NCBI RefSeq assembly: GCF_013376045.1
Contig: NZ_JABMJG010000004.1
Coordinates: forward strand, 186,001-250,000
Direction of reading: 5' to 3'
Source: Variovorax sp. SG517
GTDB lineage: Bacteria; Pseudomonadota; Gammaproteobacteria; Burkholderiales; Burkholderiaceae_C
Length of the DNA: 64,000 nt
The notes beneath the pieces are model-generated. The model ran no database searches. It saw only the letters and a list, made by a program, of their open reading frames with translations, and was not told the origin of the DNA. Shown piece by piece: positions 1-64,000 of the stretch (position 1 is its first letter; each line of letters starts with the position of its first letter). Position numbers and translations under genes: made by a program.

Positions 1-73
1 TGATCTGGTCTTCCTTGATCGACACATCCACGCCTGCGGGGATGGTGATCGGCATTTTTCCTACTCGGGACAT
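1..73 (-). CDS. rplF: 50S ribosomal protein L6, N-terminal fragment
   Basis: Only the first 24 codons lie in the window and the rest runs off the left edge. The translation begins [17 protein letters not shown], the conserved start of bacterial L6, which binds 23S rRNA near the GTPase centre and the sarcin-ricin loop. It follows rpsH by 24 bases on the same strand, the normal order of the spc operon, so it should be co-transcribed with the ribosomal genes to its right. The ATG at 73-71 is the only start that gives the family N-terminus. Confidence 0.93.
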
Positions 74-97
74 TTCAGTAACTCCTCGATGTCTCGG

Positions 98-493
98 TTA
101 GGCGACGTAGCACAGAACTTCGCCGCCGACACCGGTAGCGCGAGCCTTGCGATCGGTCATCACGCCCTTGGGGGTCGTGACGATCGCAACGCCGAGGCCG
201 TTCTGGACTTGCGGGATGGCGGCGCTGGCCTTGTAGACGCGCAGGCCGGGGCGGCTCACGCGTTCGATACGTTCGATGACCGGGCGGCCAGCGTAGTACT
301 TCAGCGTGATGACGAGCTCGGACTTGCCGGCATCGGTCTTGACTTCGAAACCGTCGATGTAGCCCTCGTCCTTCAGGACTTGTGCAATCGCAGCCTTCAC
401 CTTGGAAGACGGGATCGACACAGTGGGCTTCGCCACCATCTGCGCGTTGCGGATACGCGTCAGCAGGTCGGCAATGGGATCACTCATGCTCAT
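98..493 (-). CDS. rpsH: 30S ribosomal protein S8
   Basis: A 131-residue protein starting [18 protein letters not shown], the standard S8 N-terminus, and ending [11 protein letters not shown], the standard C-terminus. S8 binds helix 21 of 16S rRNA as a primary assembly protein. In E. coli it also represses spc-operon translation by binding rplE mRNA; whether that control exists here cannot be read from sequence. The open frame extends upstream into the spacer, but family length and the MSMSDP start place initiation at 493. It lies 20 bases after rpsN and 24 before rplF in the same operon. Confidence 0.97.
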
Positions 494-513
494 GTTGTTT
501 GCTCCTGCCTGGC

Positions 514-819
514 TTACCAGCTGGCCTTGGTGACACCGGGGATGTCGCCGTTGAAAGCCAGTTCGCGGATCTTGGCGCGGGCCAGACCGAATTGACGGAA
601 GGTGCCACGGGGGCGACCGGTGATTTCGCAACGGTTGCGCTGACGCGTGGGGTTCGCGTTGCGCGGCAGCTTCTGCAGCGCCAGGCGTGCAGCAGCGCGC
701 TCTTCTTCGGTCTTCTTCAGGTCGTTGGAGGCTGCCTTCAGTTCGGCGTGCTTCGCTGCGAACTTGGCAACCAGCTTGTCGCGCTTGAGTTCGCGCTGGA
801 TCAAAGATGCTTTAGCCAC
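514..819 (-). CDS. rpsN: 30S ribosomal protein S14
   Basis: A 101-residue protein ([17 protein letters not shown]...) of the long S14 class. It has no pair of CxxC motifs, so it is the zinc-independent form typical of proteobacteria. The conserved block [20 protein letters not shown] sits in the second half, and the protein ends with ASW. S14 is a late-assembling protein of the 30S head. It sits 8 bases after rplE and is co-oriented with the rest of the spc operon. Confidence 0.97.
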
Positions 820-827
820 AGGTCACC

Positions 828-1367
828 TCAGTTCTTGAACGGGAAACGGAAGCCAGCGAGAAGCGCCTTGGCTTCTTCGTCGGTCTTGGCCGTCGTCGTG
901 ATGCTGATATTGAGACCGCGCAGGGCATCGACCTTGTCGTACTCGATCTCGGGGAAAATGATCTGTTCCTTGACGCCGATGTTGTAGTTGCCACGGCCAT
1001 CGAAAGCACGGCCGGAGATACCACGGAAGTCGCGAACGCGCGGCAGCGCGATGGTCACGAAGCGGTCCAGGAATTCGTACATGTGCACGCCACGCAGCGT
1101 GACCATGCAGCCGATCGGCTGGTTTTCGCGGATCTTGAAGCCGGCGATGGCCTTCTTCGACTTGGTGACCACGGGCTTCTGGCCGGCGATCTTGGTCAGG
1201 TCGGCAACGGCGTTGTCGAGGACCTTCTTGTCGGCGACTGCTTCACCCACACCCATGTTGAGCGTGATCTTGGTGAGGCGCGGGACCTGCATCGGCGACG
1301 TGTAGCCGAACTTTTCCGTCAGGTCTTTCGCGATCTTTTCGCGATAGTGTTGTTGGAGACGTGCCAT
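828..1367 (-). CDS. rplE: 50S ribosomal protein L5
   Basis: A 179-residue protein starting [20 protein letters not shown], the usual length and N-terminus of bacterial L5. L5 binds 5S rRNA and contacts the P-site tRNA in the central protuberance. Recognisable blocks are [14 protein letters not shown] near residue 30 and the C-terminal [20 protein letters not shown]. It lies 11 bases after rplX. In E. coli the start of this gene is the S8 repression site; a comparable site was not resolved here. Confidence 0.97.
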
Positions 1368-1378
1368 GTGAGTACCTC

Positions 1379-1711
1379 TTAGGCGAACTTGATTTCTTCG
1401 CCGCTCGACTTGAACACGCGAACAGCCACGCGCTTGCCGTCAGCATCCTGGGTGACCTTGACGCCCACGCGATCGGCCTTGCCGGTCGCGGCGTTGAAGA
1501 TCGCCACGTTGGATTGGTGAATCGGCATGGCCTTCTCGACGATGCCACCGGTCGTACCCTTCAGGGGGTTCGGCTTGGTGTGCTTCTTGACGAGGTTGAT
1601 GCCTTCAATGACCACGTGCGAGTCATCCTTGCGCAGCGAGACGGTGCCCCGCTTGCCCTTGTCGCGGCCGGCCAACACGATGACCTGGTCGCCCTTGCGA
1701 ATCTTGTTCAT
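1379..1711 (-). CDS. rplX: 50S ribosomal protein L24
   Basis: A 110-residue KOW-domain protein. [20 protein letters not shown] is the KOW motif at the N-terminus, followed by [17 protein letters not shown] and a basic C-terminal half. L24 is an early assembly protein contacting 23S domain I near the exit tunnel. It lies 12 bases downstream of rplN, and the length is close to the usual 103-110 residues. Confidence 0.96.
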
Positions 1712-1723
1712 GGCGTTGTGTCC

Positions 1724-2092
1724 TTAGAGAACTTCGGGTGCCAGCGACACGATCTTCATGAACTTCTCGGTGCGCAGTTCGCGCGTGACCGGTCCGAAGA
1801 TGCGGGTGCCGATGGGCTCCAGCTTGGCGTTGAGCAACACTGCTGCGTTGCCGTCGAATTTCACGAGCGAGCCGTCGGCGCGACGGATGCCCTTGGCGGT
1901 GCGGACCACCACTGCGCTGTAGATCTCGCCCTTCTTGACGCGACCACGCGGAGCGGCTTCCTTGATGCTGACCTTGATGACGTCGCCCACGCTGGCGTAA
2001 CGCCGCTTGGAGCCACCGAGCACCTTGATACACAGGACGGATTTCGCGCCCGTGTTGTCGGCCACTTCGAGCCGGGATTCAGTTTGGATCAT
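1724..2092 (-). CDS. rplN: 50S ribosomal protein L14
   Basis: A 122-residue protein, [18 protein letters not shown]..., matching the full length of bacterial L14. L14 contacts L19 and 16S rRNA to form inter-subunit bridge B8. The frame is open about 50 codons further upstream, but family alignment fixes the ATG at 2092. It is the first gene of this ribosomal block. The gene to its right is on the other strand, so rpsQ, which normally precedes rplN in the S10/spc order, is absent from this position. Confidence 0.97.
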
Positions 2093-2169
2093 TTCTTGAT
2101 ATTCCCAACTTGTACCGATGCGCCTCCAGGAGGGAGGCAAATCAGTCAGTCTTGGGCCCGTCGTCCATA

Positions 2170-2226
2170 CCCCGAACCACTCGGGGCACTTCCGCTTTGG
2201 GCTGAAAGCTCCGCCTTTTGAAGGCG
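2170..2226 (-). promoter_or_regulatory. Leader region of rplN with two hairpins
   Basis: The 214 bases between rplN and the divergent gene at 2307 contain two perfect inverted repeats. The first is CCCCGA/TCGGGG with a 5-base loop (2170-2186); the second is CGCCTT/AAGGCG with a 3-base loop (2212-2226). On the minus strand both would lie in the 5' untranslated part of the rplN message, 78-134 bases before the start codon. Their role is unknown. They could be a leader for ribosomal-protein autoregulation or simply promoter-proximal structure. No convincing -10/-35 pair was identified. Confidence 0.3.
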
Positions 2227-2306
2227 AAGCCTGCGATTGTTGCACGCGAAGGCCGGGAAGTCAACAACCCTGTTTGAGGCGAGACGGTGCCACTAGACTT
2301 CGGGGC

Positions 2307-3494
2307 GTGCGCCCGACCGAAAAGCCCGAGAAATCCATCCTTTCGACCTCATTGCCGCTGCCGCGCCGCCGCCTTCTGCTGGCCGGCGGCGCCGGGCTGG
2401 CGATGCTGGGCATGGCCGGCTGCAAGGGCGGCGCGACGCCCAGCCCGGACTCCGGCCGGCTGCGCCGCATCGCCGAGGCGCGATGGCCGCACCGCCTTCA
2501 TATAGAAGGAACCACGGCCGGGGGCCTCTCGGGCATCGACTACGACCCGATCCGAGGTGAGTACCTGCTCATCAGCGACGACCGATCGGATCTGGCTCCC
2601 GTGCGCTATTACATCGCCCGCTGGCCCGACCCGCCGGCCGCGCCGCCCGAGCCTGCGGGCGTGGTTCAGCTGCAACGTCCCGGCGGCGGCCCATGGCCGA
2701 ACCGGCGCAACGCGGTCGACGGCCTTCCGGTTCCGGACCCCGAGGCCCTCCGGCTGCGCCCCGCCACCAACACACTGCTGTGGACCAGCGAAGGCGACGT
2801 CGCCCGCGGCTTCGGCCCGGCGCTGTACGAATCGGCCCGCGACGGCCGCTTCCTGCGCGAATTCCCGATGCCGGCGATGTTCCAGCCCGACCAGGCAAAG
2901 CGTCGCGGCCCGCGCGACAACCTGACTTTCGAGGGCATCAGCCTCACGCCCGACGGCCGCTTCGCCTGGCTGGCGATGGAAAACGCCCTGATCCAGGACG
3001 GCCCCGAACCCGCCATCGGCGCCGCCGGCGGACCCTGCCGCTTCACGCGGATCGACCTGGAGACCGGCCAGCCCGACCGCCAGATCGCCTACGTTCCCGA
3101 CGCCATCCCGCTGCGCCCGCTGGTTCCCGGAAGCTACGCCGACAACGGCGTGAGCGAGATCCTGATGCTCGACGCCGACCGCATGCTGGTGCTGGAGCGC
3201 GCCTACGCCACCGGCCGCGGCAATTCGCTGCGCCTGTATGAAATAGACACCCGCGCCGCCAGCGACGTGCTCGCGGTCGATACGCTGGCGCCCGGCAACC
3301 ACCGGCCGGCAGCCAAGACGCTGGTGGCCGACTTCGCCACGCTGGGCCTCTCCCGGCTCGACAACACCGAAGGCATGTGCTGGGGCCCGCCCCTGCCCGG
3401 CGGCGGGCGCATGCTGGTGGTCGTGAGCGACGACAATTTCAATCCGCTTCAAATCACCCAGTTCGCCGCCTTCGAATACGCCGACCGACCATGA
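2307..3494 (+). CDS. Esterase-like activity of phytase domain lipoprotein
   Basis: The protein resembles the phytase-type esterase-like family: a beta-propeller body with GGLSGIDYDPIRGEYLLISDDR near the start, LTFEGISLTPDGRFAWLAMENAL in the middle and NTEGMCWGPPLPGG...VVVSDDNFN near the end. The N-terminus has a twin-arginine-like run (PRRRLLLAGGAG) followed by a lipobox-like MAGC, suggesting Tat export and lipid anchoring. I chose the GTG at 2307 because it puts this signal about 25-30 residues from the start (395 aa); the frame is open to an ATG at 2118, which would bury the signal. The substrate is unknown. Its stop overlaps the proC start (ATGA). Confidence 0.72.
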   Translation: MRPTEKPEKSILSTSLPLPRRRLLLAGGAGLAMLGMAGCKGGATPSPDSGRLRRIAEARWPHRLHIEGTTAGGLSGIDYDPIRGEYLLISDDRSDLAPVRYYIARWPDPPAAPPEPAGVVQLQRPGGGPWPNRRNAVDGLPVPDPEALRLRPATNTLLWTSEGDVARGFGPALYESARDGRFLREFPMPAMFQPDQAKRRGPRDNLTFEGISLTPDGRFAWLAMENALIQDGPEPAIGAAGGPCRFTRIDLETGQPDRQIAYVPDAIPLRPLVPGSYADNGVSEILMLDADRMLVLERAYATGRGNSLRLYEIDTRAASDVLAVDTLAPGNHRPAAKTLVADFATLGLSRLDNTEGMCWGPPLPGGGRMLVVVSDDNFNPLQITQFAAFEYADRP

Positions 3495-4348
3495 CCATCG
3501 CCGTGACCTTCCTGCCCCGCACCGGCCCCGCGCCGCTGCCTCCCGTCGCCTTCATCGGGGGCGGCAACATGGCCAGCGCCATCATCGGCGGCCTGATCCA
3601 GCAAGGCACCCCGGCGGATGCCTTCGAGGTGGTCGAGCCCTTCGACGAGGCCCGCGCGAAGCTGGCGCAGTCCTTCGGCATCGTCGCGAAGGCCGAGGCG
3701 GGCGAGGCGCTGTCGCGCTGCGGCGTGGTGGTCTGGGCGGTAAAGCCCCAGACCTTCGCCGAGGCCGCCAGGCCGGTCCGCGCCTTCGCCGCCGACGCCC
3801 TGCACCTGAGCGTGGCCGCCGGCATTCCGTCCGACAGCATCGCGCGCTGGCTCGGCACCGAGCGCGTGGTGCGCGCGATGCCCAACACGCCCGCGCTGGT
3901 CGGCAAGGGCATGACCGGCCTGTTCGCCCGGCCCGGCGTCGAGAGCGCCGACCGCTCGACGGTCGGGCAGTTGCTTGCGCCCACCGGCGAGCTGCTCTGG
4001 GTCGACACCGAACCGGCGCTCGACGCCGTCACCGCCATGTCGGGCTCCGGTCCGGCCTATGTCTTCTATTTCATCGAGGCGATGGCCGAGGCCGGCACCG
4101 AGATGGGCCTGACGCCCGAGCAGGCCCTGCGCCTGGCCATCGGCACCTTCACCGGCGCCTCGGCACTGGCGCATAGCGCGACCGAGCCGCCGTCGGTGCT
4201 ACGCGAGCGCGTGACCTCCAAGGGCGGCACGACCTACGCGGCCATCACCTCGATGCAGGCGGCGGACGTGAAGTCCCAGTTCAAGACCGCGATCCGCGCG
4301 GCGCAGAAGCGTGCCGCGGAGCTGGGCGAGGAATTCGGCCGCGGCTGA
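3491..4348 (+). CDS. proC: Pyrroline-5-carboxylate reductase
   Basis: A 285-residue cytosolic enzyme that reduces 1-pyrroline-5-carboxylate to L-proline with NAD(P)H. The Rossmann motif VAFIGGGNMASAIIGGL lies at about residues 18-34, VVWAVKPQ near 83 and AMPNTPALVGKGMTGL in the middle. The signature region is DAVTAMSGSGPAYVFYFIEA, followed by the C-terminal dimer domain (VTSKGGTTYAAI). The ATG overlaps the stop of the preceding gene by four bases. Its 3' end faces the MaoC-like gene across only 20 bases. Confidence 0.95.
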   Translation: MTIAVTFLPRTGPAPLPPVAFIGGGNMASAIIGGLIQQGTPADAFEVVEPFDEARAKLAQSFGIVAKAEAGEALSRCGVVVWAVKPQTFAEAARPVRAFAADALHLSVAAGIPSDSIARWLGTERVVRAMPNTPALVGKGMTGLFARPGVESADRSTVGQLLAPTGELLWVDTEPALDAVTAMSGSGPAYVFYFIEAMAEAGTEMGLTPEQALRLAIGTFTGASALAHSATEPPSVLRERVTSKGGTTYAAITSMQAADVKSQFKTAIRAAQKRAAELGEEFGRG

Positions 4349-4368
4349 CCAGGGGCACCGGGCAGGAC

Positions 4369-4848
4369 TCAGCCCGCGGCCAGCGCACGTGGGCCGAGCA
4401 GGAACAGCCATTCGGCGGCCAGCGTGACGGTGCCGTCTTCGAGTTCCAGCCAGACCTCTTCCTTCAGCAGGAAGCTGTCGCCAGCCTTCGGCGTCACGTC
4501 CGCGATGCGAACCCGCGCCCGGAAGCGCGCGCCCACAGGCATCGGCCGCACGAAGCGCAGGCGGTCGAAGCCGTAGTTGAGGGCGTGGTTCGAGTCGAAG
4601 GGCAGCAATGTGCGCATGGCCTCGCCGGTCAGCCGGATGAGATGCGACACCTGGAAGAAGCCCTGCACGATGGTGCCGCCGTAGCCGGCCTCGCTCGCCG
4701 CGCGCTCGGGATCGAGGTGGATCCACTCGCCCTCGCCGTCGCCCGAGAGCTCCGAGTAGCGGTCGACCATCTCCTGCGTGATGCGGTGCCAGCCGGAGTG
4801 ACCCTCCTGGCCGATCTTCTGCCTCAACCGCTCCAGCATGCCGGCCAT
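4369..4848 (-). CDS. MaoC-like hotdog-fold dehydratase/thioesterase-type protein
   Basis: A 159-residue protein with the MaoC hotdog layout: an N-terminal region with WHRITQEMVDRYSELSGD, then WIHLDPERA, YGGTIVQGFFQVSHLIRL (central helix) and LNYGFDRLRFVRPMPVGARFRARV. MaoC proteins typically act on CoA-thioesters as enoyl hydratases or dehydratases; the substrate here is not evident. I start at the ATG at 4848, which has GGTGA eight bases upstream. A GTG at 4860 overlapping the ubiA stop (GTGA) would add four residues. It lies directly after ubiA, so the two are probably co-expressed. Confidence 0.75.
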   Translation of the reverse strand: MAGMLERLRQKIGQEGHSGWHRITQEMVDRYSELSGDGEGEWIHLDPERAASEAGYGGTIVQGFFQVSHLIRLTGEAMRTLLPFDSNHALNYGFDRLRFVRPMPVGARFRARVRIADVTPKAGDSFLLKEEVWLELEDGTVTLAAEWLFLLGPRALAAG

Positions 4849-4856
4849 GGTCGTGC

Positions 4857-5756
4857 TCACCGCAGCGCGTAGCCGGCCACGACGCCGGCGAACACGGTGA
4901 AGCCCAGCCAGTGGTTCAGGCGGAAGGCCTTGAAGCAGCCTTCGCGCGTGCGGTCGTGGATCAGCCGCCAGTGCCACAGCGCCTGAGCCGCGGCCACCGC
5001 GATGCCCACATAGAACAGCACGCCCAGCGAACGGCTCGCGCCGGCCCAGGTCCAGACGGCGAGGAAGATCGCGTAGCTCGTCATCACCGCCGCCACGTCG
5101 AGGCGGCCGAAGGTGATGGCCGACGTCTTCATGCCGATCTTGAGGTCGTCGTCGCGGTCGACCATGGCGTACTCGGTGTCGTAGGCCAGCACCCAGAAGA
5201 GGTTGCCCGCGAGCAGCACCGCGGCGAAGAGCGGCACTGCGGACTGCACGGCCGCGAAGGCCATCGGAATGCCGAAGCTGAAGGCAACGCCCAGCACCGC
5301 CTGCGGCACCGAGACGAAGCGCTTGGCGAAGGGATACACCAGCGTGATGGCCAGCGCCGCGAACGACCACTGCACCGTCGTGCGGTTGGTCGTGAGCACC
5401 AACCCGAAGGACACCAGCGCCAGCACCACGCCCAGCCCCAGCGCTTCCTTGACCGACATCGCGCCGCTGGTCACGGGCCGCTGCGCGGTGCGCTTCACGT
5501 GGCGGTCGAAGTCGCGGTCGGCCACGTCGTTCACGCAGCAGCCGGCGCTGCGCATGAGGAAGGTGCCGAGCGTGAACACGACCAGCAGGTGCCAGCCCGG
5601 CCAGCCGCCCGCCGCGAACCACAGCGCGCCCAGCGTGGGCCACAGCAGCAGCAGCCAGCCCGCCGGACGGTTCCAGCGGATCAGGTCGAGATACAACGCA
5701 AAACGCCCGCGGTGAACCGCGGGCGCGATGGCGGAAGGGGCGGAATCAGTCTTCAA
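4857..5756 (-). CDS. ubiA: 4-hydroxybenzoate polyprenyltransferase
   Basis: An integral-membrane prenyltransferase of ubiquinone biosynthesis that attaches the polyprenyl tail to 4-hydroxybenzoate. The first Asp-rich motif is [23 protein letters not shown] and the second is [21 protein letters not shown], with about eight to nine hydrophobic segments between and after them. The longest frame starts with TTG at 5756 inside the last codons of dps (299 aa) and has no good ribosome-binding site. A second TTG at 5696 gives 279 residues and lies beyond the hairpin at 5705-5724. The start is therefore uncertain. Confidence 0.92.
5700..5724 (-). terminator. Rho-independent-type hairpin after dps, inside the ubiA 5' region
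   Basis: A perfect 8-bp stem GCCCGCGG/CCGCGGGC with a 4-base loop (5705-5724) is followed, in minus-strand reading, by G and TTTT. It begins 21 bases after the dps stop codon, a normal position for an intrinsic terminator. If ubiA starts at 5756, the hairpin lies inside its coding sequence and encodes APAVHRGR. Confidence 0.65.
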
Positions 5757-6321
5757 GGAGGGAACGCAGCATCCAGGCCGTCTGGTCGTGCACCGTGCAG
5801 CGCGCGGTCAGCATGTCGGCCGTCGGGTCGTCGCCGGCTTCCTCGGCGACAGGAATGAATTCGCGCGCGATGCGCGACACGGTCTCGTGGCCCTTCACCA
5901 GAATGCGCACCATCTCCATCGCCTTGGGCGGGTTCTGAGGCACGTCGGGCACGGTGGCGATCTTGCTGAACTCGGCGTACGAGCCCGGCGCGTAGTGGCC
6001 CAGCGCGCGGATGCGCTCGGCGATCACGTCGGTCGCGCCCCACAGCTCGGTGTACTGCTGCATGAACATGGCGTGCAGCGAGTTGAAGTGCGGGCCCGTC
6101 ACGTTCCAGTGGAAGTTGTGCGTGGTGAGGTAGAGCGTGTAGGTGTCGGCCAGCACGCGGCTCAGGCCTTCGGCGATGGCGGCGCGGTCCTGGCGCTCGA
6201 TGCCGATGTTGATGATGGGCGCGTTGCGGCTGCCCGACTCCTGCGCGACCTGCTTGCCGCCCTTCTTGGGCACCTTGCCGGCGGAAGAGGCGGGCGACGG
6301 TTTCTTAGAGTCCTTGGCCAT
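5746..6321 (-). CDS. dps: Dps-family DNA-binding ferritin-like protein
   Basis: A 191-residue mini-ferritin. The N-terminal ~35 residues are Lys/Ser rich ([20 protein letters not shown]), a tail of the kind that binds DNA in other Dps proteins. The ferroxidase ligands are visible in [20 protein letters not shown] and in [15 protein letters not shown]. Dps oligomers oxidise and store iron using peroxide and protect DNA. The gene is transcribed away from oxyR, which lies just upstream. OxyR commonly activates dps, so co-regulation is likely. Confidence 0.93.
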
Positions 6322-6400
6322 GGCGGGAGATCCTTTTCTTCAGTCGAGTTCTTGGAGGGATGTGTGGCTTCGATTCTGGAAGCCGGCACGCGGCTTCGCA

Positions 6401-6415
6401 ACAGCGCCACTCTAT
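6401..6415 (-). promoter_or_regulatory. Weak candidate OxyR half-operator upstream of dps
   Basis: In the 151 bases between oxyR and dps, the plus strand reads ACAG-N7-CTAT, which is ATAG-N7-CTGT on the dps strand. This matches one half (ATAG-N7-CTAT) of the E. coli OxyR consensus with one mismatch, about 80 bases before the dps start. The expected neighbouring half is poorly conserved, so this is only a candidate. Confidence 0.25.
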
Positions 6416-6472
6416 CTCAGCGATCAACGATTCAAAACAGCCGCCGCGTAGGCCAAGTTCTCGAATCGCAAC

Positions 6473-7438
6473 CTACGAAAGGCGCTTCACTCCCGGCAGC
6501 TCGCACGCATAGATCGCGTTGCGCAGCGCGGCGATGGCCTCGTAGCGCGTGAAGGTGCGCCGCCATGCGAGCACCACGCGGCGCGTGGGCGGATCGCGGT
6601 CCTGCGCATCGCGCACCGGCAGGTAGCGCACCATCTGCTCGGGCTCCTTGCGGCCCTTGACCTTCGGCTTGATCGCATCGGCCGGCACCGACAGGCGCGG
6701 CACCAGCGTCACGCCCATGCCCGAGGCCACCATGTGCTTGATGGTCTCCAGCGACGAGCCCTCGAAGCTCTTGCGGATGCCCTCGGCGTTGCTCGAGAAG
6801 CGCGCGAATTCGGGGCACACCTCCAGCACGTGGTCGCGGAAGCAGTGGCCGGTGCCCAGCAGCAGCATCGTCTCGCTCTGCAGCTCCTCGGACGTGACGG
6901 ATTCGCGGTCGGCGAACTTGTGCTTGCTCGGCAGCGCGGCCATGAAGGGCTCGTCGTACAGCGGCGCCATCGCGAGGCCGGTGTCGGGAAAGGGCTCGGC
7001 CATGATGGCGCAGTCGATCTCGCCGGCGCGCAGCATCTCCAGCAGCTTGGCGGTGAAATTCTCCTGCAGCACCAGCGGCATCTGCGGCGTGCGCGCGATC
7101 ACCTGGCGCACCAGGTCGGGCAGCAGGTACGGCCCGATGGTGTAGATCACGCCCAGGTTCAGCGGACCGGCCAGCGGATCCTTGCCGCGCTTGGCGATCT
7201 CCTTGATGCTGGCGGCCTGGTCGAGCACGCTCTGGGCCTGCTGGACGATCTGCTCGCCCAGCGGCGTGACGGTCACTTCGCCGGCGCTGCGCTCGAAGAG
7301 CTTGACTTCGAGCTCGTCCTCGAGCTTCTTGATTGCGACGGAGAGAGTGGGCTGCGAAACGTAGCAGGCCTCGGCCGCCTTGCCGAAGTGCCTTTCGCGG
7401 GCCACTGCGACGATGTATTTGAGTTCGGTGAGAGTCAT
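6473..7438 (-). CDS. oxyR: Hydrogen peroxide-responsive LysR-type regulator OxyR
   Basis: A 321-residue LysR-type protein with an N-terminal winged HTH (LTELKYIVAVARERHFGKAA...SQPTLSVAIKKLEDEL). The redox cysteines fall exactly at C199 (LLLGTGHCFRDH) and C208 (LEVCPEF), the positions of the disulfide switch in E. coli OxyR. The ATG at 7438 was preferred over an upstream in-frame TTG at 7450. Target genes probably include dps, immediately downstream. The NRPS operon ends 67 bases upstream on the same strand. Confidence 0.95.
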   Translation of the reverse strand: MTLTELKYIVAVARERHFGKAAEACYVSQPTLSVAIKKLEDELEVKLFERSAGEVTVTPLGEQIVQQAQSVLDQAASIKEIAKRGKDPLAGPLNLGVIYTIGPYLLPDLVRQVIARTPQMPLVLQENFTAKLLEMLRAGEIDCAIMAEPFPDTGLAMAPLYDEPFMAALPSKHKFADRESVTSEELQSETMLLLGTGHCFRDHVLEVCPEFARFSSNAEGIRKSFEGSSLETIKHMVASGMGVTLVPRLSVPADAIKPKVKGRKEPEQMVRYLPVRDAQDRDPPTRRVVLAWRRTFTRYEAIAALRNAIYACELPGVKRLS

Positions 7439-7505
7439 AGCTTGCGTCAATTATGCGCAAGGGTATGTCACGAGGATGGCTTGGGGTCTTGTAGCCCGCC
7501 CCCGT

Positions 7506-8744
7506 TCACGGCCGGGCGGCCTGCGCAGCGGGCATCGGGCGCGCGCCGGACCGCAGGCGCCGTCCGCGCGCGATGCCCGGCTTCTCGACCAGCCGGTAGC
7601 TCGCGACCGATGCCGCCGCCAGCAGCAGGGCGCAGCCCGCGCCCACCAACCAGTAGGCCGTCGGCCCCGACATCGCGAACGCCCTCACCGGCGGCACCGC
7701 GAACACCAGGGTCAGCACGAGCCCCTGGAGCAGGTAGATGCTGTAGCTCACCGTGCTCATGCGCCGGGCCGCGCGCGTGCCCAGCAGGCCGAAGAGCGTG
7801 CTGCCCGTGCACACCAGGTGGAAGAACACCCAGAGCAGCAGCACCTGCACGGGGCCGACCATGTGCCCGAAACCGAGGAACACCCCCGCGAGGCAAGCCA
7901 GCGCAAGCAGCGACGCCTCCCGCTGCGGCAGCCGCGGCCCCTTGCGACGGACCAGCCACGCCGACAGCATGCCCATGAGGAAGGACGCCAGCACCCAGGC
8001 CAGCGCGCCGATCACCAGCGCGAGCGTCGGCCGCGAGGGCGTGGCCCCCGGCGACAGCGCCCCGAAGACCAGCAGCGGCAGGCACACCAGCAGCATGCCG
8101 CCGATAACGAAGCGCGGCGTGCGGGCCCCGCGCGCGAGCGGGGCCATCGGCCGCAGCGCGCCGTAGAACAGCCACTCCACGAACACCGTCCAGGTGACGC
8201 CCGCGAGGATCAGCGTCGTGCCCACGTAGCCGTTGATGTCCGGCTGAAGCGGCCAGATGCCGAGGGCCAGCCACTGCAGCACCTCGGCCAGCACGGACCA
8301 CGCCGGCTCCCTGAGCTCGAAGCCGGTTCTCCAGCCGACGACGAGGAACATCAGCCCCACGGCCAGCAGATAGGTCGGCCCGATGCGCCAGAGCCGGCCG
8401 GTGTACAGCCCCCTCCAATCGGGCCGCCCTTTCGCGTCGAGCAGCTTTCCCCAGAACAGGAAGGCGGTGATCATGAAGAAGACGCCCACGCCTGCCTGCC
8501 CCAGCAGGGTGTGGAAGCCCGAGGGCGGAAAGGTCCACTCGCCGCGCTCGATGTAGCCGTGGGTCACCATCAGGTGGTGCACGAAGACGCTCAGCGCGAG
8601 AAAGCCGCGCAGCCCGTCGAGCGTTGCGGTGCGGCGGTCGCGGGCGTCGTGCGGCTCGTCGGCAGCGCGGAACACCGGCAGCGCCATCGCACCGAGCACC
8701 ACCAGCACGAGCACGAAGTACGGCCAGGGCGAGAAGACGCTCAT
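7506..8744 (-). CDS. Acyltransferase family 3 membrane protein of the NRPS cluster
   Basis: A 412-residue polytopic membrane protein with the acyltransferase-3 signature: TATLDGLRGFLALSVFVHHL (catalytic-type His in the first core helix), GVGVFFMITAFLFWGKLL and YTGRLWRIGPTYLLAV. About ten hydrophobic segments follow. Members of this family O-acetylate or O-acylate sugars, lipids or peptides at the inner membrane. It is the last gene of the minus-strand operon and its ATG overlaps the stop of the small ORF before it (ATGA). The natural inference is that it acylates the glycosylated NRPS product, but the acceptor is unknown. It could also be an unrelated surface-polysaccharide acyltransferase. 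Confidence 0.82.
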   Translation of the reverse strand: MSVFSPWPYFVLVLVVLGAMALPVFRAADEPHDARDRRTATLDGLRGFLALSVFVHHLMVTHGYIERGEWTFPPSGFHTLLGQAGVGVFFMITAFLFWGKLLDAKGRPDWRGLYTGRLWRIGPTYLLAVGLMFLVVGWRTGFELREPAWSVLAEVLQWLALGIWPLQPDINGYVGTTLILAGVTWTVFVEWLFYGALRPMAPLARGARTPRFVIGGMLLVCLPLLVFGALSPGATPSRPTLALVIGALAWVLASFLMGMLSAWLVRRKGPRLPQREASLLALACLAGVFLGFGHMVGPVQVLLLWVFFHLVCTGSTLFGLLGTRAARRMSTVSYSIYLLQGLVLTLVFAVPPVRAFAMSGPTAYWLVGAGCALLLAAASVASYRLVEKPGIARGRRLRSGARPMPAAQAARP

Positions 8745-8914
8745 CGCCGTTGCGGCCTGCCTTGCCGCCGCGGTCTTTCCTGCCTTCCCTGCGCCGGCAC
8801 TGCGCGCTCTTGCCGGTCGCCGGGAGCGACGCTCACCTCATCGGCGACCGACGTGCGGAACCGCGACGCATACGCCCAGGCGGCGCCGCGCCGGTGCAGC
8901 GCGAACACCCTCAT
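8741..8914 (-). CDS. Small 57-residue ORF coupled to mbtH and the acyltransferase
   Basis: The ORF fits exactly between two genes. Its ATG (8914-8912) overlaps the mbtH stop and its TGA (8743-8741) overlaps the acyltransferase start, both as ATGA. The protein begins MRVFALHRRGAAWAYASRFR and its C-terminal half is rich in Arg and Gln, ending RRQGRPQRR. It has no membrane segment and no family I recognise. The precise coupling at both ends suggests translation really passes through it. The basic low-complexity tail could equally be the by-product of a GC-rich spacer. Confidence 0.45.
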   Translation of the reverse strand: MRVFALHRRGAAWAYASRFRTSVADEVSVAPGDRQERAVPAQGRQERPRRQGRPQRR

Positions 8915-9132
8915 GCGCCTGCGGCATCGAGATCCCTGGCCGCGAGCGAGCGCGGGCGCATGTCGGTCCAGTTCGCCTCGATGTAGGCGCCGCACGTGGC
9001 GCGGTCGGTGGCGGGCAGCGCCACCTTCCAGCCGGCGGGCACGTCGATGAAAGCCGGCCACAGCGAGTGCTGGCCTTCGTCGTTCACCAGCACCTGGAAG
9101 GTGCCGTCCTTGTCGTCAAACAGGTTGCTCAT
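8911..9132 (-). CDS. MbtH-like NRPS accessory protein
   Basis: A 73-residue protein, MSNLFDDKDGTFQVLVNDEGQ, with the family pattern QHSLWPAFIDVPAGWKVAL (invariant NxExQ...SLWP...PxGW) and the second half CGAYIEANWTDMRPRSL. MbtH proteins bind the N-terminal subdomain of adenylation domains and are often needed for their activity. It lies 36 bases after the glycosyltransferase and overlaps the next small ORF. Its place in the operon argues that at least one of the two adenylation domains of the NRPS depends on it. Confidence 0.95.
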   Translation of the reverse strand: MSNLFDDKDGTFQVLVNDEGQHSLWPAFIDVPAGWKVALPATDRATCGAYIEANWTDMRPRSLAARDLDAAGA

Positions 9133-9168
9133 CGTCTGTTTCCTCGGGGGTTCTTCAATCGGGCCGGG

Positions 9169-10491
9169 TCAGGCCATGGCCAGGGATTCGGGCACCGCGG
9201 CCTCGCGCAGCGCCTCGAGCGCGGCCGATATCTCGGTGAGCGCGTGATGGCGCGCGAAGTCGTCGCGCAGCACGCCCGCGCGCTGGCGGTAGGCGGGCTC
9301 CTTCAGCAGCCTGCGCACCGCGTCGCCGATCTGGCGCGCGGTGGGCTGCCCGTTGCCCAGGTTGATGCCGGCGCCCGACCAGGCTACGCGCGCGGCAATC
9401 TCCGGCTTCTCCTCGGTGGCGCCGGCCACCACCAGCGGCACGCCGAGGCTCAGCGCATGGTTGACCGAGCCGTAGCCGCCATTGGTGACCATCGCGTGCA
9501 CCTTCGGCAGCAGGCGGTCGTAGGGCAGGAAGGGCAGCACGCGCGCATTCGCAGGCACCGCCATGTTCAGCGCCTCGGGCTGCGGTCCGCCCGTGGTCGC
9601 AATGACCTGGATGTCGCCCGCGCCGGCCAGGCCCTGCAGCGTCGGGCCGATCAGTTGCGCCGGGTTCTGGTTGGCCAGCGTGCCCTGCGTCACCAGCACC
9701 ACCGCGCGGCCGTCGTCCAGCTCGTGCCACCAGTCGGGCTCCACGAAGTCGCGGCTGGCGGGCGCGAGCAGCGGGCCCACGAAGCGCACCGAAGCCGGCA
9801 GGTCGCTGCGCGGGTATTCGAAGGATTCGGAAGTGAGCTGCAGGTAGACGTCCGGCAGCTTCACCATCGCGTCGATGAAGAACTCGGGCAGCGCCGGCAG
9901 GCCCGCGCAGGTCAGCAGCGCATCGAAGTAGCGCTGCACCTCGCCGAACATCGCCTGCCTGAGATTGGCGTTCATCGCGCGGTTGCGCACCCGCCCTTCC
10001 GGCGTGGACGACGGCGGCAGCGCGGTGCCGAAGAAGGCGGTGTCGCAGCTCGACAGCGGCAGCGCCGAGATGCCGATGCCCACGACGGCAGGGCGCTCCT
10101 CGCGCGGCCCCAGCAGCAGCGGGAAGGTGCCGCAGAACATGGTGTCGACCATGACGGCATCGGCCGGGAAGTCGCCCAGGATCGCGCGCAGGCCCCTGTG
10201 CTGCGCCGCCATGGCGTCGGCGAAGAAATGCTTCAGGCCGAAGCACAGCTGCGCATGCGCCGACGGCAGGCGCTGGCGCTGCGGAAAGCGCTGGTCGAGC
10301 TCGCGGTGGTCGAAGTCGATCGAGGCGTCGAAGGGCGTGAAGCCGGCGCCGGTGGCCTCGGCCTGTGCCCGGAAGCGGCTGGCCGTGTGCACCCGCACCT
10401 CGTGCCCCAGGCCCACGAGGTGCTGCGCGATGGCCAGCATCGGCAGCACGTGTCCCGGCAGCGGCGTCGCGGCGATGAGATAGCGCGCCAT
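9169..10491 (-). CDS. UGT/MGT-family glycosyltransferase of the NRPS cluster
   Basis: A 440-residue GT-B enzyme. The N-terminus MARYLIAATPLPGHVLPMLA is typical of UGT/rhamnosyltransferase-type proteins (acceptor domain). The C-terminal nucleotide-sugar domain has AVVLVTQGTLANQNP and HAMVTNGGYGSVNHALSLGV, the HxGxGS-like donor motif with TNGGYGS in place of the first residues. It probably transfers a sugar to a hydroxyl of a hydrophobic acceptor. Four bases separate its ATG from the NRPS stop, so translation is closely coupled and the acceptor is most likely the NRPS product. The sugar donor cannot be read from sequence. Confidence 0.87.
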   Translation of the reverse strand: MARYLIAATPLPGHVLPMLAIAQHLVGLGHEVRVHTASRFRAQAEATGAGFTPFDASIDFDHRELDQRFPQRQRLPSAHAQLCFGLKHFFADAMAAQHRGLRAILGDFPADAVMVDTMFCGTFPLLLGPREERPAVVGIGISALPLSSCDTAFFGTALPPSSTPEGRVRNRAMNANLRQAMFGEVQRYFDALLTCAGLPALPEFFIDAMVKLPDVYLQLTSESFEYPRSDLPASVRFVGPLLAPASRDFVEPDWWHELDDGRAVVLVTQGTLANQNPAQLIGPTLQGLAGAGDIQVIATTGGPQPEALNMAVPANARVLPFLPYDRLLPKVHAMVTNGGYGSVNHALSLGVPLVVAGATEEKPEIAARVAWSGAGINLGNGQPTARQIGDAVRRLLKEPAYRQRAGVLRDDFARHHALTEISAALEALREAAVPESLAMA

Positions 10492-10495
10492 GGCT

Positions 10496-13400
10496 TCAGG
10501 CCTCCTGCGATGCGCCGGCTTCGGCGGTGCGGCGCGCCTTGGTGTCGATGCCCAGGTCGACGAAGTAGCGATGCAGCAGGTCGCGGTCCACCGGGCGGAT
10601 CGCGGCACCGATGGCCTGCAGCTGCGCATGCGTGGCCTCGCCGCTCACCTTCGGCGGCGTGGCCGAGGTGTCGTAGCGGTCGAGGATCGCCAGCACCGCC
10701 GCGAGGTCGCGGTCCTGCCCCACAGCGAGCCGCGCGTGCGCGCGCTGCAGCCACGGTTCGAGCCCGACGGGTTCGAGCCGCATGCCGAGCCGCTCGAACA
10801 CGGCCGGAATGTCGCGCACCCGCAGCGCCTCCTGGCTCGTCAGGTGGAACACCTGGCCCCACGACGACTGCAGCCCCGCGAGGCCGAGGATCGCGCGCGC
10901 CACGTCGTCCACCGGCGTGAGGTTCAGCGGCAGGTCCATGTCGGGAATGGCTTCGAGGTCGGCATAGAGATGCGCCACGCGCCAGATCAGGTCGTCGGCG
11001 TTGCAGATCGCGTGCGTGTGGTCGCCGGTGACCGCGCCCAGCCGGTAGATCGCCACCGGCATGCCGCGCGACTGCGCCTCGCGCGCCAGCGCGTCGCCTA
11101 CCCACTTGCTCTGGCTGTAGCCGTCGACCAGCCCGCGCCACGAGGCCAGCGCCGACTGCTCGGTGACGGTGGCGCCTTCCTTGCCGTTGTTCTGGTCGAT
11201 CACCGCCAGCGTGGAGACGTAATGCATGCTCTTCGGCCGGCCCTGCGCGGTCCACTCGAGCAGCGTGACCACGCTGCCGACATTGGCCGGCTTCAGGCTC
11301 GCGTAGGGATGCAGGAAGTCCACCTGCGCGGCGCAGTGGTAGATGGCGTCGCAGTCCTCGCGCACCAGCTGCACCGCGCGGTCGTCCAGGCCCAGGTTCG
11401 GCTTGCCGAGGTCGCCGGTCACGACCTCGATGCGCGCGTCGTCCCAGATCGCGCCGAGCTGCCGCTGCGCCAGCGTGAGCTGCAGGCGGCGCTTGCCGGC
11501 TTCCTCGTCGACGGCACGCACGTGGCAGACCACGCGAGCGGTGGTGTCGCGCAGCAGCGCGGCCAGCAGGTGGCTGCCGACGAAGCCGCTGGCGCCGGTG
11601 AGAAACACGCGCTGCGGGGCCAGCGGCGGCGCGGTGTCCTGCCTGCGGATGTGCGCGGGCAGGTCGAGCTCGCGCGAGAGGTCCAGCGCCTCGGCGCCGG
11701 CCGTGTTGTCGTCCAGCCATGCGGCCAGCGCCGCGACGGTCGGGCGGTTGTAGACCTCGGCATGCGGGAAGTCCGCGCGCACCTGCTGGCGGATGCGCAT
11801 GCCGAGCTGGATCGCCATCAGCGAATGCCCGCCGAGTTCGAAGAAGTTGTCGTGGATGCCCACGCGCTCCAGGTGCAGCGTCTCGGCCCACAGCGCGGCA
11901 AGCTGCCTCTCGGTGGCGGTGCGCGGCTCGACATATGCCGAGGTGGCCTGCTGCTCCGGCGCGGGCAGCGCCCTGCGGTCGAGCTTGCCGCTTTGCGTCA
12001 ACGGCAGGAACGGCAGGTGCACGAAGGCCGAAGGCACCATGTAGTCGGGCAGCGACTGCGCCATGTGGGCGCACAGTTCCGCGGGCTGCGGATCGGACGA
12101 CGCCACCACGTAGGCCACCAGGCGCTTCTCGCCCGGCACGTCCTCGCGCGCGATGACGGCCGCCTGCGTCACCTGCGGATGGCGCAGCAGCACCGATTCG
12201 ATCTCGCCGGGCTCGATGCGGTAGCCGCGGATCTTCACCTGCTGGTCGGCGCGGCCCAGGAAGTCGAGGCTGCCGTCATTGCGCCAGCGCACCAGGTCGC
12301 CGCTGCGGTACATGCGGCTGCCGGGCTCGCCGAAGGGATCGGCGACGAAGCGCTCGGCGCTCAGCAGCGCGCGGTTCAGGTAGCCGCGCGCGACGCCGCT
12401 GCCCGCGATGTAGAGCTCGCCCGCCACGCCGGGCGGCACCGGCTGCAGCGCGTCGTCGAGCACGTACACGCGCGTGTTCCACACCGGCGTGCCGATGGTG
12501 GGCGGCTCCTGGCCGTTGATCGGCGCGCTGGTGCTCGCGCAGATGGTGATCTCGGTCGGGCCGTAGGCGTTGACCATGCGGCGGCCCCTGGACCAGCGCG
12601 CAGCCAGTTCGGCGGAGCAGGCATCGCCGCCCACCACCACCGTCTGCAGGCAGGGGTAAGCGCCCTCGGGCAGCGTCGCGAGCGCGGCCGGCGGAATCAG
12701 CGCGTGGCTCACGGCCAGCCTCTCGATCAGCACGCCGAGCTCGGCGCCCAGCACCTGCTGCGCCGAGGGCACCACCAGCGCGCCGCCGGCATGGAAGGCC
12801 ATCAGCAGGTCCATCACCGAGGCGTCGAAGCCGCTGGAGGAGAACTGCAGCACGCGCGAGCCGTGGTCGATGGCGAAGCGCTGCGCCATCGAGGCGCCCA
12901 GGCTTGCCAGGCCCTGGTGCGGCACCACCACGCCCTTGGGCTTGCCGGTGGAGCCCGAGGTGTAGATCACGTACGCGGCGTCGCGCGGATCGACCGCGCG
13001 CGGCTGCGCCACGGGCCCGTCCGACTGGATCGCCAGCGCGGCGACGGTCTCGTCGCTGTCGAGCGCGAGGCAGCGCGCAATGCCGGCCAGCTCCGGCAGC
13101 AGCGACGCGTGCGTCAGCACCGCGGCAGGCGCAGCCTCCTCGAACACGAAGGCGCTGCGGCCGGCCATGTGGTTGGGGTCGATCGGCAGGTAGGCCGCGC
13201 CGGCCTTCACGATGGCCAGGTGCGCCACCACGAGGTCGAGCGAACGCGGCAGCACGGTCGCGACGATGTGGCCCGCGCCCACGCCGCGGCCGCGCAGCAG
13301 GTGCGCGAGCCGGTTGGCGCGCACGTCGAGCGCGGCATAGCTCACCACCGAGGCGTCGTCGAGCACCACCGCCGCCTCATGCGGGCGCGCGGCGGCGTGC

Positions 13401-16400
13401 GCCTCGACCATGGCCGCGAGCGAGAGCGGCGCGATGTCGTCTCGCGTGCCGCTGCTGCGGCCGCTCCAGTCGTGCAGCAGCCGATGGCGCTCTTCTTCGC
13501 CGAGGATGTCCAGGCCGTTCAGCGCGGCATCGGGGGCATCGCAGGCCTGCTCCAGCAGGCGCACCAGCCGCTGGCCGATGGCCTCGACGGTCGGGCGGTC
13601 GAAGATGTCGGTGCTGTACTGGATGCCGCCCGCGATGCCGCCGGGCAGCCCGTCGGCGCCGCGCTGCTCGTCGAGGATGAAGGACAGGTCGAACTTGGCC
13701 GTGTCCACCTCCACCGGCTGCGGCGTGATCGACAGGCCCGGCAGCCCGAAGGAGAGCCGGTTGCTGCCGCTCTGGAAGCCCAGCATCACCTGGAACAGCG
13801 GCAGGTTCGCGCCGCCGCGCTGCGGACGCAGCAGCTCCACGATGCGGTCGTACGGGAACTCCTGGTTCGCATAGGCCGCGAGGTTGGTGGCGCGCACCCG
13901 TGCGACCAGCTCGCGCAGGCTGGGCTGCCCTGCCAGGTCGGTGCGCAGCACGAGCGCGTTGACGAAGCAGCCGATGAGCTCGTCCAGCGCGTGGTCGCTG
14001 CGGCCTGCCACCGGCGTTCCGATGACGATGTCGTCTCCCGCGCCCAGCCGGTTGAGCAGCCCCGCGAGCGCCGCCTGCAGCACCATGAAGACGCTGGCCT
14101 GCCCATCGCGTGCGAGCTGCAGCATGCGCTCGTGCACCTGCGGCGGAATCTGCAGCGGCACCACGTCGCCGCGGTAGCTCGGCACGGCCGGGTGTGGGCG
14201 GTCGACCGGCAGGCTCAGCCGCTCGGGCAGGTCGCGCAGGGTCTCGCGCCAGAACTCGCGTTGGCGGCCGGCCATGCTCTCGGGGTCGTCCTCGCTGCCC
14301 AGCAGTTCCTGCTGCCACAGCGCGTAGTCGGCGTACTGCAGCGGCAGCGGCGCCCAGCCCGGCGCCTTGCCTTCGCTGCGCGCGGCGTAGGCCACGCTGA
14401 GGTCGCGCGCCAGCGGCAGCAGCGAGGCGCCGTCGCCCACGATGTGGTGCGTGAGCAGCAGCAGCACGTGCTCGTCGTCGGCCAGCCTGAAGAGATGCGG
14501 GCGCAGCGGCGCGGTGGTGCCGAGGTCGAAGCCGGCGCGCGCGGCGGCATGCAATTGCGCGGCGATCCCGTCCTCGCTGCTGTCGGCCGCGACCAGCAAT
14601 GCGCGCGCCTGCTCGCCTTCGAGGATGTGCTGGTACGGCAGCCCGTCCTCGCTCGGGTAGATGGTGCGCAGGCTCTCGTGGCGCTGCATCAGGTCGTCGA
14701 TCGCCGACTGCAGGGCGGCGCGGTCGAGCGTGCCCGACAGGCGCAGCGCCAGCGGCATGTTGTAGGCGGGGTTGGCGTTCTCCAGCTGGTTCATCAGCCA
14801 CAGGCGGCGCTGCGCGAACGACAGCGGGATGCGCGCCGGCCGCGGCATCGGCACGAGGCTCGGCCCCGCCTGCGAGGCCTGATCGAGCAGCTCGGCGAGG
14901 CCGGCGATGGTGGAGACCTGGAACAGCGTGTCCAGCGGCAGGTCGATCATGAACTGCTGCCGGATCATCGAGATCAGCTGCACGATCATCAGCGAGTGCC
15001 CGCCGAGCTCGAAGAAGTTGTCCTCGATGCCCACGCGCGGCAGGTGCAGCGTCTCGGCCCAGAGACGCGCGAGGATCTTCTCGGTGTGCGTGCGCGGCGC
15101 CACGTAGGGCGTGGCCGCCTGCAGCTCGGGCGCGGGCAGCGCGCGCCGGTCGAGCTTGCCGCTGGGGCCCAGCGGCAGCGCCGGCACGTTGACGAAGGCC
15201 GAGGGCACCATGTACTCGGGCAGCGACTGCGCGAGATGGGTGCGCAGATCGGCCGCCTGCGGATCGGCTCCCTCGGCGGCCACCACGTAGGCCACGAGGC
15301 GCTTCTCGCCCGGCACGTCTTCCCGCGCGACCACCGCCGCCTGCGCGACCTGCGCATGCTGCAGCAGCGCTGATTCGATCTCGCCGGGCTCGATGCGCAG
15401 GCCGCGGATCTTCACCTGCTGGTCGGCGCGGCCCAGGAAGTCGAGGCTGCCGTCCTCGCGCCAGCGCGCGAGGTCGCCGGTGCGGTACATGCGGCTGCCG
15501 GGCTCGCCGTAGGGGTTGGCCACGAAGCGCTCGGCGCTCAGCAGCGGACGGCCGAGGTAGCCGCGCGCGAGGCCCACGCCCGCGATGTAGAGCTCGCCAG
15601 TGGTGCCGGGCGGCACGGGCTGCAGGCCGCTGTCGAGCACGTGCATCTGCGTGTTCCAGATCGGCCTGCCGATGGGCACGCTGCCCTTCGGAGCCTGTCC
15701 CTCGTCGGCATCGCGCGGGCATTCCCACGAGGTGACGTCGACGGCGGCCTCGGTCGGCCCGTAGAGGTTGTGCAGCTCGCAGGGCAGCTGCTGCTGGAAC
15801 TGCGCCACCAGCGCGGGCGACAGCGCCTCGCCGCTGCAGATCACGCGCCGCACCGAGGCGCACTCGCGCGCCTTCGGCTCGAGCAGGAACACTTCGAGCA
15901 TCGACGGCACGAAGTGCGCGGTGGTGATGCCTTCATCGGCGATCAGCTTCGCGAGGTAGGCGGCGTCCTTGTGGCCGCCGGGCTTCGCGAGCACCAGCGT
16001 GGCGCCGTCGATCAGCGGCCAGAAGAATTCCCACACCGACACGTCGAAGCTCGATGGCGTCTTCTGCAGCACGCGGTCGTCGGCCTTCAGGCGGTAGCGG
16101 TCCTGCATCCACTGCAGGCGGTTGACGATGGCGCGGTGCGACACCACCGCGCCCTTGGGCCTGCCGGTGGAGCCGGAGGTGTAGATCACGTAGGCCGGAT
16201 GCGAGGGGTCGATGGCGATGCCGTGATCAGCGTCATCGCAATTCGCCAGGTCCGCAAACGTTTGCCCTACATCGAGCAGAAGGGCTGGGGCGCCCGCCTG
16301 CAGCGACTCCGCGAGCGCAGCGGTGGTGACGAGGCACGCCGGCTGCGCGTCGTCGAGCATGAAGGCGATGCGGTCCTGCGGGAAGTCGGGGTCGACGGGC

Positions 16401-18016
16401 AGGTAGGCCGCGCCGGTCTTCAGCGTGGCGAGCAGCGCCACCATGAGGTCGAACGAACGCGGAATGGCCAGCGCCACGGTGCGCTCCGGCCCCGCGCCGC
16501 GCGCGCGCAGCAGGTGCGCGAGGCGGTTGGCGCGGCGGTTCAGCTCGTCGTTGCTCATGGCGTCGCCCTCGAAGCGCAGCGCCACGCCTTGCGGATTGGC
16601 CGCAAGCTGCGCCTCGATCAGCGCGACGAGATTCGTATCGGGCACCGCGTGCGCCGTGTCGTTCCACGTCACCAGCAGCTGCTCGCGCTCTCCGGGCTGC
16701 AGCAGGTCGACGTGGCCGATGGCCTGGTCGGGCTCGGCGATCACGGCGGTCATGAAGGCCAGCAGCCGGCGCTGGTGGGCGGCGAGTTCCTGCGCGGTGT
16801 AGATCGCCGGATTGGCGTCGAAGTCGATCTGCAGGTCCTGCCCGTTGCCGCGCTCGTACAAGAAGATGCCCAGGTCCTCGGCCGTGCCGTTCGACAGGTT
16901 GCGCGGCTTCGCCTTGCTGCCTGCAAAGCGGAAGTCGTAGTCGAAGGGCTCGACGTTGACCACCGTGGTGAAGAGCTGCCGGTTGTTCACCAGCATGTTG
17001 AGGTCGCTGCGCAGGTGCTCGTAGCGGTAGGACTGGTGCCGCAGCACCTGCCGCATCTGGCGGCCCACTTCGTTGATGAGTTCCGGCACGCGCAGGTCGG
17101 CGCGCATCGCGAGGCGCAGCGGCAGCGCGTTGGCCACCATCGCGGGCACGCGGCGCATGCGGTCGTTGTGGCGCGCGGTGACGGGAATGCCGATCACCAT
17201 GTCCTCGATGCCGGTGGCGCGGTACAGGTAGGCGGCGGTGGTGGCGATCAGGATCTGCGGCAGCGTGGTGCCCAGCTGCTGCGCGATGTCGGCCAGCGCG
17301 TGCACGCTTTCGGCCGGCAGGTGCGCGGTCTGCCGCAGCAGGCCGCCGACGTTGACCGAGCGCTGCGAGGCCAGGCTCAGCGGATCGGGCGCGTCGGCGA
17401 AGCGTTCGCTCCAGTACTGGCGGTCGCGCGGGAAGCGGCCCGACTCGCGGTACGCCTTCTCTTCCTCGGCCAGCTGCGAGATGGGCGCGAGGCGCGAGGC
17501 CTCGGGCACCTCGGTGCCTTCGATGCGCGCGGTGTAGACGTCGGCGAAGCGCCGCGCGATGAGACCGCCACCGAAGCCGTCGAGCACGATGTGATGGCTG
17601 CGGTGGTACCAGACGTGGCGCTCCGGCGCGAGGCGGATCAGCGCGGACAACCACAGCTGGTCGCGCGCGAGGTCGTCCTTGCGCGTGAAGTCGGCCTGCA
17701 TCCACGCCTGCGCCGCGGCGGCCGGATCCGCCTCGCCGCTGAAGTCGAGAAAGGGCATCTCGCGCGTGAAGTCGGGCGCGACCACCTGCCGCGGGCCCTG
17801 CGCGGTGTCGACGAAGCTCAGCCGCGTGGCCTCGGCTTCCCCGGTCACCTGCCGCATCGCGGCCATGAAGACGTCCGCGTCGATGGGGCCTTCGATGTCG
17901 ATGGCTTCGGCGAGATTGAAGTTGGTGTCGGGCGAGGCGAACCTGGCGCCGAGCCACATCGCCATCTGGCCCGAAGTGAGGACAGATGCGCCACCCTGAG
18001 GGTCGACCGTGCTCAT
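10496..18016 (-). CDS. Dimodular NRPS with terminal thioester reductase domain
   Basis: A 2506-residue synthetase. Domain order and landmarks: starter-type condensation domain (HHIVLDG, residues 141-147); adenylation 1 ([11 protein letters not shown], 612-622); thiolation 1 (LGGHS, Ser about 1008); condensation 2 (HHIVGDG, 1190-1196); adenylation 2 ([11 protein letters not shown], 1685-1695); thiolation 2 (Ser about 2065); and an NAD(P)-binding reductase (GASGFVG 2141-2147, YSQSK 2300-2304). The A1 specificity residues read D-V-W-H-I-S-L-V-D-K, very close to serine codes such as EntF. A2 reads D-A-M-L-V-G-A-I-C-K, which I cannot assign. An initial condensation domain without a preceding A-T suggests an acyl donor from outside (lipo-initiation). 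The reductase would release an aldehyde or alcohol. The ATG at 18016 matches the start of the condensation domain. Confidence 0.95.
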
Positions 18017-18086
18017 GAACTTCTCCACGTCTTGAATTGATCGGCGGCGACTGCTCCTGCAAGGAAGCAATGGCCATTCCCGATTC

Positions 18087-18123
18087 AATGTACAAGCTGT
18101 TTCAACAATTTCAGAGACAGCTT
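18087..18123 (-). promoter_or_regulatory. Putative promoter and interrupted palindrome of the NRPS operon
   Basis: Upstream of the NRPS, an inverted repeat AAGCTGTTTC / GAGACAGCTT (18094-18103 and 18114-18123, 9 of 10 pairs, 10-base centre) overlaps a possible minus-strand promoter. That promoter has a -35 CTGAAA (18114-18109), 16 bases, and a -10 TACATT (18092-18087). The position 71-107 bases before the NRPS start fits an operator over the promoter. The remaining 293-base gap is moderately AT-rich and I see no gene in it. Confidence 0.4.
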
Positions 18124-18309
18124 CCGGGGTGAAAACATTTCACGTGGAGCGTTGAGCAAGAAAGATTTCATCGGGAAGTGGTCACCCGATGCGCGGCCGA
18201 AAAATCCGATGGCTTTCGTCGTAACCGCAAGCGCAAGCGCGGGAAATGGAATGTTGCAACGCAGCAACTTCATCTGCTGGGTGTAGGGTTTTCCCTCCGC
18301 GCGTGGTCC

Positions 18310-19308
18310 TCAGCGCTTCTCGAAATACGGAATGAAGATGCCGTTGGCGGCCGTGCCCACTTGCTTGACCCAGTTCAGCGAAAAGTTCTCGCCCAGGCGC
18401 TGCAGGTCGCGCCCGAGCAGGAAGGGCACCGGCTCGATCTTCATGCCGTTGCGCCGCAGTTCGTCCGTCGAGCGGGCCGCGGCCTCGGTGCTGCGGGCCC
18501 ATCCGCGCGTCTCGGCGACCGCGCACGCGGCGGCCAGCGAGTTGCGCGACGACGGGTCGAGCCCGTCCCACGCCTTGGCGTTGACGAACACGAGGTTCTT
18601 CGGGAACCACGCGTTGATCTCGTAGAAGTGGCGCATCGACTGCCACGCCTGGTTTTCCACGCCGGTCACGGCGGAGGTCAGCATGCAGTCGATGCGGCCT
18701 TCGGCCAGCGCCTTGCCAAGGCCGGTGGCCGGAACGTCGACAGGCACCGCGCCCATCAGCGTCGCGATGCGCGCGGTGGTGTCGTTGTAGGCGCGCATGC
18801 GCATGCCGCGCAGGTCGCCCACGCCGCCGAGCGGCCGCGTCGAGAAGAGGCCCTGCGGCGGCCACGCCACCGCATAGAGCACGCGCAGGCCGCGCTGCGC
18901 GAAGTCCTGCTCGATCAGCGGACGCTGGATGCGCCACAGCAATTGCGCGTCGGTATAGCTGCGCGTGATGAAGGGAACGGAATCGGCGCCCGCCAGCGGC
19001 ACGTCGGCCGCGAGGCTGCTCATGATGGCTTCGCCGGCCTCGACCTTGCCCTCCTGCACCGCCGCGCGAATCGCGTTCAGCGCAAACAGCGTGTTGCCAG
19101 GATGGACCTCGATGCGAAGCTGCCCGCCGGTCGCGGCCTCCACCTCCTTCGCCATCGCCAGCAGGTTGGCGGTGTGGAAGTTCTCCGCCGGGTAGCCGGT
19201 GGCCAGCCGCCACACGACGGCCTGCGCCGACCACGCGGCCGACGGGAGGACGCCGGCCCCGCATGCCAGCCATGCGAAGCCGCGCCGCGTGATGCTGCCG
19301 CTGGTCAT
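18310..19308 (-). CDS. TRAP-type periplasmic solute-binding protein (DctP family), orphan
   Basis: A 332-residue exported protein. The N-terminus has a Tat-like SITRRGFAWLACGAG signal. The body has the DctP features YPAENFHTANLLAMAKEVEAATGG, VHPGNTLFALNAIRAAVQEG and GLRVLYAVAWPPQGLF...LRGMRMRAYNDTT. Such proteins deliver organic acids to DctQM permeases. No dctQ or dctM lies next to it. It is the last gene of the oxoproline operon, 11 bases after the biotin-carboxylase gene. It may serve a permease elsewhere, or act as a sensor or scavenger of the operon's substrate. Confidence 0.85.
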   Translation of the reverse strand: MTSGSITRRGFAWLACGAGVLPSAAWSAQAVVWRLATGYPAENFHTANLLAMAKEVEAATGGQLRIEVHPGNTLFALNAIRAAVQEGKVEAGEAIMSSLAADVPLAGADSVPFITRSYTDAQLLWRIQRPLIEQDFAQRGLRVLYAVAWPPQGLFSTRPLGGVGDLRGMRMRAYNDTTARIATLMGAVPVDVPATGLGKALAEGRIDCMLTSAVTGVENQAWQSMRHFYEINAWFPKNLVFVNAKAWDGLDPSSRNSLAAACAVAETRGWARSTEAAARSTDELRRNGMKIEPVPFLLGRDLQRLGENFSLNWVKQVGTAANGIFIPYFEKR

Positions 19309-19319
19309 GCCGCTGCCTT

Positions 19320-21050
19320 TCAGGCGATGGTCGCAATGGCGGCGCCGACCGCCACGTAGCCGCCTGCGGCCACCGAGAAGGCGATGCGCCCCGCGCGATG
19401 CGCGAGCACCTGCATCTCCATCTTCATCGCCTCCATCACCGCGATGACTGTGCCCTCGGCGACCTCGTCACCGTCGGCCACCTTCCATGCCTGCACCGTG
19501 CCCGAGACGGGCGCGGCCACCGCGGCTGCATCCGCTGCGGGTGCCTGCGACGCGGGGGCCGCCACGGCACCACCGGCCGCCGACGAGAGTCCGCTCAGCA
19601 GCACCGCCGGCAGGCCCAGCGCCATGCGCCGCCCGTCGACCTCGATCGCCGTGCGCAGCAGCGCGGCGTCGGGCAGCGGATCGGGGCGCAGGGCCGGCGC
19701 CTCGCAGTTGGCGAAGTCGGTCTCGATCCAGCGCGTGTGCACCTTGAAGGCGTCGCCCGAGACGAAGTCCGGGTGCGCCATCGCCGCGCGATGGAAGGGC
19801 AGCACCGTCGGCAGGCCCTCGACGCGGAACTCCTTCAGCGCACGCCGCGCACGCGCGATGGCCTGCTCGCGCGTGGCGCCGGTGACGATGAGCTTGGCCA
19901 TCAGCGAATCGAAGGTGCCCGGCACCTGCGAGCCCGCCTCCACGCCGGCATCGACGCGCACGCCGGGCCCCGAGGGTGCGTCGAACACCTTCACCGGCCC
20001 GGGCGAGGGCAGGAAGCCGCGACCCACGTCCTCGGCGTTGATGCGGAACTCGAAGGCATGGCCGCGCGGCGCGGGCGTCTGCGTGACGCGCAGCGGCAGG
20101 CCCTCGGCGATGCGCAGCTGCTCGATCACGAGGTCGATGCCCGTGGTTTCCTCCGTCACCGGATGCTCCACCTGCAGCCGCGTGTTCACCTCGAGGAAAG
20201 AGATCGCGCCGCTCGCGCTCAGCATGAACTCGACCGTGCCGGCGCCCGTGTAGCCGGCTTCCGCGCAGATGTCGCGTGCCGACTGGTGGATGCGCTCGCG
20301 CTGCGCGTCGCTCAGGAAGGGCGCGGGCGCCTCTTCCACCAGCTTCTGGTTGCGCCGCTGCAGCGAGCAGTCGCGCGTGCCGAGCACGACCACGTTGCCG
20401 TGCGTGTCGGCTAGCACCTGCGCCTCGACGTGGCGTGGGCGGTCGAGGAACTGCTCGACATAGCATTCGCCGCGTCCAAAGGCCGTTACTGCCTCGCGCA
20501 CTGCCGATTCGTAGAGGCCCTCGACTTCGTCGAGCCGCCACGCCACCTTGATGCCGCGCCCGCCGCCGCCGAAGGCCGCCTTGATCGCGACCGGCAGCCC
20601 GTGCTTCTCCGCGAAGGCGAGCACTTCGCCCGCATCCTTCACCGGATCGGCCGTGCCCGCCACCAGCGGTGCGCCGACCTTCATCGCGAGCTTGCGGGCC
20701 TGCACCTTGTCGCCCAGCATCGCGATGGCGGCCGGCGGCGGGCCGATCCAGGTGAGGCCGGCGTCGATGACGGCCTGCGCGAAGGCCGCGCTTTCCGACA
20801 GGAAGCCATAGCCCGGATGCACCGCGTCGGCGCCGCTGCGCGCGGCCACGTCGAGCAGCTTGGCGATGTTGAGGTAGGTGTCGGCGGGCTTGTTGCCGTC
20901 GAGTCCGTATGCCTCGTCGGCCATGCGCGCATGCAGCGCATTCAGGTCGGCGTCGGCATACACGGCGACGGATTTCACGCCGTGGTCGGTACAGGCGCGC
21001 GCGATGCGCACGGCGATTTCGCCCCGGTTGGCGATCAGTACTTTCTTCAT
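19320..21050 (-). CDS. Biotin carboxylase with C-terminal biotinyl (BCCP) domain
   Basis: A 576-residue protein. The ATP-grasp biotin carboxylase half ([54 protein letters not shown]) is followed by an Ala/Pro-rich linker (about 480-505) and a biotin-attachment domain with EAMKME near residue 542. It would carboxylate its own biotin with ATP and bicarbonate. No carboxyltransferase subunit is nearby. It lies 10 bases after the fused pxpBC gene, so it may work with PxpBC, whose domains resemble the allophanate-hydrolase/urea-carboxylase partner. The usual alternatives, acetyl- or propionyl-CoA carboxylase alpha subunits, would need a partner elsewhere. Confidence 0.9.
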
Positions 21051-21060
21051 GGGGAGGCTT

Positions 21061-22632
21061 TCACTGGGCCATGGGCCTGAATCGGACGCGCGCGTTCACG
21101 GGGATCTGCCCCGCGCGGTCCAGGTGATGGGTGGCGACGGAGGCGATCACGGGATAGCCGCCCGTCAGCGGATGGTCGGCCAGGAACAGCACGGGCTGGC
21201 CGCTCGCAGGCACCTGGATCGAGCCGCGCGCGGTGCCCTCGCTGGGCAGCTCGGCATGGTTGGCGCGCTGCAGCGCCTGCTCGCCGGCCAGGCGAATGCC
21301 GACGCGGTTCGACTGCGGCGTGACGGCCCATGCCTGGCCGCAGAGCAGCTCGACCGCGTCGGGCGTGAACCAGTCGGTGCGCGGGCCGAGCACGATGTCG
21401 AGCACCACTTCCTCGTGCACGGTGGGCAGGCCGGCCGGCGGCGACTCGGGCTCGCCGACCAGCGCACCGGCGGACACCGTGCGCACGGGCAGCAGGTCGC
21501 CCGCGGCGAGGGCGGCGGGGCCGACGCGCGCGAGCGTGTCGGTCGAGAGGCTGCCGAGCACGGGCGCGATGTCGAAGCCGCCGCGCACCGCGATGTAGCT
21601 GCGGATTCCGGCCGGCGGCTCGCCGAGCGCGAGCACGTCGCCATCGGCCAGCGCGATGGGCTGGTAGCGCGGCAGCGGCCACCGGGCGCCATCGGTGCGG
21701 GTCAGCGTGACCGGAGCTTCAGCGCCGGTGACCGCCACCACCGCATCGCCACGGCAGGCGAGCTGGAAGCCGCCGTAGGCGACCTCGATGCACGCAGCAT
21801 CGGAGGCATTGCCGACGAGCCTGTTGGCAGCCTGCAGCGAGCGCCGGTCCATCGCGCCGGAAGCCGACACGCCCTGCTTCGCCTGGCCGTGGCGGCCGCC
21901 GTCCTGCAGCAGCGACTGCAGGCCCGGGGCGCGGATCTCCAGGGCGCAGCCGCTCTTCGGCACGGCCGGTTGCGCCGGCGCGGCGGCGGCCTTCAGCTCC
22001 GCGCGCGGTTGGCCGGTCACATCGACGAAGCGCACAGCATCGCCAGGCTGCAGCAGCGCGGGCGTCTCGCGCGAGAGGTCCCACATCGGTGCATCGGTGA
22101 TGCCGAGGATCTGCCAGCCGCCCGGGCTGGCCTGCGGATAGACGCCGCTGAAGCTGCCCGCGAGCCCGACGGCGCCGGCGGGAATGCGCGTGCGCGGCAC
22201 CTTGCGGCGCGGCACGTTCAGGCTCGGGTGCCCGCCCGAGAGGTACGCGAAGCCCGGCGCGAAACCGGTGAAGGCGACGGTGTAGTCGCTGCCGGTGTGG
22301 CGGCGCACGACTTCATCGGGCGTGATGCCGAGCAGGCCGGCCACCTCGGCCAGGTCCTCGCCGTCGTAGCGCACGGGAATCTCGATGCGCCTTTCGCTGC
22401 GCGCCTCGCTTGCGTCGAGGCTGCGCGCGCCGACCTGCCGCGCGAGCTCGTCGGCTGAAATTGCGGCCGGCCTGAAGGTGATGAGCAGCGTGCGCGCCGC
22501 GGGCACCAGCTCCTCGATGCCCGCGATGGGTTCGGCGCGCAGCGAGGCCAGCAGCGCGAGGGTCTGCGGCAGGTCTTCGAGCTCGACCAGCACCGCATTC
22601 AGGTTGACCGGCAGGAAGCGCATCGTCGTCAT
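21061..22632 (-). CDS. 5-oxoprolinase subunits B and C, fused (PxpB-PxpC)
   Basis: A 523-residue fusion. Residues 1-210 are the PxpB/KipI (allophanate hydrolase subunit 1) domain, with [18 protein letters not shown] and [19 protein letters not shown]. From about 225 it is the PxpC/KipA (subunit 2) domain, with [40 protein letters not shown] and the C-terminal [20 protein letters not shown]. With PxpA it forms the prokaryotic ATP-dependent 5-oxoprolinase that opens L-pyroglutamate to glutamate. The ATG at 22632 overlaps the pxpA stop (ATGA). Split pxpB and pxpC genes are common elsewhere, so the fusion is worth noting. Confidence 0.92.
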
Positions 22633-23393
22633 GCGGCGTCCACGAAGGAGCGGATCGCCACGCCCGACTGCTTCAGCAGCGCGCGCACACGGCGCGCCAT
22701 CTCCACCGCGCCGGGGCTGTCGCCGTGCACGCAGACCGACTCGGCCTCGATGCGCACGGTGCTGCCGTCGATGGCCGTGACCACGCCTTCGGAAGCCAGC
22801 CGCAGCATGCGCGCGGCCACTTCCTCGGCGTCGTGCAGCACCGCGCCGGGTTCGCGGCGCGACACCAGCGTGCCCCTGGGCGTGTAGGCGCGGTCGGCGA
22901 AGGCCTCGGCCACCACGCGCAGGCCTGCGTCGCGCGCCCAGCCGATCAGCGGCGAGCCCGCGAGCGCCACCAGCACCAGGCTGGCATCGATCTCGCGGAT
23001 GGCGGCGATCACGTCGCGCGCCTGGCGCTCGTCGTGGGCGATGGTGTTGTAGAGCGCGCCGTGCGGCTTCACGTAGCGCACCGTGGTGCCGGCCGCGGCG
23101 GCCAGGCCCTTGAGCGCACCGATCTGGTAGATCACGTCGGCGCGCAGGTCGGCGCTCTCCACGTCCATGTTGCGGCGCCCGAAGCCCACGAGGTCGCGGT
23201 AGGCCACGTGCGCGCCGATGGCCACGCCGCGCTCCTTCGCCTGGCGCAGCGTGCGCAGGATGCCGGCCGGGTCGCCGGCATGGAAGCCGCAGGCGACGTT
23301 GGCGCTGCTCACGAGGGAAAGCATGGCGGCGTCGTCGCCCATGCGCCATGCGCCCAGGCTCTCGCCGAGGTCGCTGTTCAAGTCGATGTTCAT
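22629..23393 (-). CDS. pxpA: 5-oxoprolinase subunit A (LamB/YcsF family)
   Basis: A 254-residue LamB/YcsF protein beginning [16 protein letters not shown], with [36 protein letters not shown] and [17 protein letters not shown]. These are the conserved blocks of PxpA, the subunit needed with PxpB/C for 5-oxoproline hydrolysis. It follows pcp by 22 bases and overlaps pxpBC. Pairing with a pyroglutamyl peptidase gives a simple route: the peptidase frees pyroglutamate and PxpABC converts it to glutamate. Confidence 0.95.
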
Positions 23394-23415
23394 CGTTCGG
23401 TCTTCAGTGAGTCGG

Positions 23416-24102
23416 TCAGTGGAGGCGGCCCGCCGTCTCCCGCACGTCGTCGCGCACGAGCAGCGCGGTGCGGATCGCCACGCGGAAGGCTTCCACCTGC
23501 GTCTGCAGCGCCATGCTCGCCACGCCGGGCTTGGAGGCGGCCTGTTCGGGCAGGTAGGGCACGTGGACGAAGCCGCCGCGCGTGTGCGCGAGCGCGGGCC
23601 GGGTCGCGAGCCGGTGCATCAGCGCATAGAAGATGTGGTTGCACACGAAGGTGCCGGCGCTGTTGGACACCGCCGCGGGCAGCCCGGCGGCGCGCATGTC
23701 GCGCACCATGGCCTTGATCGGCAGCGTCGAGAAGTAGGCGGCCGGCGCGCCGGGCACCACCTCGATGTCGATGGGCTGGTGGCCGGCGTTGTCGGGAATG
23801 CGCGCGTCGTCGACGTTCAGCGCGGCGCGCTCCAGCGAGATCTCGGTGCGCCCGCCCGCGGCGCCGATGCACAGCACCAGCGGCAGCGGCCTGCCGCTCT
23901 CCGCGATGCCGGCCATGGCGTCGTCGAGCACCTGGATCGAGCGGCCGAACACGCAGGGCAGCTGCAGCGCCTGCACCACGGTGCCTTCGCAGCGCCATCC
24001 GTCGAGCGCGCGGGCGATCTCCCACGCGGGGTTGACGGGATCGTTCTCGAACGGCTCGAAGCCCGCGACCAGCACCCGGGGCGCCTTGTCATCGGTGGTC
24101 AT
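23416..24102 (-). CDS. pcp: Pyroglutamyl-peptidase I
   Basis: A 228-residue cysteine peptidase (family C15) that removes N-terminal pyroglutamate from peptides in the cytosol. The N-terminal [19 protein letters not shown] is the family signature. The catalytic residues are visible: Glu in [11 protein letters not shown] (E91), Cys in [13 protein letters not shown] (C154) and His in [10 protein letters not shown] (H180). It sits between the DUF979 membrane gene (10 bases) and pxpA (22 bases), which supports its role at the head of the oxoproline pathway. Confidence 0.95.
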
Positions 24103-24111
24103 GCAGGGGCC

Positions 24112-25068
24112 TCAGCGGAACATCAGGAAGTACATCAGGAAGATGTTGACCACCAGCAGCGTGGCCGCGGTCGGTATCTGCACGCGGATCACCGCGTTCT
24201 TGTCGGGCAGCTCCAGCAGCGCCGCCGGCACGATGTTGAAGTTGGCCGCCATCGGCGTCATCAGCGTCCCGCAGTAGCCCGAGAACATGCCGATGGCCGC
24301 CATCACCGCGGGGTCGCCGTGGTACACGCCCACCAGCACCGGCACGCCCACGCCGCCCGTCATCACCGGGAAGGCCGCGAAGCCGTTGCCCATGATGATG
24401 GTGAAGAGCGCCATGCCCAGCACGTAGACCGCGACCGCGACGAAGCGGATGTCCATGTTGATGTAGCTGGTGGTGACGTACGCCACCGCCTTGCCCACGC
24501 CCGCGTCGGAGAACACGAGACCCAGCATGCCCAGCATCTGCGGCAGCACCACGGCCCAGCCCAGCGCGTCGGTCAGGCGGCGCGACTCGCGCATGCCCTG
24601 CACCGGCGTCTCGCGCGTCAGCCAGCAGGCCAGCGCCAGCGCCGCCACGCAGCCCACGCCCAGGCTCACCAGCGTGGTGTTCTTGGGATCGAGCAGGAAG
24701 GCGTCGCCGATCTTGACCTTGCTCACGAGCACCGTGCCGATCACGGTGACCAGCGGGATCGCCAGCGCCGGCATGAAGAGCTTGTTGCCCAGGCGCCTGG
24801 CGCTGGCCTCGTACTGGGCCGGCGTCGGCTCGTCGTGCTTGCCCGCGCCCACGCCGCGCAGGCCGGCGATGACGGCCATGGCGATGGCCCCCACGCCCAC
24901 CAGGGCCGGCGGCAGCTTGTCGCCGACCAGGAAGACCAGCGAATAGAGGCCCCAGAAGAGCGCGCTGGTGTAGCGCTTGGGATGCTGGCGGTCGGCCAGC
25001 GTCATGACCGCCGTGATCGCGAGGATCAGGCCGACAAGGATGTAGAGGTGCTGGATCGAGAGGATCAT
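24112..25068 (-). CDS. DUF979 family membrane protein
   Basis: A 318-residue polytopic protein with about nine hydrophobic segments (LYILVGLILAITAVMTL at the start, GCVAALALACWLT, GLVFSDAGVGKAVAYV, AVYVLGMALFTIIMGNGF). DUF979 genes are almost always paired with DUF969 and are often beside pcp. The pair probably forms a transporter for pyroglutamate or pyroglutamyl peptides; the substrate is an inference from this context. The ATG at 25068 starts two bases after the DUF969 stop, and a TTG at 25074 is an alternative. Confidence 0.85.
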   Translation of the reverse strand: MILSIQHLYILVGLILAITAVMTLADRQHPKRYTSALFWGLYSLVFLVGDKLPPALVGVGAIAMAVIAGLRGVGAGKHDEPTPAQYEASARRLGNKLFMPALAIPLVTVIGTVLVSKVKIGDAFLLDPKNTTLVSLGVGCVAALALACWLTRETPVQGMRESRRLTDALGWAVVLPQMLGMLGLVFSDAGVGKAVAYVTTSYINMDIRFVAVAVYVLGMALFTIIMGNGFAAFPVMTGGVGVPVLVGVYHGDPAVMAAIGMFSGYCGTLMTPMAANFNIVPAALLELPDKNAVIRVQIPTAATLLVVNIFLMYFLMFR

Positions 25069-25070
25069 GA

Positions 25071-25814
25071 TCAACGGCCCTCTTGCGTTGCGGGCACCGA
25101 GGGAACCGCGGGCACTTCAGGCTTGCCGCCGAGTTCGCGCGCCAGCGCCTGGTCTAGCCGGCGCAGGCGCCAGGCGTGGATCACGAAGGCGGCGATGGCC
25201 GTGGGAATGCCCCACATCGCGACGTGCAGCGGCTCCACGTCGATGCCGGCCTCATGCAGGAAGGTGGTCATCAGCACGATGGCGCCGAAGGCCACGAAGA
25301 TGTCCTCGCCGAAGAACAGGCCCACGTTGTCGGTGGCCGCCGCATAGGCGCGCAGCTTGTGGCGGATGCGGTCGGGCAGCTTGCCGTAGCGGGTTTCGGT
25401 GGCGCCCTCGGCCATCGGCGCGAGCAGCGGACGCACCATCTGCGGATGGCCGCCCAGGCTGGTCAGGCCCATGGCGGCGGTGAGTTCGCGCGCGGCCAGG
25501 TAGACGATCAGCAGGCGCCCGGCGGTGGCCGACTTGATGCGGCTGATCCAGTTCTGCGCGTGCTGGCGCAGGCCGTGGCGCTCGAGCAGGCCGATCACCG
25601 CCAGCGGCAGAAGAATGATCAGCGGCAGGTTGCGCGTCTTGATGAAGCCGTTGCCGATGGCCGTGAGGATCGCCATCGGGCCGAAGCCCGCGGCCGCCGC
25701 GGTGGCGACGGCGGTGACGATCACCACCAGCATCGGATTGAAGCGCAGGACGAAGCCCGCAATGATCACGGCGACGCCGATCAGCGGCCAGAGGTGAGGG
25801 ATGTCAGGAGTCAT
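25071..25814 (-). CDS. DUF969 family membrane protein
   Basis: A 247-residue membrane protein starting MTPDIPHLWPLIGVAVIIAG, with segments FNPMLVVIVTAVATAAAAGFG and NLPLIILLPLAVIGLLERHG. A conserved middle part has ARELTAAMGLTSLGGHPQMVRPLLAPMAEGA. It is the first gene of the seven-gene minus-strand oxoproline operon and the partner of DUF979. The open frame extends about 30 codons upstream, but the ATG at 25814 gives the family N-terminus and leaves the intergenic operators outside the gene. Confidence 0.85.
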   Translation of the reverse strand: MTPDIPHLWPLIGVAVIIAGFVLRFNPMLVVIVTAVATAAAAGFGPMAILTAIGNGFIKTRNLPLIILLPLAVIGLLERHGLRQHAQNWISRIKSATAGRLLIVYLAARELTAAMGLTSLGGHPQMVRPLLAPMAEGATETRYGKLPDRIRHKLRAYAAATDNVGLFFGEDIFVAFGAIVLMTTFLHEAGIDVEPLHVAMWGIPTAIAAFVIHAWRLRRLDQALARELGGKPEVPAVPSVPATQEGR

Positions 25815-26125
25815 GTTGGTCTTTCGTTGGGTGATTCGGAGACACCTTGCGCCGGGAGGTCCGGCAGGCCGCTTCTTGCAAACTGCGTGCCAATGAATGA
25901 GCAATTCATTTCTCTTGAATCACTCATTTCCAATAAATTGTTGAACAATTTATGCGAGTTTGCCCAACAAAGGTGCCAACATGGCCCCATGAAAACCCTG
26001 AGCGCGCCGCCGTCTGGTGCATCCGGCGGAGCCCAGCTTGGGCCGGCCGGCCTGGGAAAACCTGCTACAAACGGCCGGGTTCACCGCCCTCCACCCCTCG
26101 ATTTCCTCCGCCCTCCGCTTTCGGC
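25815..26125. promoter_or_regulatory. Divergent control region with palindromic operators
   Basis: The 311-base gap between the oxoproline operon (left) and gntR (right) is visibly AT-rich in its centre and holds no gene I can see. It contains a perfect palindrome ATAAATTGTT-G-AACAATTTAT (25933-25953). To its left are an inverted repeat AATGAAT/ATTCATT with a 5-base centre (25892-25910) and overlapping AATGAG/CTCATT arms (25896-25901, 25923-25928). The ATTGTnnnACAAT core resembles operators of FadR-type GntR proteins, so these are probably the binding sites of the adjacent regulator. Confidence 0.55.
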
Positions 26126-26836
26126 ATGACCCCTCCGGCCTCCACGCCCCCTTCCGCCCTGCCCGCGGCCGCCGCCGGCGCACAGACGCTCAATGACCGG
26201 GTCGCGGAGCTGATCCGCCAGAAGATCGTGAAGGGCGAGTTCTCGCCGGGGCAGCGGCTGTCGGAGGCCGCGCTGGCCGACAGCTTCGAGATTTCGCGCA
26301 ACACCCTGCGCGAGGTGTTCCGCACGCTGACCAAGGAGGGGCTGCTCAAGCACGCGCCCAACCGCGGCGTGTTCGTGGCGGTGCCGAGCATCGCGTCGAT
26401 CATCGACATCTACCGCGTGCGACGGCTCATCGAATGCCAGGCGCTGGCCCAGGCCTACCCGCGCCACCCCGCCAAGAAGCACATGCGCGAGGCGGTGGAG
26501 ATGGCGCTGAAGTGCCGCGAGGCCGGCGACTGGCTGGGCGTGGGCACGGCGAACATGGAGTTCCACAAGGGCATCGTGGAGCTGGCTGACAGCGAGCGGC
26601 TGAACAACCTCTTCGCGCACATCCTGGTCGAGCTGCGGCTGGCCTTCGGGCTGCTGAAGGACCCGGAGTTCCTGCACGCGCCCTACGTCGACATGAACAT
26701 GAAGCTGCTCGAGCTCATCGAGGCCGGCAAGTTCGCCGAGGGCTCGGCCGCGCTCAACGACTACCTGGTGCACTCCGAGCGCATCGTGCTGGCGGTCTAT
26801 GCGCGCAGCATGCCCGAGGGCGGCATCGACAGCTAG
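26126..26836 (+). CDS. GntR-family (FadR/FCD type) transcriptional regulator
   Basis: A 236-residue protein. The winged HTH occupies about residues 20-90 (TLNDRVAELIRQKIVKGEF; LADSFEISRNTLREVFRTL; EGLLKHAPNRGVFVAVPS) and is followed by an all-helical FCD ligand domain (DIYRVRRLIECQAL; MEFHKGIVELADSERL). It is divergent from the oxoproline operon across a gap with strong palindromes, so it most likely represses that operon and itself, with pyroglutamate or a peptide as effector (inference). The ATG at 26126 is the first before the HTH; the frame is open further upstream. Confidence 0.88.
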   Translation: MTPPASTPPSALPAAAAGAQTLNDRVAELIRQKIVKGEFSPGQRLSEAALADSFEISRNTLREVFRTLTKEGLLKHAPNRGVFVAVPSIASIIDIYRVRRLIECQALAQAYPRHPAKKHMREAVEMALKCREAGDWLGVGTANMEFHKGIVELADSERLNNLFAHILVELRLAFGLLKDPEFLHAPYVDMNMKLLELIEAGKFAEGSAALNDYLVHSERIVLAVYARSMPEGGIDS

Positions 26837-26878
26837 GTGCTGCGGATAATGGCTGTCCGCCCCTGAAGGACACCCGCC

Positions 26879-27511
26879 ATGACCCTGTCTGCCTACCTGC
26901 TCTTCCTGCCGGCCTGCTTCGCCATCAACATGGCCTTCGGCCCCAACAACCTGCTGTCGGTGACCAACGGCGCGAAGCACGGCGTGTCTCCCGCGGTCAT
27001 CGCGGCCAGCGGCCGGCTCGTGGCCTTCGCGATCATGATCGCCATCGCCGGGCTGGGCATGGGCGCGGTGCTGGTGGCCTCGGAGCTGGCCTTCGACGTC
27101 ATCAAGTACATCGGTGCGGCCTACCTCGTGTGGATCGGCATCCGCCTGCTGCGCGCGCCGGCGCCCACGGCCGAGGTGCAGGCGCGCGACGCCGCATCCG
27201 CGCCGCCCTCGATGCGTGCGCTGGTGCGGCAGGAGTTCACCGTGGCGGCGGGCAACCCGAAGGCCATTCTGGTGTTCACCGCCTTCTTCCCGCAGTTCGT
27301 GGTGCCGGGCGCCTATGCCTCCAGCTACCTGCTGCTGGGCCTGACCTTTTTGGTGTTCGAGCTGGTGGCGATCGCGCTCTATGCACTGCTCGGTGCGCGC
27401 ATGCGCCGGCTGGCCAATGGGAGCCGTGCGATGCGCTGGTTCAACCGCATCAGCGGCAGCATGATGGTCGGCTTCGGGCTGATCCTGGCGTTCACGCGCC
27501 GGCCTGCATAG
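26879..27511 (+). CDS. LysE/RhtB-family amino acid exporter
   Basis: A 210-residue inner-membrane protein with the LysE layout of six hydrophobic segments and the N-terminal motif FGPNNLLSVTNGAKHGVSPAVIAASG. A central AAYLVWIGIRLLRAP precedes a cytoplasmic loop, and EFTVAAGNPKAILVFTAFFPQF is the second conserved block. LysE proteins export amino acids or derivatives. It follows gntR by 42 bases on the same strand and could export glutamate or related products from oxoproline catabolism, but this is only positional. Confidence 0.87.
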   Translation: MTLSAYLLFLPACFAINMAFGPNNLLSVTNGAKHGVSPAVIAASGRLVAFAIMIAIAGLGMGAVLVASELAFDVIKYIGAAYLVWIGIRLLRAPAPTAEVQARDAASAPPSMRALVRQEFTVAAGNPKAILVFTAFFPQFVVPGAYASSYLLLGLTFLVFELVAIALYALLGARMRRLANGSRAMRWFNRISGSMMVGFGLILAFTRRPA

Positions 27512-27519
27512 GAAGCACT

Positions 27520-27610
27520 CCCCCAGGCTTCGCGCACTTCGTGTCGCTGCGCCAACCCCCTCGCCGGGGGCAACACCTGCGGCCCGGCAAAGCCGGTTCC
27601 GCGGTGTTCC
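27520..27610 (-). repeat. Convergent-gap hairpin repeat, copy 1
   Basis: About 91 bases with the same structure as the copies at 37753, 45133, 52881 and 62070, but in the opposite orientation. It contains three foldable elements. One is a large stem AACACC...GGTGTT enclosing CCGGC-TTT-GCCGG, another is a CCCCC...GGGGG stem, and the third is a GCGCA...TGCGC stem. It fills the gap between the lysE stop and the recG stop, which face each other. Confidence 0.85.
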
Positions 27611-27622
27611 GCGAAAGAAGCT

Positions 27623-29755
27623 TCAGGCTTTCAAGTACTCGGCCTTGGTGCCCAGCCAGCGGTCAATGTGCCGCTGCGCGAGGTCGGGGTGCTTGCGCAG
27701 CATGACCGGCGCGAGTTCGCGGGCCCAGTCGAGCAGCAGCGTGTCGGTCGTGAGGTCGGCAAAGCGCAGCAGCGGCGCGCCCGACTGGCGCGCGCCCAAG
27801 AATTCGCCGGGGCCGCGTATCTCCAGGTCGCGCCGCGCGATCTCGAAGCCGTCGCTGGTCTCGGCCATGGCCTTGAGCCGCGCGCGCGCCGCCTCGCCGA
27901 CGCGGCCGCTGTCGCCCGGCGCATAGAGCAGCACGCAGGCCGAGGCCGCCGCGCCGCGCCCCACGCGGCCGCGCAGCTGATGCAGCTGCGAGAGGCCGAA
28001 GCGCTCGGCGTGCTCGATGACCATGAGCGAGGCATTCGGCACGTCCACGCCCACTTCGATGACGGTGGTGCTCACCAGCACCTGGATCTCGTTGGCGGTG
28101 AAGGCCGCCATCACCGCCTGCTTCTCGGCCGTGGGCATGCGCGAATGCAGCAGGCCGACCTGGATGGGCTCGCCCAGCGTCCCGGCCAGCTCGTCGCGCG
28201 TCTCGGTGGCGTTGCGCAGGTCGACGGCCTCGCTCTCCTCGATCAGCGGGCAGACCCAGTACACCTGCCGGCCCTGCGCGATCTGCGCATGGATGCGGTC
28301 GATGACCTCGTCGCGCCGGTGGTCGGCCACCAGCCTGGTGACGATGGGCGTGCGGCCCGGCGGCAGCTCGTCGAGCGTGGAGACGTCGAGGTCGGCGTAG
28401 TAGCTCATCGCCAGCGTGCGCGGGATGGGCGTGGCACTCATCATCAGCAGGTGGGGCTCGAGATGTCCTTCCGCCTTGCCGCGCAGGGCCAGGCGCTGCG
28501 CCACGCCGAAGCGGTGCTGCTCGTCGATGATCGCCAGCGCGAGGCTCTTGAAGCGCACCTTCTCCGAAATGACCGCGTGCGTGCCGATGACCAGCGCGGC
28601 CTGGCCGCTTTCCACCGCCGCCGACATCTCGTCGCGCTCCTTCTTCTTCTGGCTGCCCGTGAGCCACGCCACGCGCTGGCCGCGCGCGGCGAGCAGCGGA
28701 TCGAGCCAGCCGACGAGCTTGCCGAAGTGCTGGGCCGCGAGGATCTCGGTGGGCGCCATCAGCGCGCACTGGAAGCCCGCGTCGATGCAGCGCGCCGCCG
28801 CGAGCGCCGCCACCACCGTCTTGCCCGAGCCCACGTCGCCCTGCAGCAGGCGGTGCATCGGGATCTCGCGGCCGAGGTCGCGGGTGATCTCCTCGCCGAC
28901 GCGCTGCTGCGCACCCGTGAGGCCGAAGGGCAGAACGGCGAGCAGCTGCGAATGCAGCGAGGCCGCATCGGGTTCGGGCGACACGGGCGGCAGCACCGGT
29001 GCGCGCTGCGCCGCGCGCTCCATCCGCGCCTGCAGCTGCGAGAGCTGCTGCGCGAGCAGCTCCTCGGCCTTGATACGCTGCCAGGCGGGATGGCTGTGGT
29101 CTTCGAGCGTGGCGATCGCCACGTCGGGCGTCGGGTAGTGCAGGAAGGTCAGCGAGTCGCGAAGGTTCCACGCGCCGCGAAAACCGATCTGCACGGGAAC
29201 GGTCTCGTCGAGCACCGCGCGCGCCAGGCCCGAGCGCACCTCGCGCCGCAGCACCGGCTGGGGAAGCCCGGCCACCGTCGAGTACACGGGCGTGAGCGCA
29301 TTCGGCAGCGCGGTGCCGGCGGCCTTCACGGTCGGATGCATGATCTGCCGCCCCACGAAGCCGCCGCGCATCTCGCCACGCACGCGGACCTTGGCGCCCA
29401 CTGCGAGCTGCTTCTGCTGCGACGGATAGAAGTTGAAGAAGCGCAGCTGGCAGGTGTCGCTGCCGTCGTCGATGGTCGCGATCAGCTGGCGGCGCGGCCG
29501 GTAGACCACCTCGCATTCGGTGACCACGCCTTCGACCTGCGCCACGTCGCCGTCGCGCGTGTCGGCGATGCGCACGATGCGCGTCTCGTCCTCGTAGCGC
29601 ATCGGCAGGTAGAGCGCGAAGTCGATGTCGCGCACGAGGCCGAGCTTGCGCAGCGCGCGCTGGACCTGGCTGAGGCCGGAGCCCGGCGGCGACGGCTTCT
29701 CCGGCGCGGCGGCGGCCGCTTCGGCGGGGGGAGTCGGGGCTTTCTTGGCGGGCAC
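27623..29755 (-). CDS. recG: ATP-dependent DNA helicase RecG
   Basis: A 710-residue helicase that remodels stalled forks and Holliday junctions. The order is an N-terminal wedge domain with OB fold (RDIDFALYLPMRYEDETRIV; FFNFYPSQQKQL), helicase domain 1 with Walker A LLQGDVGSGKTVVAALAA and DEQH box IIDEQHRFGVAQR, then domain 2 with STTVIEVGVDVPNA and HQLRGRVGRG. The C-terminal TRG-like region includes RDLEIRGPGEFLGARQSG. The GTG at 29755 was chosen because it lies 12 bases after the upstream stop and yields the family length. The Ala/Pro-rich first ~25 residues are poorly conserved. Confidence 0.94.
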   Translation of the reverse strand: MPAKKAPTPPAEAAAAAPEKPSPPGSGLSQVQRALRKLGLVRDIDFALYLPMRYEDETRIVRIADTRDGDVAQVEGVVTECEVVYRPRRQLIATIDDGSDTCQLRFFNFYPSQQKQLAVGAKVRVRGEMRGGFVGRQIMHPTVKAAGTALPNALTPVYSTVAGLPQPVLRREVRSGLARAVLDETVPVQIGFRGAWNLRDSLTFLHYPTPDVAIATLEDHSHPAWQRIKAEELLAQQLSQLQARMERAAQRAPVLPPVSPEPDAASLHSQLLAVLPFGLTGAQQRVGEEITRDLGREIPMHRLLQGDVGSGKTVVAALAAARCIDAGFQCALMAPTEILAAQHFGKLVGWLDPLLAARGQRVAWLTGSQKKKERDEMSAAVESGQAALVIGTHAVISEKVRFKSLALAIIDEQHRFGVAQRLALRGKAEGHLEPHLLMMSATPIPRTLAMSYYADLDVSTLDELPPGRTPIVTRLVADHRRDEVIDRIHAQIAQGRQVYWVCPLIEESEAVDLRNATETRDELAGTLGEPIQVGLLHSRMPTAEKQAVMAAFTANEIQVLVSTTVIEVGVDVPNASLMVIEHAERFGLSQLHQLRGRVGRGAAASACVLLYAPGDSGRVGEAARARLKAMAETSDGFEIARRDLEIRGPGEFLGARQSGAPLLRFADLTTDTLLLDWARELAPVMLRKHPDLAQRHIDRWLGTKAEYLKA

Positions 29756-29766
29756 GGACGAGTCTT

Positions 29767-31257
29767 CTAGCGCGGCCGGCAAAGGTCCGTCAAGGCGCTG
29801 CGGGCCTCGGGGAACATGAAGCCGAAGCCCGACTGCAGCAGCCGCGCCGGCACCACGCGCTGGCCTTCGAGCAGCAGGTCGGCCTGCTCGCCGAGCAGCA
29901 GCTTGACGGGCGCGGCCGGCGTCGGCATCCAGCAGGGCCGGTGCAGCACGCTCGCGGCGACGCGGGTGAATTCTTCCTGGCTCAGGGCGCCGGGCGCGGT
30001 GAAGTTGAACGCCTGCGCGGCCGCAGGTGCCGCGGCGTTTTCGGTCAGGGTCCACACGTGCGCCATCGCGCGGATCAGGTCGTGCACATGCACCCACGAC
30101 AGCCACTGCCGCCCGCTGCCCAGCCGCCCGCCCATGCCCAGCGAGATCGGCAGCAGCAGCTGCGGCAACGAGCCCTGGTGGCCCAGCACGAAGCCGAAGC
30201 GCATGCAGGCCACGTGCACGCCGTGCGCCACCGCCGCTTGCGCCGCCTGCTCCCAGCGCTGGCACAGCTGCGACATGAAGATCGGCTGCGGCGGCGCGTC
30301 TTCCGCGAGTTCGCGCACGTCGCCCTGCGGCTGCACGCCGTAGTAGCCGATGGCGGAGCCGGACAGCAGCAGCCATGGCTTGCGCGGCCGCGCCGCGATC
30401 CAGGCGACCAGCTGTTGCGTCAGCCCTTCGCGGCTTCGCAGCAGCTGCGCCCGGCGCCGCTCGCTCCAGCGCATGCCGAGGATGCGCGCACCCGCGAGGT
30501 TGATGACCACGTCGATGTCATCGGCCGCCGGCACCTGGTCGAGCGACTGCACGCAGCGCACCGCGCCGCCGAAGTTCCAGGCGGCCGATCGCGCGTCGCG
30601 CGTCCACACCGTCACGGCATGGCCGTCGGCCACCAGGTGGCGCACGAGCAGCTGGCCGATGAAGCCCGTGCCGCCCGTCACCAGCACGCGCTGCGGCTTC
30701 GATCCGAAGCGCACCGGCGTCTGGGCATCGCGCGCCTGCTCCTGCGCGCCGCGCCTGGAGAGAGCGCGCGCCGCGAAGGCATCGCGCAGGCCCGACAGGC
30801 CCACACCCACGCCGCACAGCGCCAGGAACGCGCCGAGCCAGCCCTGCGGCTGCCACACCATCGCGGTCGGCTGCGCGGCCCAGTCCGTCGCGCTCATCGC
30901 CAGCAGCGCGATGAAGGCGCCCGCGTTGATGGCCAGCACCGTGTGCGTCACGCGCTCGGTGGGCGGCAGCAGGCGGCTGCGGTCTTCGACCACGAAGTCC
31001 CACAGCGTGAGCACGATCTCGACGCCGAACACCGCGAGCAGCACCCACGCCCATGCGCCGTGCCAGGCCCAGGACGACAGCCCGATGAAGAGCGCGCAGT
31101 AGATCGACGAGCGCGTCGCGTGAATCGCCAGCTCGCGCCCGGCCGTGCCGCGCCGCGGCAGCGCCTCGGTGCCCTCGTGGTGGTAGAGCGTGTCGAAGGC
31201 GCCGAGCGCGCCTTGCGCGGCCATGAGCTGCAGCGCGAGCAGGTGCGTGTCGATCAT
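29767..31257 (-). CDS. Membrane protein fused to TIGR01777-type SDR epimerase
   Basis: A 496-residue two-part protein. Residues 1-165 contain four to five hydrophobic segments (LFIGLSSWAWHGAWAWVLLAV, VLAINAGAFIALLAMSA, GWLGAFLALCGVGVGL). From about 190 it is a TIGR01777/DUF1731 nucleoside-sugar epimerase-like domain (VLVTGGTGFIGQLLVRHL; NLAGARI...RWSERRRAQLLRSR; SGSAIGYYG; GFGFMFPEARSAL). Its substrate is unknown. The ATG overlaps the stop of the DUF4166 gene (ATGA), and recG follows after 12 bases. Confidence 0.85.
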   Translation of the reverse strand: MIDTHLLALQLMAAQGALGAFDTLYHHEGTEALPRRGTAGRELAIHATRSSIYCALFIGLSSWAWHGAWAWVLLAVFGVEIVLTLWDFVVEDRSRLLPPTERVTHTVLAINAGAFIALLAMSATDWAAQPTAMVWQPQGWLGAFLALCGVGVGLSGLRDAFAARALSRRGAQEQARDAQTPVRFGSKPQRVLVTGGTGFIGQLLVRHLVADGHAVTVWTRDARSAAWNFGGAVRCVQSLDQVPAADDIDVVINLAGARILGMRWSERRRAQLLRSREGLTQQLVAWIAARPRKPWLLLSGSAIGYYGVQPQGDVRELAEDAPPQPIFMSQLCQRWEQAAQAAVAHGVHVACMRFGFVLGHQGSLPQLLLPISLGMGGRLGSGRQWLSWVHVHDLIRAMAHVWTLTENAAAPAAAQAFNFTAPGALSQEEFTRVAASVLHRPCWMPTPAAPVKLLLGEQADLLLEGQRVVPARLLQSGFGFMFPEARSALTDLCRPR

Positions 31258-31931
31258 GCGGGCACCGCCTTGGGCTCGGGAATCTCCTCGAACACGCCGA
31301 CCTGGGTGAAGGTCGTGCCCATCAGGCAGTGGCGGATCTCGATGCGGATGTTGAAGCGCTCCGGTGTCTCGTTGTGGTGCCAGAGGAAAGTCTTGCCGGG
31401 CGTGAGCACGCCGGGCAGCGGAATGCGCCAGCCGAACACGTCCCAGAAATAGCCGTCGCTCTGGAAGTGCAGGCTGCCGTTCTCCACGCTCAGCACCAGC
31501 TTCATGCCCAGCCCCATGCCCACGTACTCCAGCACCTCGCCGCGCTCGCTCTCGCGCATGAAGCTGGTGAACTGGATCGGCTTGCGCCCGCGCAGGCGGT
31601 AGATGCGCTGCTTGTAGATGGCCGGGTCCCGCGGCTTGGCGTAGACCTGGATTTCCACGGGGAAGTCGGCGTCGCTGTAGGGAATGAGTGCGCCCTGGAT
31701 CATCGGCTGCGTGATGTGGCCCAGCAGCTTGCCGAAGCGCGAGCAGCGCAGCTCGCTCAGCGAGCCCAGGTAGTGCAGCGCCTTGCCGGGCGACGGGTTC
31801 TTGTCGAAGCGGCGGCGGATGTCGGGATGCAGGCCCTGCCAGGCGCTGCCGAGGATCTTCTTGAAAAGCTCGCCTTCGGAAGGGCCGGACGACGAGCCCG
31901 AGGAAACACGCGCAGCTTGTGAATCGACCAT
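31254..31931 (-). CDS. DUF4166 domain protein
   Basis: A 225-residue soluble protein. The DUF4166 body runs from about residue 25 ([42 protein letters not shown]) through [18 protein letters not shown] to [18 protein letters not shown]. Elsewhere the domain is found fused to saccharopine-dehydrogenase-like or SDR enzymes. Here it is translationally coupled to a separate SDR-type epimerase, which implies a shared pathway of unknown chemistry. The ATG at 31931 follows a poorly conserved upstream extension and leaves a 120-base divergent gap to queA. Confidence 0.82.
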
Positions 31932-32051
31932 CCGCCGATTCTGCCTCGACAGCCCCGCGAAAACGGGCGGCTTTCTCGGCATGGGACAATCCGGGTCGCA
32001 TCCCCGTCTTCCCCGTCTTTCTTGGAACGGGCCCGTCCGGCCCTCAAGCAC

Positions 32052-33113
32052 ATGCGCGCTTTCACGCTCTCCGATTTCGATTTCGCCCTGCCGCCCGAGC
32101 TGGTGGCGCAACACCCGGCCCCCGAACGCACCTCCTCCCGCCTGCTCGACGGCACGGGGCCCGCGCCGGTCGACCGCATCTTCAGGAACCTGCCCTCGCT
32201 GCTGCGCCCGGGCGACCTGCTCGTCTTCAACGACACCCGCGTGGTGAAGGCCCGCCTCTTCGGCGAGAAGCCCACCGGCGGCAAGCTCGAACTGCTGGTC
32301 GAGCGCGTGCTGCAGGGCCAGGAAGTGGTGGCGCACATGAAGGTCAGCAAGAAGCCGACCGTGGGCACCACGCTGGAGATGGTCGGCGGCTTCCGCGCCA
32401 CGCTGCTGGGCCGCTGGCCGGACGAGAACGGAGCGCTCTTCCGCTTCGCCTTCGAGAGCGACAGCGGCGAGAACCCCTACATGCTGATGGAGCGCTGCGG
32501 CCACGTGCCGCTGCCGCCCTACATCACCCACACCGATTCGGCCGAGGACGAGAGCCGCTACCAGACCGTGTTCGCGCGCGTGCCCGGCGCGGTGGCCGCG
32601 CCCACCGCCGCCCTGCACTTCGACGAAGGCCTGCTGGCCGAGCTGGAGGCCAACGGCGTGCAGCGCGCCAACGTCACGCTGCACGTGGGCGCCGGCACCT
32701 TCCAGCCGGTGAAGACCGAGAACATCTCGGAGCACACGATGCACGCCGAGCGCTACGAGGTGCCCGAGCCGACGCAACGCGCGATTGCCGAGTGCAAGGC
32801 CCGCGGCGGACGCATCGTGGCCGTGGGCACGACCACCGTGCGCACGCTCGAGTCGTGGGCCAAGAGCGGCGAGGCCGCGGGCGACACGCGCATCTTCATC
32901 ACGCCGGGCTTCGCCTTCGAGCACGTCGACCTGCTGGTGACGAACTTCCACCTGCCCAAGAGCACGCTGATGATGCTGGTCTCGGCCTTCGCGGGCTACG
33001 AGCGGGTCATGGGGCTGTACGCCCATGCCATCGCGGAGCGCTATCGCTTCTTCAGCTATGGCGACGCCATGCTGCTGGAGCGAATAAAAGAGCCTGCCAA
33101 AGGATCAGAATAG
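32052..33113 (+). CDS. queA: S-adenosylmethionine:tRNA ribosyltransferase-isomerase
   Basis: A 353-residue enzyme of queuosine synthesis that transfers and rearranges the ribose of SAM onto preQ1-tRNA to make epoxyqueuosine. Conserved blocks are [18 protein letters not shown] at the N-terminus, [42 protein letters not shown]-type [14 protein letters not shown] and [16 protein letters not shown]. The ATG at 32052 matches the family start. queA and tgt are usually adjacent; here two foreign-looking genes lie between them. Confidence 0.95.
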
Positions 33114-33188
33114 AAGAATAGACCGCTCCCCTGCGAATACTTCGGCGCCTGAAGGCACCATCTGGCCAATCTGGCCCTGGAGAACAAG

Positions 33189-34619
33189 ATGCTCACCCGT
33201 CTCAGAGTGACAGGATTCAAGAACTTACGCGACATCGACGTCCAGTTCGGTCTATTTACGTGCATTGCCGGCGCAAACGGCGTAGGCAAGTCAAACCTGT
33301 TTGATGCGATCACGTTCTTGAGCGATCTTGCTTCAATGCCCATCATCAAGGCCTGCAGCAATGTGCGTGGAACTCATGGCCGAGCTTCAGATTTCGCGTC
33401 GCTTTTCTTTCGGGACAAGGGCTCCGATGGATTACGAATGGAGTTCCTTGCCGAATTGATTATCCCCAACGAGGTGGTGGATGACTTCGACCGCAAGGCA
33501 AAGCCAACCGCGACCTTGGTCGAGTACTCACTGGTTCTTCGTCTGAATCCCGATCCAACTTCGGGCCCCTTCAAGGACCCGGTTTATATCGAGAAAGAAG
33601 AGTTGAGAGCCAAACCCTCGAGCACGGCTCAAAGATTTTTACAGTTCGAGGGAGGCAACGCACTTGCAAAGAACAAGAAGATCATCTTCGGCCCGGGACC
33701 TCGAACATCCCCCTTCATTGAAACCGACGACAAAGCTGCAGACATCGCGATTCTTTTGCGCGGAGACGGAGGGGGCAGAGGCAATCCCCAGACGATCTCG
33801 GCTCGCAGAAGTCCACAGACCGTCCTCTCGGGGGTTAATCTGTCGTCGCACCCGACAGCGTTGGCCACGCGCCGCGAAATGCAGTCTTGGCGCATGCTGC
33901 AGTTGGAGCCGACCGCGCTCCGCTCTCCTGACGACATCTTCGGCGAATCCACACTCTCTCCAACCGGCGAGCATCTGCCAAACACGCTCTTTCGACTTGG
34001 AAACTACGGCGACATCGCAAACCGGCTCGCTGACCTGATTCCAGGGGTGGAGGCCCTCGATGTCGATACCGACCAGACTCGACAGCAACGGACGTTGTCT
34101 GTCACGATGAGCGACAAGCATCCCTATTCAGCAAGCTCGCTATCTGACGGGACCTTGCGTTTTCTAGCACTCGCGGTTCTATCCAGCGACCCCGACGCAA
34201 CCGGCTTGGTCTGCTTGGAAGAGCCGGAAAACGGCATTCATCCGCAACGAATTCCGGAAATGCTTCGGCTCGTTCGAGAACTCTCGGACGCAGATCTGTC
34301 CGCGCAGGAAATGGCCGGACTGCTTAACCTTCGACAAGTAATCATCAACACCCACTCCCCGCTGGTGGTGGCAGAGTTGCTTGACGATGAACTCTTGTTC
34401 GCTGAGACCATTCGGTTCAGGGCCCAGTCCTTTGCAAACTTCAAGCCGATCAACGGAACATGGAGAACCAAATCAACGGTGGGCTTGCCGCCAAGCGTCA
34501 TCACGCGCGGTGAACTGCATGCCTATCTGTCCGGCAACCGGCTTCCCTCAAAGTCCAAGGGCGCGAAGCTAGTCACGGATCACCTGCCCGAAACCGCGGA
34601 TCTGTTTCAGACTTCCTGA
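33189..34619 (+). CDS. SMC-like AAA ATPase of a putative two-gene defence module
   Basis: A 476-residue ATPase of the AAA_15/AAA_21 (RecF/SMC-like) class. Walker A GANGVGKS is at residues 28-35, an ABC-type signature SLSDG at 317-321, Walker B VCLEEPENG at 341-349 with catalytic Glu, and a switch His in INTHSP (H389). The insert between is about 280 residues with no family I recognise. It has no C-terminal TOPRIM domain of its own. The next gene supplies a TOPRIM-like DUF4276 protein, an arrangement resembling split OLD or PARIS-type systems. Base composition is clearly lower in GC than the flanking queA and tgt, which indicates acquisition. Confidence 0.85.
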   Translation: MLTRLRVTGFKNLRDIDVQFGLFTCIAGANGVGKSNLFDAITFLSDLASMPIIKACSNVRGTHGRASDFASLFFRDKGSDGLRMEFLAELIIPNEVVDDFDRKAKPTATLVEYSLVLRLNPDPTSGPFKDPVYIEKEELRAKPSSTAQRFLQFEGGNALAKNKKIIFGPGPRTSPFIETDDKAADIAILLRGDGGGRGNPQTISARRSPQTVLSGVNLSSHPTALATRREMQSWRMLQLEPTALRSPDDIFGESTLSPTGEHLPNTLFRLGNYGDIANRLADLIPGVEALDVDTDQTRQQRTLSVTMSDKHPYSASSLSDGTLRFLALAVLSSDPDATGLVCLEEPENGIHPQRIPEMLRLVRELSDADLSAQEMAGLLNLRQVIINTHSPLVVAELLDDELLFAETIRFRAQSFANFKPINGTWRTKSTVGLPPSVITRGELHAYLSGNRLPSKSKGAKLVTDHLPETADLFQTS

Positions 34620-34638
34620 GGAAAGTCACGCATCCTTG

Positions 34639-36421
<1,783 letters not shown>

Positions 36422-36430
36422 GGCTTCGCC

Positions 36431-36808
36431 TCACTTCAGCGGCTGGATCGGCAGCGGCGTGGCGTAGGGCTCGATGCGCAGCGCATCGTTCCTGAACACC
36501 ACGATCTGCCTGAGCGGCGCCTGCACCAGCGCGCCGCCCGCGTCCTTGCTGGAGGCGTACTGCCACAGCGTGAGCTGGCCCTTGGCGGCGAGCTGCGCCG
36601 CCAGCCGCTCCACCGCGGGGCCCGAGCCGGCGCCGAGCATCGCGGCGTCGGCGCCGACGATCACCTCGTCGCGCGACGAGACCACCTTGAAGAGTTGAAC
36701 GCCCGGCGCGGACGCCTGCGCCCGCACGGAGCGCACCGCCAGCGCGGCGGGAACGAGCATCGCGAACGCGACGAGGGTGCGGCGGCGGGGAAGTGTCTTC
36801 GTCTTCAT
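36431..36808 (-). CDS. Small exported protein of unknown function
   Basis: A 125-residue protein. MKTKTLPRRRTLVAFAMLVPAALAV is a signal peptide with a twin-arginine-like run, probably cleaved after VRAQA. The mature part (KVVSSRDEVIVGADAAMLG...LTLWQYASSKDAGGALV...IVVFRNDALRIEPY) shows no domain I recognise. The ATG at 36808 is the first that directly precedes the signal peptide. It faces tgt across nine bases and is divergent from the SDR gene. Confidence 0.6.
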   Translation of the reverse strand: MKTKTLPRRRTLVAFAMLVPAALAVRSVRAQASAPGVQLFKVVSSRDEVIVGADAAMLGAGSGPAVERLAAQLAAKGQLTLWQYASSKDAGGALVQAPLRQIVVFRNDALRIEPYATPLPIQPLK

Positions 36809-36929
36809 GGGAGCAAGCGTAGCCACGCACATGCGCGCCGCCCATTCGCCGGAAGCCATACACCGATACACCGGCCGGCCGCTATCCGCTACGCTTGCCG
36901 TCCGTCTCCAACGCCGTTGCCGCATCCCC

Positions 36930-37712
36930 ATGACCGACGCATCACAACTTTCGCCCTACACCGCCCGCTATCCCTCGCTGGCCGGACGCACCGTGTTCAT
37001 CTCCGGCGGCGCCAGCGGCATCGGCGAAGCGCTGGTGCGGGCCTTCCATGCGCAGGGCGCGAAGGTGGGGTTCTGTGACCTCGACACGGCCGCCGGCAAC
37101 GCGCTCGCGGCGCAGTTGCAGGGCGAGCACCCGGCGCTCTTCCTGCCCTGCGACGTGACCGACACGGCCGCGCTCGCCGCCACCATCGACGCGGTGCGCC
37201 AGCGCTTCGGACCGGTTTCCGTGCTGCTGAACAACGCGGCCAACGACCGCCGCCACGAGATGGCCGACGTGACCGACGAGGACTTCGACCGCCTCGTGGC
37301 CGTCAACTTCAAGCACCAGTTCTTCGCCGCGCAGGCGGTGGCCGACGACATGCGCGCGCTGGGCGGCGGCTCGATCATCAACTTCGGCTCGATCAGCTGG
37401 ATGATCAAGGGCAAGGGCTACCCGGTGTACCAGGCCTGCAAGGCCGCGGCGCGCGGCCTCACGCGCTCGCTGGCGCGCGACCTGGGCAAGCAGAACATCC
37501 GCGTGAACTCGATCGTGCCGGGCTGGGTGATGACCGAGCGGCAGATCAAGCTGTGGGTGAAGCCCGAGTCGGCAGCCGAGATCGATGCGGCGCAGTGCCT
37601 GCCGGGGCGCGTGATGGCGGAGGACATCGCGGCTATGGCGCTCTTCCTCGCAGCCGACGATTCGCGCATGTGTACCGCGCAGGACTACGTGGTGGACGCG
37701 GGCTGGACCTGA
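36930..37712 (+). CDS. Short-chain dehydrogenase/reductase
   Basis: A 260-residue classical SDR. The cofactor motif VFISGGASGIGEALVRAF is near residue 20, NNAA (LLNNAANDRR) near 100, the catalytic Ser in IINFGSISW and Tyr/Lys in YPVYQACKAAARGLTRS. VNSIVPGWVMTERQ follows the active site. Asp in FCDLDTA at the end of the second strand suggests NAD(H) preference. The family includes sugar and polyol dehydrogenases; the substrate is unknown. A strong terminator follows four bases after the stop. Confidence 0.9.
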   Translation: MTDASQLSPYTARYPSLAGRTVFISGGASGIGEALVRAFHAQGAKVGFCDLDTAAGNALAAQLQGEHPALFLPCDVTDTAALAATIDAVRQRFGPVSVLLNNAANDRRHEMADVTDEDFDRLVAVNFKHQFFAAQAVADDMRALGGGSIINFGSISWMIKGKGYPVYQACKAAARGLTRSLARDLGKQNIRVNSIVPGWVMTERQIKLWVKPESAAEIDAAQCLPGRVMAEDIAAMALFLAADDSRMCTAQDYVVDAGWT

Positions 37713-37715
37713 AAA

Positions 37716-37744
37716 AAAAGCCTCGCGCATCGCGCGGGGCTTTT
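37716..37744 (+). terminator. Rho-independent terminator after the SDR gene
   Basis: A stem AAAAGCC(T)CGCGC / GCGCGGGGCTTTT with a three-base loop and one G-T wobble is flanked by A and T runs, so it could act in both directions. It starts four bases after the SDR stop and lies just before repeat copy 2. Confidence 0.85.
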
Positions 37745-37752
37745 CCCTTTCG

Positions 37753-37844
37753 AGAACACCGCGGAACCGGCTTTGCCGGGCCGCCGGTGTTGCCCCCTGC
37801 AAGGGGGTTGGCGCAGCGACACGAAGTGCGCGCAGCCCTGGGGG
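37753..37844 (+). repeat. Convergent-gap hairpin repeat, copy 2
   Basis: A 92-base member of the five-copy family. It reads GAACACCGCGGAACCGG, then GCCGGGCCGCCGGTGTT as the large hairpin, CCCCCTGCAAGGGGG as the second, and a GCGCAGCGACACGAAGTGCG segment. It lies between the SDR terminator and the DUF3597 stop, again between convergent genes. Confidence 0.88.
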
Positions 37845-37853
37845 TGTGCTCAA

Positions 37854-38237
37854 TCAGTCCCGAAGTTCCGCCGGAACCGTACCGCCGTTGGCGGCCAGCT
37901 TGGTCATGACCTGGCGATGCAGCCAGATGTTCATCTTGGCGCTGTCGCTGGTGTCTTCACCGTAGCTCAGCTCGGCGGCCAGCTGCTTGCGGGCTTCGAG
38001 GCTGCTGTCCAGGCCCAGCAGCTTCATCAGGTCGACGATGGAGGTGCGCCAGTTCAGGTTCTTCGAGCCCGGCATGGCGTCGAGCACGGCGGCCACGTCG
38101 CCCAGCGGAATGGCGGGCGGCGGCGCGGCCACGGCGGGCGCTGGTGCATCGGCTGGCGCCGCGGGGGCAGGCGCCGGGGCCTCGGCGGCTTTGGCGCCCG
38201 GGAAGATCTTGGAAAGGATGCTGCCAAAAATGCTCAT
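37854..38237 (-). CDS. DUF3597 domain protein
   Basis: A 127-residue protein starting MSIFGSILSKIFPGAKAAE. A central run rich in Ala and Pro (about residues 18-48) is followed by the conserved C-terminal domain VAAVLDAMPGSKNLNWRTSIVDLMKLLGLD...RKQLAAELSYGEDTSDSAKMNIWLH. DUF3597 resembles small LysM-like or phage/periplasm-associated proteins and its role is unknown. The ATG at 38237 matches the family MSIFG start. Confidence 0.83.
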   Translation of the reverse strand: MSIFGSILSKIFPGAKAAEAPAPAPAAPADAPAPAVAAPPPAIPLGDVAAVLDAMPGSKNLNWRTSIVDLMKLLGLDSSLEARKQLAAELSYGEDTSDSAKMNIWLHRQVMTKLAANGGTVPAELRD

Positions 38238-38375
38238 GCTTGTGCTCCGTCGAAGGGGTTGGCTGGAAGTCTGCGGCAACATTTGTGTCGCAGCCGGCGG
38301 GTTGTAGCACGACCGTACGGCATGTCCGCTACACGACGTGTCGAAGCTTCCGCCGGCCGTGACCGAATTCGCAGA

Positions 38376-39452
38376 CTACGCCTCGGCCGTGCCCGTCCCC
38401 AGAGGCGGCAGCACGCGCGGCGCGGCCGAGGTGCCGCACGCGTGGCAGAACTTCGAGAACGCGCTCTTGCGGGTTTCGCAGTTGCCGCAGTGGTCGAAAA
38501 GGCCGATGCCGCAGTGCGGGCAGAAGTCGATCTCGTTGTTCTTCAGGTCCACCGGCCGCTCGCAGCCCGGGCACACGCTCTTGGCCAGGCGCGCGAGCGC
38601 GGTGTCGTAGCTCAGTTCCTCGCGGCGCACCTGGTCGGGCTGCTGCTCGGCCAGCTTCTGGCGCGCGAGGTAGCGGTTGAGCGCGACGATGGCGTAGCGC
38701 CCCACCAGCACCGTGAGCAGGATGCCCACCACGTAGCGCACGTAGCCGCCGTAGCTCGGCAGGTAGGGCACCAGCTCGACGAAGAAGGCGAACAGCGCGA
38801 AGAAGATGAAGCCCCACACGAAGGGCCAATAAGTGCTCTTGCGCTTCTTCACGAAGAGCCATCCCGCCACCACCAGCAGCGGCAGCGTGAGCGCCAGCCG
38901 GTAGGCGAACACGCGCAGCTCCACGCGGCGGTACTCGGCGTCCAGCTTGATCTGCGCATCGCGCTCCAGCTCCGACAGCGCCATGCGCGCGCGCTGCTCG
39001 CCCTGGCGCGCATCGAGCGTGATCTTCTGCTGCGCGTTGACCTTGCGCTGCAGCTCCTCTTCCTTCTGCTTGAAGGCGTCCAGCGCCTTGGTGCGCGCGA
39101 TGAGCTCGGTGTCCTGGTCGGGCAGCGCGGTGGCGCGCCGCGTGGAGAGCCAGTTGGCAAAGGTCTCGCGCGCATTGCGGCTGGCCTGCTGCGCGGCGTT
39201 GAGCTGCAGCTGGATCTGGTCGAGCTCGCGCGCAGCTTCCAGCTCGGCGGCTTCCGATGCCTTGATGGTGGCGCGCAGCGGCTCGGCCCTGGGCTTGTCG
39301 ATGAAGTCGTCGATGCCGCGCACGCGCTCGACCTGCGGCAGGTCGCTCACCACGGTGCTGCCGAGTCCGATGAGGAAGCTCGCGAACACCAGCGCCACCA
39401 GCCAGAGGCCGCGGCGGAACCATTTCTCGGAAAGTCTCAAAGACTTGCTCAT
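38376..39452 (-). CDS. Membrane protein with coiled coil and C-terminal zinc ribbons
   Basis: A 358-residue protein. One hydrophobic segment (LWLVALVFASFLIGLGSTVV) is followed by a long charged helical region (about 55-175, probable coiled coil). Two to three membrane segments (LTLPLLVVAGWLFV, FVWGFIFFALFAFFVELVP, YVVGILLTVLVGRYAIVAL) come next. The C-terminus has two zinc-ribbon motifs, CPGCERPVDL...CPHCG and CGNCETRKSAFSKFCHACG. No function is known to me. It is the last gene of a minus-strand operon that begins with the YiaA-like gene. Confidence 0.7.
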   Translation of the reverse strand: MSKSLRLSEKWFRRGLWLVALVFASFLIGLGSTVVSDLPQVERVRGIDDFIDKPRAEPLRATIKASEAAELEAARELDQIQLQLNAAQQASRNARETFANWLSTRRATALPDQDTELIARTKALDAFKQKEEELQRKVNAQQKITLDARQGEQRARMALSELERDAQIKLDAEYRRVELRVFAYRLALTLPLLVVAGWLFVKKRKSTYWPFVWGFIFFALFAFFVELVPYLPSYGGYVRYVVGILLTVLVGRYAIVALNRYLARQKLAEQQPDQVRREELSYDTALARLAKSVCPGCERPVDLKNNEIDFCPHCGIGLFDHCGNCETRKSAFSKFCHACGTSAAPRVLPPLGTGTAEA

Positions 39453-39474
39453 GTTGTTTTCTCCTCGTTCTTTC

Positions 39475-40281
39475 TCACTGAAGCTTCAGCGTCACCGGCG
39501 CCGCGCTCAGACCGGCGCGCGGCATCCAGGCGAATACCGAATCGACCGTCACCGTCTCGATGCGGTCTGAAAAGCGCTTGTCGTTCGGATGATCGTCGAA
39601 AGCCACGTTGGCCGAGCCCACGCGCCCGCCCAGCCGCGTGAGCGGGCCCAGCTTCAGCGTGGTGGGCTCGTAGCCCTTGAACTGCATCCACGCCTGCGCC
39701 TGCGCGCGGTTGGCGATGGTGGCTGGTTCCATGGCGGCAGCGAGCGTTTCCATGGCCCACTGGTTCGACTGCTGGTACTTGCGGCCCCACACGTAGCTCA
39801 CGATGCTGTAGGGCTCGGTGTGCAGCCGCACGATGCGCGCGGGCGATTCGTTCAGCGCGGCCAGCAGCCACGCCTGCACCTCGGGCGTGGGCACCACCCA
39901 GGCGGCCTCGTAGCGCCAAGGGTCGTCGAGGAAGAACTCGCCGAGCCCCTGGCGGTAGACCTCGGCGATGGCGGTGCCGCACTGGTTGAGCTTGTGCACC
40001 ACGCGCCACGGGCCGGCCTCGGTCTTGTAGGCGAAGCCGAGATGCGAATAGCGCAGGCCGTACTTGCTCAGGTCCTGCCCGGCGCGTGCCAGGAGCACCA
40101 CGCGCGCGCCGCTGGCGTCGAGCGCCTGCGAGGTGCGCTCGGCCATCCGCATGCCCTTGACGATCACGTCGGGCGTGGGCCTGACCTGTTCGCAGGAGCG
40201 GCCGGCCTGCGCCTGCATGGGCAACAAGGCCGCCGCGACCGCAAGCGCTAGTGCGAGCAGCGGCGCCAGCGCGCGGTTCAC
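39475..40281 (-). CDS. DUF2145 family exported protein
   Basis: A 268-residue protein with a clear signal peptide (MNRALAPLLALALAVAAALL...MQAQAG). The DUF2145 body follows: ARAGQDLSKYGLRYSHLGFAYK, WRVVHKLNQCGTAIAEVYRQGLGEFFLDD and GRKYQQSNQWAMETLA. It is probably periplasmic. The H and C in SHLGFAY...LNQCG are positioned as in papain/NlpC-like folds, but I cannot claim activity. The ATG overlaps the stop of the upstream gene (ATGA). Confidence 0.82.
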   Translation of the reverse strand: MNRALAPLLALALAVAAALLPMQAQAGRSCEQVRPTPDVIVKGMRMAERTSQALDASGARVVLLARAGQDLSKYGLRYSHLGFAYKTEAGPWRVVHKLNQCGTAIAEVYRQGLGEFFLDDPWRYEAAWVVPTPEVQAWLLAALNESPARIVRLHTEPYSIVSYVWGRKYQQSNQWAMETLAAAMEPATIANRAQAQAWMQFKGYEPTTLKLGPLTRLGGRVGSANVAFDDHPNDKRFSDRIETVTVDSVFAWMPRAGLSAAPVTLKLQ

Positions 40282-40739
40282 GACAACCTCTCGTTGTGGA
40301 GCAGCGCGCGGCCGATGGCGTTGGGCACGAAGGCCAGCACCTCGCCGGCGGCCGACAGCACCACGCCCGAGCCGATCACGGTCACGAGGACGCTGGTGCC
40401 CACCGCCTTCGCCGTGCCTTCGGCCACCCGGCCCGAGACCTTGATGCTGGCGCGCGCGCCGTCGGAGGCGCGTTCGAGCACGTACACCGTGCCGTCCACC
40501 GAGGCTTCGACCGCGACCACGGCCAGTGTCGAGCCGCCCACCGACAGCGCGGCGGGCAGCGCGACCGCCGTGGTGGCCGAGGCCCCGACGGCGGAGCCCG
40601 CGACCACCACCGACGCCACCGGCATCAGCGAGAGGGCGAGCGAGGCGTCGCTCTGGGCCTGGGCCTGCATGGGAACCGCGACACCGGCGAAGACAGTGCT
40701 GGCGGCGACGAGGGCGGCGGCAATCGACTTCCTGATCAT
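40278..40739 (-). CDS. Small exported protein of unknown function
   Basis: A 153-residue protein with a signal peptide (MIRKSIAAALVAASTVFAGVAVPMQAQAQ). The body is rich in Ala, Val, Ser and Gly, with two hydrophobic stretches (VASVVVAGSAVGASATTAV and SVLVTVIGSGVVLSAAGEVLAFV). No family was recognised. It is coupled to the DUF2145 gene by an ATGA overlap, and the two probably act together in the envelope. Confidence 0.6.
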   Translation of the reverse strand: MIRKSIAAALVAASTVFAGVAVPMQAQAQSDASLALSLMPVASVVVAGSAVGASATTAVALPAALSVGGSTLAVVAVEASVDGTVYVLERASDGARASIKVSGRVAEGTAKAVGTSVLVTVIGSGVVLSAAGEVLAFVPNAIGRALLHNERLS

Positions 40740-40768
40740 GATGAGTCTCCGTTCTTGAGGTGCGTGGG

Positions 40769-41287
40769 TCATTCGGCGGCAGCGGTTGCGGCTGCAGCGG
40801 CGGCTTCGGCGCGCGCCATGCGGCGGCCCTGCAGGCGGGCTTCGGCCAGGTCGGCCTCGTGGCGGTCGCGCAGCGTCTTGGCCAGCGTGAAGGCCGAGCT
40901 GATGAGGAACAGCCAGCTCACGCCCAGGAAGGCCTTGTAGGCTTCGTTGATGTCCATGCGCACGAGGCCCCAGCCGGTCAGGCCCATCGCGACGAAGAAG
41001 CTGCCCCAGACGACCAGCTTCCACATCGGCACGTCGCGGCTTGCTTCGGCGCCCCGCTCGGCGGCCTGCTGGCTGTCGCGCACGAACTTCGAAAGCATGA
41101 AGGCGGTGCTCAGGCAGAAGACGTAGCCCATCACCATGAACGCCCGGTCCAGCGCCTCGCCCGGCAGCCAGCTCAGGCCGGTCGCGCACAGGAAGACGGC
41201 GATCGCGAACGATGCCCAGGCCTGGAACTGCCAGGCCCGCGTGTCGCGCTGGATGAAGACGGTCGTGGTGGATGAGAGGGGTTGCAT
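40769..41287 (-). CDS. YiaA/YiaB-like inner-membrane protein
   Basis: A 172-residue protein with two copies of a two-helix unit. The first is WQFQAWASFAIAVFLCATGL...AFMVMGYVFCLSTAFMLSKFVRD (residues 18-75). The second is WKLVVWGSFFVAMGLTGWGL...AFLGVSWLFLISSAFTLAKTLRD (88-145). It ends in an Ala-rich tail. This duplication is the YiaAB layout. The function is unknown and the location is the inner membrane. The ATG at 41287 gives the family N-terminus. It is first in a minus-strand operon, with a GTATC-N7-GATAC site 98-114 bases upstream. Confidence 0.78.
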   Translation of the reverse strand: MQPLSSTTTVFIQRDTRAWQFQAWASFAIAVFLCATGLSWLPGEALDRAFMVMGYVFCLSTAFMLSKFVRDSQQAAERGAEASRDVPMWKLVVWGSFFVAMGLTGWGLVRMDINEAYKAFLGVSWLFLISSAFTLAKTLRDRHEADLAEARLQGRRMARAEAAAAAATAAAE

Positions 41288-41384
41288 GTGTGCCTCGCGG
41301 CGTAGTGAAGGTGAGCGAATGATGGTTCGCTCCCGCACCGCGAGGCTTGAATGCTTGCACCAGTTGCGGTTTCCGGCTCCGCCG

Positions 41385-41401
41385 GTATCCGCAATCGATA
41401 C
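41385..41401. promoter_or_regulatory. GTATC-N7-GATAC operator candidate upstream of the yiaA-like operon
   Basis: The plus strand reads GGTATCCGCAATCGATACTT. The arms GTATC (41385-41389) and GATAC (41397-41401) are a perfect inverted repeat with a 7-base spacer. The same arms and spacing occur at 44342-44358, beside the HTH regulator gene, and with one mismatch at 44302-44318. It lies in the 127-base gap upstream of the YiaA-like gene. Confidence 0.5.
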
Positions 41402-41414
41402 TTTTGGGGGTGTT

Positions 41415-43373
41415 TCAGGCGGCCAGCAGGGCGCTCACGCGCTGGCGCAGCGCGTCCGGCTGCACCTCGGCCGGCGGCACGGGGGCGCCGACGTTCAGGC
41501 CCACGCGGCTGAAGAAGCCGCGGCGGAAGGGCTTGGCCATGGCCACGCGCTCGCCGCCGCGCAGCTCGATGCGGCTGAAGTACGAGCCCCAGAGGTTGGT
41601 GAGCGCCATCGGGATCACCGGCGGCTCGATGCCCTGGGCGCGCGCGCCCTCGAGGATCTTCATCACGCCGCCCTTGAAGGGCTGCAGCTCGCCGTCGCGC
41701 GTGATCGCACCTTCGGGGAAGATGGCGAGCAGGTCGCCCTCGCGCAGCACCTCCTGCGCCTTCGCGAAGGCGGCTTCGTAGGCCGCCGGGTCGTCCTTCT
41801 GCGGCGCAATCGGGATCGCCTTGGCCAGCTTGAACAGCCAGCCCAGCACCGGCACCTTGAAAATGCGGTGGTCCATGATGAAGCGGATCGGCCGCGGGCT
41901 CGCCGCCATCAGCAGCACCGCGTCGATGAAGCTCACGTGGTTGCACACCAGCACGGCCGCGCCCTCGGTGGGAATGTGCGTCTCGCCCTTGATGTCGAAG
42001 CGGTAGACGAAGCGCGACAGCACCCACGCCACGAAGCGCAGCAGGTACTCGGGCACCAGCATGAAGATGTAGAACGCCACCACCGCGTTGGCGATGCCGG
42101 TGAACAAAAAGATCTGCGGAATGGTGAAGCCCGCGCCCAGCAGCGCGCCCGCGATGACCGAGCTGCCGATCATGAAGAGCGCGTTGAGGATGTTGTTCGC
42201 CGCGATGATGCGCGCGCGGTGCGTGGGCTGGCTGCGCAGCTGGATCAGCGCGTACATCGGCACGCTGTAGAGCCCCGCGAACAGCGACAGCAGCGCGAGG
42301 TCGGCCATCACGCGCCAGTGCGCGGGCTGGTGCACGAAGGCGCCGATGCCCATTTCCGCCACCTTGGGCAGGCCGCGCGAGGCAAAGTACAGGTCGATCG
42401 CGAACACGCTCATGCCGATGGCGCCCAGCGGCACCAGCCCGATCTCCACCTGTCGGCGGCTGAGCGTCTCGCACAGCAGCGAGCCGACGCCGATACCCAC
42501 CGAGAACACCACCAGCAGCAGCGAGGCCACCTGCTCGTCGCCGTGCAGCACTTCCTTGGCGAAGCTCGGGAACTGGCTCAGGAACACCGCGCCGAAGAAC
42601 CACATCCACGAGATGCCCAGCAGCGAGCGGAACACCACCACGTTCTGGTTCGCGAGCTTGAGGTTGCGCCAGGTCTCGCTGACGGGGTTCCAGTTGATGA
42701 CCAGCCCCGGGTCGGTGGCGGGCGCGCGCGGAATGGCCTGCGCCACGCCCCGGCCGACCAGCGCCAGCAGCACGCAGCCCACGGCCACGCTCGTGTGGCC
42801 GACGTTCGGCAGGGCCACCAGCAGCCCGCCGGCGACCTGCCCGAGCAGGATGGCGACGAAGGTGCCCATCTCGACCATGCCGTTGCCGCCGGTGAGCTCG
42901 CGCGCGTCGAGCACCTGCGGCAGGTAGGCGAACTTGACCGGGCCGAAGAGCGTGGAGTGCAGCCCCATCAGGAACACGCAGGCCAGCAGCACCACCGCGT
43001 TGGCCGTGACGAAGCCCCAGGCGGCGATCAGCATGATCACGATCTCGAGGTCCTTGACGAAGCGGATCATCTTCGTCTTGTCGAACTTGTCGGTGAGCTG
43101 GCCGGAGGTGGCCGAGAACAGCAGGAAGGGCAGGATGAAGAGCGCGCCGATCACCAGGCCCGCCATCGAAGGCGGCATCCAGCTCAGCTGGAGCTGGTAG
43201 GTCACCATCACGGTGAAGGCGAACTTGAAGAGGTTGTCGTTCGCGGCACCCGCGAACTGGGTCCAGAAGAAGGGCGCGAAGCGCCGCTGCCCAAGGAGCG
43301 CGAACTGGTTGGCGTGGGCGTTCTCCTCGTGAGCCACGGGCGTGGCCGGGGCTGCGGCGGCGGGATTTGTCAT
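41415..43373 (-). CDS. Lysophospholipid transporter-acyltransferase fusion (LplT-PlsC type)
   Basis: A 652-residue fusion. Residues 25-445 form a 12-helix MFS transporter like LplT (FFWTQFAGAANDNLFKFAFTV; LMGLHSTLFGPVKFAYLPQ; VGIGVGSLLCETLS). Residues 460-645 form a PlsC-type 1-acylglycerol-phosphate acyltransferase with NHVSFID (the HX4D motif, H479/D484) and IFPEG (552-555). In E. coli, LplT flips lysophospholipids and a separate Aas re-acylates them; here import and acylation are one protein. The ATG at 43373 was chosen because GAGGAG lies 11 bases upstream, although an ATG at 43391 overlaps the previous stop. It is coupled with the ceramidase-like gene. Confidence 0.9.
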   Translation of the reverse strand: MTNPAAAAPATPVAHEENAHANQFALLGQRRFAPFFWTQFAGAANDNLFKFAFTVMVTYQLQLSWMPPSMAGLVIGALFILPFLLFSATSGQLTDKFDKTKMIRFVKDLEIVIMLIAAWGFVTANAVVLLACVFLMGLHSTLFGPVKFAYLPQVLDARELTGGNGMVEMGTFVAILLGQVAGGLLVALPNVGHTSVAVGCVLLALVGRGVAQAIPRAPATDPGLVINWNPVSETWRNLKLANQNVVVFRSLLGISWMWFFGAVFLSQFPSFAKEVLHGDEQVASLLLVVFSVGIGVGSLLCETLSRRQVEIGLVPLGAIGMSVFAIDLYFASRGLPKVAEMGIGAFVHQPAHWRVMADLALLSLFAGLYSVPMYALIQLRSQPTHRARIIAANNILNALFMIGSSVIAGALLGAGFTIPQIFLFTGIANAVVAFYIFMLVPEYLLRFVAWVLSRFVYRFDIKGETHIPTEGAAVLVCNHVSFIDAVLLMAASPRPIRFIMDHRIFKVPVLGWLFKLAKAIPIAPQKDDPAAYEAAFAKAQEVLREGDLLAIFPEGAITRDGELQPFKGGVMKILEGARAQGIEPPVIPMALTNLWGSYFSRIELRGGERVAMAKPFRRGFFSRVGLNVGAPVPPAEVQPDALRQRVSALLAA

Positions 43374-43387
43374 TCGAAGAGTGCTCC

Positions 43388-44242
43388 TCATGCGGCCACG
43401 GCGGCGGCGCCCGGATTGTGCCGCAGCGCGGCTTCCCAGCGCATCTCCAGCTTGCGCAGCGCGAACACCACGGGCAGCCCGGCGAGCGAGGCCGTCAGGT
43501 GCTTGAGCGTGTGGCCCGACACCGTGTGCTGCGTGAATTCGTAGATCTGGTGATCGGCCATCTCGAAGCCCTTGGCCAGCACGTAGAAGAAGATCACCCA
43601 GCCCAGCTTCAGCCCCACCGACTTGCGCATCGGCGTGGCCAGCGCCAGCGTCAGCACCAGCGCCATGCCGCCGAACTGCACCAGCGCCCAGGGCATGACG
43701 TTGCCCGTCTCCTGGAACACCTCGGCCGACAGCAGCCCCGCCGTCAGCACGAACCAGGCGGCGGGCCAGCCGGCGCGCTGGCTCACCCGTTCGCAGACCG
43801 CCACGCCGATCAGCCCGGCGAAAGCCACCGCCATGCCGGCGCGGTCCGCCGCGAGCCGGGGGCCGTCGGGCATGAGGTGGTAGAAGGCCGAACCGGCGGC
43901 GGCGGCGATCAGGCCGGCGAAGAAGAGCCATGCGCAGTCGAGCGTGTTGTCCGGCGGATCGCTGGCCGGCGGGGCCAGCGGGAACTGCGACAGCGCCTCC
44001 TGGTGCGAGCGGTCGATGCGGTTGAGCCGGTACAGGCCCCACAGGCCGATCACCACGAAGGGGATGTTGCTCAGCACGTCCATGGCGTTCGGCAGCCCAT
44101 GCCAGCCGCGGTTGTCGGCGAACACCGAGGCGATGGCCACGTCGGCGGCCGGCAGCTCGGGGCCGAAGAAGGCGATCAGCGCGAGCAGCGCGAAGGTGAA
44201 AAGCAACCCGCGTTCGCGGCGGCTGAGGGAGGGCAGAAGCAT
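43388..44242 (-). CDS. Ceramidase-like (CREST-type) membrane hydrolase
   Basis: A 284-residue protein with about seven to eight hydrophobic segments. The conserved polar residues of alkaline-ceramidase-like hydrolases are present: NIPFVVIGLWGLYRL, AGSAFYHLMPDGPRLAADRAGM (Ser, Tyr-His, Asp) and SGHTLKHLTASLAG (the HxxxH pair). These ligate a catalytic zinc in the superfamily. Bacterial members are poorly studied and the substrate could be another amide or lipid. It precedes the LplT-PlsC fusion on the same strand, which points to membrane lipid turnover. Confidence 0.72.
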   Translation of the reverse strand: MLLPSLSRRERGLLFTFALLALIAFFGPELPAADVAIASVFADNRGWHGLPNAMDVLSNIPFVVIGLWGLYRLNRIDRSHQEALSQFPLAPPASDPPDNTLDCAWLFFAGLIAAAAGSAFYHLMPDGPRLAADRAGMAVAFAGLIGVAVCERVSQRAGWPAAWFVLTAGLLSAEVFQETGNVMPWALVQFGGMALVLTLALATPMRKSVGLKLGWVIFFYVLAKGFEMADHQIYEFTQHTVSGHTLKHLTASLAGLPVVFALRKLEMRWEAALRHNPGAAAVAA

Positions 44243-44301
44243 GGCGGTCCTCGGTGGTGGTCTGAACTGGGGCGGAATTTAGGGTCCGCACCCCTCCAGA
44301 G

Positions 44302-44358
44302 GCATCGAGAATCGATACGAGGTACTAATTCACACCCGGTGGTATCTCCACTTGATAC
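44302..44358. promoter_or_regulatory. Two GGYATC-N7-GATAC sites in the divergent regulator region
   Basis: The 145-base gap between the ceramidase-like operon and the HTH regulator holds two related sites. One is GCATC-N7-GATAC (44302-44318, one mismatch); the other is GTATC-N7-GATAC (44342-44358, perfect). Centre-to-centre distance is 40 bases, close to four helical turns. The right-hand site lies 30 bases before the regulator ATG, so autoregulation is plausible. Confidence 0.55.
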
Positions 44359-44387
44359 TTGCCGACGCCCGTGTACGCTTCCGGCCC

Positions 44388-45122
44388 ATGAGTACCACCG
44401 TCGATCTCGTCCAAGCCCTCAAGAACGAACTCAAGAACGCCCGCATGACCTACGCCGACCTGGCGCGGTCGCTCGACATGGCCGAATCCAGCGTCAAGCG
44501 CATGCTGGCCAAGAGCGACATGCCGCTGTCGCGCGTGGACGCCATCTGCCGGGCGCTGAAGATCGATTTCGCCGAGCTGGCGCGCCGCGTGGCCGACGCC
44601 CAGCCGCTGCTGAAGGAGCTGACGCACGAGCAGGAAAAGGCCGTGGTCAAGGACAAGAAGCTGCTGCTGGTGGCCATCAGCGTGCTGAGCCAGTGGACGC
44701 TGGAGCAGATCGTGGCGGCCTACCGCGTGAGCGAGGCCGAGTGCATCGGCTTCCTGGCCCAGCTCGACCGCATCGGCATCATCGAGTTGCGCCCGCTCAA
44801 CCGGTATCGCCTGAAGCTCGCCAAGACCTTCCGCTGGCGCCCGCACGGCCCGGTGATGGAGTTCTTCCGCGAGAACGTGGTGCTCGACTACTACAAGGGC
44901 GGCTTCGACGGCCCTGCCGAGGGCCTGCTGCTGGTGCACGGCCAGATCAGCCGCTCGCTCGCGCCCGCCTTCCTGGAACGCCTGCAGCGCGTGGCGCAGG
45001 ACTTCGCCCAGCAGCACCAGACCGACCAGAAACTGGCCGCCAAGGACCGCGAGGGCTACACGCTGCTGCTGGGGATGCGGAACTGGGAGTTCGAGGCTTT
45101 CACAAGGCTTCGTAGAGCCTGA
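44388..45122 (+). CDS. XRE-type HTH transcriptional regulator
   Basis: A 244-residue protein. The N-terminal 65 residues form a Cro/CI-type HTH (LKNELKNARMTYADLARSLDMAESSVKRMLAKSDMP written in two blocks: residues 11-30 and 31-46). A basic/helical region from about 75 onward (LTHEQEKAVVKDKKLLLVAI; QWTLEQIVAAYRVSEAEC) is typical of uncharacterised Burkholderiales regulators. It is divergent from the ceramidase/LplT-PlsC operon, and the gap holds two copies of a palindrome also found before the YiaA-like operon. It is therefore the likely regulator of both. The ATG at 44388 starts the conserved MSTTVDLVQ segment. Confidence 0.8.
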   Translation: MSTTVDLVQALKNELKNARMTYADLARSLDMAESSVKRMLAKSDMPLSRVDAICRALKIDFAELARRVADAQPLLKELTHEQEKAVVKDKKLLLVAISVLSQWTLEQIVAAYRVSEAECIGFLAQLDRIGIIELRPLNRYRLKLAKTFRWRPHGPVMEFFRENVVLDYYKGGFDGPAEGLLLVHGQISRSLAPAFLERLQRVAQDFAQQHQTDQKLAAKDREGYTLLLGMRNWEFEAFTRLRRA

Positions 45123-45132
45123 CGCTCAATCC

Positions 45133-45220
45133 AGGAACACCGAGGAACCGGCTTTGCCGGGCCTCTGGTGTTGCCGCCGGTAGGGGGAAAGCGCGCAACA
45201 CGAAGTGCACGCAGCCTAGG
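45133..45220 (+). repeat. Convergent-gap hairpin repeat, copy 3 (diverged)
   Basis: About 88 bases of the same family but the most diverged copy: the second hairpin reads CCGCCGGTAGGGGG and the GCGCAG segment is altered to GCGCGCAACACGAAGTGC. The first large hairpin (GAACACC...GGTGTT around CCGGC-TTT-GCCGG) is preserved. It lies between the HTH gene and the pyrF 3' end, which converge. Confidence 0.8.
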
Positions 45221-45228
45221 AGCGAGCC

Positions 45229-46050
45229 CTATTTGGCTGCTTCGAGGGTGTCGCGCATCGTGCGCGCGGCGCTCTTCGCGGCCTCGGCGAAATCATCGCC
45301 CGACGAGGCGTAGATGATCGCGCGTGACGAGTTCACGATGATCGGCGCATCGGCGCGCCAGCCGGCTCGCACCGTGGCGACGGCATCGCCGCCCTGGGCG
45401 CCGACACCGGGAATCAGCAGCGGCACGGTCGGCGCGAGTTCGCGCACGCGCTCGATCTCGGCGGGGTAGGTCGCGCCCACCACCAGGCCGAGCTGGCCGT
45501 TCAGGTTCCACGGCCCCTGCGCCAGCTTGGCGACGTGTTCGTACAGGAAGGGCTGCCCTTCGACGTCCGCCAGACGCTGGCCCTGCAGGTCGGAGCCGCC
45601 GGGGTTGCTGGTGCGGCACAGCAGGAAGGCGCCCTTGCCCTCGTGCTTGAGGTACGGCGCCACCGAGTCGAAGCCCATGAAGGGCGACAGCGTCACCGCG
45701 TCGGCGCCGTAGCGCTCGAAGGCTTCGAGGGCGTACTGCTCGGCGGTCGAGCCGATGTCGCCGCGCTTGGCGTCGAGGATCACGGGCACGTGGGGCGCGT
45801 TGCGGCGCATGTGCTCCATGAGCTTTTCGAGCTGGGCTTCGGCGCGGTGGGCGGCGAAGTAGGCGATCTGCGGCTTGAAGGAAATGACCAGGTCGGCCGT
45901 GGCGTCGACGATGCGAGCACAGAAATCGTAGATGCGGGTGGCGTCGCCCTTGAGCTGACCCGGGAACCTGGCTGGCTCCGGATCGAGCCCCACGCAAAGC
46001 AAGGAACCGTTTTTTTGCTGTGCGGCGGCCAGCTTGTCGAGAAAAGTCAT
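45229..46050 (-). CDS. pyrF: Orotidine 5'-phosphate decarboxylase
   Basis: A 273-residue enzyme, the longer type-2 OMP decarboxylase found in many betaproteobacteria, making UMP in pyrimidine synthesis. Landmarks are [31 protein letters not shown], the catalytic [18 protein letters not shown] and [17 protein letters not shown], plus [12 protein letters not shown]. The ATG at 46050 begins [12 protein letters not shown]. It lies 44 bases after the UDG-like gene, probably as the end of that operon. Confidence 0.95.
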
Positions 46051-46094
46051 GAGGCCCGATTTTAGGCGGGCCGCCCCGGAACCACTCCAGGCGG

Positions 46095-46898
46095 TCAGTT
46101 CGATGCCGGCGTGTGCTGCTCTGCGGCCAGGCAGAGGTCGGCCCAGGCACGGGCCTTGTCTGCCGGATTGCGCAGCAGGTAGGCCGGGTGATAGGTGGCG
46201 ATCACCGAGGCGCCCTCGACGCCCTCCAGCGGCACCGCGCGTCCGCGCAGCTTGCCCAGCGGGTCGCCGCTGCGCATCAGGCTCTGCGCGGCCAGCGGGC
46301 CCATGGCCAGCACGACGCGCGGGGCGATCGCCGCCGCGTGCTCGCCGAAGGCTTCGTCCATGGCGCGGGGGCTGCCGGGCTGGCCGATGGCCACGCCGCG
46401 GTGGGTGCGCATGAGGTGCACGGGCGTGCTGCCGTCGTGCAGCTTCAGGGCGCGCAGCATGTTGTCGAGCAGGCGGCCGGCATCGCCCGCGAAGGGATCG
46501 CCGTGTCGGCCGTCGGCCTCGGGCGGCATGTCGGCGACGACCAGCCAGCCGCCCTGCACGGAATCGGCGACGCCGGCATCGGCATAGAGGCGGCAGGGCG
46601 CTTCGACCAGCACGGCCGCGCCCTGGGTGACCGGCGCGGCTGCACGGGGAGCCGGCGCGGGAGCCTGCACCGGCGCGGCGACGGGCCTCGCGGCGGGCGG
46701 CGGGGGTGCGGCCACGGGCATATCGGCTTCGGGGCGTTCGTCGACGACGGGCAAATCCTGCTCGACCGGCGCGGGAGCCTCGGGCGCGGCAGCCACTTCG
46801 ACCGCCTCGGGCACGGGCCACCAGACCTTCACGCCCATTTCGTCGAGCATGGCGCGCTGGCGGGCGTCCAGCCTCAGCGTCTGCACGGCGGCGCTCAT
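46095..46898 (-). CDS. Uracil-DNA glycosylase superfamily protein, diverged
   Basis: A 267-residue protein. The first 95 residues are a short helix plus a long Ala/Pro/Val-rich linker. The rest is a UDG-fold domain recognisable mainly by the end motif [21 protein letters not shown] (family 4-type HPSxLLRxP). The usual GEAPG near the active site is replaced by [17 protein letters not shown], and I see no four-Cys iron-sulfur pattern. Activity is therefore uncertain. The ATG overlaps the rimI stop; the order tsaB-rimI-UDG-like suggests a conserved operon. Confidence 0.8.
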
Positions 46899-47437
46899 CG
46901 CAGGCCTCCCCAGGCGGTGGAGCTTTCGTTCAGGCGCAGGCTCATGACGACAGCGTCCTCGCGCTTGCCGTCGTGCGCCGGGTAGTAGCCCTTGCGCACG
47001 CCGACGCTGCGAAAGCCCTGGCGCAGGTAGATGTCGAGCGCGCGCTGGTTGCTCTGGCGCACTTCGAGCCACAGCCACTGCGCACCCTCGGCGCGCGACC
47101 AGCCGCCCAGCGCCTCGAGCATGAGCGGCGCCCAGCCCTGTCGCTGGAAGGCCGGCGCCACGGTGATGTTCAGCAGGTGCACCTCGTCGACGCCCTTCAT
47201 GGCGACGAAGTAGCCGATCAGCGTCTCGCCCAGCTGCGTGACCGGGGAAGTCACGCCCGGCGCCACGCCGGGGGCCAGCAGGCACTGGCAGTGGTAGCCC
47301 ACGGCCATGGAATCGGTGAAGTTGGCGCGCGTCCAGGGGTGGCTGTAGGCCGTCTGCTCGACCGCGCAGACGGCATCGATCCGCTCGACGGTGAGCGGTT
47401 CGAGGCGGGCTTCGACGGGCTGGAGGACGGTGCTCAT
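46895..47437 (-). CDS. rimI: Ribosomal-protein-alanine N-acetyltransferase RimI-like
   Basis: A 180-residue GNAT enzyme. The GNAT core is [24 protein letters not shown] (acetyl-CoA loop with RxGxA-like QGWAP), [22 protein letters not shown] and [18 protein letters not shown], the RimI C-terminal pattern. RimI acetylates the N-terminus of S18 in E. coli. It is next to tsaB, a common pairing. The first 30 residues ([20 protein letters not shown]) match the family start, so the ATG at 47437 is used. Confidence 0.92.
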
Positions 47438-47447
47438 GCGTGGGTGA

Positions 47448-48164
47448 CTAGCGTGCTGCGGCGGCAGCCTTGATGGCGGCGCGCTCTTCGGTGGTTTGCG
47501 CCACTTTATCGCGAACGTACAGCGGCCAGGCCTGCGCGGCCGGCACGGTGCGACCGGCGGCGAGCAGCGCGGGCGCCAGCCGCAGCATGGCGGCGGCCAT
47601 CGGCAGCGCCTCGTGGCGGGCCGCGGCAGGGGCCAGGCGCTCGCCGTAGGCGGCGAAGGCATTGCCGGCGAGCGCCCAGCCGGCGGGCACTTCGAGTTCC
47701 TCGGGCGCCAGCAGCAGCGGCTCCTCGCCGCCTTCGGGCTGGCCGAGCGGGCCGTGCGCCACGAAGTCGTAGCGCGCGGCGTAGACCTGCTCCATGCGCG
47801 CGTCCAGCGCCGCCACCACCTGCTGCGCGCCGAACGCGTGGCGCGCTTCCTCGGCCACCGCGAGCAGGGTGTCGACCGGCAGCAGCGGCACCTTGGCGCC
47901 GTAGGCCAGGCCCTGCGCCACCGAGCAGGCGGTGCGCAGCCCCGTGAAGGAGCCCGGGCCGCGGCCGAAGGCGATGGCGTCGAGCTCGGCCAGCGCAAGG
48001 CCGGCTTCGCCCAGCAGTTGCCGGATCACGGGAAGAAGGGTGCTGGAGGCCTGCGCGCCGCCGGCGCCGTCGTGCGACAGGAGCCTGTCGCCGTGCAGCA
48101 CGGCCACGGACAGGTGTTCGGTGCTGGTGTCGAAGGCGAGCAGCTTGGGCGGGACGGGAGACAT
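47448..48164 (-). CDS. tsaB: tRNA threonylcarbamoyladenosine biosynthesis protein TsaB
   Basis: A 238-residue ASKHA-fold protein with LLAFDTSTEHLSVAVLHGD at the N-terminus, AIAFGRGPGSFTGLRTACSVAQGLAYG (family hallmark) and VVAALDARMEQVYAARYDF. TsaB scaffolds TsaD and TsaE for t6A37 formation on tRNAs reading ANN codons. The TsaC-type partner sua5 is also in this window. It lies 10 bases before rimI and eight after the DeoR gene, all on the minus strand. Confidence 0.95.
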   Translation of the reverse strand: MSPVPPKLLAFDTSTEHLSVAVLHGDRLLSHDGAGGAQASSTLLPVIRQLLGEAGLALAELDAIAFGRGPGSFTGLRTACSVAQGLAYGAKVPLLPVDTLLAVAEEARHAFGAQQVVAALDARMEQVYAARYDFVAHGPLGQPEGGEEPLLLAPEELEVPAGWALAGNAFAAYGERLAPAAARHEALPMAAAMLRLAPALLAAGRTVPAAQAWPLYVRDKVAQTTEERAAIKAAAAAR

Positions 48165-48172
48165 CCCTGCGA

Positions 48173-48994
48173 TTATCGAGCGCCGGGCAATTCCGAAGCC
48201 CCGCCTGCGGTATCGGCAGGTTTGCCGCCATCGGCATCGTCGCTGCGCAGGATCGCCAGCCCCGCCCGGCGCAACGGCACCAGCGCCGCTGCCGGCGCCT
48301 GCGGCGAGACCAGCAGCGTGCCGGCCGATGCCACCGGGTTGACCACCCAGGCCGACGCCGCGCCGATCTTCTCCGACGAGGCCATCACCACCGTCTCGGC
48401 CGCCGAGGCCATCAGCGCGCGCTTGATCTCGGCCTCTTCCAGGTCGCCGGTGGTCAGCCCGGCCTCGGCGTGCACGCCGGTGACGCCCATGAAGTAGGTG
48501 TCGGCGTGGATGCGCGAGATGGCCGCCATCGCCGCCGAGCCCACCGCCACTATCGAATGCCGGAAGAGCCGCCCGCCGATCAGCACCACCTCGATGCCCG
48601 CGTGCGAGGCCAGCTCCACCGCCACCGACGGGCTGTGCGTGACCACCGTGGCCTGCAGCTTCGCCGGCAGGTGGCGCGCGAGCTGCACGGCGGTGGTGCC
48701 GCCGTCGACGAAAACCACCTGCCCCGGCTTCACCAGGCGCGCGGCGGCGCGGCCGATGTCGATTTTTTCGTCGGGCGCGAGCTGCTGTCGGCCGGCGAAG
48801 TCGGCCTCGGCCGCCGCCAGCGGCAGCGCACCGCCGTGCACGCGCTGCAGCAGACCCTCGGCCGCCAGCTCGCGCAGGTCGCGGCGGATGGTGTCTTCCG
48901 ACAGGCCGAGTTCCTCGCTGAGCGACTTGGCGACGACATTGCCGTTGCGCCGCAGGACCGAAAGGATGTGGTGCTTGCGCTGGCTGGTGAGCAT
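48173..48994 (-). CDS. DeoR-family transcriptional regulator
   Basis: A 273-residue protein. The N-terminal DeoR HTH is MLTSQRKHHILSVLRRNGNV...LGLSEDTIRRDLRELAAEG, followed by QRVHGGA. The C-terminal sugar-phosphate-binding (DeoRC) domain has VFVDGGTTAVQLARHLP, VTHSPSVAVELASH, VVLIGGRLFRHSIVAVG and EKIGAASAWVVNP. DeoR proteins usually repress carbohydrate genes in response to a phosphosugar. It is divergent from the Nudix gene, with GCAC repeats between the two. The ATG at 48994 begins the HTH. Confidence 0.92.
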   Translation of the reverse strand: MLTSQRKHHILSVLRRNGNVVAKSLSEELGLSEDTIRRDLRELAAEGLLQRVHGGALPLAAAEADFAGRQQLAPDEKIDIGRAAARLVKPGQVVFVDGGTTAVQLARHLPAKLQATVVTHSPSVAVELASHAGIEVVLIGGRLFRHSIVAVGSAAMAAISRIHADTYFMGVTGVHAEAGLTTGDLEEAEIKRALMASAAETVVMASSEKIGAASAWVVNPVASAGTLLVSPQAPAAALVPLRRAGLAILRSDDADGGKPADTAGGASELPGAR

Positions 48995-49023
48995 CCGGCG
49001 ATGGTATCGGCTGGCGCCGCTTT

Positions 49024-49060
49024 TTGCACGATTTTTCTTGTTATTGCACGAACATGCACA
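49024..49060. promoter_or_regulatory. Phased TTGCACGA repeats between deoR-type gene and Nudix gene
   Basis: TTGCACGA occurs at 49024-49031 and 49044-49051, exactly 20 bases apart, and a related TGCACA at 49055-49060 places a third GCAC 10 bases further on. The spacing keeps all three on one face of the helix. They lie in the 79-base divergent gap and are the best candidates for DeoR-type binding. Confidence 0.45.
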
Positions 49061-49073
49061 TATGCTCGGCGCC

Positions 49074-49661
49074 ATGACCATCCACGACCGCGTCCGGGTG
49101 CACGAAGTCACCCTGCTTTCCGACAACTGGTACACGCTGCGCACCACCGCCTTCGACTGGCGCCGCAACGACGGCCAGTGGCAGCGCATGCACCGCGAGA
49201 CCTACGACCGCGGCAACGGAGCCACGCTGCTGCCCTACAACCTGCAGCGGCGCACGGTGCTGCTCACGCGCCAGTTCCGCTACCCGGCCTTCGTCAACGG
49301 CCACGACGACCTGCTGATCGAGGCCGCCGCCGGCCTGCTGGACGACGCGGCGCCCGAGGAGCGAATCCGCGCCGAGGTCGAGGAAGAGCTCGGCTACCGG
49401 CTCGGCGATGTGCGCAAGGTCTTCGAGTGCTTCATGAGCCCGGGCTCGGTCACCGAGAAGCTGCATTTCTTCGTCGCGCCCTACGAGTCGTCGATGCGCG
49501 TCGGCGAAGGCGGCGGGCTGGCCGAGGAAGGCGAGGACATCGAGGTGCTCGAAACCGGCATCGACGAGGCGCTGGCCATGGTGGCCGACGGCCGCATCGC
49601 GGACGCCAAGACGGTGATGCTGCTGTATCACGCGAAGCTGCACGTTTTCCCGCCGGGATAA
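49074..49661 (+). CDS. NUDIX hydrolase, NudK/GDP-mannose pyrophosphatase-like
   Basis: A 195-residue protein starting MTIHDRVRVHEVTLLSDNWY. It resembles NudK-type enzymes that hydrolyse GDP-mannose or other nucleoside diphosphate sugars: RRTVLLTRQFRYPAFVNG, ECFMSPGSVTEKLHFFVAPY and the C-terminal TVMLLYH. The Nudix box is GLLDDAAPEERIRAEVEEEL. The glutamates EVEEE that bind metal are kept, but the first box Glu is Ala and the usual Arg/Lys before the core is Ala. The stop lies seven bases before dacB. Divergent DeoR control fits a sugar-linked substrate. Confidence 0.85.
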   Translation: MTIHDRVRVHEVTLLSDNWYTLRTTAFDWRRNDGQWQRMHRETYDRGNGATLLPYNLQRRTVLLTRQFRYPAFVNGHDDLLIEAAAGLLDDAAPEERIRAEVEEELGYRLGDVRKVFECFMSPGSVTEKLHFFVAPYESSMRVGEGGGLAEEGEDIEVLETGIDEALAMVADGRIADAKTVMLLYHAKLHVFPPG

Positions 49662-49668
49662 TCGGCGG

Positions 49669-51102
49669 ATGCCCTTCGACTTCCGCCGCGCCGCCTGCGC
49701 CCTGATCTTCACGACGCTGGCCCCGGCCGGCGCATTCGCCCAACAACAGGCTCCGCAAGCCCTCCCCACCCAGATCGAAGCCGCCCTCGCCCGCGCCAAG
49801 GTGCCGCGCGAGTCGGTGACCATGCTGGTCGCCGAGGCCGACGGCACGCGCCAGCCGCGCCTGGCCTGGCGCACGCAGGCGCAGGTGAACCCGGCGTCGA
49901 TCATGAAGCTGGTGACGACCTACGCCGCGCTCGACCTGCTCGGCGCCGCCTACAGCTGGACCACGCCGGTCTACGTCGACGGCACGGTGAACAACGGCGT
50001 GCTCAACGGCAACCTCTACATCAAGGGCCAGGGCGACCCCAAGCTGGTGCTGGAGCGCGTGTGGCTGCTGCTGCGCCACGTGCAGGGGCTGGGCATCACC
50101 ACGGTGAGCGGCGACATCGTCCTCGACCGCAGCGCCTTCGAGACCACGGTGGAGGGCGACCCGTCGGCCTTCGACGGCGAGCCGCTGCGCCCCTACAACG
50201 CCTCGCCCGACGCGCTGCTGGTGAACTTCAAGTCGGTCAACATGACTTTCGCGCCCGACCGCGCCGGCCAGATCGCGCGCGTGAGCTACGAGCCCCCGCT
50301 GGCCAGCGTGGCGATGCCGCAGACCGTGGCGATCGTGCCCGGCGAATGCGGCGACTGGCGCGGCACGCTGCGCGCCGACTTCTCCGACGTGAACCGCATC
50401 CGCTTCAACGGCGGTTTCCCCAGCGGCTGCGGCGAGAAGAGCTGGGCCGTGGCCTATGGCGACCCACGCACCTACGCCATGCGCGCCATCGGCGGCATGT
50501 GGGCCGAGATGGGCGGGCGCGTGGGCGGGCAGATGCGCGAGGGCCGCGTGCCGGCGGGGCTGAAGCCGGCCTTCGAGTTCGAGTCCCCGCCGCTGGCGGA
50601 GGTGATCCGCGACGTCAACAAGTACAGCAACAACGTGATGGCGCAGCAGCTGTTCCTCACCATCGGGCTGGCGCAGAAGAACCGCGGCACCTTCGAAGCC
50701 TCGCGCGCGGCCATGGGCCAGTGGTGGCGCGACCGCATCGGCACGGGCGAGGCCCAGCCGGTGTTCGAGAACGGCTCGGGCCTGTCGCGCGACGAGCGCA
50801 TCAGCGCGGCCGCACTCGGAAAGATGCTGCAGGTGGCATGGCGCTCGCCGGTGATGCCGGAGCTGATGTCCTCGCTGCCGGCCATGGGCGTGGACGGCAC
50901 GCTGAAGAAGCGCTCGCTGCGCTCCGGCGGCTCGGCGCACCTGAAGACCGGCACGCTGCGCGACGCCTCGGGCGTGGCCGGCTACGTGGACGGCGCCAGC
51001 GGACGCCGCTACGTGCTCGTGGCCATCGCCAACGGCGAGAACGCCGGGGCCGCGCGCGCGGCCTTCGACGCGCTGGTCGACTGGGCCTCGCAGGACAACT
51101 GA
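49669..51102 (+). CDS. dacB: D-alanyl-D-alanine carboxypeptidase/endopeptidase (PBP4 type)
   Basis: A 477-residue periplasmic peptidase S13. The N-terminal signal peptide is MPFDFRRAACALIFTTLAPAGAFA. The catalytic motifs are SIMK (77-80), SNN (320-322) and KTG (426-428), with the large inserted domain between the first two as usual for PBP4. It trims peptidoglycan peptides and cross-links. It starts seven bases after the Nudix gene. An AGGCCGG/CCGGCCT hairpin (51103-51119) follows the stop directly but lacks a T-run. Confidence 0.94.
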   Translation: MPFDFRRAACALIFTTLAPAGAFAQQQAPQALPTQIEAALARAKVPRESVTMLVAEADGTRQPRLAWRTQAQVNPASIMKLVTTYAALDLLGAAYSWTTPVYVDGTVNNGVLNGNLYIKGQGDPKLVLERVWLLLRHVQGLGITTVSGDIVLDRSAFETTVEGDPSAFDGEPLRPYNASPDALLVNFKSVNMTFAPDRAGQIARVSYEPPLASVAMPQTVAIVPGECGDWRGTLRADFSDVNRIRFNGGFPSGCGEKSWAVAYGDPRTYAMRAIGGMWAEMGGRVGGQMREGRVPAGLKPAFEFESPPLAEVIRDVNKYSNNVMAQQLFLTIGLAQKNRGTFEASRAAMGQWWRDRIGTGEAQPVFENGSGLSRDERISAAALGKMLQVAWRSPVMPELMSSLPAMGVDGTLKKRSLRSGGSAHLKTGTLRDASGVAGYVDGASGRRYVLVAIANGENAGAARAAFDALVDWASQDN

Positions 51103-51290
51103 AGGCCGGCCGCCGGCCTGCTGCCGGCTCCCGGTGCTGTGTACTGAAGTCTTCTGAGGGCAAACGCCCGCTTGCGCGCGGACATGCCGCTGCCCAGAAT
51201 CGGACGGTCGTTCGATTCCATACAAGCCAGACGCCTCGCCGGCGCAGGAGACATGCCTTGAACCAGCCGCACCGCCAGCCCTCCAGCCCC

Positions 51291-52865
51291 ATGCGCAAGA
51301 AGACAGCCGCCTTCACGGCCGTCGCAAGCGCCGCGACCCTGCTGCTGCTCGCCGCCTGCGGCGGTGGTGGCGGGGGCGGAGGAGGCATCGGCGTCGGGGT
51401 GGGCGTTCCGCCGCCCGCGGCCGACAACGGCCGGGGCTCGGTGGTCACCGACCCGCCCGAAAAGACGGCCGCGCTGACGGCCGGCCAGTTCACCGCCAGC
51501 CTGCAGGCCAGCGACCAGGGCAAGGCCCTGCTGCAGGTGGCGGGCACGCCCAAGTGCGGCATGGACCTGCGCTACCTCGAATACCGCACCATCGGCGCGA
51601 AGAACGAAGCCACCAACGCCACCGCCGCCATCATGGTGCCCACCGGCTCCGACGTGGCCTGCAGCGGCCAGCGCCCGGTCGTGCTCTATGCCCACGGCAC
51701 CACCGCCGCCAAGGCCTACAACCTGGCCAAGTGGACCGACAGCACCCAGGCCGCCGCCGGCGAGGGCCTGATGGTCGCCGCCATGTTCGCGGCGCAGGGC
51801 TACATCGTGGTGGCGCCCAACTACGCGGGCTACGACAAGTCGACGCTGCCCTACCACCCCTACCTCGACGGCGACCAGCAGGGCAAGGACATGGTCGATG
51901 CGCTCACCGCGGCGCGCAAGACCTTCTCGGGCATCGGCGCGAACGACGCCGGTTCGCTCTTCATCACCGGCTATTCGCAGGGCGGCTACGTGGCGATGGC
52001 GGCGCACCGCGAGATGCAGGCCAACGGCAAGCCGGTGACAGCCTCGGCGCCGCTGTCTGCGCCCTCGGCCATCAGCCTGCTGAGCGACTACACCTACCTG
52101 GGCTGGCCGGCGCTGGGCTCCACGCTGTTCGTGCCGCTGCTGTCGACCAGCTGGCAGCAGCAGTTCGGCAACGTCTACGGCTCGACCAGCGACGTGTACG
52201 AGGCGCAGTACGCCAGCGGCATCGACACGCTGCTGCCGAGCGCATCGCCCGGCACGCTGTTCTCCAGCGGCAAGCTGCCGCAGCTCGCGCTGTTCCCGGC
52301 GGACGCCAAGCCGGGGCCGGTGAGCCCGGAGCTTTCGATCTTCTACGGCCCCAACAACCTCATCAAGCAGAGCTTCCTCACGCAGGCAGCCGGCGACATC
52401 CAGGGCAACCCCTGCCCCGGCAACGCGCTGCCGGCCACGGCCGCTTCGCTGAGCACCACCTCGCCGCTGGACTGCAAGCCCTCCACGGGCTTCCGCAAGG
52501 CCGCCATCGCCAACGACCTGCGCAACTGGGTGCCGACTCGGCCGATGCTGATGTGCGGCGGCGCCAACGACCCGACGGTGAACTTCGCGAGCACCCGCGC
52601 CACCTCGGGCTACTTCCGCGCCAAGGGCATGCCGTCCAGCCTGCTGTCCGTGGTCGACCTGGAGGACTCGGCAGCCATCGACGCCTACGCCACCGCCCGC
52701 GCCGGCTTCGCGCAGGCCAAGGCCCTGCTGGCGCAGAACACCTCGGGCAGCGCATCGGACAAGGCGCAGGCCGTCACGCTCGCGTACCACGGCACGCTTG
52801 CGCCGCCGTTCTGCCTGGCCTCCGCGCGGGGCTTCTTCCAGGGAGTGCTCGCAGCCGGAGGCTGA
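51291..52865 (+). CDS. Lipoprotein alpha/beta hydrolase, secretory-lipase type
   Basis: A 524-residue protein. The signal peptide MRKKTAAFTAVASAATLLLLAAC ends in a lipobox, followed by a poly-Gly run (nine Gly) and GIGVGVGVPP. The hydrolase part has VVLYAHGTTAAKAYN (oxyanion region), nucleophile elbow FITGYSQGGYVAMAAH, acid region MCGGANDPTVNF and a C-terminal His in LAYHGTL. The layout resembles secretory lipases and tannase-like esterases. A TTG at 51258 has a good AGGAG seven bases upstream and may be the true start (adding 11 residues). I kept the ATG because it begins the signal peptide. The 188 bases before it hold nothing else I recognise. Confidence 0.82.
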   Translation: MRKKTAAFTAVASAATLLLLAACGGGGGGGGGIGVGVGVPPPAADNGRGSVVTDPPEKTAALTAGQFTASLQASDQGKALLQVAGTPKCGMDLRYLEYRTIGAKNEATNATAAIMVPTGSDVACSGQRPVVLYAHGTTAAKAYNLAKWTDSTQAAAGEGLMVAAMFAAQGYIVVAPNYAGYDKSTLPYHPYLDGDQQGKDMVDALTAARKTFSGIGANDAGSLFITGYSQGGYVAMAAHREMQANGKPVTASAPLSAPSAISLLSDYTYLGWPALGSTLFVPLLSTSWQQQFGNVYGSTSDVYEAQYASGIDTLLPSASPGTLFSSGKLPQLALFPADAKPGPVSPELSIFYGPNNLIKQSFLTQAAGDIQGNPCPGNALPATAASLSTTSPLDCKPSTGFRKAAIANDLRNWVPTRPMLMCGGANDPTVNFASTRATSGYFRAKGMPSSLLSVVDLEDSAAIDAYATARAGFAQAKALLAQNTSGSASDKAQAVTLAYHGTLAPPFCLASARGFFQGVLAAGG

Positions 52866-52880
52866 ACGAAGAGCCCATTC

Positions 52881-52970
52881 CAGGAACACCGCGGAACCGG
52901 CTTTGCCGGGCCGCTGGTGTTGCCCCCTGCAAGGGGGTGGGCGGCCACACGAAGTGGGCAAGCCTGGGGG
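52881..52970 (+). repeat. Convergent-gap hairpin repeat, copy 4
   Basis: A 90-base copy close to copies 2 and 5: CAGGAACACCGCGGAACCGG, GCCGGGCCGCTGGTGTT, CCCCCTGCAAGGGGG, then a shortened GGGCGGCCACACGAAGTGGG and AAGCCTGGGGG. It lies between the lipase and sua5 stops, which converge. Confidence 0.87.
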
Positions 52971-52980
52971 TTAGCCAGGT

Positions 52981-53982
52981 TTAAGCGGCCGACGCGCGCT
53001 GCAAGCGGTCTTTCACGCCTTCCCACTCGTGCGTGTCGGGCGGCGTCTCCACCCAGATCAGCTTCACGCCCTGCGCGTCGAACTCGCGCAGCACCGCGAA
53101 CAGCAACTGCGCGCTGGCCGCCGCGTCGTCTGGCATGCGCCGCAGCAGCACGCGCTGCGAGCGGCTGCGCACCGCAGTGCGGGACCACACGGCGATGTGG
53201 GCGGCGTTCGCGCCGAGCACGTCGAGGCCGGTCTGGATCGACTTGGCGTCCATCAGCCGCACCTTGGCGTTCGGGGCGTAGTGCGCTTCGAGCGTGCCCG
53301 AGGCGCGCGGGTCGGGCGTTTCGAGCACTTCGCGGTCGGCGAGCTTCTCGCCGCAGGCGGCCTCGATCTGCGCGCGCGTGATGAGGCCTGGGCGCAGCAG
53401 CACGGGCGCGCCGCGGCTGCAGTCGACGATGGTCGATTCGATGCCCACGTCGCAGGCTCCGCCGTCGATCACCAGCAGCTCGTCGCCGAACTCGTCGTGC
53501 ACGTGCTGCGCGGTGGTGGGGCTGACGCGGCCGAAGCGGTTGGCGCTGGGCCCCGCGAGACCGGGCACGCCCTGCTCGGCGCAAGCCTCCAGCAGCGCCT
53601 GCGCCACCGGATGCGAGGGGCAGCGCAGGCCGATGGTGTCCTGCCCGCCGGCGGCAGCGGCGCCCACGCCGGGCTGGCGCGTGACGATCAGCGTGAGCGG
53701 CCCGGGCCAGAAAGCCTGCACCAGCTTCTGCGCGAAGTCCGGCAGCGGCTGGGCGAAGCGCGAGAGCGATTCGGTGCCCTTGATGCCGGCCGCCACGTGG
53801 ACGATCAGCGGATGGTCCGACGGCCGCCCCTTGGCCTCGAAGATGCCGGCCACCGCGGTGTCGCTGCTCGCGTCGGCGCCCAGGCCGTACACCGTCTCGG
53901 TCGGGAAGGCCACCAGCCCGCCCGCGCGCAGCACGCGCGCCGCCTCGGCAATGGCTTCGGGGGTGCGGCCGTCGAGGATCAT
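52981..53982 (-). CDS. L-threonylcarbamoyladenylate synthase (Sua5, two-domain)
   Basis: A 333-residue protein. Residues 1-205 are the YrdC/TsaC domain (LVAFPTETVYGLGADA; KGRPSDHPLIVHV; FWPGPLTLIV; CPSHPVAQALLE; GPSANRFGRVSPT; STIVDCSRG). The rest is the Sua5-specific C-terminal domain (GTLEAHYAPNAKVRLM). It makes threonylcarbamoyl-AMP for t6A37, the step before TsaBDE. The ATG overlaps the purK stop (ATGA), so it is the third gene of purE-purK-sua5. Confidence 0.93.
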   Translation of the reverse strand: MILDGRTPEAIAEAARVLRAGGLVAFPTETVYGLGADASSDTAVAGIFEAKGRPSDHPLIVHVAAGIKGTESLSRFAQPLPDFAQKLVQAFWPGPLTLIVTRQPGVGAAAAGGQDTIGLRCPSHPVAQALLEACAEQGVPGLAGPSANRFGRVSPTTAQHVHDEFGDELLVIDGGACDVGIESTIVDCSRGAPVLLRPGLITRAQIEAACGEKLADREVLETPDPRASGTLEAHYAPNAKVRLMDAKSIQTGLDVLGANAAHIAVWSRTAVRSRSQRVLLRRMPDDAAASAQLLFAVLREFDAQGVKLIWVETPPDTHEWEGVKDRLQRASAA

Positions 53983-55187
53983 GCGAGGTCGGCGGTGCTC
54001 ACCGCCGGCAGGCCCAGCAGCAGCGCGGCCTGCGAGGCCGTGGCGCGCACCGCCTCGAGCGTGGCGCCGGTCAGCGTGAGGTGGCCCATCTTGCGGCCGC
54101 GGCGCGGCTCGATCTTTCCGTAGAGGTGCAGGTGGGCGCCGGGCAGCGCGAGCACCTCGCTCCAGCGCGGCGACACCGGCTTGTCGGACTTGCCGTCGGC
54201 ACCGGCCGGAAACCACAGGTCGCCCAGCAGGTTGAGCATGATCGCGGGGCTGTGCTGGCGCGGAGCGGCCAGCGGCAGGCCGGCGAGCGTGCGCACCTGC
54301 AGCTCGAACTGCGACACGTCGCAGGCTTCCATGGTGTAGTGGCCGCTGTTGTGCGGACGCGGCGCCATCTCGTTGACGACCAGCGAGCCGTCGGCCAGCG
54401 CGAAGAACTCGACGCACAGCACGCCGACGTAGCCCAGGCCGTTGGCGATGCTTTTCGCCGAATTGACGGCGCCCTGCGCCACCGTCTTGGGCATGTTCTG
54501 CGGGTGCACCTCGGTCACGGCGAGGATGCCGTCGCGGTGCAGGTTGCGCTGCGGCGGGAAGTGCACGATCTGGCCGTCGCGCCCGCGCGCGAGGATGACC
54601 GAGCACTCGAATTCGAGCGGCAGCATCTTCTCGAGCACGCAGGGCACGCAGCCCGTGGCCTGCCAGGCATCGACCAGCTCGGCGCGCGTCTTCACGCGCT
54701 GCTGGCCCTTGCCGTCGTAGCCCAGGCGCGCGGTCTTGAGGATGCCGGGCAGCAGGTTGTCGTCGATGGCTGCCAGCTGCGCAGCCGTTTCGATGACCGC
54801 GTAGGGCGCGCAAGGCACGCCGCAGCGGGTGAAGTGGGCCTTCTCGGCGATGCGGTCCTGCGCGATGGCGATGGCCGGCGCGGCGGGCGACACCGGGCGC
54901 GCCACCGCGAGATGCTCCAGCGAGGGCGCGGGCACGTTCTCGAACTCGGTGGTCACCGCGTCGGCCAGGCCGGCCAGGCGGGCCAAGCCGTCGATGTCGT
55001 CGTAGTCGGTGTGGATGTGGTGGTGGCTCACACGGCCGGCGGGGCTGTCGGTGTCGGGGTCGAGCACCGCGGTGAAGTAGCCCATGCGCTGGGCGGCGTG
55101 GACGAACATCCGCCCCAGCTGGCCGCCGCCGAGCACGCCGAGCGTGGCGCCCGGGAGGATGGGCAGGTCGCCGTTCTTGCTGCTCAC
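53979..55187 (-). CDS. purK: N5-carboxyaminoimidazole ribonucleotide synthase
   Basis: A 402-residue ATP-grasp enzyme that makes N5-CAIR from AIR, ATP and bicarbonate. It has [20 protein letters not shown] near residue 17, [51 protein letters not shown] and a C-terminal HLYGK. The GTG at 55187 overlaps the purE stop as GTGA and is the only start that keeps the conserved N-terminus. purK hands N5-CAIR directly to PurE in the next step. Confidence 0.95.
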
Positions 55188-55744
55188 AGGGCACCTCCGC
55201 CTTGCGGCGAGAAAGGAGACACGGGGGGAGCCCCGTCGCCATGGCCCGCAGGAGCCGGGGGCAGGGTCATGGCCTCGGCGGCCGCCGTCTGCGCGGCGCG
55301 GAAGGCGTCGAGCTTCGCGCGCAGCGCCGGGTCGTTCACCGCCAGCATCGACACCGCGAACAGCGCCGCGTTGGCCGCGCCGGCATTGCCGATGGCGAAG
55401 GTGGCGACTGGCACGCCCTTTGGCATCTGCACGATGCTGTAGAGCGAATCGACGCCCTGCAGGTGGCGGCTGGCCACCGGAACGCCGAGCACCGGCACCG
55501 TTGTCTTGGAGGCCAGCATGCCCGGCAAGTGGGCCGCGCCGCCCGCGCCGGCGATGATCGCGGCAAGGCCGCGCCCGGCGGCGCTTTCGGCATATTCGAA
55601 GAGCGTGTCGGGCATCCGGTGGGCCGAGACCACCCTGGCTTCGTGCCCGATTCCGAATTGCTGGAGAATCTCGACCGCGTTGCGCATCGTCTCCCAATCG
55701 GAGTTCGAGCCCATCACTACACCGACCTGAATGGTTTCGTTCAT
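55184..55744 (-). CDS. purE: N5-carboxyaminoimidazole ribonucleotide mutase
   Basis: A 186-residue class I PurE converting N5-CAIR to CAIR. The core is [52 protein letters not shown] and [21 protein letters not shown], with [15 protein letters not shown]. The last 20 residues (about 167-186) are a Pro/Gly-rich tail beyond the usual C-terminus. It starts 36 bases from the divergent thioredoxin gene and opens the purE-purK-sua5 operon. Confidence 0.95.
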
Positions 55745-55780
55745 GGTTTCAATTTTACGTTTCACCCCCAGCTGGTTCCG

Positions 55781-56701
55781 ATGATCGACATCACTCTCGA
55801 AAATTTCCAGGCCGAACTGATCGAAGCCTCGGTCGCCACACCGGTGCTGCTGGACATCTGGGCCGAATGGTGTGGCCCCTGCAAGCAGCTCGGCCCGGTG
55901 CTCGAAAAGCTCGAGGTCGAGTACGGCGGGCGCTTCACGCTGGCCAAGCTGGACGCCGACAAGGTGCCGCAGATCTCCTCGCAGCTGTCGGAGATGTTCG
56001 GCGTGCGCAGCATCCCGTTCTGCGTGATGTTCAAGGACGGCCAGCCGGTGGACGGCTTCGTCGGCGCCATCCCGGCCGACAAGGTCCGCGAATTCCTCGA
56101 CAAGCACGTGCCCGGCGCCGACGAGGCCGAGGCCGCCTCCGAGGAAGCCGCCGCGCAGGAAGCGCTGGCTGGCGGCGACACCCAGGGCGCCCTCGAAAAG
56201 CTGCAGCACGCCGTGGCCACCGACCCGGCCAACGACGACGCCCGCTTCGACTACGTCAAGCTGCTGCTGCAGGAAGGCCGCGTCGACGACGCCAAGGTGG
56301 CCTTCGCCCCGGTGATCGCCAAGACCTCGCTGGTGCGCCGCTTCGACGCGCTGCAGCGCTGGATGGATGCTATCGATTTCGCAGCACCGCCGGCCGGTGC
56401 CGCGCCCTCGATCGCCGATTTCGACGCGAAGATCGCCGCCAACAAGCGCGACTTCGACGCCCGCTTCGGCCGCGCCCGCCTGCTGATGGTCGAGCAGCGC
56501 TGGACCGACGCCATGGACGAACTGCTCGACATCCTGATGCGCGACAAGACCTGGAGCGAGGACCTCGCCCGCAAGACCTACATCGCCATCCTCGACATCA
56601 TCGAGCCGCCGAAGGTGAAGGTGGCCGACGGGCAGATCCCGCCGGACGATCCGGTGGTGGCGAGCTACCGCCGCCGGCTCAGCAGCATCGTGCTGAGCTG
56701 A
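55781..56701 (+). CDS. CnoX/YbbN-like thioredoxin with TPR-type C-terminus
   Basis: A 306-residue protein. The thioredoxin domain (residues 1-110) has the active site [13 protein letters not shown] and the cis-Pro loop [10 protein letters not shown]. The rest is helical, with TPR-like repeats ([55 protein letters not shown]), the arrangement of the chaperedoxin CnoX (YbbN). The intact CGPC implies redox activity; E. coli CnoX has SQHC instead. It is divergent from purE and followed by its own terminator. Confidence 0.9.
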
Positions 56702-56722
56702 CTTCCCTGCAGACCTTCCACG

Positions 56723-56746
56723 AAAGCGGCCTACGGGCCGCTTTTT
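56723..56746 (+). terminator. Rho-independent terminator after the thioredoxin gene
   Basis: A perfect stem AAAGCGGCC/GGCCGCTTT with loop TACG, followed by TT, starts 22 bases after the stop codon at 56701. The A-run on the 5' side extends the stem. Confidence 0.88.
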
Positions 56747-56847
56747 CCATGGCTTGGCGACCTGGGAGCGGCATTGGCGGGCCAGGCGCCGTCGCATACG
56801 ATCACGCCCGATTCAACTTGTTGCAGATGCAAAAAGGAACACTGGCC

Positions 56848-57297
56848 ATGCGCTCCTTCGCCCGCCGCACCCCGCTCTTCCCCGCCCTTGCCGCCACTGC
56901 CCTGCTGGCCACGCTGGCCGGTTGCGGCAGCGGCATCAGCCTCGACGAGCCGATCGAGGGTCCGGCCTGGCAACTGGCCCAGCTGGGCGATGAACCGGTG
57001 CAGCCGGGCAGTGGCGCCCAGGTGCAGTTCGACCGCAGCAGCGGGCGCGTGAGCGGCTCGGGCGGCTGCAACCGCATCTCCGGCACTTTCACGCGCACCG
57101 GGGTCGCGCTGAAGATCGGCCAGCTGGCCTCCACCCGCATGGCCTGCACCGACCCGACGCGCGGCGCCAACGAGGCGCAGTTCATTTCCGCGCTGCAGAG
57201 CGCCGCGAGCTACCGGCTGGCCGGGCCGACCCGGCTGGCGCTGCTGGATGCGAGCGGGCGGACGGTGGCGCTGTTGAACAGCGGCGGCAGCCGCTGA
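56848..57297 (+). CDS. META-domain lipoprotein (HslJ-like)
   Basis: A 149-residue lipoprotein. The signal peptide MRSFARRTPLFPALAATALLATLAGC has lipobox LAGC. The META domain follows: WQLAQLGDEPVQPG, VQFDRSSGRVSGSGGCNRISGTFTR, LKIGQLASTRMACTDP and FISALQSAASYRLAG. META/HslJ proteins are linked to heat shock and novobiocin resistance in E. coli, but the function is unclear. The ATG at 56848 has AAGGA nine bases upstream; an ATG at 56827 is an alternative. Confidence 0.85.
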   Translation: MRSFARRTPLFPALAATALLATLAGCGSGISLDEPIEGPAWQLAQLGDEPVQPGSGAQVQFDRSSGRVSGSGGCNRISGTFTRTGVALKIGQLASTRMACTDPTRGANEAQFISALQSAASYRLAGPTRLALLDASGRTVALLNSGGSR

Positions 57298-57303
57298 CAA
57301 GCT

Positions 57304-58209
57304 TCAGCCCGTCAGCCGCTCCAGCGCCTCGCGGTACTTGGCGGCCGTCTTCTCGATGACCTCGGCCGGCAGGCGCGGCGCCGGGGGCGTCTTGTCCCAG
57401 GGCTTGCCGTTGATCTTGGTGGCCTCGAGCCAGTCGCGCACGAACTGCTTGTCGTAGCTCGGCGGATTGGCGCCGGACGCCAGCGCGGCCTGGTAGCCCT
57501 CGACGGGCCAGTAGCGCGAGCTGTCGGGAGTGAGCACTTCGTCCATCAGCACCAGCGTGCCGTTCTCGTCGAGGCCGAACTCGAACTTGGTGTCGGCAAT
57601 GATCATTCCCTTGGCCAGGGCGATCTGCGCGGCGGTCTCGTAGATGGCGATGCTGGTTTCGCGGATCTGCTGCGCGAGCTTGGGGCCGACGATCTCGACC
57701 ACGCGCTCATAGCTGATGTTCTCGTCGTGCTCCCCGGCGGCGGCCTTGGCGGCGGGGGTGAAGATGGGGCGCGGCAGCTTGCTCGCGTTGGTCAGGCCCT
57801 CGGGCAGCGGCACGCCGCAGACCGAGCGGCTTTCCTGGTATTCCTTCCAGCCGCTGCCGGCCAGGTAGCCGCGCACCACGGCCTCGACCGGGATCGGCTT
57901 CAGGCGCTTGACCAGCATCGAGCGGCCGGTGACCTGCGGCACCTCGGCGGCCGTGACCACGCTCTCGGGCGCGTCGCCGGTCAGGTGGTTAGGGCAGAGC
58001 TGGCCGAGGCGGTCGAACCACCACAGGGCCATCTTCGTGAGGATCTCGCCCTTGCCGGGAATGGGCTCGCCCATGATCACGTCGAAGGCGCTGAGCCGGT
58101 CGCTCGCGACCATCAGGATGCGGTCTTCGCCGACGGCGTAGTTGTCGCGCACCTTGCCGCGCGCAAGCAGGGGCAGGCTCTGGATGGAGGAGGTGTGGAC
58201 GGTGGTCAT
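57304..58209 (-). CDS. purC: Phosphoribosylaminoimidazole-succinocarboxamide synthase
   Basis: A 301-residue SAICAR synthase that joins aspartate to CAIR in purine synthesis. Features are [47 protein letters not shown] (ATP-binding/substrate region), [49 protein letters not shown] and [10 protein letters not shown]. The long (about 300-residue) form is usual in betaproteobacteria. It is separate from purE-purK, and a terminator upstream (58270-58294) cuts it off from fba. Confidence 0.95.
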
Positions 58210-58269
58210 GAGAGCAACGGCAAATGCAGTGAGAAACGTGGGGACGGTGAAAGCGGATTGTGCGCGCAG

Positions 58270-58294
58270 AAAAAAGCCACCGCGAACGGTGGCC
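58270..58294 (-). terminator. Rho-independent terminator after fba
   Basis: In minus-strand reading a GCCACCG/CGGTGGC stem with a TTCG tetraloop (58276-58293) is followed by TTTTTT. It lies 21 bases after the fba stop. Confidence 0.9.
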
Positions 58295-58314
58295 TTCGGA
58301 TCAGCGGGAAGTGA

Positions 58315-59379
58315 TCAGATGACTTCCTGCGCGAGTTCGCCCTTGGCGTACTTGGCGGCGACCACCTGCAGGCTGTCGCCCTTGATCCTGGCGCCCTGGC
58401 CTTCGCAGCCGAACTCGATGTAGCGCTGCTTGCAGATCTGCTTGGCGGCCTCGCGCGCGGGCTTGAGCCACTCGCGGGCGTCGAACTTCTCGGGGTTCTC
58501 GAACAGGAACTTGCGCACCGCGCCGGTCATGGCAAGGCGGATGTCGGTGTCGATGTTGATCTTGCGCACGCCGTACTTGATGGCTTCCTGGATTTCCTCG
58601 ACGGGCACGCCGTAGGTTTCCTTCATGTTGCCGCCGTACTTGCGGATGATTTCGAGCAGGTCCTGCGGGACCGACGACGAGCCGTGCATCACCAGGTGGG
58701 TGTTGGGCAGGCGGGCGTGGATTTCCTTCACGCGCTGGATCGACAGGATGTCGCCCGTGGGCTTGCGGGTGAACTTGTAGGCGCCGTGGCTGGTGCCGAT
58801 GGCGATGGCCAGCGCGTCGAGCTGCGTGGCCTTGACGAACTGGGCGGCTTCCTCGGGGTCGGTCAGCAGCGCGGAGTGGTCGAGCACGCCTTCGGCGCCG
58901 ATGCCGTCTTCCTCGCCGGCCATGCCGGTCTCCAGCGAGCCCAGGCAGCCCAGCTCGCCCTCGACGGTCACGCCGACCTTGTGCGCCAGCTGCACGACCC
59001 TGCGGGTCACGTCGACGTTGTAGTCGAAGGAGGCGGGCGTCTTGCCGTCTTCATGCAGGGAGCCGTCCATCATGACAGACGAAAAACCGAGGTCGATGGC
59101 ACCCTGGCAGATGGCCGGGCTCTGGCCGTGGTCCTGGTGCATGACCAGCGGGATGTTCGGGTACTGCTCGATGGCGGCCTGGATCAGGTGCTTGATGAAG
59201 GCCTCGCCGGCGTATTTGCGGGCGCCTGCGCTGGCCTGCAGGATGACGGGCGCGCCGGTTTCCTTGGCGGCCTCCATGACGGCCTGGACCTGTTCGAGGT
59301 TATTGACGTTGAAGGCCGGAATGCCGTAGCCATTGGCTGCGGCATGGTCGAGCAGTTCGCGCATCGAGACGAGTGCCAT
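58315..59379 (-). CDS. fba: Class II fructose-bisphosphate aldolase
   Basis: A 354-residue zinc-dependent aldolase of glycolysis and gluconeogenesis. It has [27 protein letters not shown], the zinc ligands in VMHQDHGQS and [44 protein letters not shown] and [11 protein letters not shown]. The family member is the Calvin-cycle-like CbbA subtype by the length and the [16 protein letters not shown] insertion. pyk and pgk lie nearby, so this is a glycolytic neighbourhood, but acdS and others separate them. Confidence 0.95.
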
Positions 59380-59444
59380 GGGAAATACCTCGCGGGAAAT
59401 TGGAAAAAGAAGAAGACGGAAAGGCGGGAAAAACTGCCGCAATT

Positions 59445-60371
59445 CTACCGAGCACCCTTGTGGGACAGGACCGACGCCAGCCCGAGGAAATCCATGACAG
59501 GCGGCAGCACCGGCCCGCCCAGCCACTGGATGGGCCTGGCGAAGGCGCCGATCAGCGTCACGTGGCTCAGGTCGTCGAACAGCCTGACCTCGACCGGTAC
59601 GCCCGCCGCGCGCAGCGCCGCGGCCATCTGCCCCGTGTTGCGGTCGGGGTAGACCAGCTCGTCCTTCGACGCCGCCATGAGCAGGGCGCGCGGCGACCCG
59701 GACGTGACGTGCGCCAGCGGCTGTGAATCGCGCGGCGTGTCCGGCCAGTTGAAGGCCACCTGCGCCTGCGGGTCGCCGATGGGCAGGAAGTCGTAGGGGC
59801 CGGCCAGGCCTATCCAGCCCGCGAGCTGCGTCGGGCTGGCGCCCAGTTCCCCGAGCCAGCGCCCGTCGAGCGCGACCATCGCGGCGTTGTAGCCGCCCGA
59901 GCTGTGGCCCATGACGTACACCCGCTTCGGATCGGCGCCCAGCCGGGCCGCATTGTCGAGCGCCCATTTGGTGGCCAGCGCGCTGTCGCGCACGAACGCC
60001 GGGTAGGTGAAGGCCGGCGAGAGCCCGTAGTCGGGCACCACCACCACGGCGCCCCGTGCGGCCAGCGCCTCGCCGACGAACCGGTAGCTGGCGCGGTCGC
60101 CGTTCGTCCAGGTGCCGCCGTAGAAGAACACGACCAGCGGCCGGGCGCCCGGCGCCGGCTGCACGGACGGCAGCGGCCGGTACACGTCGAGCAGCTGGCG
60201 CGGCGCCTCGCCGTAGGCGATGCCGCCCTGGAACTGGTAGGTGTCGGTGGGCACCAGGCCGTTGAGCACCTTGACCGGCGAACAGGCCGAAAGCAATGCG
60301 GAGGCGAGGGCAAGGGCGAGGACGAAGGCGCCGCGGCGCCGGAGAAATGACGCGGGGGAGGGAGGAATCAT
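59445..60371 (-). CDS. Lipoprotein alpha/beta hydrolase (BD-FAE/carboxylesterase-like)
   Basis: A 308-residue protein. The signal peptide is [20 protein letters not shown] with lipobox SAC (LLSACSPVK). The hydrolase core has [22 protein letters not shown] (oxyanion HGG-like GGTW), [17 protein letters not shown], nucleophile [25 protein letters not shown] (Asp) and [10 protein letters not shown] (His). Substrate unknown; feruloyl-esterase-like or lipid esters are possible. The ATG at 60371 directly precedes the signal peptide. Confidence 0.85.
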
Positions 60372-60406
60372 CCGTGCTGTACGCAGACAGCCGCGCGCCG
60401 GTTTCG

Positions 60407-60892
60407 TCAGATCGGCAGCTGAGTGGTCGAAAGCACCTGCTTGAGCACGATGAAAGTGCGGATCTGCCGCACCCCCGGCAGGTACAGCAGCTGCTCGGCG
60501 TGCAGGCGGTTGAAGCTGTCGTTGTCGCGGGTGCGCACGAGCATGAAGTAGTCGAATTCGCCCGACACCACGTGGCATTCGAGGCAGCCCGAGACCTTCT
60601 GGGCGGCCTTCTCGAAGTCGGAGAAGGAGTCGGGCGTGGAGCGGTCGAGCACCACGCCGATCATCACCAGCATGCTGGCGTCGAGCGCGTCGGGGTCGAG
60701 CAGCGCGACGATGCCCTTGATGAGGCCCGCCGCCTTGAGCCGCTCCACGCGGCGCAGGCAGGCGGCCGGGCTCAGGTTGACCTTGGCGGCCAGCGCCACG
60801 TTCGACAGCGAGGCGTCGCGCTGCATGGTGCGCAGGATGGCGCGGTCGGTGCGGTCGAGCTCCGGGGTGTCACGCAATTTTGTTGTGCTCAT
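60407..60892 (-). CDS. Lrp/AsnC-family regulator, probable AcdR
   Basis: A 161-residue regulator. The HTH is [41 protein letters not shown] (positions 13-52), followed by the RAM ligand domain ([56 protein letters not shown]). It is divergent from acdS across 157 bases. In plant-associated proteobacteria the Lrp-type AcdR in this position activates acdS in response to ACC, so the same role is inferred here. Confidence 0.9.
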
Positions 60893-61049
60893 CTTTTATT
60901 CATCAGAACGAAAGCATTGGATTCCTCGATATTGCCTCTTTTTCTCTGACAGATCCAACAAACTTCGCAAGCACGTTGTGCGGCATTGTTCCTACGATGG
61001 AGGCTTCGACACACCCCTCCTTCTTCCTCCCTTTGCTGGAACTGCCGCC
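60893..61049. promoter_or_regulatory. Divergent acdR/acdS control region
   Basis: The 157-base gap is clearly AT-richer than its surroundings. It contains a short palindrome GCAC-GTT-GTGC (60971-60981), 69 bases before the acdS start, which might be part of a regulator site. I found no clear FNR or CRP site of the kind reported for other acdS promoters. Confidence 0.35.
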
Positions 61050-62066
61050 ATGAACCTCGAGAAATTTCCCCGCTACCCGCTGACCTTCGGCCCCACGCCG
61101 ATCCAGCCTCTCAAGCGCCTAAGCGCGCACCTGGGCGGCAAGGTCGACCTCTATGCCAAGCGCGAGGACTGCAACAGCGGCCTGGCCTTCGGCGGCAACA
61201 AGACGCGCAAGCTCGAATACCTGATCCCCGAGGCGATCGAAGGCGGCTACGACACGCTGGTGTCCATCGGCGGCATCCAGTCGAACCAGACGCGGCAGGT
61301 CGCGGCCGTGGCGGCACACCTCGGCATGAAGTGCGTGCTGGTGCAGGAGAACTGGGTCAACTACTCCGACGCGGTGTACGACCGGGTCGGCAACATCGAG
61401 ATGTCACGCATCATGGGCGCCGACGTGCGCCTGGACGCAGCGGGCTTCGACATCGGCATCCGCAAGAGCTGGGAAGACGCCATGGAGAGCGTCCGCAAGG
61501 CCGGCGGCAAGCCGTTCCCGATTCCCGCGGGCTGCTCGGAGCATCCGCGCGGCGGCCTGGGTTTCGTCGGCTTTGCCGAGGAAGTGCGCCAGCAGGAGGC
61601 CGAGCTGGGCTTCAAGTTCGACTACATCGTGGTCTGCTCCGTCACGGGCAGCACCCAGGCCGGCATGGTGGTGGGCTTCGCCGCCGACGGCCGCGCCGAC
61701 CGCGTGATCGGCATCGACGCCTCGGCCAAGCCGCAGCAGACCTTCGACCAGATCCTGCGCATCGCCAAGAACACGGCTGAACTGGTGGAGCTGGGCCGCG
61801 ACATCACCGAGAAGGACATCGTGCTCGACCGCCGCTTCGGCGGCCCTGAATACGGCCTGCCCAACGAGGGTACGCTCGAAGCCATCCGCCTGAGCGCGCG
61901 CTTCGAGGCCATGCTGACCGACCCCGTGTACGAGGGCAAGTCGATGCACGGGATGATCGAGAAGGTGCGCCTGGGCGAATTCCCGGCGGGCTCGAAGGTG
62001 CTGTACGCGCACCTGGGCGGCGTGCCCGCGCTGAACGCTTATAGCTTCCTGTTCAGGAACGGATAA
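61050..62066 (+). CDS. acdS: 1-aminocyclopropane-1-carboxylate deaminase
   Basis: A 338-residue PLP enzyme that converts ACC, the plant ethylene precursor, to 2-oxobutyrate and ammonia. The PLP lysine is K51 in [12 protein letters not shown]. The residues that separate true ACC deaminases from D-cysteine desulfhydrase, E295 (DPVYEGKSM) and L322 ([10 protein letters not shown]), fall exactly at their expected positions. The ATG at 61050 matches the family [17 protein letters not shown] start. The gene supports a plant-associated lifestyle; its regulator is divergent. Confidence 0.96.
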
Positions 62067-62069
62067 GTT

Positions 62070-62163
62070 CCAGGAACACCGCGGAACCGGCTCTGCCGGG
62101 CCGCAGGTGTTGCCCCCTGCAAGGGGGTTGGCGCAGCGACACGAAGTGCGCGAAGCCTGGGGG
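62070..62163 (+). repeat. Convergent-gap hairpin repeat, copy 5
   Basis: A 94-base copy nearly identical to copy 2: AGGAACACCGCGGAACCGGC, CCGGGCCGCAGGTGTT, CCCCCTGCAAGGGGG, TTGGCGCAGCGACACGAAG, then TGCGCGAAGCCTGGGGG. One change in the inner loop (TCT for TTT) is notable. It fills the gap between acdS and the pyk stop, which converge. Confidence 0.88.
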
Positions 62164-62168
62164 TTTGC

Positions 62169-63617
62169 TTAACTTGCTCTGCAGATCTTCAGCATGTTGG
62201 TGCCGCCGGGGGCACCCATCGGCTCGCCGCAGGTGATGGCGTAGACATCGCCGCTTTGCACGATGCCGCGCTTCTTCAGGTGGTTCTCGGCCTGCAGCAG
62301 CGCGGTGTCGCGGTCGCTTTCCGAATCCATCAGCAGCGGGCGCACGTTGCGGTAGAGCGCCATCTTGCGCTGCGTGGCGAGGCGCGAGGTCAGCGCGTAC
62401 ATGGGAATGTGCGCGCGGTGGCGGCTCATCCACAGCGGCGTGGAGCCCGACTCGGTGAGCGCCACGATGGCCTTGGCGCCCAGGTGGTGGGCGGTGAAGA
62501 GCGCGCCCATGGCGATCGACTGGTCGATGCGGCTGTAGTTCTGGCCGCTGAAGTCGGCGTCGAGCTGCTTGTCCTCGGCGGCTTCGGCGGCCTCGCAGAT
62601 GCGGCTCATCTCCTGGACGGTCTCGAGCGGGTAGCGGCCCGAGGCCGTTTCGGCCGAGAGCATCACGGCGTCGGTGCCGTCGAGCACGGCGTTGGCCACG
62701 TCGCTCACCTCGGCGCGCGTGGGCACGGGGTTGGTGATCATCGACTCCATCATCTGGGTCGCGGTGATGACCACCTTGTCCATCTCGCGGGCCATGCGGA
62801 TCATCTTCTTCTGCAGCGCGGGCACTGCCGCGTTGCCCACCTCGACCGCGAGGTCGCCGCGCGCGACCATGATGCCGTCGCTGGCACGCAGGATCTCTTC
62901 GAGCTTCGGAATGGCCTCGGCGCGCTCGATCTTGGCGATCATGCCGGGCTTGTGGCCGTATTCGGCGGCGGCCACGTTGCACAGCTGGCGCGCCATTTCC
63001 ATGTCGGTGGCGTTCTTGGGGAAGCTCACGGCGACGTAGTCGGCCTGGAAGCTCATCGCGGTCTTGATGTCCTCCATGTCCTTGGCCGTCAGCGCGGGCG
63101 CGGTGAGGCCGCCGCCCTGCTTGTTGATGCCCTTGTTGTTCGAGAGCTCGCCGCCGAGCTTCACGGTGGTGTGCACGGCCTCGCCCTTGACGGCGTCCAC
63201 CGTCAGCACGATGAGGCCGTCGTTCAGCAGCAGCCTGTCGCCGGGCTTCACGTCGCGCGGCAGGTCCTTGTAGTCGAGGCCCACGGCATCGGCGTCGCCA
63301 AGCTCGGTGCGCGAGGCGTCGAGCACGAACTTGGCGCCGGCCTCTAGCCAGACCTTGCCCTGCGCGAACTTGCCCACGCGGATCTTCGGGCCCTGCAGGT
63401 CGGCCATGATGGCCACTTCGCGCCCGGCCTTGCGGGCGGCTTCGCGCACCATGGTGGCGCGATCGATGTGGTCCTGCGCCGTACCGTGGCTGAAGTTCAG
63501 CCGCACCACGCTGACCTTGGCCAGGATCATCTTTTCCAGCAGTTCGGGCGTGCTGGACGCCGGACCGAGGGTGGCAACGATCTTGGTGGCGTGGCGGGGA
63601 ATGCGGTCCGTGCTCAT
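62169..63617 (-). CDS. pyk: Pyruvate kinase
   Basis: A 482-residue enzyme making pyruvate and ATP from PEP and ADP. It has TKIVATLGPASSTPELLEKM, VRLNFSHGTAQDH, IMADLQGPKIRVG, AKIERAEAIPKLEEIL (catalytic Lys region), GIMVARGDLAVEVG, ATQMMESMITNPVPTRAEVSD (written as two adjoining blocks, metal and substrate site) and AVMLSAETASGRYPLE. The C-terminal domain ends near SGDVYAITCGEPMGAPGGTN. It starts MSTDRIPRHATKIV at 63617. pgk is the next gene upstream on the same strand. Confidence 0.96.
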   Translation of the reverse strand: MSTDRIPRHATKIVATLGPASSTPELLEKMILAKVSVVRLNFSHGTAQDHIDRATMVREAARKAGREVAIMADLQGPKIRVGKFAQGKVWLEAGAKFVLDASRTELGDADAVGLDYKDLPRDVKPGDRLLLNDGLIVLTVDAVKGEAVHTTVKLGGELSNNKGINKQGGGLTAPALTAKDMEDIKTAMSFQADYVAVSFPKNATDMEMARQLCNVAAAEYGHKPGMIAKIERAEAIPKLEEILRASDGIMVARGDLAVEVGNAAVPALQKKMIRMAREMDKVVITATQMMESMITNPVPTRAEVSDVANAVLDGTDAVMLSAETASGRYPLETVQEMSRICEAAEAAEDKQLDADFSGQNYSRIDQSIAMGALFTAHHLGAKAIVALTESGSTPLWMSRHRAHIPMYALTSRLATQRKMALYRNVRPLLMDSESDRDTALLQAENHLKKRGIVQSGDVYAITCGEPMGAPGGTNMLKICRAS

Positions 63618-63706
63618 GAGGGTAGTCTCCGTTTTGTATTCGCTACTGTATACACTTTGTGTGTCGAACGGAAGTCACCCATGGGTTTTCCCGCTTCGGG
63701 TTTCGC

Positions 63707-64000
63707 TCAGCCCGCGGCGCGCTTCGACAGGATCTCGAAGGCCGGCAGGGTCTTGCCTTCCAGCACTTCCAGGAAGGCGCCGCCGCCGGTCGAGATGTAG
63801 CCGACCTGCTTCTCGATGCCGTACTTGGCGATGGCCGCCAGCGTGTCGCCGCCGCCGGCGATCGAGAACGCGCTGCTCTCGGCGATGGCCTGCGCGATGG
63901 CCTTGGTGCCGCCCGCGAAGGCGTCGAACTCGAACACGCCCACCGGGCCGTTCCAGACGATGGTGCCGGCCTCGCGCAGCTGCGCGGCGAGCTGGGCCGC
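63707..64000 (-). CDS. pgk: Phosphoglycerate kinase, C-terminal fragment
   Basis: Only the last ~97 residues are in the window; the gene continues beyond the right edge. The translation includes [26 protein letters not shown] (two joined blocks), [21 protein letters not shown] and [25 protein letters not shown], the nucleotide-binding C-terminal domain of PGK. It would make ATP from 1,3-bisphosphoglycerate. It is followed by pyk on the same strand after 89 bases. Confidence 0.95.

Follow-up and report, generated by a model that had tools for sequence, protein, structure and literature searches.

A five-gene operon of Variovorax sp. SG517 probably directs the synthesis of a glycosylated lipodipeptide alcohol that would be secreted and most likely act as a biosurfactant (we put the probability at about two in three). 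The product is most likely a rhamnose-bearing, sometimes O-acylated N-acyl-Ser-X-ol surfactant, which resembles the mycobacterial glycopeptidolipids but is not a member of that group. The main inference of the original prediction, a glycosylated N-acyl-Ser-X compound with reductive release, is supported and is extended here. No described product for such an operon was identified among the literature matches listed (subscription journals and MIBiG lay outside the search).

In the proposed pathway, a starter condensation (C) domain would attach a fatty acyl chain of medium or long length to the amino group of the serine in module 1, and module 2 would add a single hydrophobic residue, X. The terminal reductase (R) domain would free N-acyl-Ser-X, most likely as a primary alcohol via four-electron reduction. 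The first sugar would be placed by a GT1 enzyme on a free hydroxyl (the serine side chain or the new alcohol), and L-rhamnose would be added by an RhlC-like rhamnosyltransferase whose gene, like that of an MFS exporter, lies on a different contig. The acyltransferase-3 protein may then O-acylate the sugar.

Organization and conservation of the operon

Coordinates are positions within the window, the whole 64,000-nt stretch of Variovorax sp. SG517 DNA that was analysed. As originally described, five open reading frames lie in series on the minus strand, with gaps of 4 and 36 bases followed by two 4-base ATGA overlaps. The first (18016-10496) encodes a non-ribosomal peptide synthetase (NRPS) of 2506 aa with the order C (apparently of starter type) - A(Ser) - T - C - A(hydrophobic) - T - thioester reductase, based on Pfam and NCBIfam domains (2 Condensation, 2 AMP-binding, 2 PP-binding and 1 NAD_binding_4 in Pfam). 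It is followed by genes for a GT1-family (GT-B) glycosyltransferase (GT) of 440 aa that putatively adds the first sugar (10491-9169; Pfam EryCIII-like_C/UDPGT), an MbtH-like protein of 73 aa (9132-8911; Pfam MbtH, 90.5 bits), a 57-codon frame, orf57 (8914-8741), and an acyltransferase-3 protein (AT3) of 412 aa, probably for sugar O-acylation (8744-7506; Pfam Acyl_transf_3, 81.5 bits). The predicted domain content is thus upheld by Pfam. In orf57 the first ~17 codons are kept (MRxFALHRRGAAWAxAS) and the remainder is a variable, Arg-rich tail.

We identified the NRPS-GT-MbtH set in 25 of the 100 genus genomes sampled, the window's own included. This count leaves out three weak GT matches (32-43% identity) and includes two genomes with imperfect NRPS genes (the frame ends at a contig edge in G029 and is broken in G087). 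Among the 80 nearest GT loci retained, an NRPS with a reductase adjoins the GT in all 31 loci where GT identity is at least 60%, and in none of the 49 where it is 50% or less. Given these occurrences in the genus and in the 31 named-genome loci, the gene set is far beyond chance. The 31 loci belong to Variovorax, Collimonas, Paracidovorax, Acidovorax, Bradyrhizobium, Inquilinus and Tahibacter. Membership of the GT in this NRPS-linked clade argues for the glycosylation that had been predicted.

Several flanking genes were rejected as cluster members. A 5-oxoprolinase-type operon and oxyR-dps-ubiA flank the cluster in close relatives only, and a downstream frame of 1035-1041 aa, frequent at Variovorax loci, was dropped because by eye it seems to belong to a xanthine dehydrogenase operon. 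As a control we took dctP, which adjoins the cluster. At the search threshold it occurs in 6/25 carriers and 10/75 other genomes (p 0.22), whereas at 70% identity or more it occurs in 6/25 carriers and 3/75 others (p 0.007), so this control is only partly clean. Five of the six carrier copies at the higher identity sit at the cluster's own locus, and the excess is largely attributable to that position.

Acyl loading, amino acid selection and release

The first C domain (C1) was predicted to be of the acyl-loading type, as no A-T pair precedes it. Its top match in the PDB is 7c1k, the starter C domain of the rhizomide synthetase RzmA (319 bits), followed by ObiF1 (211 bits), the CDA starter C (207), EntF (149), 1l5a (119; an entry that we take to be VibH) and TycC (81). 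The second C domain, an internal control, ranks oppositely (5u89, 458 bits; 7kvw, 333; 7c1k, 39). Thus, by similarity ranking rather than by a tree, C1 is classed as a lipo-initiating starter domain, which would load fatty acyl-CoA or acyl-ACP; the ranking does not place it with ordinary LCL domains, and the original reading stands. An upstream module encoded elsewhere is unlikely, and was rejected, because C1 is a starter-like domain and the DNA covered at the 31 related loci has no NRPS-domain match ahead of it.

We recognized 7c1k as the RzmA domain from its residue variants and from PMC7804268. In that paper, the gate residue of RzmA, at position 148, is Arg and the products are C2, and Gly at this position allows products of up to C8-C10 (PMC7804268). 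The equivalent residue is Gly in the window; of 39 distinct genomes, 36 carry Gly there and the other 3 carry Ala (the alignment has 54 rows, of which 15 are second copies from the same genome). The RzmA-138-equivalent position is S, C, G or V in 39/39 genomes. Small gate residues such as these, comparable to A149 of the holrhizin synthetase HolA, predict a medium or long acyl chain, C10 or longer. The operon thus shares the kind of starter domain found in RzmA and HolA, but differs from both in its short assembly line with reductive release and glycosylation.

The code of the first A domain (A1), D-V-W-H-I-S-L-V-D, is read as Ser, which favours the predicted serine in module 1. That of the second (A2), D-A-M-L-V-G-A-I-C, is identical in the 11/11 two-module rows read and is of hydrophobic type. 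The A2 code was read from motif position (GrsA/EntF numbering) rather than with a predictor, a procedure that assigns A2 to the level of 'hydrophobic'. For the A-domain tree, 16 of the 54 NRPS rows were taken, and 15 of these contributed 21 A domains (L083 yielded none and L086 one).

The top solved match of the R domain is MxaA (196 bits), a four-electron reductase that forms a primary alcohol; R domains of other enzymes score lower. This is consistent with the predicted reductive release.

Unlinked genes and order of tailoring

The RhlC-like rhamnosyltransferase gene (TIGR01556, 162 bits; cut-off 200.55) and the MFS gene lie in the window genome, on a contig other than the window's own. Across the 100 genus genomes, the RhlC-like gene occurs in 16/25 NRPS-GT carriers and 1/75 others (Fisher p 2e-11), although shared ancestry among the genomes means that this and the following p values overstate co-occurrence. 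The association is retained where only copies unlinked to the NRPS are counted (6/15 carriers and 1/75 others, p 5e-5), and the MFS gene adjoins the RhlC-like gene in 7/7 unlinked loci read. AT3 was identified in 13/100 genus genomes, each with both NRPS-GT and the RhlC-like gene; its unlinked copies occur in 4/16 carriers and 0/75 others (p 7e-4). Based on this co-occurrence, the pathway would be composed of the operon and the unlinked RhlC-like/MFS part. In a GT tree the three label groups require 6 changes (shuffled mean 9.9), and 5/6 carriers with an unlinked RhlC-like gene fall in one clade.

The nesting of the genes suggests the order NRPS, GT, RhlC-like transferase, acyltransferase, a reading that shared ancestry weakens. 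Transfer of the acyl group appears to be an optional addition near the end of the pathway. The RhlC-like gene is absent from 9/25 carriers, so it is not required everywhere for the product, and the RhlC-like/MFS pair also occurs in a genome that lacks the NRPS (G099). V. paradoxus NBRC 15149 (L073) likewise carries NRPS-GT-MbtH and lacks the RhlC-like gene. Two Inquilinus genomes encode such a pair (40-54% identical) near NRPS-GT. The window genome also encodes RmlC (263 bits) and has three PPTase-family matches. The nested profile illustrates how co-occurrence can recover the components of a pathway whose genes are dispersed.

Alternative readings, known systems and relatives

An aryl-capped siderophore or signal, for which C1 would accept an acid such as 2,3-dihydroxybenzoate delivered by a separately encoded aryl carrier protein, would fit the A1 serine code (close to that of EntF) and the NCBIfam matches of the NRPS to MxcG (1572 bits) and EntF (1162 bits). 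The C-A-T head is similar to those of the myxochelin synthetase MxcG and EntF over its whole length, and MxcG also terminates in a reductase. However, both family scores are far under the cut-offs of 2300 and 2400, and C1 scores twice as high against the rhizomide starter C as against EntF. No aryl-acid or TonB-receptor gene is present among the Pfam-checked neighbours (window 4857-25904). Based on the C1 ranking and the family cut-offs, we consider this siderophore reading highly improbable; the second module and glycosylation further separate the operon from MxcG and EntF.

Release of an aldehyde by two-electron reduction, which would give a glycosylated lipopeptide protease inhibitor or signal instead of a surfactant alcohol, is unlikely. 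R domains may stop at the aldehyde, and this one also matches the R domains of other enzymes, but its closest solved relative forms an alcohol, and amphiphile-like tailoring (two sugars and an exporter) suits an end product. It is also quite improbable that the GT and MFS serve for self-protection, with intracellular glycosylation inactivating a toxic lipopeptide, as OleI does with oleandomycin, and a sugar-free product being secreted. The AlphaFold model of the GT (pLDDT 89) has its predicted fold nearest to macrolide-type enzymes: the oleandomycin GT 2iya is closest (Z 36.5), and the PDB matches, which include YjiC (7bov), YojK, CalG1 and the kitacinnamycin GT, span Z 35.3-36.5. These relatives mix UDP-Glc and dTDP-sugar enzymes alike, so the structure search does not narrow the donor sugar. 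The MFS protein resembles Tet(A)-type drug exporters (scores below the cut-offs of those models), and in L076 a protein with Glyco_hydro_100 and GDE_C matches is encoded upstream; L077 has a homologue of it. Yet, where flanking frames are annotated (in part), we recognized no recurrent sugar-removing enzyme across the family, and the RhlC-like transferase and acyltransferase, superfluous for self-protection, share the occurrence profile.

The secreted glycolipopeptide alcohol that we favour has parallels in two known systems. Mycobacterial glycopeptidolipid loci comprise mps1/mps2, mbtH, gtf1-3 and atf, with four modules and epimerization domains, and make Phe-aThr-Ala-alaninol. Compared by description, the Variovorax operon has the same type of gene set (a reductive NRPS for an N-acyl peptidyl alcohol, MbtH, a glycosyltransferase and a sugar O-acyltransferase), though the acyltransferase is present in just 13/25 carriers. 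It differs in having two modules (two Condensation-family domains), Ser + X, neither epimerization domains nor methyltransferases in the operon, and proteobacterial hosts. The second parallel is with rhamnolipid operons: a candidate second transferase of RhlC type, scoring below the TIGR01556 cut-off, has its gene beside that of an MFS exporter. In the order sample, this RhlC-like protein has two homologues from other genera (43% identical), in two Burkholderiales genomes, both within operons of the rhlA-rhlB-MFS-rhlC type as named by eye. The MFS of those operons is EmrB-like by eye, in contrast to the Tet(A)-like protein here. Also unlike the rhamnolipid pathway, RhlA is absent from the operon and checked neighbours, the window GT and an RhlB-type protein encoded in L168 share only 26% identity across 423 aa, the lipid part would be the NRPS product, and the RhlC-like gene is unlinked in the window genome. 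If our reading is correct, the compound is a proteobacterial counterpart of glycopeptidolipids that combines rhizomide-type initiation with rhamnolipid-type glycosylation.

One-module relatives of NRPS-GT exist, and LuxR or LuxI/LuxR genes are linked to the relatives in alphaproteobacteria. The LuxI beside the Bradyrhizobium cluster, compared with BraI, gave no evidence for identity. The single-module version seen in Variovorax sp. CF313 (L043/L065) was set aside as a probable assembly artefact (the NRPS frame ends at 863 aa, with an A1/A2-chimera A domain). We see an even chance that a 'glyco-lipoaminoalcohol' family spans alpha-, beta- and gammaproteobacteria. It would be defined by a starter-C NRPS with reductase and a dedicated GT1 clade, with one-module forms making N-acyl-serinol or N-acyl-X-ol glycosides, two-module forms making N-acyl-Ser-X-ol glycosides, LuxR or LuxI/LuxR linkage in alphaproteobacteria, and nested tailoring by GT, RhlC-like transferase and acyltransferase. 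No described product of this family is among the literature matches listed.

The predictions are concrete with regard to chain length, serine, sugars and the mass lost per gene knock-out. The swarming wetting agent of V. paradoxus was called chemically uncharacterised in 2009 (PMC2704215). The Variovorax product may be this wetting agent, an identity that becomes testable provided that a swarming strain carries the cluster.

A predicted lipodipeptide alcohol pathway

We identified in the window a minus-strand operon that, at a probability of about two in three, encodes a pathway for a putative glycosylated lipodipeptide alcohol; this pathway is one member of a wider family. The operon comprises genes for a nonribosomal peptide synthetase (NRPS, 18016-10496), a glycosyltransferase (GT, 10491-9169), MbtH (9132-8911), a 57-codon ORF (8914-8741) and an acyltransferase-3 protein (AT3, 8744-7506), and their re-read coordinates reproduce the order, gaps and overlaps of the original prediction. 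Pfam confirmed C, A and T domains, two of each, and a single thioester-reductase (R) domain in the NRPS (2506 aa), and matched the GT1-type transferase, AT3 and MbtH. The GT shares 95% identity with its counterparts in V. paradoxus 110B and V. guangxiensis and 81% with that on the 2.48-Mb replicon of V. paradoxus VAI-C; thus, the DNA is from Variovorax. The 57-codon ORF (8741-8914) overlaps mbtH and the AT3 gene by ATGA. Nine of the genus loci read, counting the window, have AT3 following mbtH, and all nine keep the first ~17 codons of this ORF, as do three loci without AT3 there; the remainder is variable and Arg-rich.

Among solved structures, the first condensation domain (C1) is most similar to 7c1k (319 bits), followed by ObiF1 (211), the CDA starter C (207), EntF (149), 1l5a, which we take to be VibH (119), and TycC (81). 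The second (C2), an internal control from the same protein, ranks oppositely (5u89, 458; 7kvw, 333; 7c1k, 39 bits). This similarity ranking, rather than a tree, and its reversal identify C1 as a starter C and C2 as not one, in line with the original proposal of an acyl-loading first C domain. The table gives no gene name for the 7c1 entries; they were assigned to the RzmA starter C on the grounds that the residues distinguishing their variants are those altered in PMC7804268. That study showed R148 of RzmA to govern chain length: R gives C2, cutting it to G gives C8 or C10, adding Y138A shifts preference to C10-C12, and further changes shift it to C12-C16 (Zhong et al., PMC7804268). Positions 36/136/138/143/148 read QQYMR in RzmA versus EHSLG in the window. 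Position 148, compared across 39 distinct genomes (54 rows, of which 15 are second copies), is G in 36 and A in three; at position 138, 26 have S, two C, seven G and four V. By analogy, these residues predict a medium to long acyl chain family-wide; Glu36 has no counterpart in the accessible part of PMC7804268.

The code of the first A domain (A1), DVWHISLVD, resembles that of EntF (in relatives the fifth residue is I, V or F), and the predicted substrate is serine, as originally proposed. All 11 two-module rows that were read share the A2 code DAMLVGAIC. Reading covered 21 of 54 rows, at code positions following GrsA/EntF numbering; the motif missed L083, and spurious matches in L037, L070 and L086 were discounted. 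For the R domain, the most similar solved structure is that of MxaA (196 bits), a 4-electron, alcohol-forming reductase, and a Tyr-Lys pair (YSQSK) was recognized by eye. The starter-type C1, serine code, MxaA-like R domain and NRPS-linked GT uphold the predicted glycosylated acyl-dipeptide with reductive release. No described product of this gene set appeared among the matches listed in literature searches. The wetting agent of V. paradoxus EPS is described in PMC2704215 as chemically uncharacterised.

The host genome encodes rmlC (above cut-off) and three PPTase-family matches, making dTDP-rhamnose supply and holo-enzyme formation plausible. It also encodes 16 NRPS condensation domains besides the window's two (contigs C2, C3, C6 and C8).

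Glycosyltransferase linkage and relatives

The GT model (pLDDT 89) has a GT-B fold, nearest to the oleandomycin GT 2iya, B. subtilis YjiC and YojK, CalG1 and the kitacinnamycin GT (Z 35.3-36.5). Named genomes were scanned with a GT alignment, and the best 80 of 369 relatives were kept. Among these, an NRPS reductase lies directly upstream in 31/31 loci with GT identity of at least 60% (L062-L092). No matching C or R domain was found in the DNA searched around the 49 loci at 50% or below (L093-L141), several of which are short contigs where some neighbours could be missed; at one of these, L120, the only NRPS-type neighbour is a 28% AMP-binding match. The family sample (299 genomes) contains one further carrier, whose GT is 66% identical and again preceded by an NRPS reductase, as well as three GTs at 41-45% with no NRPS in the 4.3 kb examined.

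The 31 loci, from Variovorax, Collimonas silvisoli, Paracidovorax, Acidovorax, Bradyrhizobium, Inquilinus and Tahibacter, include 17 two-module lines, 13 one-module lines and one cut by a contig end. The 82% GT identity between Collimonas (Oxalobacteraceae) and Variovorax (Comamonadaceae) points to horizontal transfer. In a tree of 21 A domains, the single A domains of four Paracidovorax, Acidovorax SUPP3334 and two Inquilinus group on the A1 (serine) side, and that of Bradyrhizobium BTAi1 falls in the A2 clade (support 100/100). Thus, there are two kinds of one-module line, to be explained by no fewer than two independent events (gain, loss or fusion); their products would be N-acyl-serinol or N-acyl-X-ol glycosides. 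In Variovorax sp. CF313 (L043/L065), the NRPS frame breaks at 863 aa and the A domain is an A1/A2 chimera; this one-module form, counted among the 13, is probably an assembly artefact, a collapsed repeat in a draft assembly.

Two Bradyrhizobium loci (L083, L087) have the order LuxR, LuxI, MbtH, NRPS, GT, HlyD, RND pump; the LuxI/LuxR-type genes directly upstream suggest quorum-sensing control of the product. The Inquilinus order is LuxR, MbtH, NRPS, GT, followed by an RND pump in L085, L089 and L090 (L088 is a short contig). L085 and L089 also encode an RhlC-like protein (candidate rhamnosyltransferase) and its neighbouring MFS exporter; the L085 RhlC-like protein has no Pfam match. Pfam matches, each on a single example, support the LuxI, LuxR, HlyD, RND, PPTase and AT3 assignments. 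A protein with Glyco_hydro_100 and GDE_C matches (L076:83-1279) lies upstream of its cluster on the opposite strand, as does its homologue at L077:3366 onward.

The RhlC-like/MFS pair and AT3

In several Variovorax relatives, an RhlC-type GT2 protein (162 bits to TIGR01556; cut-off 200.55) and a Tet(A)-like MFS protein are encoded downstream of MbtH. In the window's genome the pair is on a separate contig (C11:135990-136934; RhlC-like 82%, MFS 85% identical). The order sample (300 genomes) holds only two other RhlC-like matches (43%), both in rhlA-rhlB-MFS-rhlC type operons (named by eye).

Among 100 genus genomes searched at thresholds of 1e-50 and 1e-80, the RhlC-like gene occurs in 16/25 NRPS-GT carriers versus 1/75 others (p 2.3e-11), or 6/15 versus 1/75 (p 5e-5) counting only copies away from the NRPS. 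The MFS gene adjoins it in all seven unlinked loci read (six carriers and G099). AT3 occurs in 13 genomes, all carriers with the RhlC-like gene (13/16 versus 0/9 carriers without it, p 1e-4); four of these (G029, G058, G060, G076) carry it apart from the NRPS (4/16 versus 0/75, p 7e-4). AT3 is thus nested within RhlC-like, and RhlC-like within NRPS-GT, the sole exception being G099, where the RhlC-like gene and MFS occur without an NRPS-GT cluster (L179; genome 86% complete). This profile is expected if AT3 acts on the sugar added by the RhlC-like enzyme, as it would in the proposed pathway.

Shared ancestry of the genomes weakens these p values. Placing the three label groups on the GT tree takes 6 changes in all, against an average of 9.9 for shuffled labels (2/200 shuffles get as low); of the six carriers whose RhlC-like gene is unlinked, five belong to a single clade. 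The control gene dctP, adjacent to the cluster, was found in 6/25 carriers versus 10/75 others at 1e-110 (p 0.22), and in 6/25 versus 3/75 at 70% identity or more (p 0.007), with 5/6 at the cluster's own locus. The control is therefore only partly clean, which slightly lowers confidence in the pathway reading, to 0.66. The original interpretation stands and grows, as the predicted pathway now includes the unlinked rhamnosyltransferase/exporter pair.

In G059, which lacks AT3, the RhlC-like gene is split over two frames (L177, C128:81967-82919); this may reflect joint decay or sequencing error. Adjoining the operon (18310-25904, minus strand) are genes for a DctP-type binding protein, biotin carboxylase-like and carboxyltransferase-domain proteins, LamB_YcsF, pyroglutamyl peptidase and DUF979/DUF969, a group resembling an operon for pyroglutamate or amide utilisation. 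The left end of the window (1-1400; lower G+C, 0.61) encodes ribosomal proteins S8 and L5, recognized by eye from their translations.
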